A DNA stretch of 36,130 bases from an uncultured Bacilli bacterium. Lineage in GTDB: Bacteria > Bacillota_I > Bacilli_A > RF39 > UBA660. Location of the stretch: contig CALVII010000005.1 of the NCBI GenBank assembly GCA_944329465.1, forward strand, positions 1 through 36,130, in the 5' to 3' direction. Both the position numbers and the translations under genes were made by a program. Shown here in pieces: positions 1 through 36,130 of the stretch. The notes under the pieces are model-generated. The model was not told the DNA's origin, did no database searches, and saw only the letters and a program-made list of their open reading frames with translations. Each line of letters opens with the position of its first letter. Position 1 is the stretch's first letter.

Positions 1-1854
1 GATAAATATTTTAATGAATTTAGAAAAACTCATAATCAAGGTGTTTTTGATGTTTATACTGATGAAATTAGAAGAGCAAGACATAATGGTTTACTTACGG
101 GACTTCCTGATGCTTATGGTAGAGGAAGAATCATAGGAGATTATAGAAGGGTTGCTTTATATGGTATTGACTATTTGATGGAGCAAAAGAAAAATGAATG
201 GGATAATAAGTTATTAGGTCCAATGACTGATGATTTAATTAGACTTAGAGAAGAAGTGTCAATGCAGTATAGAGCTTTAGATGAGATTAAGAAGATGGCT
301 AGTAGGTATGGCTTTGATATTTCTAGGCCAGCTACTAATTCTAAAGAAGCTGTGCAGTGGACTTACTTTGGTTATTTAGCTTCTGTTAAAGAAAATAATG
401 GGGCAGCTATGAGTTTAGGTAGAGTAGATGCATTTTTTGATATTTATTTTGAAAGAGATTTAAAAGAAGGTTTAATTACAGAGGAAGAGATTCAAGAGTT
501 AATTGATCAGTTTGTTATTAAACTTAGACTTGTTAGGCATTTAAGAACTCCTGATTATGATGAGTTATTTTCTGGAGATCCAACTTGGGTAACGTGCTCT
601 ATTGGTGGAATTACTAATGAGGGCGAAAGCATGGTTACTAAGACAAGCTATAGAATTTTAAATACTTTAACTAATTTGGATACTTCACCAGAACCTAATA
701 TGACGGTTTTATGGTCTGTTAAGTTACCTGAGGCTTTTAAGAAATACTGTGCAAAAATGAGTATTGAAACAGATGCTATTCAATATGAAAATGATGATGT
801 TATGAGACCTGTTTATGGTGATGATTATGCGATTGCGTGCTGCGTTTCGGCAATGCGTGAGGGTAAGGATATGCAGTTTTTTGGAGCTAGATGTAATTTA
901 GCTAAATCACTTTTATATGCAATTAATGGTGGTACTGACGAGAGAACTGGGGAGTTAGTTGTCGAAGGTTTTGATAAAATAACTGATGAGGTACTTGATT
1001 ATGATAAGGTTAAAGATGCTTACTTTAAAATGATTGAAAAAGAAGCTGATATTTATTCTAATGCGATGAACATTATTCACTATATGCATGATAAATATGC
1101 TTATGAAGCTGGACAAATGGCTTTACATGATACTTTTGTCAATAGACTAATGGCTTATGGTGTGGCTGGACTTTCAGTGGCGACTGATTCACTTTCAGCT
1201 ATTAAGTATGCAAAGGTTAGACCAATTAGAAATGATAAAGGTATTGCTATAGATTTTGAGATAGATGGAGACTATCCTAAATATGGTAATGATGATGATA
1301 GGGTAGATAATATTGCGAAAGAAATATTAGATAAGATGTTTAAGGAACTTTCTAAACATAAATGTTATAGAAATGCCCATCCTACTTTATCAGTCCTTAC
1401 TATTACTTCTAATGTGGTTTATGGTGAAAAAACTGGAGCGACACCTGATGGTAGAAAAGCTGGTGAGCCTTTCGCACCTGGGGCTAATCCAATGCATGGT
1501 AGGGATAGTAGTGGAGCAATTGCCTCACTTAATTCAGTTGCTAAACTTGATTATGCGAATTGTTGCCGTGATGGTATTTCTAATACATTTAGTATTGTTC
1601 CATCTTCTTTAGGTCATTCTTTAGAAGAGAGAGTGGAAAATTTAGTTTCTTTACTTGATGGTTATTTTGTTCAAGGAGCACATCATTTAAATGTTAATGT
1701 TTTAAATAGAGAAATGTTAATAGATGCAATGAACAACCCTGATAAATATCCACTTTTAACAATTAGAGTATCTGGTTATGCCGTTAGATTTAATAGACTT
1801 ACAAGAAAACAACAAGAGGAAGTTATTGCAAGGACATTCCATGAAAAAATGTAG
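1..1854 (+). CDS. pflB: Pyruvate formate-lyase (formate C-acetyltransferase), 5' end missing
   Basis: Glycyl-radical enzyme that converts pyruvate and CoA to acetyl-CoA and formate in anaerobic cytoplasm. The frame is open from the first base of the window, so the start lies upstream; 617 residues are visible against about 740-750 for the family. The segment before the first internal ATG (175) already reads as PFL, including the motif [20 protein letters not shown]. The adjacent catalytic cysteines are in IACCVSAM (codons 280-281, bases 838-843). The C-terminal glycyl-radical loop is [13 protein letters not shown], with the radical Gly at codon 592. The stop overlaps the start of pflA, which supplies the activating enzyme. 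Identification is very secure. Confidence 0.97.
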
Positions 1855-2575
1855 TGGTTCGGTTGATTCGATTGAGACTATGGGCCTAGTTGATGGCCCT
1901 GGTATTAGAACGGTTGTGTTTTTGACCGGTTGTATGCTAAGATGTTTATATTGCCATAATCCAGAAATGTGGACTAAGGGTAAGGATAATTATACACCAG
2001 AGGAGTTAGTTAAAAAAATAATTAGAAATAAACCTTATTTTGGTAAAAAAGGTGGAGTAACTTTTTCTGGTGGAGAGCCACTTTTACAAATAGATTTTTT
2101 GACCAAGTGCTCTAAGTTACTGAAAAAAGAAGGAATTAATATTGCTTTAGATACAGCTGGTGTTGGTCTAGGCGATTATAAAGAAATCTTAGATTTAGTG
2201 GACTTAGTTATATTTGATGTTAAATATACTGATGGTGACGGTTATGAAAAGTTAACTGGTTATAATATGCTTGAGAGTGAAAGATTTATTCGTGATTTAA
2301 ATAAAAGTGGTAAGGATGTATGGATTCGTCAGGTTATTGTGCCTGGGATGATGGATAGTGAAGAATATATTAATAGTTTAGCTAAGTATATTTTGAAAAT
2401 TAAGAATGTTCAAAAAATAGAGTTTTTACCATTTCATCATTTGGGTTTTTCTAAGTATGATGAACTTAATTATTTGAATCCTTTAGAAGGTACGCCTGAG
2501 ATGGATAAAGATAAATGTGATGAGTTATATAATAAGTTTATGAAAAAATATAATGAATTAAAGGAGAATTTATGA
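1841..2575 (+). CDS. pflA: Pyruvate formate-lyase activating enzyme (radical SAM)
   Basis: Radical-SAM activase that abstracts hydrogen from the PFL glycine. The iron-sulfur motif CxxxCxxC is in [11 protein letters not shown] near the N-terminus, followed by the SAM-binding [10 protein letters not shown] segment. I chose the ATG at 1841 because it has AAGGA about seven bases upstream and gives the usual start just before the [17 protein letters not shown] motif; an ATG at 1778 would add 21 unrelated residues inside pflB. The product is 244 residues, normal for PflA. It overlaps pflB by 14 bases, which suggests translational coupling. Confidence 0.96.
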
Positions 2576-2910
2576 TATTTATATGGTATCCGAAGTGTTC
2601 GACATGTAAAAAAGCTAAGAAATGGCTGGATGATAATGGGATTAAATATACTTTAAGGGATATTGTTTTAGAAACACCCACAGAAGAAGAGCTTAGTAAA
2701 TGGGTAAAAGAAAGTGATTTAGATATTAAAAAGTTTTTTAATACTTCTGGCAATAAATATAGAGAACTTGGACTCAAAGATAAGTTAGATAATATGAGTT
2801 TTGATGAGAAAGTTAAGTTGCTTTCTAGTGATGGTATGCTTATAAAAAGACCACTTATTATTGGTAAAAAAATTATTCCAGGTTTTAAGAATTATGATAG
2901 TTTAAAATAG
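2572..2910 (+). CDS. ArsC/Spx-family thioredoxin-fold protein
   Basis: A 112-residue protein of the ArsC/Spx/YffB family, with a CSTCKKAKKWL redox motif at residues 9-19 and the family C-terminus KRPLIIGKKIIPGF. The two cysteines form a CxxC pair as in Spx-type regulators. Family members include RNA-polymerase-binding stress regulators and proteins of unknown function, and the sequence alone does not decide between these. The ATG overlaps the pflA stop by four bases (ATGA), with AAGGAG just upstream, so it is the last gene of the pfl operon. It is followed immediately by a terminator. Confidence 0.85.
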   Translation: MIFIWYPKCSTCKKAKKWLDDNGIKYTLRDIVLETPTEEELSKWVKESDLDIKKFFNTSGNKYRELGLKDKLDNMSFDEKVKLLSSDGMLIKRPLIIGKKIIPGFKNYDSLK

Positions 2911-2932
2911 GTTTTTGAGGCCTATTTTTTTA
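2904..2932 (+). terminator. Rho-independent terminator of the pfl operon
   Basis: The inverted repeat AAAATAGG (2904-2911) and CCTATTTT (2921-2928) forms a hairpin followed by a T run. It overlaps the stop codon of the ArsC/Spx-like gene. Confidence 0.85.
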
Positions 2933-2961
2933 TTGACACTTATTTTAAATTATTTTATACT
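2933..2961 (+). promoter_or_regulatory. SigA-type promoter of the ubiquitin-domain gene
   Basis: TTGACA at 2933-2938, a 17-base spacer and TATACT at 2956-2961. It lies directly after the pfl terminator and 27 bases before the ATG at 2989, which has a GGAGG ribosome-binding site. The gene is therefore a separate, probably well expressed transcription unit. Confidence 0.8.
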
Positions 2962-2988
2962 GGGTATAATAAGAGTGGAGGAGTTTTT

Positions 2989-4335
2989 ATGAGACGCAGT
3001 TTAAAATTTTATTTTTTTATATGTTTATTTATGATGGTTTTAGTATTTCCAGTTAAAGCAAATGCTATGCAATTATTTGTACAAACATTAACTGGTAAGC
3101 ATATTACGATAGAAGTGGAACCCACTGATAAAATAGAGAGTATTAAAGAAAAGATTGAAGATAAAGAATGGGTAGCAACGAATTTACAAAAGCTTATTTT
3201 TGCAGGTAAGGTTTTAGAGGATGGAAAAACATTACAAGATTATAGCATTCAAAAAGACAGTACACTTCATTTGACATTACTTCCATTTTCTATGGGTGGC
3301 CAAGAGGTATCCATTGTTCAGCACGGTGATGGTTTATATATTGATGGTTATGAAAAAGATAAATTTACTTATAGAGGAAGTAATCCAAATAATTATATTT
3401 TATTTAATAATGAGATGTGGCGAATTATTTCGGTTCAAGATGGCAGTTTAAAAATAGTTAAGGAAGATTTATTATCTTTAGAAAAACCGTTTAATGAGGC
3501 TTTGGATCAAAATTGGGATAATTCATCTTTGAAGGCTTACGTGAATGGCGAATATTATGATAATTTAAATGACAATGTTAAAAAATATATTGAAAATAAT
3601 ACTTGGAATATGGGGGATATTTCTTTAAATAATGATGATTTAAGGAATCAGATAACTAGTGAAAATAGGAGACAATCTAATAATAGTTATGTTGGTTTAA
3701 TGACTGTTTCAGAATATTTAAGGAGTAACACTAATAAAGGAAGTTGTGAGACATTTAGCTTAAATAATTTTAATTTTTCGGCATGTCAAAGCACTAATTG
3801 GATGTTTAATGGTAAGGCTTTTTGGACTTTGACAGCGGATGACTTGAAACCTTATATGGTAAATTTTGTTCAAGATGATGGCACTATTAATAGAGATAAT
3901 TCACATGTATTATTTGGGGTTAGACCAGTTTTGGTTTTGAAGGATAATATTTCTTTAATTGGTCAGGGGACAAAAGATAATCCGTTTGCCATTATAGATA
4001 TTAATGTTTTAGATAGTTTGAATGGTAGTGTGAGTTATAGCATTAGCAATGGATTGGTCGTGGTTAAAACGCAAGCTGATGAAGGTTATGAGTTAGATAA
4101 GATAATGGTTAAAGGGACAAATGGGAATATTTCTTTAAGTGATAATACTTTTGTTTTGCCTAGTGATGGATTTGTAACAATTGAGGCTGCTTTTAAAGAA
4201 ATTAATAGTTTTAATGATGAGGGTGTTAGTAATCCTGAAACATCAGATAATATTATAATTTATGTGGCTACCCTAATTATAGCTTTAGTGATTATAGTTT
4301 TGGCAATTATATCTATAAAGAAGAACAAAAAATAG
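2989..4335 (+). CDS. Secreted cell-surface protein with N-terminal ubiquitin domain and C-terminal sorting signal
   Basis: 448 residues. Residues 1-26 are a signal peptide ending ANA; cleavage there would expose Met27 of a ubiquitin domain (27-104), just like ubiquitin Met1. By hand alignment, 48 of the first 71 ubiquitin positions are identical, including MQ-FV, TLTGK, LIFAGK, LEDG and QK-STLHL. Lys11, 27, 29, 33, 48 and 63 are kept, as are Leu8 and Ile44; Lys6 is Gln and Val70 is Thr. The tail differs (LLPFSMGG) but still ends in Gly-Gly before continuing. Residues about 126-333 resemble the DUF6273-like surface domain ([20 protein letters not shown]). A small beta repeat follows at about 334-405 (GYELDKIMV). 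The C-terminus is NPETSD (415-420), a membrane helix and KKNKK, which looks like a sortase signal. The role is unknown; host mimicry is only an inference. It is transcribed alone. Confidence 0.9.
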
Positions 4336-4353
4336 GCTGAAGCCTGTTTTTTT
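4328..4353 (+). terminator. Rho-independent terminator after the ubiquitin-domain gene
   Basis: AGGC (4334-4337), a TGAA tetraloop and GCCT (4342-4345), extended by A-T and one G-T pair, followed by a run of T. The hairpin includes the stop codon. Confidence 0.8.
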
Positions 4354-4360
4354 GAAAAAT

Positions 4361-4407
4361 CTTGATTTGGTGTAAAAGCAGCGTTTAAAAATTCTTGATT
4401 TGGTGTA
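4361..4407 (+). repeat. 33-bp-spaced direct repeat in decayed ORF region
   Basis: The 14-mer CTTGATTTGGTGTA occurs at 4361-4374 and again at 4394-4407. The offset is 33 bases, exactly eleven codons, so both copies share the frame of the decayed ORF that follows. It looks like a small tandem duplication inside a former coding region. Confidence 0.6.
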
Positions 4408-4612
4408 TAAAAAATACAATAATTATTTAGCTACACCTTATATAATTCATACAGGTGATTATAAGGAAGATGATGGAATAATATATTTACCTGTTTATAT
4501 GACTATTCTTTTATGATGGAAGATAATTGGTAATGAAAGTACTTTTGAAGAGGTGAGTAGAACTAAGACTTTTGTGCTTAAAATATTAAATAAGGGGTTT
4601 AATTTAGATTAA
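4376..4612 (+). pseudogene. Decayed ORF of unknown family
   Basis: Between the ubiquitin-domain gene and frr there is no intact gene. One frame is open from 4376 to TAA at 4610-4612 apart from a single in-frame TGA at 4514-4516. It has coding-like composition (for example ATPYIIHTGDYKEDDG before the stop and WKIIGNESTFEEVSRTKTF after it). It has no good start codon or ribosome-binding site, and the 14-mer duplication lies at its 5' edge. I do not recognise the family. It is most likely a gene remnant, since the window otherwise uses TGA as a normal stop. From 4613 to 4732 I see only AT-rich DNA, with TATAAT at 4721-4726 as a possible -10 for frr. Confidence 0.4.
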
Positions 4613-4747
4613 CTTCTTTTTTTAGTTATTTTTAGAACTTTTTAAAATTATTTACGACAAATCATATAATTATAACAGGGAACTTTAGTTAGTTTGCTTG
4701 CTAATAAATGGTAAATATATTATAATTATTTTATGGAGAGTGATATG

Positions 4748-5293
4748 ATGGATAATGTTTTAAATGAAACAGAAAGTAAGATGAAAAAAGCGGTTGAAAC
4801 GATGGAAAAACGTTTTACGAATGTTAGGGCGGGAAGAGCTAATCCGGCTATATTAGATGGTGTTATGGTTAATTATTATGGAACTGCTACACCTTTAAAA
4901 TCTTTGGCTACTATTTCAATTCCTGAGGCTAGACAACTTATGATTAAACCTTTTGATAGATCGTGCTTAAACGATATTGAAAAAGGTATTTATGAGGCTA
5001 ATATTGGACTTACTCCTAATAATAATGGAGAGTGCATTATTTTAAACATTCCGGCTTTAACTGAAGAAACTAGAAAAGAATATGTTAAACAGGTTAAACA
5101 GATTGCGGAAGAAGGTAAGATTAATTTAAGGAACATTAGACAAGACATCAATAATGATATTAAGAAAAATGAAGACTTAACTGAAGATGAAAAAGACAAT
5201 CTAATGGAAGATATTCAAGATTTAATAAACAAATATAATAAAGTAATTGACGAAAAAGAAAAAGAAAAAGAAAAAGAATTACTAACTGTCTAG
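4748..5293 (+). CDS. frr: Ribosome recycling factor
   Basis: Splits post-termination 70S ribosomes together with EF-G. The family signature is clear: KRFTNVRAGRANPAILDG, ATISIPEARQL, PFDRS, and the C-terminal RNIRQDIN helix. 181 residues, near the family length of about 185. I chose ATG 4748 because GGAGAG lies seven bases upstream at 4735-4740. The earlier ATG at 4733 would place that ribosome-binding site inside the gene, and ATG 4745 is too close to it. A short KEKEKEKE tract near the C-terminus extends the last helix. The AI-2E-family membrane protein follows after ten bases, probably in the same operon. Confidence 0.96.
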   Translation: MDNVLNETESKMKKAVETMEKRFTNVRAGRANPAILDGVMVNYYGTATPLKSLATISIPEARQLMIKPFDRSCLNDIEKGIYEANIGLTPNNNGECIILNIPALTEETRKEYVKQVKQIAEEGKINLRNIRQDINNDIKKNEDLTEDEKDNLMEDIQDLINKYNKVIDEKEKEKEKELLTV

Positions 5294-5303
5294 GTGAAAA
5301 GAT

Positions 5304-6452
5304 ATGTTTGGAAGAAAAGTTGGTAAAGATTTAGATGTTAGAAAGGTAAATGAAGTTACTCTTTTAGCTTCTAAAGTTTTAAGGGTTTTATATCTTTTAC
5401 TTATAGCAGCGATTGCTTATGTAGTAATTAGATTATTCAAAGAAACAAAAATATTAGATTTTATTTTTAAAATATTAGAAATATGTCTACCACTTTTTAT
5501 TGGTATTTTAATAGCGTGGCTTTTTGATCCATTTATTAAGTGGTTAGAAAGTAAAAAAATAAGACGTACTTTAGGAGCAGTTATTACTTATTTACTTATA
5601 TTTTTAGTTATTGCTTTAGTGCTTATTACTTTAATTCCACTTTTGATTGATCAAGTTCGTGAGTTCGCTCGTATTATTCCTGATGTATTTGATACGGTTA
5701 AAACGTGGAGTTTGGATTTATTTAATAATTTGGATAATTCTAATTTGATTGATTTTGAAAAAATTAAGCATGAGGTTTTAACTTCTCTTGAAGGTTTTGC
5801 GACTAACATTACAACAACAATGCCACAAAATATTTTGGGATTTATTTCTAGTTTATTTTCTGGACTTGGAGTATTTGTGCTTGGTTTAATTATCGGATTT
5901 TTCTTAATTGTAAATTTTGATAATAGTTCTAATTTATTTACTTTTATTCCTAAAAGGTTTAGGAAAACAACAGTAGCTTTATTGGACGAAGTTAATGGCT
6001 CACTTAGGAGTTATGTTAAAGGAGCGGTTTTAGATTGCAGTTTAATATTTGTGCTTTCTTCATTAGCTTTTTGGATTGTGGGTCTAAAAGCTCCGATGTT
6101 ATTTGGCCTATTTTGTGGGTTAACTAACATTATTCCTTATGCTGGACCTTATATTGGTGGTGCACCAGCAGTTATAGTTGGTTTAACTCAAAGTCCAACT
6201 ATTGGTATTTTAACTTTAGTTGTTATTGCTGTTATTCAATTTTTGGAGGGTAACTTTTTACAACCAATAATTATGTCCAAGACTACTAAGTTGCATCCAG
6301 TAACAATTATGCTTGGACTACTTGTATTTGGCTATTTCTTTGGAATTGTTGGAATGCTTATTTCAACCCCAGTTATAGCTGCACTTAAAACAGTATTTAA
6401 ATTTTATGATGATAAATATGGAATTATAGACAAAGATGAAACCACAGTTTAG
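5304..6452 (+). CDS. AI-2E family transporter (UPF0118-like membrane protein)
   Basis: 382-residue polytopic membrane protein of the AI-2E exporter/PerM-like family. It has N-terminal helices at about 25-100, a central extracytoplasmic region at about 105-185, and a C-terminal helix block. The conserved GLTNIIPYAGPYIGGAPA and the LQPIIMSKTTKLHP segments are typical of the family. Substrate cannot be told from sequence; characterised relatives include an AI-2 exporter and Na+/H+ antiporters. It is ten bases downstream of frr. Its stop codon lies within the terminator that follows. Confidence 0.88.
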   Translation: MFGRKVGKDLDVRKVNEVTLLASKVLRVLYLLLIAAIAYVVIRLFKETKILDFIFKILEICLPLFIGILIAWLFDPFIKWLESKKIRRTLGAVITYLLIFLVIALVLITLIPLLIDQVREFARIIPDVFDTVKTWSLDLFNNLDNSNLIDFEKIKHEVLTSLEGFATNITTTMPQNILGFISSLFSGLGVFVLGLIIGFFLIVNFDNSSNLFTFIPKRFRKTTVALLDEVNGSLRSYVKGAVLDCSLIFVLSSLAFWIVGLKAPMLFGLFCGLTNIIPYAGPYIGGAPAVIVGLTQSPTIGILTLVVIAVIQFLEGNFLQPIIMSKTTKLHPVTIMLGLLVFGYFFGIVGMLISTPVIAALKTVFKFYDDKYGIIDKDETTV

Positions 6453-6460
6453 TGGTTTTT
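6439..6460 (+). terminator. Terminator overlapping the transporter stop codon
   Basis: AAACCAC (6439-6445), a six-base loop and GTGGTTT (6452-6458), followed by T residues. The stem is seven base pairs with a short T tail, so read-through into the kinase gene is possible. Confidence 0.65.
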
Positions 6461-6476
6461 CTATAGGGAGGTACTT

Positions 6477-7019
6477 ATGAAAATATATGTTATTTCAGGG
6501 AAAGCTAGGCATGGTAAGGATACTATAGCTTTAGATATAAAAAAAATATATGAAGAGAAAGGTTTAAAGGTTATTAATTTGTCTTACGGGAGTTATATTA
6601 AAGAATATGCGAAGAAAATTAGTGATTGGGATGGAAGTGAAGATACTAAACCTAGAGAGCTATTACAAGAACTTGGAACAGAGATTATAAGAAAAAAAAT
6701 AGATAATGACTTTTTTGTTAGAAGAATATGTGAAGACATTAAGGTTTATAGTTATTATTTTGATATTATTACTATTTCTGATGCGAGATTTCCAAATGAA
6801 CTAGAGTGGCCAAAGAATAATTTTGATAATGTGATTAATATTAGGGTAATTAGAGACGGATATGATAGTGTTTTGTCGGAAAAAGAGCAAAAACATTTGA
6901 CTGAGGTGGCTTTAGATGAGTATAATAGTTACGATTATGTGATTCATAACAATGGAACTTTATCTGATTTAAAAGATAAGGTTTTAGATGTGGTAAGGAA
7001 GGTAGAACATGAATATTAG
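6477..7019 (+). CDS. P-loop deoxynucleotide monophosphate kinase-like protein
   Basis: 180 residues with an N-terminal P-loop, GKARHGKDTIA (residues 8-18, variant Walker A with Gly-Lys-Asp). The LLQELGTEIIRKK and SDARFPNELEW segments resemble phage-type dNMP kinases and related AAA-type nucleotide kinases. Substrate is not certain; it may act in nucleotide salvage. The ribosome-binding site GGGAGG is at 6466-6471. It overlaps the start of alaS by eleven bases, implying coupled translation, although no functional link to aminoacylation is evident. Confidence 0.7.
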   Translation: MKIYVISGKARHGKDTIALDIKKIYEEKGLKVINLSYGSYIKEYAKKISDWDGSEDTKPRELLQELGTEIIRKKIDNDFFVRRICEDIKVYSYYFDIITISDARFPNELEWPKNNFDNVINIRVIRDGYDSVLSEKEQKHLTEVALDEYNSYDYVIHNNGTLSDLKDKVLDVVRKVEHEY

Positions 7020-8757
7020 AGAAGAATTTATAAAATATTTTGAAAAAAACGGACACAAACAAATACCCAGTAGTCCTATAGTTCCAGAAAACGATCCAAC
7101 CGTTTTATTTAATACGGCAGGAATGCAGCCACTTGTTCCCTATTTAATGGGAGAAAAGCACCCATATGGTAAAAGGCTTTGTGATTATCAAAAGTGTGTA
7201 AGACTTACTGATTTAGATGAAATTGGAGATAAGACACATCATACATTTTTTGAAATGTTAGGTAATTGGAGTTTAGGAGATTATTTTAAAAAGGAAGCTA
7301 TAGGTTATAGTTTTGAGTTTTTGACTAAAGTTTTAAATATTCCTTTAGAAAGGCTTGCAGTTACTGTATTTGAGGGTGAAGGTAAGATTCCACGTGACGA
7401 GGTGGCAGCTAATCGTTGGCGAGAGCTTGGAATTAGCGAGGATAGAATTGCTTATTTAGGGTCTAAAGATAACTTTTGGATAGCTGGTGAATCCGGTCCT
7501 TGTGGAGGAGATACAGAGATATTTTATTTTAGAAGTAATGATGAAATTCCTAAGAAATTTGATCCAGAAGATGATAGATGGGTTGAGATTTGGAATAATG
7601 TGTTTATGGAGTTTTACAAAGATGAAAATGGAAATATATCTGAGTTAAAGCAAAAAAATGTCGATACTGGTATGGGTTTAGAAAGAATTGTAGCTGTTTT
7701 AGAAGGAGTGGATGATAATTATAAGAGTTCTATTTGGTTAGATGTGGTTGATAAATTAGAAAAACTTACAGACTTATCTTATGAGGGTAATGAAAAGTCT
7801 ATGAGAATTATAGTAGATCATATTAGAACTTCTGTGTTTATTGCGGCAGATCCTGCTGGTATTAAACCTAGTAATACTGACCAAGGTTATATTTTGAGAA
7901 GACTAATTAGAAGATATATTAGACAAGCTAGAAAATTGGGTATTGATATTAATAGTGATTTTGATTTAGAAATTGCTTCACTTATTATTAAAAAATATGA
8001 AAAATACTATAGTGAACTTTCTGAAAATAAAAATAGTGTTTTAGAGGTTTTAGCTAACGAGAAGAAAAAGTTTAGTAGAACACTTGAGAAGGGGTTAAGA
8101 GAGTTTGAAAAGTTAGTTAGTAATGAAACTAAAATTATCGATAAAAATGTTGCTTTTAAGTTATATGATACTTATGGATTTCCAATTGAACTTACTTTAG
8201 AAGAAGCTAGTGATAGAGGAATGGGGGTCGATGTGGATGGTTTTTATGCAAAGTTTAGAGAACATCAAGAGAAATCTAGAACGGCTTCTAAAGGTAAATT
8301 TAAAGGTGGTTTATCTGGAAATAGTGAAACAGAAACTAAGTTTCATACAGCAACGCATTTACTTAATGCGGCACTTAAGGAAGTTATTGGTCCAGATGTT
8401 CATCAATTAGGAAGTAATATTACACCTGAGAGATTAAGGTTTGACTTTCCGTGTGATCATAAGATGACTGATGAAGAGAAAAAAAAGACTGAGGATTTGG
8501 TTAATAAATGGATAGAAGAAAATTTACCGGTTGAAAAAATAGAGATGAGTAAAGAAGAGGCTATTAAGTCTGGGGCTGAATGTACTTTTATAGATAGATA
8601 TCCTGATTTAGTTACAGTTTATAAAATTGGTGATGTTTCAATGGAATTATGTGGTGGTCCTCATGTAAGTCATACTGGTGAACTTGGTCATTTTAAGATT
8701 AAAAAAGAAGAGTCAAGTAGTGCGGGTGTTAGAAGAATAAAGGCTATTTTAGAATAG
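7009..8757 (+). CDS. alaS: Alanyl-tRNA synthetase, short form lacking the C-Ala domain
   Basis: Class II synthetase for tRNA-Ala. Motif 1 lies around residues 15-40 (FNTAGMQPLVPYL), motif 2 around HHTFFEMLGNWSLGDYFKKE, and motif 3 is VDTGMGLERI. The editing domain is present with HTATH (His446, His450) and CGGPH (Cys548, His552), the four ligands of the editing zinc site. At 582 residues it is roughly 290 shorter than the usual form: the C-terminal C-Ala/DHH-type region is absent and the linker between the tRNA-recognition and editing domains is compressed. It ends cleanly in its own terminator, so this is a short type rather than a truncation. Confidence 0.94.
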   Translation: MNIREEFIKYFEKNGHKQIPSSPIVPENDPTVLFNTAGMQPLVPYLMGEKHPYGKRLCDYQKCVRLTDLDEIGDKTHHTFFEMLGNWSLGDYFKKEAIGYSFEFLTKVLNIPLERLAVTVFEGEGKIPRDEVAANRWRELGISEDRIAYLGSKDNFWIAGESGPCGGDTEIFYFRSNDEIPKKFDPEDDRWVEIWNNVFMEFYKDENGNISELKQKNVDTGMGLERIVAVLEGVDDNYKSSIWLDVVDKLEKLTDLSYEGNEKSMRIIVDHIRTSVFIAADPAGIKPSNTDQGYILRRLIRRYIRQARKLGIDINSDFDLEIASLIIKKYEKYYSELSENKNSVLEVLANEKKKFSRTLEKGLREFEKLVSNETKIIDKNVAFKLYDTYGFPIELTLEEASDRGMGVDVDGFYAKFREHQEKSRTASKGKFKGGLSGNSETETKFHTATHLLNAALKEVIGPDVHQLGSNITPERLRFDFPCDHKMTDEEKKKTEDLVNKWIEENLPVEKIEMSKEEAIKSGAECTFIDRYPDLVTVYKIGDVSMELCGGPHVSHTGELGHFKIKKEESSSAGVRRIKAILE

Positions 8758-8765
8758 TCTTTTTA
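8739..8765 (+). terminator. Rho-independent terminator of alaS
   Basis: AAAGGCTATT (8739-8748), a TTAG loop and AATAGTCTTT (8753-8762): ten base pairs with one G-T, followed by T. It includes the alaS stop codon. Confidence 0.85.
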
Positions 8766-8767
8766 AT

Positions 8768-8795
8768 TTGACAAAAGTTTGTTTGTTAGTATAAT
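8768..8795 (+). promoter_or_regulatory. SigA-type promoter of the DUF4116-like gene
   Basis: TTGACA at 8768-8773, a 16-base spacer and TATAAT at 8790-8795, both perfect consensus boxes. The ATG at 8821 lies about 20 bases past the expected transcription start. Confidence 0.85.
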
Positions 8796-8820
8796 AATAA
8801 CTAATTTGAGGAGTGATGTT

Positions 8821-9234
8821 ATGATTAGTGAAAATGCGAAAAATAGATGGATTATGGATTTTAGTAATGGAGTTTCTTTATCTTTTGCACCGTTAAGTGT
8901 TCGTGATAATAAAGAATTAGTAATAATAGCTGTGAGTTTAAATGGAATGAATTTAAATTTTGCAAGCGAGAGGTTAAGAAATGATGTTGATGTTGTAGAA
9001 AAGGCTGTTAGTCAAAATATTTTAGCTTTACAGTTTGCGAATGTTGATTTACAAAAACAGATCATTTTTAGTGGTATTAAAGAAGTTAAGAAACAAGAAG
9101 ACTATTTAAATGATAGTTTAAATAACGAAGATGTTATGGATGAAATGTCCTTTGAAATTCAAGGTTTATATGAAGGATTAGATAAAGAATTGTTTGAAAA
9201 TTCGGATCGTAGAAAAGAATCAAAAACTAAGTAA
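8821..9234 (+). CDS. DUF4116-like repeat protein
   Basis: 137-residue cytoplasmic protein. Its centre contains two copies of a helical repeat of the form ELVIIAVSLNGMNLNFAS / DVVEKAVSQNILALQFA, the pattern of DUF4116 repeats found in many host-associated bacteria and giant viruses. Function is unknown. I chose ATG 8821 because GAGGAG lies just upstream and the strong promoter ends at 8795; an earlier ATG at 8779 falls between the promoter boxes. The last codons and the following 40 bases are repeated after the next gene, suggesting a local duplication event. Confidence 0.65.
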   Translation: MISENAKNRWIMDFSNGVSLSFAPLSVRDNKELVIIAVSLNGMNLNFASERLRNDVDVVEKAVSQNILALQFANVDLQKQIIFSGIKEVKKQEDYLNDSLNNEDVMDEMSFEIQGLYEGLDKELFENSDRRKESKTK

Positions 9235-9273
9235 TATTTGGTTTGTAATTTATGGTTATTTTCAAATAGTCTT
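9218..9273 (+). repeat. Direct repeat A flanking the lipoprotein gene
   Basis: The 3' end of the DUF4116-like gene (AATCAAAAACTAAGTA) and a 27-base segment at 9247-9273 recur at 10046-10111. The 27-mers match at 24 positions by hand count. The copies bracket the lipoprotein gene, as if it had been captured or duplicated between them. Confidence 0.7.
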
Positions 9274-9341
9274 AAAAATAAATTTAATGAGATTTTAAAC
9301 TGTATATGATGAAATTTAAATGAAGACAAGGAGATTTATTT

Positions 9342-10063
9342 ATGAAAGATTTAAGTAGAAGAAACTTTTTAAAATAACATGTTATGGCTTAGGAACAGCA
9401 GCTTTATTTATGCTTAGTGGGTGTGAAAAAGAACTGGCTCCTACAGAAGATTATGATGTGGTAAATACTGATACTAATAGTGATCTTAGTAGTGGGCTTA
9501 CACAGGTTTTGGATGTTTCAGGAGAAGAATTTAAGTTGGTAACAGAATATTCGTGTGACAGTACTGCGGAAAGAACTTGGAGGGTTACTTCCGATAAATT
9601 TTTATATTTTAATGTTCACACGGAAGGTTTGCCAGCAGATACTAAAGTTTATATTGATAATGTGCATATCGATACGACAGTAAAATCTGAGTATGCGGTT
9701 GTTGATGGTATTTTACAAGATACAATGGATGATAGAATACATAATTCACAAATGCTTGGTTTTCCAATAGGTAATGATACATATTATTATGGTGTAGATG
9801 CGATAGAAGGAAGTAATGATAGTTTTGTACAATCAACAACATATGCTTATACTAGTTATTATGGTGAATCAGAGTATAAATTAAAACGATATACAGAGTC
9901 TGATTATTTAGAGCTAGGAGTTTATGCGAATAAATTTCAATTTGTATATGATTTATTGATTCAAGGACCTAATGATGAAACACCTAGATGTGTTAGTGTC
10001 AATACTGACTTTATTGTCAATATTACTTCAGCTTTAGAAAAAAATAATCAAAAAACTAAGTAG
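9342..10063 (+). CDS. Tat-type lipoprotein, reading frame split by a -1 shift
   Basis: The ATG at 9342, preceded by AAGGAG, starts the Tat-like signal DLSRRNFLK and then meets TAA at 9375-9377. The -1 frame continues at once as ITCYGLGTAALFMLSGC, a hydrophobic stretch ending in a lipobox whose Cys is at 9419-9421. Together they make a complete Tat lipoprotein signal. The rest (about 210 residues) is an extracytoplasmic domain I do not recognise, rich in Tyr, Thr and Asp. The break is either a one-base loss from an A run or ribosomal -1 frameshifting, because it falls exactly on T TTA AAA. Without the shift, only a fragment starting at ATG 9410 would lack an export signal. No tat genes are in the window. 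Confidence 0.65.
9368..9377 (+). other. Candidate -1 frameshift site T TTA AAA next to TAA
   Basis: In the zero frame the codons are TTT TTA AAA TAA. The heptamer T TTA AAA (9368-9374) fits the X XXY YYZ slippery pattern, and a one-base backward slip yields the lipoprotein frame exactly. The adjacent stop codon would promote pausing. No strong downstream hairpin is obvious to me, which weakens the case. Confidence 0.45.
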
Positions 10064-10111
10064 TATAAAGGCTTTTTAAATGGCAATTTATGGTCATTGA
10101 CAAATAGTCTT
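10046..10111 (+). repeat. Direct repeat B flanking the lipoprotein gene
   Basis: Second copy of the sequence at 9218-9273. It again comprises the last codons of the preceding gene (here encoding NQKTK rather than ESKTK) and the 27-mer, at 10085-10111. This copy contains TTGACA where the first has TTTTCA, so only this one supplies a -35 box. Confidence 0.7.
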
Positions 10112-10125
10112 TTTTTTGAGAAAAT
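10097..10125 (+). promoter_or_regulatory. Possible gpsB promoter
   Basis: A perfect TTGACA lies at 10097-10102. The -10 is poor: GAAAAT at 10120-10125 has 17-base spacing and fits four of six positions. The -35 is inside direct repeat B. Confidence 0.35.
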
Positions 10126-10150
10126 GATAGTGTTTAAGGAGGGGATGACC

Positions 10151-10480
10151 GTGCTTCAAGAAAGATTGTTACTTACACCAAAAGATATTTTGGAAAAAGA
10201 GTTTAAGATCGATACAAGAGGTTATAGACCCCAAGAGGTGGATAAGTTCTTAGATGAGGTAATAAGCGATTATGACGAAATGATTTCAATGATTAAAGAT
10301 TTGGAACGTGAAAAAAAAGATTTAATCGACGAAAATATCAGATTAAAACAAGAAGTACGTAATGCAAGAACTAAATTAGATGTTTTGAGGAGTTCGGCTC
10401 CTACAGAGGTTTCTAATGCTGATTTGCTTAGAAGGTTATCTAATTTGGAAAAAATAATTTATGGTGAAGTAAATAAATAA
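10151..10480 (+). CDS. gpsB: Cell-division regulator GpsB (DivIVA family)
   Basis: 109-residue DivIVA-domain protein that links peptidoglycan synthases to the division machinery. It has the N-terminal membrane-binding DivIVA motif LTPKDILEKEFKIDTRGYRP and EVDKFLDEVISDYD, then a coiled coil (about 40-75), then the GpsB-specific C-terminus LLRRLSNLEKIIYG. That C-terminus and the length identify GpsB rather than DivIVA. I chose the GTG at 10151 because AAGGAGG at 10136-10142 sits eight bases upstream; the ATG at 10145 is only two bases from it. The stop codon lies within the P1 helix of the RNase P RNA gene that follows. Confidence 0.92.
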   Translation: MLQERLLLTPKDILEKEFKIDTRGYRPQEVDKFLDEVISDYDEMISMIKDLEREKKDLIDENIRLKQEVRNARTKLDVLRSSAPTEVSNADLLRRLSNLEKIIYGEVNK

Positions 10481-10831
10481 TATTTTGGCAAACGCTGCAT
10501 TCATAGTAATGTAGAGGAAAGTCCATGCTTACACAGTCTGTGATGACTGTAGTGTTTGTGCATAGGGAATAAATAACCTATGGTAGTTTTTAACTAACGG
10601 CGAAGTTTAACCTAAGTCTTTTAGATATGGTGATACTTTATAAAGTGCCGCAGTGACGATGCTTTTAGAAATAAAAGAGTGAAACGAGGTAAACCCCGCA
10701 AGTAAGAAACCCAAATTTTGGTAGGGGAACCTAATAAGAGAGAACAAGAATTTCTTATGGGATTGCTTTGGCAATAGATAAATGTTTGCCTCCTAGAGAT
10801 AGGAACAGAACATGGCTTATAAAATATTATT
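10476..10831 (+). ncRNA. rnpB: RNase P RNA (Bacillus-type, class B-like)
   Basis: Catalytic RNA that matures tRNA 5' ends. Conserved regions are readable in order: CGCTGC then GAGGAAAGTCCATGC near the 5' end, GAAACGAGGTAAACCCCGC with AGTAAGAAACCCAAATTTTG in the middle, and ACAGAACATGGCTTAT at the 3' end. The closing P1 helix is 11 perfect base pairs between 10476-10486 and 10821-10831, so the 5' arm includes the gpsB stop codon (10478-10480). The exact mature ends cannot be fixed from sequence. No clear separate promoter was seen; it may be transcribed from within or through gpsB. It fills the otherwise gene-free gap up to rodZ. Confidence 0.93.
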
Positions 10832-10854
10832 TTATTTTATGAAAGGATTTTAAT

Positions 10855-11325
10855 ATGAAAGAGATTGGCGAGAAATTAAAAGAAGCCCGGGAAAGCATAG
10901 GCGTTTCAATTGAAGAAGTGGCTGAAGATTTAAAACTCCGGCCATCTCAAATTGAAAATATTGAAGCTGGCAATACCGAAGCTTTTAAAGATATGTTTTA
11001 TTTAAAATATTTCATTAGAGATTATGCAAAATATTTAGGACTTGATAAAGAGGATTTGATCGACGAATTTAATGAGTATTTATTTGATTATACTTCTAGG
11101 CTTTCTTTGGAAGATATCAAAGCGGCTAAGAAAAGTAAGAAGGAAAATAAAAAAATAAAATCTCCTTATACAATGGAGCGAAAAAATAGAATTTCACTAA
11201 TTATGTTTGGAATATATGTTATTATTGCACTTTTGGTTGTAATGATAATTTATCTTATAATTAGTTTAAATACATCGGAAACCGACGATTTTGTCGAAGG
11301 AACTATTATTACAGAAAGTAGGTAG
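10855..11325 (+). CDS. rodZ: RodZ-like helix-turn-helix membrane protein
   Basis: 156 residues. Residues 1-70 form a Cro/CI-type HTH (GEKLKEARESIGVSIEEVAE, then LRPSQIENIEAGN) typical of RodZ, which anchors MreB filaments to the membrane. After a basic linker, one membrane helix spans about 114-136 (ISLIMFGIYVIIALLVVMII). Only about 20 residues follow outside, so the usual extracytoplasmic beta domain is missing; short RodZ forms are known in Firmicutes. GAAAGGA is the ribosome-binding site. pgsA follows after six bases, the common RodZ-PgsA order in Bacilli, which supports the identification. Confidence 0.85.
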   Translation: MKEIGEKLKEARESIGVSIEEVAEDLKLRPSQIENIEAGNTEAFKDMFYLKYFIRDYAKYLGLDKEDLIDEFNEYLFDYTSRLSLEDIKAAKKSKKENKKIKSPYTMERKNRISLIMFGIYVIIALLVVMIIYLIISLNTSETDDFVEGTIITESR

Positions 11326-11331
11326 TAAATT

Positions 11332-11931
11332 ATGAATTTGCCTAATAAATTAACAATGGCTAGAATTGTTATGACATTTTTAATTATCTTGATTTTGTTA
11401 TTTCCTTTTTCAGCAATGGGAATTAATGTAACACAACTTTTTATTAATGAATCGATAAGAGTTGACATTCGTTATCCAATTGCGGGCATCCTTTTTATTA
11501 TAGCTTCACTTACTGACTTTGTAGATGGATATATTGCTAGATCGCGTAATTTGATTACTGATTTTGGTAAAATGATGGATGCGATTGCAGATAAAATTTT
11601 AGTTAACTCAGTACTTATTATTTTATGTGCTCAAGGGTTTATTCATCCTATTATTCCGGTTGTTATTATAGTGAGAGATACTATCGTTGATTCTATTAAA
11701 ATGGTGGCTGGATCTAAAGGCAATGTGGTGGCGGCTATTAAGACCGGTAAGTTTAAAACTGCTTCATTAATGATTGGTATTGTTATGACTTTATTTTATA
11801 ATTTACCATTTGAACTTTGGAATATTCATATTTCAGATTTCTTACTTATAGTGGCAGCTGCACTTTCAATTATATCTGGAATTCAGTATTTTACTATGAA
11901 TAAAAAATATATATTTGATGAGGGAATGTAA
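11332..11931 (+). CDS. pgsA: CDP-diacylglycerol-glycerol-3-phosphate 3-phosphatidyltransferase
   Basis: Membrane enzyme that makes phosphatidylglycerophosphate, the first step of phosphatidylglycerol synthesis. The CDP-alcohol phosphotransferase motif is exact: D62, D65-G66, A69-R70, G79, D83 and D87 in TDFVDGYIAR and DFGKMMDAIADK. 199 residues, several membrane helices, and the typical N-terminus MNLPNKLTMARI. It follows rodZ and precedes recA, as in many Bacilli. Its end is inside a terminator. Confidence 0.94.
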   Translation: MNLPNKLTMARIVMTFLIILILLFPFSAMGINVTQLFINESIRVDIRYPIAGILFIIASLTDFVDGYIARSRNLITDFGKMMDAIADKILVNSVLIILCAQGFIHPIIPVVIIVRDTIVDSIKMVAGSKGNVVAAIKTGKFKTASLMIGIVMTLFYNLPFELWNIHISDFLLIVAAALSIISGIQYFTMNKKYIFDEGM

Positions 11932-11950
11932 TAATTCTCTTTTTATTTTT
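11920..11950 (+). terminator. Terminator after pgsA
   Basis: GAGGGAAT (11920-11927), a six-base loop and ATTCTCTT (11934-11941), with two G-T pairs, followed by a T-rich run. It separates pgsA from the recA promoter. Confidence 0.7.
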
Positions 11951-11959
11951 TTGTTTTTT

Positions 11960-11971
11960 GAACAAATGTTC
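11960..11971 (+). promoter_or_regulatory. LexA/DinR operator (SOS box) of recA
   Basis: GAACAAATGTTC is a perfect GAAC-N4-GTTC palindrome, the Gram-positive SOS box core. It lies ten bases upstream of the recA -35 box, so recA is very likely LexA-repressed. Confidence 0.85.
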
Positions 11972-11980
11972 GCAAAAGTG

Positions 11981-12009
11981 TTGACAATTTATTTTAGATA
12001 TTATAAAAT
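11981..12009 (+). promoter_or_regulatory. recA: recA promoter
   Basis: TTGACA at 11981-11986, a 17-base spacer and TAAAAT at 12004-12009. It is just downstream of the LexA box and about 30 bases before the recA ATG, which has AAAGGAGG. Confidence 0.75.
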
Positions 12010-12039
12010 GTGATTGTAGGAGTTAAAGGAGGAAAATAA

Positions 12040-13038
12040 ATGGCAAAATCAACTAATGAGGTTGATCAAAACTTAAAACAAGTTTTGGCAGATATTGAAA
12101 AACAATTTGGAAAAGGATCATTGATGCGTTTAGGTGACAATGATCGCAGAGAAATAGATGTAATTTCAAGCGGCAGTATTGCACTTGATGTTGCTTTAGG
12201 TATAGGAGGTTATCCAAAAGGAAGAATTATTGAAATATTTGGTCCTGAGTCTAGCGGTAAAACCACTTTTGCTCTTCATGCGATAGCGGAAGCTCAAAAA
12301 GCTGGTGGTAAAGTCGCTTTTATAGACGCTGAAAACTCTTTAGATCCACAATATGCGGCTCGTTTAGGGGTGGATATAAATGAACTTCTTTTATCACAAC
12401 CTGATAATGGAGAACAAGCTTTAGAAATTACCGAGGCATTGGTGCGAAGTGGGGCAATTAGTGTTATTGTAATTGATTCGGTAGCTGCTTTAGTTCCAAA
12501 AGCTGAAATTGAAGGTGAGATGGGAGATTCTCAAGTTGGACTTCAAGCTCGATTAATGAGTAAAGCTCTAAGAAAACTAGCAGGTGTTATCAATAAAACC
12601 AATACGATCGCAATTTTTATTAATCAACTGAGAGAAAAAGTTGGGGTTGTTTATGGTAATCCTGAGGTAACTCCTGGTGGTAGAGCTTTAAAATTTTATT
12701 CTTCAATCAGACTTGATATTAGAAAAAGTGAACAAATTAAACAAGGTAATGAAATTGTTGGTAATAAAGTAAAGGTTAAAGTCGTTAAAAATAAGATGGC
12801 TCCGCCATTTAAAACATGTGAAGTCGATATTATGTATGGAACTGGTATTTCACACGAAGGAGAACTTATTGATTTAGCTTCACAAGCTGATATTATTCAA
12901 AAGTCTGGTGCTTGGTATGCATATAATGGTGAAAAGATTGGCCAGGGGAAAGAAAATACTAAAGATTATTTGAAAGCTCATCCTGAAATTGAAGAAGAAA
13001 TTAATAAAAAAGTACGTGAATATTATAATATGAAATAA
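12040..13038 (+). CDS. recA: Recombinase RecA
   Basis: 332 residues. DNA-dependent ATPase that forms filaments for homologous recombination and activates LexA cleavage. Walker A is GPESSGKT (68-75). [36 protein letters not shown] and the N-terminal [12 protein letters not shown] are all family hallmarks. The acidic C-terminal tail seen in many RecAs is reduced to a short ending ([15 protein letters not shown]). It is transcribed from its own SOS-controlled promoter and closed by a strong hairpin overlapping its stop. Confidence 0.98.
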
Positions 13039-13070
13039 CTGATAGGTTTTAAAAACTTATCAGTTTTATT
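13037..13070 (+). terminator. recA terminator
   Basis: AACTGATA (13037-13044) pairs with TATCAGTT (13058-13065). The inner bases can extend the stem, and TTATTTT follows. Confidence 0.85.
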
Positions 13071-13098
13071 TTGACTTTTGTGTTTTTTTTGATATAAT
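13071..13098 (+). promoter_or_regulatory. Promoter of the acidic membrane protein gene
   Basis: TTGACT at 13071-13076, a 16-base spacer and TATAAT at 13093-13098, immediately after the recA terminator. Confidence 0.75.
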
Positions 13099-13124
13099 TG
13101 TTTTAGAATATGGAGGGATTTATT

Positions 13125-13601
13125 ATGGATGAAAATAAAAATAATGTAAATAGCGAAAATACTCAAACAGAAGATATGAATTATAGCTTTGATTTTGCTA
13201 ATCAAGTTGAAAATGAAGCCCCAAAAGATATTACACCTGTTCAAACTGAAGTGACTGGTGAAGATACTGTTAGTTCTCCTACTACTGATGTTCAAACTCC
13301 TCTTAACACGAATGATCAAACTCCTCATAGTGAAGATGTTCAAACTACAGAGGTACCTTCTTCAGAAGTTCAGGGTCCAGCAGGTGAGAATGATCAAAAT
13401 GTAGAAGCAACGCAAGTTTCACAAACTGAGGTTTCAGCTTCTCAGGAGACTAAAGAAATGCCAGCAGAAGAAACAAAAGAGGAAGATTCAATTGAATTAA
13501 TTAAGGATAAAAAAGAAACTAAGAAATTTTTAATAATTTTATTTGTTATAATTTTGTTATTTATTATAGCTTTACCATTTATTTTTAGTGTTGCGGGATA
13601 G
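13125..13601 (+). CDS. Acidic low-complexity protein with C-terminal membrane anchor
   Basis: 158 residues with no family that I recognise. Residues 1-125 are disordered-looking, rich in Glu, Asp, Thr, Gln and Ser, with loosely repeated units around DVQT, EVQ and NDQ. After a basic KDKKETKKF stretch comes one strongly hydrophobic helix (FLIILFVIILLFIIALPFIF), and only a few residues follow. It is thus a tail-anchored cytoplasmic protein if the positive-inside rule holds. I chose ATG 13125 because GGAGGG lies at 13112-13117; an ATG at 13110 would overlap that site. It has its own promoter and terminator. Confidence 0.75.
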   Translation: MDENKNNVNSENTQTEDMNYSFDFANQVENEAPKDITPVQTEVTGEDTVSSPTTDVQTPLNTNDQTPHSEDVQTTEVPSSEVQGPAGENDQNVEATQVSQTEVSASQETKEMPAEETKEEDSIELIKDKKETKKFLIILFVIILLFIIALPFIFSVAG

Positions 13602-13620
13602 AAATATCCTTTTTATTTTT
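13596..13620 (+). terminator. Terminator between convergent genes
   Basis: GGATA (13596-13600), a GAAA tetraloop and TATCC (13605-13609), followed by TTTTTATTTTT. It serves the plus-strand gene and overlaps the 3' end of the minus-strand gene. Confidence 0.75.
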
Positions 13621-14260
13621 GCTTGATCATTTTGAAAATATTATAAATTTTTTTAAAATTGTTATTAGTTTTGTTTATTTCTTTTTTTAATTTGTTATAT
13701 GCTATGTCTATATTTGGCTCGTTTTTGTTAAAACACTCTAGGTATATATAATTTAATTTTTGTTTGTTTTTTTGTTTATATACTTTATCAAGTTCTGTTT
13801 GAATAAAATTTTCATTTTCTAATTCAAACCTGGTTTTGAAATTATTTTTTTTGTTTTTTTGAACTATTTGATAATTTAAGTTGATTTCATCTTGAAATTT
13901 GGTTATCTCTAAAGCGTCGTCTTCTTCGTCTGGTAAAAGTGAACTTTTAAGGCTTATTAGGCCATTTTTATTTAATTTAATAGCCATAACTTCATGATCA
14001 CTGCAAATAATAAAAGTATATTTCATTTTGGTTATACTATTTTGTTTAAACCTTTCAGCAATTGCGTTTTTATTATTTAAATATTTAATTAGTTTTTCGT
14101 CAAACTTTACAATATGTTTTTTTATTTCGCTAAATTTTTGGTTGTTAATTTTTAAAATAGGAATTTTTCGCATGTGGTGAATATTATCTGTTTTATTCCA
14201 TTCGTAGAAATCAAAGTATTCATTTTGAAAATTTAATATAACGTCATATATGTAGTTCAT
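13613..14260 (-). CDS. DUF3603-like protein
   Basis: 215 residues, cytoplasmic, Lys/Asn-rich. The N-terminus (MNYIYDVILNFQNEYFDFYE, then WNKTDNIHHMRKIPI) and the central YTFIICSDHEVMAIKLN segment resemble DUF3603 proteins of Bacilli, whose function is unknown; the family name is from memory. I chose the ATG at 14260 because AGGAGG lies eight bases upstream on the minus strand. A longer frame starting at 14290 would run through that site. It overlaps the upstream small membrane protein gene by 17 bases, so the two are co-transcribed leftward, divergent from scpA. Confidence 0.7.
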   Translation of the reverse strand: MNYIYDVILNFQNEYFDFYEWNKTDNIHHMRKIPILKINNQKFSEIKKHIVKFDEKLIKYLNNKNAIAERFKQNSITKMKYTFIICSDHEVMAIKLNKNGLISLKSSLLPDEEDDALEITKFQDEINLNYQIVQKNKKNNFKTRFELENENFIQTELDKVYKQKNKQKLNYIYLECFNKNEPNIDIAYNKLKKEINKTNNNFKKIYNIFKMIKQK

Positions 14261-14468
14261 TTTTTTTGCCTCCTGGAAGAAAAATTGCAAGAAAAGTAAT
14301 AATTAGTCCAATTGGTCCAATTAAACATTCTATATTACTACTTATAAACTTTACATATTCTAGAAAATTATACCCAACAGTTATTAAATTTAAGTAACTT
14401 ATGATAAAAACAAATCCTACTATACTAAAACCAAAACCAATTAGAAAAAAAATAATTCTAGCTATCAT
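14244..14468 (-). CDS. Small two-helix membrane protein
   Basis: 74 residues, mostly two hydrophobic helices: IIFFLIGFGFSIVGFVFII near the N-terminus and CLIGPIGLIITFLAIFLP near the C-terminus, ending GGKKNELHI. Two ATGs compete. AAAGAG directly abuts the one at 14477, so I prefer the one at 14468. No family is recognised. It is the first gene of the leftward pair with the DUF3603-like gene and diverges from scpA. Confidence 0.65.
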   Translation of the reverse strand: MIARIIFFLIGFGFSIVGFVFIISYLNLITVGYNFLEYVKFISSNIECLIGPIGLIITFLAIFLPGGKKNELHI

Positions 14469-14522
14469 TATTATCATCTCTTTATTAAAGTTTATTATTC
14501 TTGTGTGTCTAAAATGATTTAC

Positions 14523-14552
14523 TTGATGTAATTAAACAAAAAATGTTATACT
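14523..14552 (+). promoter_or_regulatory. Promoter of scpAB
   Basis: TTGATG at 14523-14528 and extended -10 TGTTATACT ending at 14552, with an 18-base spacer. It supports the ATG at 14570 as the scpA start, since the alternative ATG at 14543 is inside the -10 region. Confidence 0.7.
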
Positions 14553-14569
14553 TATTTAAGGTGGTGCGT

Positions 14570-15295
14570 ATGGATTATAAGTTTACGATAGATAAATTTC
14601 AAGGTCCACTCGATTTACTTTTGCATTTAATTAAGGAAGCTGATATAGATATTTTTGATATTAATATTAAGGAAATAACTGATCAGTATTTGAAGTATAT
14701 TGAAAGTATGGAGAGCCTTAATTTGAATATTGATAGTGAATATTTAGTGATGGCAGCGGAACTCATCGAAATGAAATCAAGAGAATTACTTCCTCATGAA
14801 GAGATTTTGGAAGACGACGAATATGAGGAAGATCCTAAAGAGGCTTTGATAAATAGATTGATAGAATATCAAAGATATAAGGAAGCTGCTTCTTTATTTA
14901 AAGAGTTAGAAGAAGATCGCAAACTTATGTATTCTAAAATACCTAGTGAACTTACTGAATATAAAAGTGATGAGGTTTTAATTAGTGAAGATTTGTCTTT
15001 GGAGGATTTAGTAAAAGCTTTTATGAATTTTGAAGAGAGAAAAGAGTTAGATAAACCTCTTAATACAGTTGTTACTAGAAAAGAATATTCAGTTAAGGTT
15101 AGATGTAGGGATATTTTAAATAAACTTAGAAAAAATAAGCAAATGAGGTTTGACGAACTATTTGATGTTAGAAGCAAGGATTATGTTGTGGTGACTTTTT
15201 TAGCAATATTAGATTTGGCTAAAAGTGGTAAGTTAAAAATTAAGCAAGATAGAAGTTTAGAAACAATAACTTTATTTGCAGGAGGGGAGATTTAA
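14570..15295 (+). CDS. scpA: Segregation and condensation protein A
   Basis: 241-residue kleisin subunit that closes the SMC condensin ring. The N-terminal FQGPLDLLLHLIKEADIDIFDI motif region and the winged-helix C-terminus (VVTFLAILDLAKSGKLKIKQ) are diagnostic. AAGGTGG lies seven bases before the ATG. scpB follows one base after the stop codon, so the pair is translationally coupled. smc is not in the window. Confidence 0.95.
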   Translation: MDYKFTIDKFQGPLDLLLHLIKEADIDIFDINIKEITDQYLKYIESMESLNLNIDSEYLVMAAELIEMKSRELLPHEEILEDDEYEEDPKEALINRLIEYQRYKEAASLFKELEEDRKLMYSKIPSELTEYKSDEVLISEDLSLEDLVKAFMNFEERKELDKPLNTVVTRKEYSVKVRCRDILNKLRKNKQMRFDELFDVRSKDYVVVTFLAILDLAKSGKLKIKQDRSLETITLFAGGEI

Positions 15296-15296
15296 G

Positions 15297-15851
15297 GTGA
15301 ATTTAAAAGCTGTTTTGGAAGGTTTGTTATTTGTAACTGGTGATGAGGGTATTTCTAAAGAGAGGTTGCTTAAAATTTTAGATGTTTCAGAGGAAGAATT
15401 TAATGAAGTGGTTACTCAATTTATTAATGATTTGAAGAGTGATGAAAGGGGTTTGACTTTAGAAGAATATAATGATAATTATAAGCTAGTTACTAAAAAA
15501 GAACATGCGGGCTATTATAAGTTACTTGTGGATACGGAGAATTCTGATACGCTTAGTACGGCAGCCTTAGAAACTTTAGCTATTATTGCTTATAATCAGC
15601 CAATTACGAGATTAATGGTTGACGAAATTAGAGGAGTATCTTCTGTTTATGTTATGAGAAAGTTGGTTTTAAAAAATTTGATTAAAGAAGTGGGAAAATC
15701 TGAATTACCTGGGAGACCTATTTTATATGGTGTTACTGATCAGTTTTTAGATTATTTTGGCTTAAAGTCATTAGCTGATTTACCTAAGATAGAGGAGGCT
15801 GAGACAGTTTCTACGGAGGATTTATATGCTTCGAGATATAGGGAGGAATAA
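15297..15851 (+). CDS. scpB: Segregation and condensation protein B
   Basis: 184 residues with two winged-helix domains; ScpB dimers bind ScpA in the SMC complex. Recognised by LKAVLEGLLFVTGDEGIS at the N-terminus and by AALETLAIIAYNQPITR and ELPGRPILYGVTDQFLDYFG further on. The GTG at 15297 is the likely start, with GGAGGGG (15281-15287) nine bases upstream inside the end of scpA. Its stop overlaps the next ATG by one base (TAATG). Confidence 0.95.
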   Translation: MNLKAVLEGLLFVTGDEGISKERLLKILDVSEEEFNEVVTQFINDLKSDERGLTLEEYNDNYKLVTKKEHAGYYKLLVDTENSDTLSTAALETLAIIAYNQPITRLMVDEIRGVSSVYVMRKLVLKNLIKEVGKSELPGRPILYGVTDQFLDYFGLKSLADLPKIEEAETVSTEDLYASRYREE

Positions 15852-16798
15852 TGAAGGAGTTATTTTTATTAATTATAGGTTTATTTTTAATTGTTAAAGC
15901 GGCCGATGTTTTGGTTACGGCAGCTGCTTCACTTGCGTTAAGATTTAATGTTCCAAAGATGCTTGTGGCTTTGACTATTATGGCTTTTGGAACATGTGCT
16001 CCTGAGGTGGCAATATCTTTTCAAAGTGTTCAAAACGGTGATGGACAAATTGCGTTTGCAAACGTGGTTGGTAGTTGTATTGTAAATGTTTTTTTAATTA
16101 TTGGTGTAGCTGCTTTGATTAAACCAATTAAAGTAAAACATGCGACTATTAAAAAGGAATTACCAATTTTATTTTTGATTACTTCTGTTTTTGCGATACT
16201 TATGCTTGATAGATTATTTGATCCTTTTACGAGAAATGTTTTTTCAAGAGCAGATGGTTTGGTTTTAATTTTATTTTTTAGTGTTTTTGTTAGTTATTTA
16301 ATTGGTTTACTTCGAAAAGGTGGCGAACAGAGTAGTAATGAGATAAAATATGGGTCAGTTATGTCTATTTTATTAATCACTTTATCTATATTAGTTACAA
16401 TATTAAGTAGTGATTTGATTGTTAATAATGCGACACAATTAGCTACTAAGCTTAATATTAGTGAAAAGATAATAACGATGGTAATTATTGTTATAGGGAC
16501 CAGTTTACCCGAACTTGTTATGACAGTTACTAGTGCGAGAAAAGGCGAATTTGATATGGCCATTGGTAATATTGTTGGGACTAATATATTTAATATATGC
16601 GTTGTTTTAGGCTTGCCTGTTGTGATATATGGTAATGTTGGTTTGGTTGGATTTGGTTTTATAGATATTTTGGTTATATTTTTATCTTCTTTTTGTCTTT
16701 ATATGTTTTCTAAAAGTGAGAGAATCATTAGCCGAAAAGAAGCTATATTTATGATATGTATATTTGTAATATATTATGTTTATTTATTTATAGCATAA
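15851..16798 (+). CDS. Calcium/sodium antiporter (CaCA family, YrbG-like)
   Basis: 315 residues, about ten membrane helices in two inverted halves. The two alpha repeats of the cation/Ca2+ exchanger superfamily are visible: MAFGTCAPEVAISFQS with ANVVGSCIVNVFLIIG, and VIGTSLPELVMTVTSA with GNIVGTNIFNICVVLG. The acidic residues in the PE motifs are the ion ligands. It starts on the scpB stop, so it is in the scpAB operon, probably by genome compaction rather than shared function. No clear terminator is seen before the tRNA gene. Confidence 0.92.
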   Translation: MKELFLLIIGLFLIVKAADVLVTAAASLALRFNVPKMLVALTIMAFGTCAPEVAISFQSVQNGDGQIAFANVVGSCIVNVFLIIGVAALIKPIKVKHATIKKELPILFLITSVFAILMLDRLFDPFTRNVFSRADGLVLILFFSVFVSYLIGLLRKGGEQSSNEIKYGSVMSILLITLSILVTILSSDLIVNNATQLATKLNISEKIITMVIIVIGTSLPELVMTVTSARKGEFDMAIGNIVGTNIFNICVVLGLPVVIYGNVGLVGFGFIDILVIFLSSFCLYMFSKSERIISRKEAIFMICIFVIYYVYLFIA

Positions 16799-16805
16799 AT
16801 ACATT

Positions 16806-16833
16806 TTGAATTTATTATGATTTATGTTATAAT
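16806..16833 (+). promoter_or_regulatory. Promoter of tRNA-Leu
   Basis: TTGAAT at 16806-16811 and extended -10 TGTTATAAT (TATAAT at 16828-16833), 16-base spacer. The same TGTTATAAT followed by GCTT recurs at both decayed tRNA copies downstream. Confidence 0.75.
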
Positions 16834-16842
16834 ATTTTTGTT

Positions 16843-16928
16843 GCTTGTGTGGCGGAATTGGTAGACGCGCACGACTCAAAATCGTGTGGCTTTTGGCCAT
16901 GTGGGTTCGATTCCCACCACGAGCACCA
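16843..16928 (+). tRNA. tRNA-Leu (anticodon CAA), CCA encoded
   Basis: 86-base class II tRNA. The acceptor stem GCTTGTG pairs with CACGAGC. The anticodon stem CACGA/TCGTG encloses loop CTCAAAA with anticodon CAA (16877-16879) for Leu TTG codons. It has a long variable arm (TGGCTTTTGGCCA) and T loop GGTTCGATTCC, and ends A-CCA at 16925-16928. Its 3' end begins the first of four direct repeats, and the usual hairpin terminator is missing right after it. It is therefore the target or parent of the cassette array. Confidence 0.97.
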
Positions 16929-16971
16929 TATTGATATTTACTCGAACTAACAAGTTAATGTATAGAAGAAC

Positions 16972-17000
16972 TTGAAAAAAGTTTATTTTCATGATATTAT
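16972..17000 (+). promoter_or_regulatory. Antisense RNA promoter, cassette 1
   Basis: TTGAAA at 16972-16977, 17-base spacer, TATTAT at 16995-17000. The same boxes and spacing occur in cassette 2. Confidence 0.65.
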
Positions 17001-17006
17001 TAGTAT

Positions 17007-17125
17007 GTAAGCAAGAAAACTTGCATAAAATAAAAAGGGAACATTCAGTTTTTCCCAGTTGAATGTCTACCCAATTAATGTGCAGACATTTAATTCATTA
17101 TTGATGAATTAAGTGTCATTTTTTT
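17007..17125 (+). ncRNA. Candidate antisense RNA antitoxin, cassette 1
   Basis: Predicted from the promoter at 16972-17000 to a strong terminator: GACATTTAATTCAT (17084-17097) pairs with ATGAATTAAGTGTC (14 bp, one G-T) and is followed by ATTTTTTT. A 5' hairpin GCAAG-AAAA-CTTGC lies at about 17011-17024. The RNA is complementary to the 3' end of the oppositely transcribed peptide mRNA, including its last codons and 3' untranslated region. This is the convergent geometry of several type I antitoxins. Ends are inferred, not measured. Confidence 0.55.
17036..17076 (-). terminator. Terminator of peptide mRNA, cassette 1
   Basis: On the minus strand ACATTCA and TGAATGT pair, and TTCCC followed by TTTTTATTTT comes after. 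The peptide transcript would therefore overlap the antisense RNA over about 90 bases. Confidence 0.55.
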
Positions 17126-17208
17126 ATTACTACTATCATAATGATAAGGAGAAATAAAATGATAGCAATGAGCTTAAGAACTTTTATTATAAAATTCTTA
17201 GTTTTCAC
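17116..17208 (-). CDS. 30-residue hydrophobic peptide, candidate type I toxin (cassette 1)
   Basis: Starts with GTG at 17208 (minus strand) and ends TGA. A basic N-terminus (MKTKNF) leads into FIIKVLKLIAIILFLLIIMI and a Lys-Lys end, giving one membrane helix. The homologous peptide in cassette 2 is also exactly 30 residues and shares FIIKVL-LIAIIL. GAGGGGG is the ribosome-binding site. In the leader, CCTCT can pair with AGAGG, hiding that site, and 5' AGTGTC can pair with GACACT just after the stop. Such structure and the opposing antisense RNA match type I toxins, but I cannot assign it to a named family. Confidence 0.6.
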   Translation of the reverse strand: MKTKNFIIKVLKLIAIILFLLIIMIVVIKK

Positions 17209-17274
17209 TTTTATCAAACCCCCTCTCTATAAAGATTAGAGGTAGACACTCAACAACTGATATTCCCTATAAAA

Positions 17275-17303
17275 AGTATACTATTAGATGTATTAAAAAA
17301 CAA
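17275..17303 (-). promoter_or_regulatory. Promoter of peptide mRNA, cassette 1
   Basis: On the minus strand TTGTTT (17298-17303), 17-base spacer and TATACT (17275-17280). The expected leader before the GTG is about 60 bases. The arrangement is the same in cassette 2. Confidence 0.6.
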
Positions 17304-17364
17304 GCGAACAAGAATTAATTTTGATAGAATTTCAAAAATGTGTGTTATAATTTAAATAGTGATT

Positions 17365-17417
17365 GCTTCTTATATTAAATTGTTAATGGGTTGTAGATAA
17401 CTTTTCCAATGGCACCA
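17365..17417 (+). pseudogene. Decayed tRNA-Leu copy 1 (promoter plus both ends)
   Basis: 53 bases starting GCTT and ending GGCACCA, preceded by TGTTATAAT (TATAAT at 17346-17351) at nearly the tRNA-Leu promoter distance, and running into direct repeat 2. It matches the second copy at 47 of 53 positions. The D arm, anticodon arm and variable arm are gone. I read it as a remnant of a duplicated tRNA gene; a non-tRNA origin is possible. Confidence 0.45.
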
Positions 17418-17459
17418 TATTGATATTTATTCGAACTAACGAGTTAATGTATAGATGAC

Positions 17460-17488
17460 TTGAAAAAAGTTTACTTTTATGATATTAT
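17460..17488 (+). promoter_or_regulatory. Antisense RNA promoter, cassette 2
   Basis: TTGAAA at 17460-17465, 17-base spacer, TATTAT at 17483-17488; conserved with cassette 1. Confidence 0.65.
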
Positions 17489-17494
17489 TAGTAT

Positions 17495-17612
17495 GTAAGC
17501 AAGAAAACTTGCATAAAATAAAAAAGAGGAACATTCAATTCCGAAAGTGAATGCCGCCTCTAATAAATTAGGATAGACACTCAATCAGAGATGAAAGAGT
17601 GTCATAGTTTTA
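17495..17612 (+). ncRNA. Candidate antisense RNA antitoxin, cassette 2
   Basis: Predicted from the promoter at 17460-17488. It carries the same 5' hairpin GCAAG-AAAA-CTTGC (about 17499-17512) as cassette 1 and ends at GACACTC/GAGTGTC (17576-17582 with 17597-17603) followed by a weaker TTTTATT run. The body (17525-17595) differs from cassette 1, which would give cognate specificity. The two antitoxin candidates may therefore not cross-neutralise. Inferred from sequence only. Confidence 0.55.
17523..17562 (-). terminator. Terminator of peptide mRNA, cassette 2
   Basis: On the minus strand GAGG and CATTCA pair with TGAATG and CCTC across a short loop, followed by TTTTTTATTTT. Position and geometry match the cassette 1 terminator. 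Confidence 0.6.
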
Positions 17613-17694
17613 TTGCTATTACCAATAAGGTAAGGAGTAATAAAATGATAGCAATAAGACGAAGGACTTTTATTATAAAAGTTCTTTTCTTCAT
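17602..17694 (-). CDS. 30-residue hydrophobic peptide, candidate type I toxin (cassette 2)
   Basis: ATG at 17694 on the minus strand, with AGGAGGG six bases upstream, the best ribosome-binding site in the array. The peptide has a basic start (MKKRTF), the shared core FIIKVLRLIAIILLLLTLLV and an IKL end: a single membrane helix. In its leader CCTCC can pair with the GGAGG ribosome-binding site, and GAGTGTC in the leader can pair with GACACTC right after the stop, giving a closed 5'-3' structure. The conserved amino acid pattern and diverged third bases between the two copies argue for selection at the protein level. Confidence 0.7.
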   Translation of the reverse strand: MKKRTFIIKVLRLIAIILLLLTLLVIAIKL

Positions 17695-17757
17695 TTTTAT
17701 CCCTCCTTTCTTTCTCAAGATTGGAGGACGACACTCACATCAAATGTTCCTGTTAGA

Positions 17758-17786
17758 ATTATATAATAAATATATTCATAAAACAA
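17758..17786 (-). promoter_or_regulatory. Promoter of peptide mRNA, cassette 2
   Basis: On the minus strand TTGTTT (17781-17786), 17-base spacer, TATAAT (17758-17763), as in cassette 1. Confidence 0.6.
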
Positions 17787-17847
17787 GAAAACAAGAAATG
17801 TTTTTGATAAATTTTCAAGAATGTATGTTATAATTTAAATAGTGATT

Positions 17848-17900
17848 GCTTCTTATATTAAATTGTTAACGAGTTGTAAATAGCTTTCCCAATGGGACCA
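17848..17900 (+). pseudogene. Decayed tRNA-Leu copy 2
   Basis: 53 bases, GCTT to GGGACCA, preceded by TGTTATAAT (TATAAT at 17829-17834). It aligns to copy 1 without gaps, with six differences, and runs into direct repeat 3. Confidence 0.45.
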
Positions 17901-17914
17901 GATTGATAATTACT

Positions 17915-17940
17915 CGAACTTATAAAAGTTTGAGTTTTTT
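17915..17940 (+). terminator. tRNA-type terminator in direct repeat 3
   Basis: CGAACTT (17915-17921), ATAA loop and AAGTTTG (17926-17932), then AGTTTTTT. It is the probable form of the ancestral tRNA-Leu terminator. Confidence 0.75.
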
Positions 17941-17983
17941 ATGTATTTATTTTTTATTTTAGCATATAATAATATAAAAAGTA

Positions 17984-18012
17984 TTGACGTACATAAAAAA
18001 GTACGTTATAAT
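17984..18012 (+). promoter_or_regulatory. yefM-yoeB promoter with palindromic operator
   Basis: TTGACG (17984-17989), 17-base spacer, TATAAT (18007-18012). The inverted repeat ACGTAC (17987-17992) and GTACGT (18001-18006) fills the spacer. GTAC-centred palindromes are typical targets of YefM-type autorepressors. Confidence 0.8.
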
Positions 18013-18028
18013 GTAACTGGGTGAAAAT

Positions 18029-18283
18029 ATGAATACTATAAATATAACTAATGCTAGAAAAAATTTGTTTCAATTAGTTTCTGACGTAAATAAAGGCTTT
18101 AATCCAGTCAATATAATTAACAACAAAGGTGAAAATGCTATATTGTTATCGGAAAGTGATTGGCGAGATATAGAAGAAACTATTTATTTAAATTCTATAC
18201 CTGGATTTGTAGAATCTATCAATGATGCTAGGAAAGAAGATAAAAATAATTGCACTGTTTATAAAAAAGGTGAAGAATGGTAG
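18029..18283 (+). CDS. yefM: YefM/Phd-type antitoxin
   Basis: 84-residue type II antitoxin. The N-terminal Phd/YefM DNA-binding fold is clear (TNARKNLFQLVSDVNKGFNP, then NAILLSESDWRDIEETIYL). The charged C-terminus would bind and neutralise the toxin. It overlaps the toxin gene by seven bases. It probably represses its own promoter through the palindrome at 17987-18006. It lies in the third cassette of the tRNA-Leu array, so it may have arrived or been maintained as part of that array. Confidence 0.9.
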   Translation: MNTINITNARKNLFQLVSDVNKGFNPVNIINNKGENAILLSESDWRDIEETIYLNSIPGFVESINDARKEDKNNCTVYKKGEEW

Positions 18284-18549
18284 AATACAAAATAATATTT
18301 TCTAAATTAGCCAATAAAGACAAAAAATTATTAAAGCAAGCTGGACTCGAAAGCAAAGCAAAAGAATTACTAGATTTAATAGCAATAGATCCTTATCAAA
18401 CACCACCGACATATGAAAAATTAAAAGGAAACTTAAATGGTCTTTGTTCAAGAAGAATAAGTTATCAGCATAGGCTAGTGTATGAGATAGATGAGAATAA
18501 AAAAGAAATATTTATTTTAAGAATGTGGACTTATTATGATAAATTATAA
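18277..18549 (+). CDS. yoeB: YoeB/Txe-family mRNA interferase toxin
   Basis: 90-residue RelE-superfamily toxin that would cleave mRNA on the ribosome. The YoeB features are present: LKGNLNGLCSRRISYQHRLVYEI and the C-terminal RMWTYYDKL, which carries catalytic-type Arg/His/Tyr residues and the usual -HY/-YY ending region. Full length for the family and intact. Translationally coupled to the antitoxin. Confidence 0.92.
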   Translation: MVEYKIIFSKLANKDKKLLKQAGLESKAKELLDLIAIDPYQTPPTYEKLKGNLNGLCSRRISYQHRLVYEIDENKKEIFILRMWTYYDKL

Positions 18550-18621
18550 TGTATTTTTAGAAATTAGCCTTCTTAAAAATTTCCAAACGTGTACCACTAT
18601 GGCACCAAATTGATAGTTATT

Positions 18622-18648
18622 CGAACTAATAATAGTTCGTTTTTTTTA
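18622..18648 (+). terminator. Terminator in direct repeat 4
   Basis: CGAACTA (18622-18628), ATAA loop, TAGTTCG (18633-18639) and a T run. It closes the cassette array. Confidence 0.85.
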
Positions 18649-18796
18649 TGATTTTTAAATTGTGTGGTCGAAAAGTGTCCGAATACATTGATATTTTTAA
18701 GTATATTGCATTGAATTGATATAAAATCTATGATTCATTTATTAATTGCTGTTTATTCTTAAATTATATGGTAAAATAATATCAGTTTAAAAAATA

Positions 18797-18822
18797 AATT
18801 AATCAGACATGTCTGATTAATT
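18797..18822 (+). repeat. Perfect 26-bp palindrome
   Basis: Two 13-base arms, AATTAATCAGACA and its complement TGTCTGATTAATT, with no spacer. It lies 15 bases before the DUF1016-like remnant, where an operator would be expected, but could also be a hairpin in RNA. The rest of 18640-18837 is AT-rich and I see no gene in it. Confidence 0.6.
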
Positions 18823-18837
18823 AAGAAAGGAACAATT

Positions 18838-18960
18838 ATGTTAGAAAAAAACAATTTAAAAATGATTCAAGAAATTACTAATTGGGCAAATGAGATAAAG
18901 TTTAATTTGATTAATGAATTTAACAAATCTATTATTTATGTATATTGGGAATTATTATGA
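18838..18960 (+). pseudogene. DUF1016 (PDDEXK nuclease) N-terminal remnant
   Basis: A 40-codon frame with AAAGGAAC upstream and TGA at 18958-18960. Its content (MIQEITNWANEIKFNLINEF, then SIIYVYWELL) resembles the N-terminal helical part of DUF1016 proteins, which usually continues for about 300 residues. Here it stops and overlaps the next ATG by four bases. It is probably a truncated remnant, less likely a translated leader peptide for the glycosylase. Confidence 0.4.
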
Positions 18961-19448
18961 GAGTAAGTCATGAATTTGGGCCTTATATCAATAAAGATAG
19001 TAAGGTGCTTATTTTAGGTTCAATTCCTTCGGTTAAATCTAGAGAATATGGGTTTTATTATATGCATAAACAAAATAGATTTTGGAAAGTTATGAGTGAT
19101 TTATTTAAAGATGTTTTTCCTATAACTATAGAAGATAAAAAAACTTTTTTAAATAAACATAAAATTGCGTTATGGGATGTAATCGATACTTGTGATATAA
19201 ATGGTTCTAGTGACAGTTCAATTAAAAATCCAAAAGTAAATAATATTAAGAAATTAATAGATGGTACTGATATTAAATATATTTTTGTTACTGGAAAAAA
19301 GGCTTTGGAATTATATAATAAATATTGCTATAAAGATACACTTATTAAAGCAATTTATTTACCGTCTACTAGTGGGGCAAACTGCACTGTTAGCTATGAA
19401 AAATTGAAAGAAGAATATGAAATTCTTATAAAATATTTGAAAAATTGA
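18957..19448 (+). CDS. DNA-deoxyinosine (hypoxanthine-DNA) glycosylase, UDG superfamily
   Basis: 163-residue base-excision-repair enzyme. LGSIPSVKSREYGFYYMHKQ with NRFW near the N-terminus and LPSTSGAN near the C-terminus match the deoxyinosine glycosylase branch (UDG family 6). IALWDVIDTC is the usual inner-strand segment. The ATG at 18957 gives the normal start; a TTG at 18945 would add only four residues. Repair of deaminated adenine fits a low-GC genome, but there is no operon partner apart from the short remnant it overlaps. Confidence 0.85.
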   Translation: MRVSHEFGPYINKDSKVLILGSIPSVKSREYGFYYMHKQNRFWKVMSDLFKDVFPITIEDKKTFLNKHKIALWDVIDTCDINGSSDSSIKNPKVNNIKKLIDGTDIKYIFVTGKKALELYNKYCYKDTLIKAIYLPSTSGANCTVSYEKLKEEYEILIKYLKN

Positions 19449-19512
19449 TATTTTTCTTTTTTTTTATAAGAAAATGGGTTATAATTATATTATAGGGAAG
19501 GGGCGGCACAGT

Positions 19513-21120
19513 ATGATTTTAAGAAAACCATATGCGTTTTTTATAAAATATTTTAAATTGCTACATGCTATAATAGCGGTTTTAGTTGCATTTTTACTAT
19601 ACCGTTCTTTTACACTTTATAATTTCTTTAAGGCTTATGTGACGGATTATAGTTCTGCTTTAAATGATTTAAATCCACGTTCACTTTTAAACATGTATAG
19701 TTTTTTGATGGTATTAGGGGTAATTATTGTAATTATCATTTTATTATCCGTTATGATTTATAAGAAAAAGCCTAAATTTCTCTATATCTATAGTTTAATT
19801 GTTTATATTTTTGTTATTGTTTTATTTGGTGTGGCATCTCCAGTGCTTAGAGATATAAGTGCTTCTATTTTGGATATTCGTTTTTCTAGTGCACTTAGGG
19901 ATTTCTTTTTGATAGCTGTTGTTTTAGAGGTAATTTGTTTAATTTTATATATTGTTAGATCTACGGGGTTTGACATTAAACAGTTTGATTTTGGTTCGGA
20001 TTTACAAAAATTAGACATCGACGAAAAAGATAGTGAAGAGATTGAAGTTGCTTTAGAATTCGATAAAAATAAAGTTAACAGAAAAGTTAGATATAACCTT
20101 AGGCAATTAAAATACGTATACATTGAAAATAAATTTTTAATTAACACAATTGGTATAATTGCATTAGTAATATTGGCTTTTACTATTTATTTAAATATTG
20201 GTGTTTATTCGGCTTCTTATGATCAAGGAAGTTCTTTTAGTGCGAGTGGAGTTGTAATGAATGTTAGAGATGCTTATTTGACGCAAAATGATCCATACGG
20301 AAAAAAATTAACAGACGATATGATTGTTATTATAAAAATGGACATTAAAAGTCAAGGTGGAGTTGGTCAAGATTTAAATACAGGACTTACAACACTTATT
20401 GTTAATGACAAATCATATGGTCAAAATAACAATTATGCGAAAGAACTTTACGATTTAGGAACACCATATACCGGTCAAACGTTAAGTGATGAATTTCAAA
20501 GTTATATTTTAGCTTTTGTTGTTCCTTATGACGAAGCTAAAGATCAAATGGTTTTAAAATTTAATGATAATGTGAGTTATGTTAAAGGAGAGATCGGGGC
20601 TAAGAATATTTTTGTTACATTAAAGCCTACTAATTTGAGCGGAAGTATAGATGGCGGAACAAAGAAACTTGGAGAAGAAGAGGTATTTGAAAATAGTGTT
20701 TTAGGTGGTTCTTCTATTAAGATAAATAGTTATGAAGTAAGTGATAAATTTAAGTTTAATTATAGCTATTGTTATGGGACAAATAAATGCATAGATTCTA
20801 GTGAATATGTAACTTCAACAGCTACTGGAAATTATTTTAAAACTTTAATGAAGTTGGATGTGGATTTTAGTATTGATAAAAATATTAATAGTTTAGACAT
20901 ATCAACTTTTACAAACTTTTTGAATACATTTGGAACAATTAATTATAAAGTTAATAATAACTGGAATTCAAACAGAATAAATACACAGGTGATAAAACCA
21001 AAGGTTGCTAAAACTGATGGAAATTACTATATTGAAGTTCCAAGTGAGATCAAGAATGCTAGTGAAATTAATTTGACTTTTAAAATTCGAAACTATGTTT
21101 ATAAATATATTTTGAAGTAG
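19513..21120 (+). CDS. Large membrane protein at the head of the pilus-like locus
   Basis: 535 residues, family not recognised. Four hydrophobic helices lie in the first 170 residues, then a charged cytoplasmic region rich in Asp/Glu/Lys (about 175-225). A fifth helix follows (FLINTIGIIALVILAFTIYL), then an extracytoplasmic domain of about 290 residues with Gly/Ser/Thr-rich beta-like sequence and one CYGTNKC pair. ATG 19513 follows GGGAAGGGGCGG; the ATG at 19474 lies inside a TATAAT-like promoter region. All following genes to 31400 run the same way, so it likely belongs to the apparatus, perhaps as an accessory or assembly protein. Confidence 0.7.
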   Translation: MILRKPYAFFIKYFKLLHAIIAVLVAFLLYRSFTLYNFFKAYVTDYSSALNDLNPRSLLNMYSFLMVLGVIIVIIILLSVMIYKKKPKFLYIYSLIVYIFVIVLFGVASPVLRDISASILDIRFSSALRDFFLIAVVLEVICLILYIVRSTGFDIKQFDFGSDLQKLDIDEKDSEEIEVALEFDKNKVNRKVRYNLRQLKYVYIENKFLINTIGIIALVILAFTIYLNIGVYSASYDQGSSFSASGVVMNVRDAYLTQNDPYGKKLTDDMIVIIKMDIKSQGGVGQDLNTGLTTLIVNDKSYGQNNNYAKELYDLGTPYTGQTLSDEFQSYILAFVVPYDEAKDQMVLKFNDNVSYVKGEIGAKNIFVTLKPTNLSGSIDGGTKKLGEEEVFENSVLGGSSIKINSYEVSDKFKFNYSYCYGTNKCIDSSEYVTSTATGNYFKTLMKLDVDFSIDKNINSLDISTFTNFLNTFGTINYKVNNNWNSNRINTQVIKPKVAKTDGNYYIEVPSEIKNASEINLTFKIRNYVYKYILK

Positions 21121-21139
21121 TAAAATGATATGTTATAAT
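21112..21139 (+). promoter_or_regulatory. Internal promoter in the pilus-like locus
   Basis: TTGAAG (21112-21117), 16-base spacer and extended -10 TGTTATAAT (TATAAT at 21134-21139). Confidence 0.6.
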
Positions 21140-21157
21140 AGGAAGGGGGAGACACAT

Positions 21158-21817
21158 TTGAGGATTAAAAAAATTAAATATATATTATTTACTTTAGTAT
21201 GTGCATTCATTACTCCTTTAGTTACTCGTGCAGAGTGTAATTATCAAAGACAAGCTGAACTTTCTAGATTAGCAAGTAATGTTCAATTTAGTTATACTTA
21301 TGATATTACTACAGGTGTCGATTTTACTTTATATATGACAAATTTAACCGATGACATATATATTGTTGACGAATTTGGTAATGTTTTTAATGGTGCTGGT
21401 GAGAAATCAAAATTGTATTCTTCTAATACGGTTTCTGGGTTTCAACAGGGCAATCAGGTTAGGTTTGAAATATATTCTAACGATAATGAATGCAAAAATT
21501 ATTTAATTATGAATAAATATGTTAATTTTCCAAAGTTTAATATTTATTCTACCTTAGACGAATGTAAACAACACCCTAGTTTTAAATATTGTCAAATATG
21601 GGCCGATACTGCTTCTATAAATTATGATCAATTTATTAATGAGTTGAATGTATCTCTAAATACGACTAAAACTACAAGAGAGGAAGCGGAAGAAAATATT
21701 TGGGAAGAGATATTTAACTTTTTTAAACAGCCACACATTTTGATTGTTGGAAGTATTTTAATATTACTTTTATTAAGTGTAGTGGTATGGAAAATAATTC
21801 GCAGGAAAAGGAGATGA
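21158..21817 (+). CDS. Secreted, membrane-anchored protein of the pilus-like locus
   Basis: 219 residues if TTG 21158 is the start, which GGAAGGGGGAG just upstream supports; an ATG at 21125 would lie in the promoter. The TTG gives a proper signal peptide (RIKKIKYILFTLVCAFITPL, cleavage after VTRA). The extracytoplasmic part has five to six cysteines. Near the C-terminus, one membrane helix (ILIVGSILILLLLSVVVWKI) precedes a basic tail, RRKRR. No family is recognised. It is followed within eight bases by the 939-residue secreted protein and is probably its partner. Confidence 0.7.
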   Translation: MRIKKIKYILFTLVCAFITPLVTRAECNYQRQAELSRLASNVQFSYTYDITTGVDFTLYMTNLTDDIYIVDEFGNVFNGAGEKSKLYSSNTVSGFQQGNQVRFEIYSNDNECKNYLIMNKYVNFPKFNIYSTLDECKQHPSFKYCQIWADTASINYDQFINELNVSLNTTKTTREEAEENIWEEIFNFFKQPHILIVGSILILLLLSVVVWKIIRRKRR

Positions 21818-21824
21818 AGTTATA

Positions 21825-24644
21825 ATGAGAATGTTTAAAAACCTTTCTTTACGGCTTTTAATTTCGTTTATGGTATTGGCAATACTGCTTATTCCAACAG
21901 TTCAGGCGTGGGAATATTCTGGAATTGGTGGTTCGGGTGGTCATGCTTCCAGCTTGAGCGGTGGATGGAATGCTTTTGTTATTGGTGTAAGAGCTACGGC
22001 TGTTGATATAGATGGAAAAAGACTTTCTGTTGAAATTGATGGACGTAAGTATATAAGCAAAAGTATAGATTATTATGGTAATTTAAGTCAAATAAATAAC
22101 GGATATTTTGCACAGGTTAATGGTAGTAGTGAGCATAGTACTTGTAGACTTGCGAATGGCACGGTAACTTTATGTTCAAAGCCGGAACTTGAAGGAGCAC
22201 GTTTTAGTTCTCAAAATGGAGGTTATAAATATGAAGCGTGGCCATATCAAAATGTAGCGCCTTTGCCTGTTGGAATGAATTTTGATAGTGCGGCTGGAGT
22301 TTCACAATTATCAAATAGTCTTTCAAAACTCGGCACATCTTCTTATAAAAGTCAAGCAGATGATTTATTTAGACGTTTAATGGGACAACCAATTACGTAT
22401 TTTCAACAAAATGCGGCAGGTGATTGCGAGGAAGTAAAGGAAAAATTGACAACAGCATTTATAATTTTTGAGCCGTTAACTCAAGTTAATGGTTATGTTG
22501 GAACAGCTTCGGAAATTGCGATTATTTTTCATAACGTGAGTATTTATAAATTTGGAATGGTTGCTAAAGTTTATAATGCTTTGAGAGTTAATCCAGCTGT
22601 TGGTAATCGTGGACTTAGATATTTTAGTGCTGTAAATGAGATTCCAACTTATTCTAACAGTACTCCGAGTCGTGTAAATACGGCTATATCAAATACTCAT
22701 TTGGGTTATGGAGTTGCTATTTTGGCTTATGGAACGGAGTTTGTCGACGAGAATGAGGGATGGGTTTGTAATTTTGATTATACAATTGATGCAGCGTGTA
22801 TGAATTGTAATTCTAATAGAGATGACAATAAAGCTTATATAATTCAAGATACGACGAATTGGGATGCTATTTTTGCTAGTCCTGATTCAGATAATAAAAA
22901 TGTTCAAAGTTATTATAGCAAAGGAAATGGTGTATATTGTAGAGAAGAATATACTGTTTATCTCCCAAATGTTAATAATACTATTAGTGTACAACCAGGG
23001 CGTTATTTTACTTTGAATCCTTCTGCAAAAGCTTTGCAAAACGTTGTTTCTTCTCCTGCTATTCCAAATTTTAAACCTGTAAGAGTTGTTAAGAAGAGAC
23101 AATGTAAAGTTAATTCAGAGGAGAACTCTTCTAATGCCGCAACAGTCTTGGATGTTTTTAGAAGAAATTCTGAATATGATTTTAAAGGAAAGACGGGCAC
23201 TGTAAGCTTTAAATATAATGAAACATATAAAGATAGTCGCTATAATATGGACGATTTAGAGGAAATGTCTGTTTACGATGAAGACAATAATTATAAATAT
23301 TCTATAGATAATGGTACTTTAAATATGGAAGTAACTAGATATTATACTTTGCCGGCTAATTATTATCAATATATAAGGAAACAAGATGGCCTTTCAATGA
23401 AGGTTAAACCTTCTGATAAAGATTTGGGACAGTATATAAATGTAGGCATTCCTAATTTGCCGGTTTCGTTTAATAATACTGGTGACTCTAATTCCATTGC
23501 TGCAGATATACAGTTCTCATATGCATTACCAACAAATGATCAGTATTCTAAACTTAATAAAGCTTATATAGAAGATAATTCTTATTTGGATACTGATAAT
23601 GAAACGGGTAATGTTTATAAGAGATATAAAACTAAAAAAATGGTAGATGGGGATCAGGAGTTATTGAATAATAGTGCTTGTGCAAAAATGTTTGGAATAA
23701 ATAATACATCTTTTGAAACGTGTGTGAGCAACAGACAGAATAATTCTATTGGTGATAAAGATAAAAATGCAAATTGTATTGTAAATAATAAAATTACTAA
23801 TTCTACAAAATCTGGTTATTCTTGTTTAGTATTACTTAAAGAAAATACATGCCGGATAGAAAATGGTAAGTATTATGATTTTGATGGTAATGAGATAACT
23901 AAAGAAGAATATGACATTATTTGTCCAAACGCTAATAGTGACAACACATGTCGGATAGAAAATGGTAAGTATTATGATTTTGATGGTAATGAAATAACCA
24001 AAGAAGAATATGATAGAATTTGTCCAAGCGGTAATAGCGATAATACATGCCGGATAGAAAACGGCAAGTATTATGATTTTGATGGTAAGGAAATAACTAA
24101 AGAAGAATATGATAGAATTTGCCCATCTTATATTCCATCTGTGTGTCCAGAAGACGAGTGTCCATATGGATGCTGTCCATCAGGAGAATGTGCACCAATG
24201 CCGGATGGTACATGTCCAGGTTCTGGAGGCATAGATGTCATTTATAGAACTATCGATTTAGTAAATCCTTTCCCTGGACAAGATGCTGAACAAAGGCATA
24301 CAGGAGCCAACTGGTGTAGCTATAATATAAAAACACATAAAATCGATTGTAAATATAATAATGCAACAGTTAAAAATTATATTACTAGGGAACGTGGTGG
24401 AACTGAAAACGGAGGTAAAGTTTACCGTGAAGATCATGTTTTATACGAAGTTACTTTGGATTCTAGTACGATAGGTAAGATTAGAGATTATAATGATGAT
24501 CATAAATATGATGATTGGGAGTTAAATTGTTTGGATAACGGAAGAGCTTGTATTAGTGAGTTTTTAAGAAAACAGGTTAAAACTACTGGTAAATGTTCTA
24601 GTGTAAGTAAAACTTCATTTTATACTTGTGATGAGGATGTTTAG
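21825..24644 (+). CDS. Giant secreted Cys-rich protein with 33-residue repeats
   Basis: 939 residues. The signal peptide (LLISFMVLAILLIPTVQA) is at about 10-28 and there is no C-terminal anchor. The first half is Gly/Asn/Ser-rich and of unknown fold. Residues 674-770 hold three tandem 33-residue units beginning CRIENGKYYDFDG and ITKEEYD, followed by a dense cysteine cluster (PEDECPYGCCPSGEC). More than 25 cysteines overall imply disulfides outside the cell. It starts inside an operon upstream of CpaB/CpaF-like genes, so it could be an adhesin or tip component of the appendage; that role is inference. Confidence 0.75.
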   Translation: MRMFKNLSLRLLISFMVLAILLIPTVQAWEYSGIGGSGGHASSLSGGWNAFVIGVRATAVDIDGKRLSVEIDGRKYISKSIDYYGNLSQINNGYFAQVNGSSEHSTCRLANGTVTLCSKPELEGARFSSQNGGYKYEAWPYQNVAPLPVGMNFDSAAGVSQLSNSLSKLGTSSYKSQADDLFRRLMGQPITYFQQNAAGDCEEVKEKLTTAFIIFEPLTQVNGYVGTASEIAIIFHNVSIYKFGMVAKVYNALRVNPAVGNRGLRYFSAVNEIPTYSNSTPSRVNTAISNTHLGYGVAILAYGTEFVDENEGWVCNFDYTIDAACMNCNSNRDDNKAYIIQDTTNWDAIFASPDSDNKNVQSYYSKGNGVYCREEYTVYLPNVNNTISVQPGRYFTLNPSAKALQNVVSSPAIPNFKPVRVVKKRQCKVNSEENSSNAATVLDVFRRNSEYDFKGKTGTVSFKYNETYKDSRYNMDDLEEMSVYDEDNNYKYSIDNGTLNMEVTRYYTLPANYYQYIRKQDGLSMKVKPSDKDLGQYINVGIPNLPVSFNNTGDSNSIAADIQFSYALPTNDQYSKLNKAYIEDNSYLDTDNETGNVYKRYKTKKMVDGDQELLNNSACAKMFGINNTSFETCVSNRQNNSIGDKDKNANCIVNNKITNSTKSGYSCLVLLKENTCRIENGKYYDFDGNEITKEEYDIICPNANSDNTCRIENGKYYDFDGNEITKEEYDRICPSGNSDNTCRIENGKYYDFDGKEITKEEYDRICPSYIPSVCPEDECPYGCCPSGECAPMPDGTCPGSGGIDVIYRTIDLVNPFPGQDAEQRHTGANWCSYNIKTHKIDCKYNNATVKNYITRERGGTENGGKVYREDHVLYEVTLDSSTIGKIRDYNDDHKYDDWELNCLDNGRACISEFLRKQVKTTGKCSSVSKTSFYTCDEDV
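23844..24140 (+). repeat. Three tandem 99-bp coding repeats
   Basis: Units start at 23844, 23943 and 24042 (exactly 99 bases apart). They encode near-identical 33-residue, two-cysteine modules and differ mainly at synonymous positions. Copy number could vary by recombination. Confidence 0.9.
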
Positions 24645-24658
24645 TTAGGAGGTAAAAC

Positions 24659-25060
24659 ATGAAAGAGTCATTTTGGGGCATATTTGTATTAGGTCTTGGT
24701 GTTATGTCAATATTCTTTATTGTTTTATTTCAAAACTTAACTAATACTGACGAACATAATTCCCAGCTTTTAAAAGAAGTTACCGAAGCTTCTATGTGGG
24801 ATGCGTTTGATTATGCATCATATAGAACGAATGGTGAAATTAGAATTGATAGAGAAAAATTTGTTGAAAATTTTATCAGAAGATATGCTGAAAGTGCAAG
24901 TATGTCTAGGCAATATACAATTAAATTTTATGATATTAATGAGAAACCACCAAAAGTAAGCTTAAGTGTACAAAGCGGTGTGGTAGGTGTAGGAGGTAGC
25001 ACCAAGATAACATTTGATTTACAAAATAGAATCGATGCTATTTTGGAAGTACCTTATTAA
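24659..25060 (+). CDS. Pseudopilin-like membrane protein (DUF5411-like)
   Basis: 133 residues. One N-terminal helix (FWGIFVLGLGVMSIFFIVLF) is followed by a soluble domain of about 105 residues (REKFVENFIRRYAES, then a beta-rich GVVGVGGSTKITF end). It resembles the small DUF5411-type proteins of uncultured Bacilli in pilus loci and TadE/TadF-like minor pilins; the name is from memory. GGAGG is seven bases before the ATG. It lies between the 939-residue protein and CpaB. Confidence 0.6.
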   Translation: MKESFWGIFVLGLGVMSIFFIVLFQNLTNTDEHNSQLLKEVTEASMWDAFDYASYRTNGEIRIDREKFVENFIRRYAESASMSRQYTIKFYDINEKPPKVSLSVQSGVVGVGGSTKITFDLQNRIDAILEVPY

Positions 25061-25086
25061 AATAAAAGAAAAGAGAGGATGAGATT

Positions 25087-26142
25087 ATGAATAATGTAAT
25101 GGCGTCAGCCAAAAAATTTTTTAAAAACAAAAATGTAGTAACGATTATTGGAGTTGTTATAATTCTTATCTTGCTATATGTTGGTTATAGTACACAAATC
25201 AACAATGCAGTAGAACCAGTACAAGTTCCTGTTGCTACACAAACTATTCAACCTAGAACAGAAATCACCGATGATATGGTACAGCTTGTAGATATGCCTA
25301 ATGTTTCACTTAGTGATAATGTAATTAGATCAACATCACAAATTATTGGAAAATATTCCAATGTAAATTCAGTAATTCCTGAAGGTAGTATGTTTTATAC
25401 TGATACAGTAATTTCTGAAGACGAACTTCCTGATGCAGCATTTACGAAAGTTAAAGCTGGAGAGGTAGTTTATAATTTCCCTGTAGATATGGAAAGTACT
25501 TATGGTAATTCAATTTTTCCAGGTAATATGATTGATATTTATATGAAAGTTGGGGATGGAACTGACGAGAAGATTATGCTTGGTAAGTTAATTGAAAATG
25601 TTGAAGTGTTAGCTGTTAAGGATTCTTCTGGTAGAGCTGTATTTGAAAATACTAGTGAAGAGAGAACTCCATCAATGTTAATATTTGGATTAAAGAGTAA
25701 TTTGTATAGTATTTTAAAGAAAGCATCATATATGGATGGGCTTGGTGTTGAACTTTATCCAGTACCACATGGTGGAGAGGTAGATACTGAAGGTGTTACA
25801 CAAGTTTCTACACAACAATTAGTTGATTATATTGATGCACATTCTATAAATATTCCTGAACCTGAAGTTCCAGCTGAGGAAGATGCATTATTACCAACTG
25901 TTAATGAAACTGGAGGAAACCCTAATACAGTAACTATTACATTCCCTGATGGATGTGACGACAAATATACTTGCACCTATGTTAAAGATAGTGGTAGAAG
26001 TCAAAGGGTTACAGGAAGAAAGCAAGAACTTCTTTATACGGGAAATGGAACTTTAACGGCAACGGTTCAAGAAAAAGATGGAACAGCACATTCAATTACG
26101 ATTGATATTCCAATGTCTAATTCAAATAATGCGGAGCAATAA
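25087..26142 (+). CDS. cpaB: CpaB/RcpC-like Flp pilus assembly protein (SAF domain)
   Basis: 351 residues. An N-terminal helix (VVTIIGVVIILILLYVGYS) is followed by a SAF domain (PVATQTIQPRTEITDDMVQL, then GKYSNVNSVIPEGSMFY) and an RcpC-like region (GNMIDIYMKVGDG, IENVEVLAVKDSSG). This is the CpaB architecture. The C-terminal about 70 residues (a short DGCDDKYTCTYV beta segment) are not typical and may be a surface extension. Located three bases upstream of the ATPase gene, as in Tad loci. Confidence 0.85.
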   Translation: MNNVMASAKKFFKNKNVVTIIGVVIILILLYVGYSTQINNAVEPVQVPVATQTIQPRTEITDDMVQLVDMPNVSLSDNVIRSTSQIIGKYSNVNSVIPEGSMFYTDTVISEDELPDAAFTKVKAGEVVYNFPVDMESTYGNSIFPGNMIDIYMKVGDGTDEKIMLGKLIENVEVLAVKDSSGRAVFENTSEERTPSMLIFGLKSNLYSILKKASYMDGLGVELYPVPHGGEVDTEGVTQVSTQQLVDYIDAHSINIPEPEVPAEEDALLPTVNETGGNPNTVTITFPDGCDDKYTCTYVKDSGRSQRVTGRKQELLYTGNGTLTATVQEKDGTAHSITIDIPMSNSNNAEQ

Positions 26143-26144
26143 AA

Positions 26145-27326
26145 ATGAACAATATGTTTGACCAAATAGATTTCGGACATTTGAAACCTTATTTGGAAGA
26201 TGATGATATAACAGATATTTCTTATGATAATGGTGGACAAATACATTTAAAAACGTTGTCTAAAGGAATATTTAGAATTGAAAATCCGGCTATTGACAAT
26301 TCCTTTATGGAAAAGTTAGCGTTTCAATGTTCTAATGTTATGGGTAAAACTTTTAACATGGCACATCCTTTCTTGGATGCCGAAAGTGCGGAGTTACGTT
26401 TAGCTTTTATCCATGATTCTGTAGCACAAAATGGTATTGCTTGTGTTGTTCGTAAAACACCAGCCAAGATACGTCTGCAGAAGGATAAAATAGTTGCGGA
26501 TAAATATGTTGAATTAGATATTATTGACTTTTTAGAACAATGTGTATTAGGACACTGTAATATGATTGTTTGTGGTGAAACTGGTTCTGGTAAAACGGAA
26601 TTGGTTAAGTATTTAGCTTCTAAGATAGCCGAAAATGAAAAGGTTATTACAATAGAAGATACTTTAGAACTTCATTTGGATAAGATTTTTCCACACCGTG
26701 ATATAGTAGCTTTAAAGACGAATAATATTGCTTCTTATACAGACATATTGGAAGCTTGTATGAGACAAAATCCTAAATGGATTTTGCTTTCGGAGGTACG
26801 TAGTGCGGAAGCTGTTTTAGCAGTTCGTAACTCTATTTCTTCAGGTCATTATATTTTATCAACTATCCATGCTGATAAAGCCTCTTCAATACCTAACCGT
26901 ATGTACAGTTTGCTTGAAACTAATCAGGATTTGGATCAATTTATGAGCTCTATATGTAGGTATATTCAAATCGGTATATATGTTAGAGGTTATCAAGATA
27001 AAGTGACTAAGAAGTTTAAACGTGAAATAGCAGAGGTTACAGAGTTTTATGTAACTAATGATACAAATGAAGCACGTCACAATGTTATTTATAGAAAAGG
27101 TGCGGATGGTAAGATTATTAGAAATAATCCTAGTCCATATTTATTAGATTATCTAGAGGTTCAAGGAGTATTTTTGCCAAAGGAACTTCAAAATATGGCT
27201 GGTGAAACTTATACTGAAAGTGATTCTATGAAAGCAAATGCGGAAGTAGGAAATTCTAATAATTTAACTGATGAGGTAACGCCTACTACTTCAAATCAAT
27301 CAACTACAGAAAATTTATTTGAATAA
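26145..27326 (+). CDS. cpaF: CpaF/TadA-like secretion ATPase
   Basis: 393 residues, VirB11/PulE superfamily hexameric ATPase that powers pilus assembly. Walker A is GETGSGKT (144-151), followed by ITIEDTLELHL (Asp box). The Walker B region is WILLSEVRS (S216-E217-V218-R219-S220), and TIHAD has the His box (His242). In most TadA proteins the Walker B segment reads GEVRG, so the Ser replacements are unusual but the catalytic Glu and Arg are kept. The C-terminal about 60 residues are Ser/Thr/Asn-rich and probably disordered. Confidence 0.9.
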   Translation: MNNMFDQIDFGHLKPYLEDDDITDISYDNGGQIHLKTLSKGIFRIENPAIDNSFMEKLAFQCSNVMGKTFNMAHPFLDAESAELRLAFIHDSVAQNGIACVVRKTPAKIRLQKDKIVADKYVELDIIDFLEQCVLGHCNMIVCGETGSGKTELVKYLASKIAENEKVITIEDTLELHLDKIFPHRDIVALKTNNIASYTDILEACMRQNPKWILLSEVRSAEAVLAVRNSISSGHYILSTIHADKASSIPNRMYSLLETNQDLDQFMSSICRYIQIGIYVRGYQDKVTKKFKREIAEVTEFYVTNDTNEARHNVIYRKGADGKIIRNNPSPYLLDYLEVQGVFLPKELQNMAGETYTESDSMKANAEVGNSNNLTDEVTPTTSNQSTTENLFE

Positions 27327-27340
27327 AGGAGGGGGATGCA

Positions 27341-28246
27341 ATGACATTTGTAATATTTTTAATTGTTTTGGCAATTGCAATATTTGTTATTTTATATCGT
27401 AATAACAGTAATAGTAACAATGTTTATAAGTTTATCAATAAAAAAATTGGTGTAATTTATGACAAATATGCTCCTTATTCATTTAAAGTAGTTAGAGATA
27501 AGGTTAAGGAGTTGGGTCAGGAATATACTCCAAGACAATATGCAATTCAAGTTATAGTGTTTGCGGTAAGTGCGGCAGTTGTTACATATTTGTATTTTTA
27601 TAACATTGTTGTTTCACTTATTTATTCAGCTTTAGCTGTATTAGTTATTCCTTATTTGACTTATTTAAGGTGCAAAAGACTTTACAGTGAATTTATATTT
27701 GAACAAATTCAAGTTTATACGACTAATACTATAATGGAGTTTGCGACAACACAATCTTTTGTTAAAGCTTTAGAGGGCGTTTATGCTTCAAATGTATTAG
27801 AGGATCCAGTTAAATCAGATGTTAAAATGATGATTGATATGGCTTATGAAAATGGAACTATTGATCAATCACTTAACTATATGAATTCAAAATATGATTT
27901 TTATATAGTTCGTAATATGCATCAGTTATTTTTACAAATTACTAATGAAGGTGCGAGAGATTCTGGTGAATCACTTGAAAATATGAGTCAGGATATAGAT
28001 ATGTTAGTTGAGGGTGTATATAGAGATAGAATTGATAGAGCGTCTTTCCATAAGAAGTTTTTACAATTTGGTATTATACTTTATTTAATGGTTATGCTTG
28101 TCCAGTTTATGCTTGGTATGGAAACATACAACCAAATGCTTAATGACTGGTGGGTTCAAGTGTTATTACACGGTATTATTTGGCTAAATACATTCTTTAT
28201 ACTTTCTGGTGAGAAATATTATAATGAAGATGTGGGGGCGGAATAA
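27341..28246 (+). CDS. tadB: TadB-like inner-membrane platform protein
   Basis: 301 residues. An N-terminal helix, two helices around 70-105, a cytoplasmic T2SSF-type helical domain (EQIQVYTTNTIMEFATTQSF, then FLQITNEGARDSGESL) and two C-terminal helices. Position and order (ATPase, TadB, TadC) match Tad loci. GGAGGGGG is before the ATG. Together with the next gene it would form the platform that the ATPase turns. Confidence 0.8.
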   Translation: MTFVIFLIVLAIAIFVILYRNNSNSNNVYKFINKKIGVIYDKYAPYSFKVVRDKVKELGQEYTPRQYAIQVIVFAVSAAVVTYLYFYNIVVSLIYSALAVLVIPYLTYLRCKRLYSEFIFEQIQVYTTNTIMEFATTQSFVKALEGVYASNVLEDPVKSDVKMMIDMAYENGTIDQSLNYMNSKYDFYIVRNMHQLFLQITNEGARDSGESLENMSQDIDMLVEGVYRDRIDRASFHKKFLQFGIILYLMVMLVQFMLGMETYNQMLNDWWVQVLLHGIIWLNTFFILSGEKYYNEDVGAE

Positions 28247-29041
28247 ATGGGTATAGGTTTAACTTTTATAATTATTGCAATTATTGTAGTGTTTTTGCTT
28301 GAGTATAACAACCATTTTAGCTCTAACAAATTTATTAAAGAGACTGAACCATATTTTAGAGTGATGATGGAGTCTGATTACGAGTTTTTACTTAAAGTAA
28401 GATATGGCGGAGATGTTGATGTAAATAAGATGTATGGACTTAGAGTTCGTAATGGAATTATCGGTATCATATTTTGCTTATTTATCTTTATGGATCAACT
28501 TTCGTTTGCTTATATATTACTTTCTTTGTTAATTGGTTTTGCTTTATTTAAATTACCTTATATGCAATTAAGTAGTTATTACAAGCAAAATTTGCATAAA
28601 ATTAATTTAATGCTTCCATACTATTTAAAGGGACTAGAAATTTTAATTCAACATTATACAGTTCCAGTTGCACTTGCAAGATCGATTGATACAGCTCCTG
28701 AAATTTTTAAGCCAGGTTTACAAAAATTGGTAGCTAAAATTGATTCTGGTGATTCTTCAGTACAGCCTTATATGGATTTTGCGAATGAATATCCAGTTCG
28801 TGATTCTATGAGAATGATGCGACTTTTATATCGTTTAGGTCTTGGTAGTCAAGAAAACAAACAAGAACAATTGCTTATGTTTTCAAGAACTATTTCCTCT
28901 TTGCAGAATAAGGCTCGTGAACAAAAATATAAAGAACGTCTAGAGAAGATGGAAAATAAGACTATGATGATGTTATTTTGTACAGGTGGAGGAATTTTAG
29001 GTTTTTTGCTTTTGTCAATGATGATGATGATGAATTATTAA
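28247..29041 (+). CDS. tadC: TadC-like inner-membrane platform protein
   Basis: 264 residues, starting right after the TadB-like stop. Helices at 1-18, about 65-100 and 240-262 flank a T2SSF-like cytoplasmic domain (LMLPYYLKGLEILIQHYTVP, then YMDFANEYPVRDSMRMMRLL). The sequence ends with a Met-rich helix, SMMMMMNY. Likely partner of the TadB-like protein. Confidence 0.8.
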   Translation: MGIGLTFIIIAIIVVFLLEYNNHFSSNKFIKETEPYFRVMMESDYEFLLKVRYGGDVDVNKMYGLRVRNGIIGIIFCLFIFMDQLSFAYILLSLLIGFALFKLPYMQLSSYYKQNLHKINLMLPYYLKGLEILIQHYTVPVALARSIDTAPEIFKPGLQKLVAKIDSGDSSVQPYMDFANEYPVRDSMRMMRLLYRLGLGSQENKQEQLLMFSRTISSLQNKAREQKYKERLEKMENKTMMMLFCTGGGILGFLLLSMMMMMNY

Positions 29042-29044
29042 CTA

Positions 29045-29073
29045 TAGTCAAATATTTTAAAGTATGTTATAAT
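29045..29073 (+). promoter_or_regulatory. Pilin promoter
   Basis: TAGTCA (29045-29050), 17-base spacer and TATAAT with extended TG (29068-29073), inside the operon just before the pilin candidate. This fits a need for extra pilin mRNA. Confidence 0.6.
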
Positions 29074-29100
29074 TAAAAATAGGAGGGCAGGTGATAAGTT

Positions 29101-29334
29101 ATGAAGGAAGCGGCTGGTGAGGCTAACTTAACTGTTGTAGCTATCATTTTAATTGGTGTTGTTGTTGCGGTTGTTACTCCACTTGTTACTAGTTTAATGA
29201 GTAGTTCGGCCGAGAAAGCTTGTTGTTCAGATGCAGGTGGTATTTGGAGAAATGGTGGATGTCAACCGGGTAGCAGTGCATATGATTCAACTGGATATAG
29301 AGAATGTGTTGAACAAGCAACATCCAATCAATAA
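29101..29334 (+). CDS. Major pilin candidate (Flp-like)
   Basis: 77 residues. MKEAAGEANLTVVAIILIGV shows a short leader, Gly-Glu at 6-7 and then a long hydrophobic helix, the pattern of type IV/Flp prepilins cleaved after Gly. The C-terminal half has a Cys-Cys pair and two further cysteines (ACCSDAGGIWRNGGC, then REC). AGGAGGG is 13 bases from the ATG, unusually far. Its own promoter and a following attenuator-like hairpin point to higher expression than the neighbours. No prepilin peptidase gene is in the window. Confidence 0.7.
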   Translation: MKEAAGEANLTVVAIILIGVVVAVVTPLVTSLMSSSAEKACCSDAGGIWRNGGCQPGSSAYDSTGYRECVEQATSNQ

Positions 29335-29346
29335 GATTAAAAATAT

Positions 29347-29368
29347 GCTTGCTTTAATGCAAGTTTTT
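29347..29368 (+). terminator. Attenuator-like hairpin after the pilin gene
   Basis: CTTGC (29348-29352), a six-base loop, GCAAG and TTTTT. The stem is short, so partial read-through to the minor pilin genes is expected. Confidence 0.55.
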
Positions 29369-29394
29369 CCTTTAATGTTGAGGTGGTGATTTAA

Positions 29395-29892
29395 ATGCGA
29401 GAGAGTATTGGCAGTGTATTTTTGTATAATATAGTTATTTTGTTTGTTATTATAGTTTTTGGTTTACTTTCTGCGACTATAAGTTACTATAAAGCTTTTA
29501 AGGTTAATGAGAGAATATTATATTCATTAGATAAGTTTGAAGGGTATAATCAATTTTCAGAAGCTGAAATAGAAGATTATTTGGTTAGTATTGGTTATAC
29601 TTATAGTCCTGATGGTCAAAATGGATGTGCTGCCGAAAAAGATGGTGGTCAATTAATTAAATCTAATGATGCAAAGCATTTATACTGCGTTTATTATTTT
29701 TCAGATGATAGAGGTAGTAATGAGAAAGATAGGCTGAATGGAGATAAAGAACCAATTTACTATAATTATTCAGTAACTAGTTATATTTATGCGGATTTAC
29801 CAATCGTTGGAGCGTTTAAATTACCTGTTTATACTAAGGGTGAGAGAATATATAATTTTAGTGATCACCAAGAGCAGGGGGCGAGAATATGA
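29395..29892 (+). CDS. TadE-like minor pilin 1
   Basis: 165 residues: N-terminal helix (FLYNIVILFVIIVFGLLSAT), then SYYKAFKVNERIL and a soluble domain with IEDYLVSIGYTY and a cysteine pair. It is paralogous to the next gene, sharing the helix-SY-KAFKVN layout and the IxxxLPVxG ending. GTGGTG precedes the ATG. It overlaps the next gene by four bases. Confidence 0.7.
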   Translation: MRESIGSVFLYNIVILFVIIVFGLLSATISYYKAFKVNERILYSLDKFEGYNQFSEAEIEDYLVSIGYTYSPDGQNGCAAEKDGGQLIKSNDAKHLYCVYYFSDDRGSNEKDRLNGDKEPIYYNYSVTSYIYADLPIVGAFKLPVYTKGERIYNFSDHQEQGARI

Positions 29893-30374
29893 AAGAGGCT
29901 ATAGCTAATGCGGGTGTTTATAATTTAGTAATTATGTTTGTAATAATATTACTTGCTTTCTTTATTGGTTCACTTTCTTATTCTAAAGCTTTTAAAGTTA
30001 AAAATAAGATAATTGAAGAAATCGAAAAAGATCAAGGTTATACAACTGGTGTAGCTGATTCTACCGAAGATAGAGTAGAAGATTGGATTGCGAGTATTGG
30101 TTATAGAATAAATACAGGAAATGATAGAAATACTGAAAACTGTCCTAAGGTAACAGGTAATGGTGGTGAAGAAGGTAAACTTGTAAACAGTGATGGAGAT
30201 TATCAATACTGCGTTTATGAGTTTGATACATGCACTAAAGGTGCGGATAAAGCTAAATGCGGTAAATATTACCGCGTAACAGCTTATATGTATTTCGATG
30301 TACCAATTTTAAGTGGATTACTTAAATTACCGGTTAGTGGTGAGACCATGATATTTAATGAGATAGATAGTTAA
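29889..30374 (+). CDS. TadE-like minor pilin 2
   Basis: 161 residues, paralogue of the preceding gene: VYNLVIMFVIILLAFFIGSL helix, SYSKAFKVKNKII, then VEDWIASIGYRI, a four-cysteine segment (ENCPKV, YCVYEFDTC, AKCG) and the end GLLKLPVSGETMIF. The four-base ATGA overlap couples it to its twin. The pair would form minor pilins of the Tad-like appendage. Confidence 0.7.
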   Translation: MKEAIANAGVYNLVIMFVIILLAFFIGSLSYSKAFKVKNKIIEEIEKDQGYTTGVADSTEDRVEDWIASIGYRINTGNDRNTENCPKVTGNGGEEGKLVNSDGDYQYCVYEFDTCTKGADKAKCGKYYRVTAYMYFDVPILSGLLKLPVSGETMIFNEIDS

Positions 30375-30389
30375 GGAGGCGAAGAATAA

Positions 30390-31400
30390 GTGAATGTAAT
30401 AGTTGCGAATAAATACCGTGATGCTTTATCTAGTTTGGATATTGAAGTAATTAAAAAATTAGAAGGAGAGTTTACAGTTGACGAAATAATTGGAACTTTT
30501 CAAAACTTCTTCTTTAATAAAATGATATTGGATGTTACAGCATTAAAGGATTATAAAAACATTAAGACTTTACAACAGTTATCTTTATCACTTGATATGG
30601 ATAAACTAATTTTGTTACTTGATGGTTCACCGGAAACTTCAGATCCTGAATATTTATCTGACTTAATTTCTATGAGAATTTATAATTTTACCATGAATGT
30701 CGAAGGTGTAAAGTGGCTTTATGAACATCCAAATAGTTATCGTGATGTAGCTCAGTACCATCAATTAGATACAACACATACTGGTGGTTATAGTATGCCG
30801 GCAGCAGCACCTACTGGTTATTCAGATTTAAAACAAAATATGGTTATTTGTTTTAAAGATCTTACTCCAGGAGCTGGTGCAACGACCTTGACATATATTG
30901 CAAAAAAACAATTAGCTCGCAATTATGATGTTGTAGCTATTGAAGTAGATAAACATGATTTTATGTATTTCGATGAGGATAAAATGTTTAGTGTTTCAAG
31001 TAATGAACTTGGTAATACTATTTCTAAATATAGTGGTTCTGATGTTATTTTGATAGATGCGAATACTAGTTCTGTAGCAGAAGGATTTGCGACGGAAACA
31101 ATTTATTTATTAGAACCATCTAAAATCCAGATTAACAAATTACTTGCAAGAGATCCTAATGTTTTAAAGAATTCAAAAAACAAACGGGTTGTTTTGAATC
31201 AATGTATGCTTAGTGATCAAGATGTTTCTGATTTTGAATATGAGACTGGTTTAAGTGTATTTTATAGAATCCCACCACTTAATGATCAAAGTTCTCATAA
31301 TGCGGCTTTAGATCAATTTTTAGTTAAATTAGGCTTTTATAAACAAGATGTTTCTAGTGCCGCGGACAATAAAAAAGGAATTATGGGATTATTTAAATAA
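30390..31400 (+). CDS. tadZ: TadZ/CpaE-like ParA-family protein with degenerate P-loop
   Basis: 336 residues. A receiver-like N-terminal part of about 130 residues is followed by a ParA/MinD-type domain. The expected KGGVGKT is PGAGATTLT here (160-168): both the signature Lys and the P-loop Lys are replaced, so ATP hydrolysis is doubtful. VILIDANTSSVAEGF is the Walker-B-like strand. The C-terminal KKGIMGLFK resembles the amphipathic membrane tail of TadZ/MinD proteins. TadZ proteins set the polar position of Tad pili. Start is GTG with AAGGAGG. Confidence 0.75.
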   Translation: MNVIVANKYRDALSSLDIEVIKKLEGEFTVDEIIGTFQNFFFNKMILDVTALKDYKNIKTLQQLSLSLDMDKLILLLDGSPETSDPEYLSDLISMRIYNFTMNVEGVKWLYEHPNSYRDVAQYHQLDTTHTGGYSMPAAAPTGYSDLKQNMVICFKDLTPGAGATTLTYIAKKQLARNYDVVAIEVDKHDFMYFDEDKMFSVSSNELGNTISKYSGSDVILIDANTSSVAEGFATETIYLLEPSKIQINKLLARDPNVLKNSKNKRVVLNQCMLSDQDVSDFEYETGLSVFYRIPPLNDQSSHNAALDQFLVKLGFYKQDVSSAADNKKGIMGLFK

Positions 31401-31409
31401 TCCTTTTTT
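31386..31409 (+). terminator. Terminator ending the Tad-like operon
   Basis: GGATTATTTAAATAATCC (31386-31403) is a perfect palindrome followed by TTTTTT. It overlaps the tadZ stop and separates the T4SS-pilin-like genes. Confidence 0.85.
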
Positions 31410-31431
31410 GTAAAGTGAATATTTAATTCTA

Positions 31432-31460
31432 TTGACAAAAATGGTAATTAAAGGTATATT
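31432..31460 (+). promoter_or_regulatory. Promoter of the small T4SS-pilin-like pair
   Basis: TTGACA (31432-31437), 17-base spacer, TATATT (31455-31460). It is one of the best promoters in the window. Confidence 0.8.
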
Positions 31461-31488
31461 TATTATATAAGTTTAGAGGAGGTTTAAT

Positions 31489-31863
31489 ATGAATTTATTT
31501 TATACTTTAGCAAATTATTGTACTAGTTTATTACCTGCTGGAACAGGTGGAGAAGCAGGTATTCCTGAGGGAATAGGAAATGTTGTACATTTAATTGTTG
31601 TAGCTATTCAAATCGTTGTCCCAATATTACTTATTATTTGGGGTATGATTGACTTTGCTAAAGCTATTATTGGACAAGATGAGGATAAAATAAAAGCTGG
31701 TCAAAAAACTTTTATTAAAAGATTAATTGCAGCTGTTGTTGTATTCTTAATCGTTACCATTGTACAACTTGCTATTACTTTAGCTGCTAGTGTTGGTGGA
31801 GAAGGTAACGATGCTGGTACTGTTTGGGGTTGTGCTAAGAGTTTAATTAATGGACAACCATAA
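31489..31863 (+). CDS. Two-helix VirB2/TrbC-like (T4SS pilin-type) protein 1
   Basis: 124 residues. A short N-terminal segment with a single Cys, then helix 1 (VVPILLIIWGMIDFAKAI), a charged loop with GQDEDKIKAGQKTFIKR, helix 2 (LIAAVVVFLIVTIVQLAITL) and a tail with WGCAKSLING. The two-helix hairpin with a basic cytoplasmic loop is the layout of VirB2/TrbC-type pilins, and similar modules end the three large proteins downstream. The strong promoter and AGAGGAGG suggest an abundant structural subunit. Confidence 0.65.
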   Translation: MNLFYTLANYCTSLLPAGTGGEAGIPEGIGNVVHLIVVAIQIVVPILLIIWGMIDFAKAIIGQDEDKIKAGQKTFIKRLIAAVVVFLIVTIVQLAITLAASVGGEGNDAGTVWGCAKSLINGQP

Positions 31864-31887
31864 TAAATTAGAAAGTGGGAATTAGAT

Positions 31888-32280
31888 ATGGAATTATTTA
31901 ATTTATTAGATGTTGCTGATTCTACATTATGCGAAGGTATTTTAGTACCTAATGTACTTTTCAATGTAGTTTCAACTATTATTACAGGTATTAAAATTGT
32001 TGTTCCAATATTACTTATTATTTGGGGAATGCTTGATTTTGCAAAATCTGTAGTAGCTAAAAAAGAAGAAGATATTAAAAAATATCAAAAAGCTTTTGTA
32101 TCACGTCTTATTTCTGCTTTGATTGTATTTTTAATAATATTTATCGTACAACTTGCTGTTAATTTAGTTTCTGGTGTTGAAGATAGTGTTAATTCAGATG
32201 GAACTACGGTTAGTGATATCTGGAGTTGTAGTAAGAAATTTATTAATGGTGTTGATACTAATAATGAAACAGAGGAATAG
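31888..32280 (+). CDS. Two-helix VirB2/TrbC-like (T4SS pilin-type) protein 2
   Basis: 130 residues, paralogue of the previous gene with VVPILLIIWGMLDFAKSV, a loop KKEEDIKKYQKAFVSR and helix 2 LISALIVFLIIFIVQLAVNL. The same WSCSKKFING tail motif is present. The N-terminus differs (ADSTLCEGILVPN). Its end lies in the terminator that follows, so the pair forms one short operon. Confidence 0.65.
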   Translation: MELFNLLDVADSTLCEGILVPNVLFNVVSTIITGIKIVVPILLIIWGMLDFAKSVVAKKEEDIKKYQKAFVSRLISALIVFLIIFIVQLAVNLVSGVEDSVNSDGTTVSDIWSCSKKFINGVDTNNETEE

Positions 32281-32304
32281 AATTATTGAATAATTCTATT
32301 TTTT
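32276..32304 (+). terminator. Terminator of the T4SS-pilin-like pair
   Basis: AATAGAATTA (32276-32285), five-base loop, TAATTCTATT (32291-32300), then TTTT. Confidence 0.85.
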
Positions 32305-32329
32305 GTACTATTTATCTTTGAATCCATGT

Positions 32330-32335
32330 TATAAT
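32330..32335 (+). promoter_or_regulatory. Extended -10 of paralogue 1
   Basis: TGTTATAAT ending at 32335, 26 bases before the ATG at 32361. No good -35 is visible at 17 bases. Confidence 0.5.
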
Positions 32336-32360
32336 GTTTATGTATATAAGGTGGGATTAT

Positions 32361-33251
32361 ATGAAAAAGTATGTTTTATTTTTTTTAGTTGTTTTTTATG
32401 TTTTGTTTATTAATATAAATGATGTTAACGCTATTTGTAGTGCTACTACTCCTTGGGAATGTGAAGGTGGTGTATATAATGGCCCTTCTACCGGTAGTAG
32501 TTCTACTAGTGGTGAGGGTGGTTCTAGTTGTATTGATAATTGTAATAAAAGTGCTGCTTGTACAACTGGTGATCGTCAACAGTGTTCTGCTTGTAGGAGT
32601 CAATGCCAAGTAGAGGCAAATGAAGAAAAGGAAAAAGATGAGGCAAAAAAAGAAGAGGAATTAAATTTTGGTTCTAATGCTACTTCTAATGCTGATGATG
32701 CAACAAGTGCTACTAATGAAAAAAAAGAAGATCAAGATTCTTATTATAGGGATATTATAGAATCACAAAGTTGTTGTTATGATTATTTTGATGTAGGAAC
32801 CGCAGATTTTAGTAATTGTATAAAATATGCAACAGCCAACACAAATTATTGTAAAAATTACAGTGATAATATAAATGGTAATATAATTGATAGTATATTA
32901 TCGTGGGGTTCACCTGGAAGTTCAAATAACTATGATGGTTCATTTAAAGATCCATGTGCTTTGATAGATGGAGATATACAAAAAATATTACATAAAATAT
33001 TTTTTGGTATAAGTATTGCAGGAATAATTATATTAGTGGTTATGACAGCAATAAGTTTAGTAAAAGTTATTACAGCTAGCGAGGATGAGGCATTAAAGAA
33101 TTTCTTTAAGGGTTTATGGAAGAGATTAATTTGTTTAATAATTTTGTTATTATTACCTATGATAGTTACATTTATTATACAACTTGTAAATAATGTTGCA
33201 CCTAGTTTAGGTATTAAGAGTGATAATCCTTTGTGTAATATTACCGAATAA
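32361..33251 (+). CDS. Secreted Cys-rich protein with C-terminal T4SS-pilin-like module, paralogue 1
   Basis: 296 residues. ATG 32361 follows AAGGTGGG; the ATG at 32334 is in the promoter. It has a signal peptide (YVLFFLVVFYVLFININDVN, then A), then a Ser/Gly- and Cys-rich domain (CIDNCNKSAACTTGDRQQCS), an acidic/Lys linker and a second cysteine patch. The C-terminal about 100 residues are DPCALIDGDIQ, helix 1 (SIAGIIILVVMTAISLVKVI), loop ASEDEALKNFFKGLWKR, helix 2 (LICLIILLLLPMIVTFIIQL) and CNITE. That module is about 97% identical at DNA level to paralogue 2, while the N-terminal domain is unrelated in sequence. Confidence 0.8.
   Translation: MKKYVLFFLVVFYVLFININDVNAICSATTPWECEGGVYNGPSTGSSSTSGEGGSSCIDNCNKSAACTTGDRQQCSACRSQCQVEANEEKEKDEAKKEEELNFGSNATSNADDATSATNEKKEDQDSYYRDIIESQSCCYDYFDVGTADFSNCIKYATANTNYCKNYSDNINGNIIDSILSWGSPGSSNNYDGSFKDPCALIDGDIQKILHKIFFGISIAGIIILVVMTAISLVKVITASEDEALKNFFKGLWKRLICLIILLLLPMIVTFIIQLVNNVAPSLGIKSDNPLCNITE
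32949..33251 (+). repeat. Constant 3' module shared by three paralogues
   Basis: 303 bases collinear with 34743-35045 (9 differences by hand count). It is also collinear with the part of 35951-36130 that lies inside the window. It encodes the two-helix module and stop. Confidence 0.9.
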
Positions 33252-33359
33252 AAAAACGCAGTAAAATTCTTCATTCTATAAAGTATGTGATTATTATAAA
33301 AGTTTTTGTTAAATGGTGTTGGTAGATACTAAATGATACAAGTAACTGAGAATGAGAAG

Positions 33360-33390
33360 GTGTGTAAGTAAAAAAACTTACATACTTTTT
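33360..33390 (+). terminator. Hairpin with T tail near an IS-like end
   Basis: GTGTGTAAGT (33360-33369) pairs with ACTTACATAC (33376-33385), then TTTTT. GTGTGTAAGTAA recurs at 33512-33523, so the hairpin may belong to a transposon end as well as terminating transcription from paralogue 1. Confidence 0.5.
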
Positions 33391-33441
33391 AAGTGTGAAA
33401 AAATATAAGAAAGAGGCAAAAATACTAGAAATAAAAGTAAA

Positions 33442-33519
33442 AATGAATTAGTAAAAGTAATAATAGATACATATCAACCAGAAGCAGTTAAAGAAAAGTG
33501 TATCAAGAAAAGTGTGTAA
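33442..33519 (+). pseudogene. IS256-like transposase fragment (plus strand)
   Basis: A short frame reading NELVKVIIDTYQPEAVKEK resembles the N-terminal region of Mutator/IS256-type transposases. No start codon is seen and TAA follows at 33517-33519. It is only a remnant. Confidence 0.35.
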
Positions 33520-33790
33520 GTAACAAAAATATCATTTGATATTTTGAAACCACAAATATTTTCTATGGTGGCTGATATGTCTCTTTGATTCTTCCCTTTA
33601 GCATATTTAGATAAAACTTTTTGATCAATATTATAAATATTTTTTCTTAGGCATAACTTATGGTTTAAATGAACCATCTTGATTATGTGGATGTTGACTG
33701 TCATTTCACCCATACTAGTATTAATACTTTTAGTTATATATCCATTTCTTCTAATTGTTTTACAATCTCAGTTTTTTGAAAGACTTTTCT
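33474..33790 (-). mobile_element. IS256-like transposase remnant (minus strand)
   Basis: The minus-strand frame 33713-33474 contains KVLSKYAKGKNQRDISATIE and CGFKISND, matching the LYAKGMSTRDI region of IS256-family transposases. Upstream, up to about 33790, coding-like sequence with stops continues (KTEIVKQLEEM). The element is inactive. The region 33791-33980 holds no gene I can support, only the promoter of the next paralogue. Confidence 0.6.
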
Positions 33791-33943
33791 TAAAAGAAAA
33801 TTAACAAATTATATGTTAGGTTTTAGTAAGATAGAAAAATTGGTTTTTAAGGCAATACAATCTTTAGATAATTATTGATAATTTTTACATTTATTTTTTA
33901 AGTGATTGCCATAGTTAGGTTGCGGGCGATGTCTGCCGTATGA

Positions 33944-33949
33944 TATAAT
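33944..33949 (+). promoter_or_regulatory. Extended -10 of paralogue 2
   Basis: TGATATAAT ending at 33949, with a weak TTGCGG at 33920-33925 (18-base spacer). Confidence 0.45.
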
Positions 33950-33980
33950 TATTATGTGTATAATTAAGGTAAGGGATTTT

Positions 33981-35045
33981 ATGAAAAAATATATTGTAAC
34001 TGTTATAATTATTTTTTGTGTTTTATTTATAAATATAAGTGGAGTTAACGGGGCTATAGTATCAGAACCAGGTTGGACTTCTTCGGCCTCTTGTGATTAT
34101 GGAATTATATGTAATTATGAATTCTGTGGAAAACGTGGTTCTACTTCTGATCCCGGATATATTTCTCCAGAATGTTCTGATAGTGAGCAACACACTATTT
34201 TGCTTTCTGTTGCATATACTTGCGATTCTACTGATATTTCAGCTTCAAATTGTGATTCTTTTGTTTCCTGGGCAAAAGTAACTAGAAATTATCAATTAGG
34301 AAGTGATGTTAAGTTTGGAAATTATGATGATATATTTAAAGATGCGGATTATTGGAAAGATAGATTTAGTCATGGTTTTTCTTGTCCTTCTATGTATGTA
34401 TCTTTAAAAGAGCCGAGTGCAAACATATTTGAGACGGAGATTAATAACACATATTATTTTAGCTATAGTGATACTAGTGGAAAATTTATTCATCCTGTCA
34501 CTCAAGAAAATCAACAATATACTCCCGAAGCCTGTATAGATAAAGGTACAAGTTTTTCTGATATAGATAATAAAATGGGCAAAATAGTTGAAGACAACAT
34601 AACAGATACGGATGACCCCAATGCATCGATATTCTCTGGTGTTGATTGTAGTAAAGAAGAAAATAAAGATACTATTATTTGTTCAATATATGCTTGGGGA
34701 ATGGATTTGACAGGTGGTCCAAAATATAGCAGTGATGCGGTAGATCCATGTGCTTTGATAGATGGAGATATACAAGAATTATTACATAAAATATTTTTTG
34801 GTATAAGTGTTGGTGGAATAATTATATTAGTGGTTATGACAGCAATAAGTTTAGCAAAAGTTATTACAGCTAGCGAGGATGAGGCATTAAAGAATTTCTT
34901 TAAGGGTTTATGGAAGAGATTAATTTGTTTAATAATTTTGTTATTATTACCTATGATAGTTACATTTATTATACAACTTGTAAATAATGTCGCACCTAGT
35001 TTAGGTATTAAGAGTGATAATCCTTTGTGTAATGTTACTGAATAA
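33981..35045 (+). CDS. Secreted Cys-rich protein with C-terminal T4SS-pilin-like module, paralogue 2
   Basis: 354 residues. ATG 33981 has AAGG/AAGGG upstream; the ATG at 33954 overlaps the promoter. It has a signal peptide (VTVIIIFCVLFINISGVNG), then a Cys-rich domain of about 210 residues (CDYGIICNYEFCGKRGS, ASNCDSFVSWAK) and the linker FSGVDCSKEENKDTIICSIY. The same two-helix module as paralogue 1 ends the protein, with CNVTE. The N-terminal domain is homologous to paralogue 3, not paralogue 1. The protein should be held in the membrane by the helices, with the Cys-rich part outside. Confidence 0.82.
   Translation: MKKYIVTVIIIFCVLFINISGVNGAIVSEPGWTSSASCDYGIICNYEFCGKRGSTSDPGYISPECSDSEQHTILLSVAYTCDSTDISASNCDSFVSWAKVTRNYQLGSDVKFGNYDDIFKDADYWKDRFSHGFSCPSMYVSLKEPSANIFETEINNTYYFSYSDTSGKFIHPVTQENQQYTPEACIDKGTSFSDIDNKMGKIVEDNITDTDDPNASIFSGVDCSKEENKDTIICSIYAWGMDLTGGPKYSSDAVDPCALIDGDIQELLHKIFFGISVGGIIILVVMTAISLAKVITASEDEALKNFFKGLWKRLICLIILLLLPMIVTFIIQLVNNVAPSLGIKSDNPLCNVTE
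34635..34922 (+). repeat. Near-identical segment shared by paralogues 2 and 3
   Basis: 288 bases match 35843-36130 with one difference (A34891 versus G36099, Lys to Arg). The identity begins abruptly in the linker and is likely to continue beyond the window, which suggests very recent duplication or gene conversion. Confidence 0.92.
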
Positions 35046-35080
35046 ATGATTAAATTGTTTATTGTTTTATATAATTATGA

Positions 35081-35086
35081 TATAAT
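35081..35086 (+). promoter_or_regulatory. Extended -10 of paralogue 3
   Basis: TGATATAAT ending at 35086, 28 bases before the ATG at 35114, in the same position as for paralogue 2. Confidence 0.45.
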
Positions 35087-35113
35087 ATTTATAATAAGGA
35101 GAAGGGAAACACT

Positions 35114-36130
35114 ATGAAGAAATTAATCACATTTTTCTTTGTTACAATAGTTGCTTTATTTCTTTATATAGATAATGCACACGCTTTCATTAATAATAGT
35201 GATAATAGTGGGGGCAACAGCGGAACTTGTACAACTGGTGTTGTCTGCCGTTATTCTTTTTGTGGCATGCGTGATTCTTCGCAAGCAGGTCAAAATGGCA
35301 ATTTAGCTCAATCTTGCCCTCAAAGTACTAATCAAGTGTTTTTGGATATAGTGTTTAGATGTTCTGACCCTAATAAAAGTGTTTCTGATTGTGATTCATT
35401 TGTGTCATGGGCTTATCATTATAAAAATACAGATGGTAAGAGTTGTAAAGAATCTGAATGGGGGAATTACGATTATATTTTTAAAAATACTGATAGTTAT
35501 TTAAAGAAAACATTTAAAAGTAAAGGTTCGTTTTATTGTCCTCAAATAATGGCTTCATTACCAGATTCATTATCAGACAATAAATACAGTTATGGATATG
35601 TTAAAGATGGTAATGCTGATTACGACGCAAGTAATCCCGATTCGGCAAAAGCTTGGAAGGATATGCCAACAGGTAGGAAGATTCGTGGAGGAGTTCTTAC
35701 TTGTATTGACGATAGTACAGATCTTAATCAAGTAAGAACAGAAACTGAACAAAGTTGTTCTGGTGCAGTGGTTGAATCTGTAGAAGAGTCAATTGAGAAT
35801 AACAAAGAAATTTTAGGACTCGATGAAGAGGAAGATGATCATTCTGGTGTTGATTGTAGTAAAGAAGAAAATAAAGATACTATTATTTGTTCAATATATG
35901 CTTGGGGAATGGATTTGACAGGTGGTCCAAAATATAGCAGTGATGCGGTAGATCCATGTGCTTTGATAGATGGAGATATACAAGAATTATTACATAAAAT
36001 ATTTTTTGGTATAAGTGTTGGTGGAATAATTATATTAGTGGTTATGACAGCAATAAGTTTAGCAAAAGTTATTACAGCTAGCGAGGATGAGGCATTAAGG
36101 AATTTCTTTAAGGGTTTATGGAAGAGATTA
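35114..36130 (+). CDS. Secreted Cys-rich protein with T4SS-pilin-like module, paralogue 3 (3' end outside window)
   Basis: 339 residues visible; the frame is open to the last base. ATG 35114 has AAGGAGAAGGG upstream. It has a signal peptide (LITFFFVTIVALFLYIDNAH, then A) and a Cys-rich domain similar in layout to paralogue 2 (CTTGVVCRYSFCGMRDS, VSDCDSFVSWAYHYK). The shared linker GVDCSKEENKDTIICSIYAW, the DPCALIDGDIQ segment and helix 1 follow. The sequence stops just before helix 2, which by analogy would add about 35 residues. Divergence from paralogue 2 is high before 35843 and nearly nil after it. Confidence 0.82.
   Translation, partial: MKKLITFFFVTIVALFLYIDNAHAFINNSDNSGGNSGTCTTGVVCRYSFCGMRDSSQAGQNGNLAQSCPQSTNQVFLDIVFRCSDPNKSVSDCDSFVSWAYHYKNTDGKSCKESEWGNYDYIFKNTDSYLKKTFKSKGSFYCPQIMASLPDSLSDNKYSYGYVKDGNADYDASNPDSAKAWKDMPTGRKIRGGVLTCIDDSTDLNQVRTETEQSCSGAVVESVEESIENNKEILGLDEEEDDHSGVDCSKEENKDTIICSIYAWGMDLTGGPKYSSDAVDPCALIDGDIQELLHKIFFGISVGGIIILVVMTAISLAKVITASEDEALRNFFKGLWKRL

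Follow-up and report, generated by a model that had tools for sequence, protein, structure and literature searches.

A eukaryote-type ubiquitin as the predicted N-terminal tip of a putatively sortase-anchored surface protein in uncultured Bacilli

The window analyzed here, a 36,130-nucleotide stretch of contig CALVII010000005.1 from an uncultured Bacilli bacterium, contains an open reading frame (2989-4335, + strand) encoding a protein of 448 aa, in which a eukaryote-type ubiquitin lies between a signal peptide and a body ending in a sorting signal. We consider it probable (roughly 60%) that this ubiquitin faces outward as a binding module, carried by a protein that a class B sortase anchors, and we infer the functional steps to be as follows. 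A ubiquitin taken over from a eukaryote would have been adapted to form the N-terminal tip of a protein that is secreted and anchored by a sortase. Upon export by Sec, signal peptidase would cut between Ala26 and Met27, so that ubiquitin Met1 becomes the exposed N-terminus. An InlB-like repeat and DUF6273 would form the body of the protein, and its sorting motif would be cleaved as NPET/SD by a class B sortase, which would link the protein to the cell wall. Devoid of its diGly tail, the ubiquitin would presumably work as a stable beta-grasp, adhesin-like binding module facing outward toward a putative partner. The gene and its surroundings contain the following features:

2933..4383, + strand: accessory segment comprising exactly the ubiquitin-fusion gene, absent in the related genome G733 (alignment to its locus L069)
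2977..2984, + strand: Shine-Dalgarno-like GGAGGAGT, 5' of the start codon (read from the sequence)
2989..3066, + strand: predicted Sec signal peptide, residues 1-26, with predicted cleavage ANA/M (sequence; the same junction with Ala at -1 in 25/25 Bacillota relatives)
3067..3279, + strand: ubiquitin domain, residues 27-97, starting from ubiquitin Met1 and without the diGly tail (Pfam, identity, AF2 model)
3481..3942, + strand: DUF6273 domain, residues 165-318 (Pfam PF19789, 30.7 bits versus a cut-off of 23.5)
4024..4203, + strand: weak InlB B-repeat-like segment (Flg_new_2), residues 346-405, likely a stalk (15.1 bits, below the cut-off of 23.6)
4231..4335, + strand: sorting signal consisting of NPETSD, a hydrophobic helix, a KKNKK tail and the stop codon (sequence)

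The Pfam profile PF00240 scores 84.4 bits over residues 29-97 (E=4.5e-24; cut-off 25.4), and a phmmer search of the PDB returns 379 distinct chains at E<=0.001. Alignment with human ubiquitin reproduces the count made by hand in the initial annotation, 48 identical residues out of 71 (68%), with six of the seven lysines (K11, K27, K29, K33, K48 and K63) retained together with L8, I44, H68 and F4; K6 is replaced by Q, V70 by T and RLRGG by LLPFSM, such that the domain ends without the C-terminal RGG tail. Identity amounts to 46/71 for yeast and plant ubiquitin, 37/71 for NEDD8 and at most 28 for other ubiquitin-like proteins (Ubls). The predicted fold is likewise that of ubiquitin: the best PDB match of an AlphaFold (AF2) model of the domain (pLDDT 90.9) is ubiquitin, and the model superposes on 1UBQ with TM 0.88/0.91 and rmsd 0.7. 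A full-length model of the protein, built from three sequences, has a pLDDT of 39.5. The ubiquitin match is far above chance and recurs in many independent genomes.

In the window protein, neither ThiS, YukD nor the prokaryotic Ubl families give a Pfam match over cut-off, and the comparisons support a true eukaryote-type ubiquitin rather than a prokaryotic Ubl. Because similarity to ubiquitin is far above that to other Ubls and no prokaryotic Ubl family exceeds its cut-off, a eukaryotic source, as proposed in the initial annotation, appears well supported, even with a poorly resolved tree. The domain does share its beta-grasp fold with prokaryotic Ubls (ThiS, MoaD, YukD, multi-ubiquitin and bacterial conjugation systems), but it is distinguished from them by its eukaryotic ubiquitin sequence, its missing diGly, its predicted export and its genomic setting, as no E1/E2/JAB or deubiquitinase genes were found near the window gene. 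The domain tree is built on 74 columns. Within it, an SSDTI-type group inside the window's family has a support of 94/91 and a KHI-type group common to both Bacilli families that carry ubiquitin has 79/92. A tree constrained to unite every copy from the window's family is rejected (AU p 0.007, with the caveat that the groups had been picked out from the sequences beforehand), which makes more than one capture, or exchange between families, likely. A single origin of all bacterial copies, imposed as a constraint, is not rejected (AU p 0.19).

In the window protein the signal peptide ends ANA/MQLF, as read from the sequence, and Met27 corresponds to ubiquitin Met1, so that the exposure of Met1 upon cleavage, as envisaged in the initial annotation, holds as a prediction. 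An Ala at -1 closes the signal peptide before the domain in every one of 25 aligned Bacillota domains, the mature start coincides with ubiquitin Met1 in 23 of them, and Gly75-Gly76 is kept in none. Since the diGly tail has been lost, the window ubiquitin would be non-conjugatable.

Both of the remaining modules that had been proposed, a DUF6273-like body and an NPETSD-helix-KKNKK ending, are present as well. The DUF6273 match has an E-value of 3.5e-7, and Flg_new_2, the InlB B-repeat profile, exceeds its cut-off in a relative at L026. DUF6273 relatives without ubiquitin exist at two loci (L010 and L011); the DUF6273 profile has no relative among PDB entries, and no DUF6273 was found in viral contigs. 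The C-terminus (NPETSD at 4231-4248, then hydrophobic helix, then KKNKK) has the NPxTx motif, hydrophobic helix and basic tail of class B sortase substrates, and the genome also encodes a class B sortase; unlike such NPxTx surface proteins, the window protein carries ubiquitin as its N-terminal domain. Among same-family proteins with an intact C-terminus, 17/18 end in an NPxT-type signal and the remaining one in VPETG. Across the assembled sequence of the window genome, a draft of 81 contigs with 68% completeness, the only NPxTxDN codon match lies inside the ubiquitin-fusion gene.

A sortase of the class suited to an NPxTS-type signal was found in the window genome (L041; TIGR03064, 168.9 bits versus a cut-off of 153.75), where its gene does not adjoin the ubiquitin gene. 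Class B sortases are encoded by 37/44 genomes of the window's genus; because they are so widespread, mere presence is weak evidence and the argument rests on gene linkage. At 8/20 same-family loci the ubiquitin gene has a class B-type sortase gene no more than 1.5 kb away; of these eight sortases, three have a TIGR03064 score (two above the cut-off and one at 152.2 versus 153.75), and the other five are assigned by a TLSTC motif and similarity only. With duplicates removed, the binomial P for this linkage is ~1e-8 assuming two such sortases per genome and 2e-6 assuming five.

When examining the distribution of these genes, it is evident that the window's copy is not a one-off, but rather belongs to a patchy yet broad family of exported ubiquitins. 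Ubiquitin exceeds the Pfam cut-off in 17/386 genomes of the window's family (uncultured, ~1.1 Mb), in 4/44 of the window's genus, in 4/43 of a second family of the same class (Bacilli) and in 4/392 of a phylum-wide sample. The fusion itself, with signal peptide, ubiquitin, DUF6273-like body and NPxT signal as in the window, recurs in two other genera of the family (G145 and G819). Plasmid pRUMAL01 of Ruminococcus albus 7 encodes a "ubiquitin family protein" (WP_013483628.1), which similarly consists of a signal peptide followed by ubiquitin from Met1 without diGly; it differs from the window protein in being 66/75 identical to human ubiquitin, in its VTIPA-type secreted domain and in having no sorting signal. 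Three contigs of the IMG/VR viral collection that are of Gram-negative type (L049-L051) encode a signal peptide, ubiquitin and IPTL_CTERM (33.6 bits versus a cut-off of 20.5 in L049), which, judging from the sequences, is a similar way of display that uses an exosortase-type signal of Gram-negatives. On two further viral-collection contigs (L048 and L044) ubiquitin immediately follows the signal peptide, and a divergent ubiquitin-like domain lies behind a signal peptide on a Pseudoalteromonas plasmid. A search of viral contigs with the window ubiquitin gave no match, a search with the R. albus domain gave nine loci, some with signal peptides, and no ubiquitin was found in phage records.

Behind the ubiquitin, the relatives carry DUF6273, InlB B-repeats or a VTIPA-type secreted domain. 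Between relatives of the window's group, identity is 65-82% in the ubiquitin part and 24-40% in the remainder. The differing bodies are reminiscent of modular surface proteins. The ubiquitin genes of the R. albus plasmid (L023, 5923-6663) and of genome G478 (L034, 4407-5586) lie among secreted VTIPA-type proteins, and both neighborhoods include a similar membrane protein (IPGY/IPGF...NPCYF-like), which suggests a common cluster type. The ubiquitin copy at 3493-4180 of L036 (G255:C40) is decaying, with its gene split between two frames and fused to a hydrolase-like frame unrelated to it.

Several inferences can be made from the pattern of conservation among the 25 domains. Core positions, assigned on the basis of the general ubiquitin structure, match ubiquitin at 0.85 compared to 0.59 for surface positions, indicating that the fold is maintained. 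The Ile44, Ile36 and Phe4 patches, on the other hand, are kept no better than random surface sets (P 0.58, 0.45 and 0.88, respectively, as an average across 25 diverse proteins), which speaks for a fold preserved in a new role rather than for strict mimicry. The role of host mimic or decoy raised in the initial annotation draws no support from these three surfaces, none of which is selectively conserved. It seems unlikely that the displayed ubiquitin modulates eukaryotic cells in the gut, host or protist, by engaging their receptors (such as CXCR4) or ubiquitin-binding proteins. Such a role would be in keeping with the identity to ubiquitin and the hydrophobic, His and Lys residues kept in the window domain, with the 66/75 identity of the R. 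albus copy, and with the fact that extracellular ubiquitin is a CXCR4 ligand, contacting its receptor with its C-terminus and with the surface near Phe4 and Val70 (PMC4543903). Yet, in the window domain V70 has become T and the fusion takes the place of the flexible C-terminus, while divergent members have drifted far from ubiquitin and lost the patch despite keeping the design. We also doubt the wider proposal that bacteria of several phyla repeatedly captured eukaryotic ubiquitin to display a working surface mimic binding ubiquitin receptors of gut eukaryotes. Individual lineages, R. albus above all, could nevertheless be mimics.

A somewhat less probable scenario is that of interbacterial antagonism, in which the window protein would be a surface-held version of BfUbb, the antibacterial ubiquitin secreted by Bacteroides fragilis. 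BfUbb mediates intraspecies antagonism, its mature N-terminus aligns with ubiquitin residue 1 and it lacks GG (PMC3352274, PMC5705921), and the patchy presence of the Bacilli genes among close relatives is what a competition trait might exhibit. Still, BfUbb is small, secreted and has a C-terminal Cys, whereas the window protein is a larger fusion with a predicted anchor and without such a Cys, and no recurring immunity-like partner was observed in the ubiquitin-gene neighborhoods. As a precedent for a signal-peptide ubiquitin, BfUbb stands as the initial annotation had stated, and the parallels extend to the eukaryote-derived domain, the predicted residue-1 start, the patchiness among strains and the gut habitat (PMC3352274, PMC5705921). 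What sets the window protein apart from this Gram-negative example is that, in uncultured Bacilli, its ubiquitin tips a fusion with DUF6273 and a sortase signal, as one member of a multi-family set with several body types.

The outward-facing, anchored module that we favor is encoded by an accessory gene. In G733, which is 98.3% identical to the window across the 2.9 kb upstream, window positions 1-2932 and 4384-4528 are contiguous (98%), 2933-4383 is missing, and the empty-site junction falls within the T-run of the upstream terminator. The absence of exactly the ubiquitin-fusion gene from such a closely related genome makes it an accessory gene, by either gain or loss. In G752 the ubiquitin copy lies ~1.6 kb farther along, after an ATPase gene, and in G067 and G747 the copies are at other places. 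Window positions 4366-4528 are a remnant of the end of an ATPase gene that is intact in G731, G740 and G752. The neighbors of the window gene are PFL, radical SAM activase, ArsC, RRF and AI-2E transporter genes. An assembly chimera, the prospect of which had been raised initially, or eukaryotic contamination is, even with a genome of draft status, refuted by the equal GC of the ubiquitin part and the rest (30.0% vs 29.5%), the same fusion in many independent genomes, the ubiquitin on the complete R. albus 7 plasmid and the clean empty site in G733, with no supporting sign found.

Elsewhere in the window, an alanyl-tRNA synthetase (7009-8757) is only 582 aa long, having the Pfam catalytic and SAD domains and missing the usual C-terminal part. 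A Tad-type pilus-like cluster (24659-31400), recognized by reading only, comprises an assembly ATPase, two membrane platform proteins and small pilin-like proteins, and 32334-36130 encodes a tandem array of three or more secreted proteins that are nearly identical at the C-terminus and differ in their N-terminal parts.

Ubiquitin is usually viewed as eukaryotic, with BfUbb being the known bacterial exception in the literature cited above. We found no description of a sortase-anchored ubiquitin in an open-access library. Putatively anchored, modular, sortase-linked ubiquitin represents a recurring and apparently undescribed design across several lineages. Its patchy occurrence in Bacilli, Clostridia and Gram-negative-type contigs, together with the sorting signals and linked sortases, would amount to repeated capture and extracellular reuse of a core eukaryotic protein. 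Whether extracellular bacterial ubiquitin acts on host signaling, on rival bacteria or on neither is now testable, and R. albus 7, as a named strain whose plasmid has been sequenced completely, provides an organism in which to ask this.
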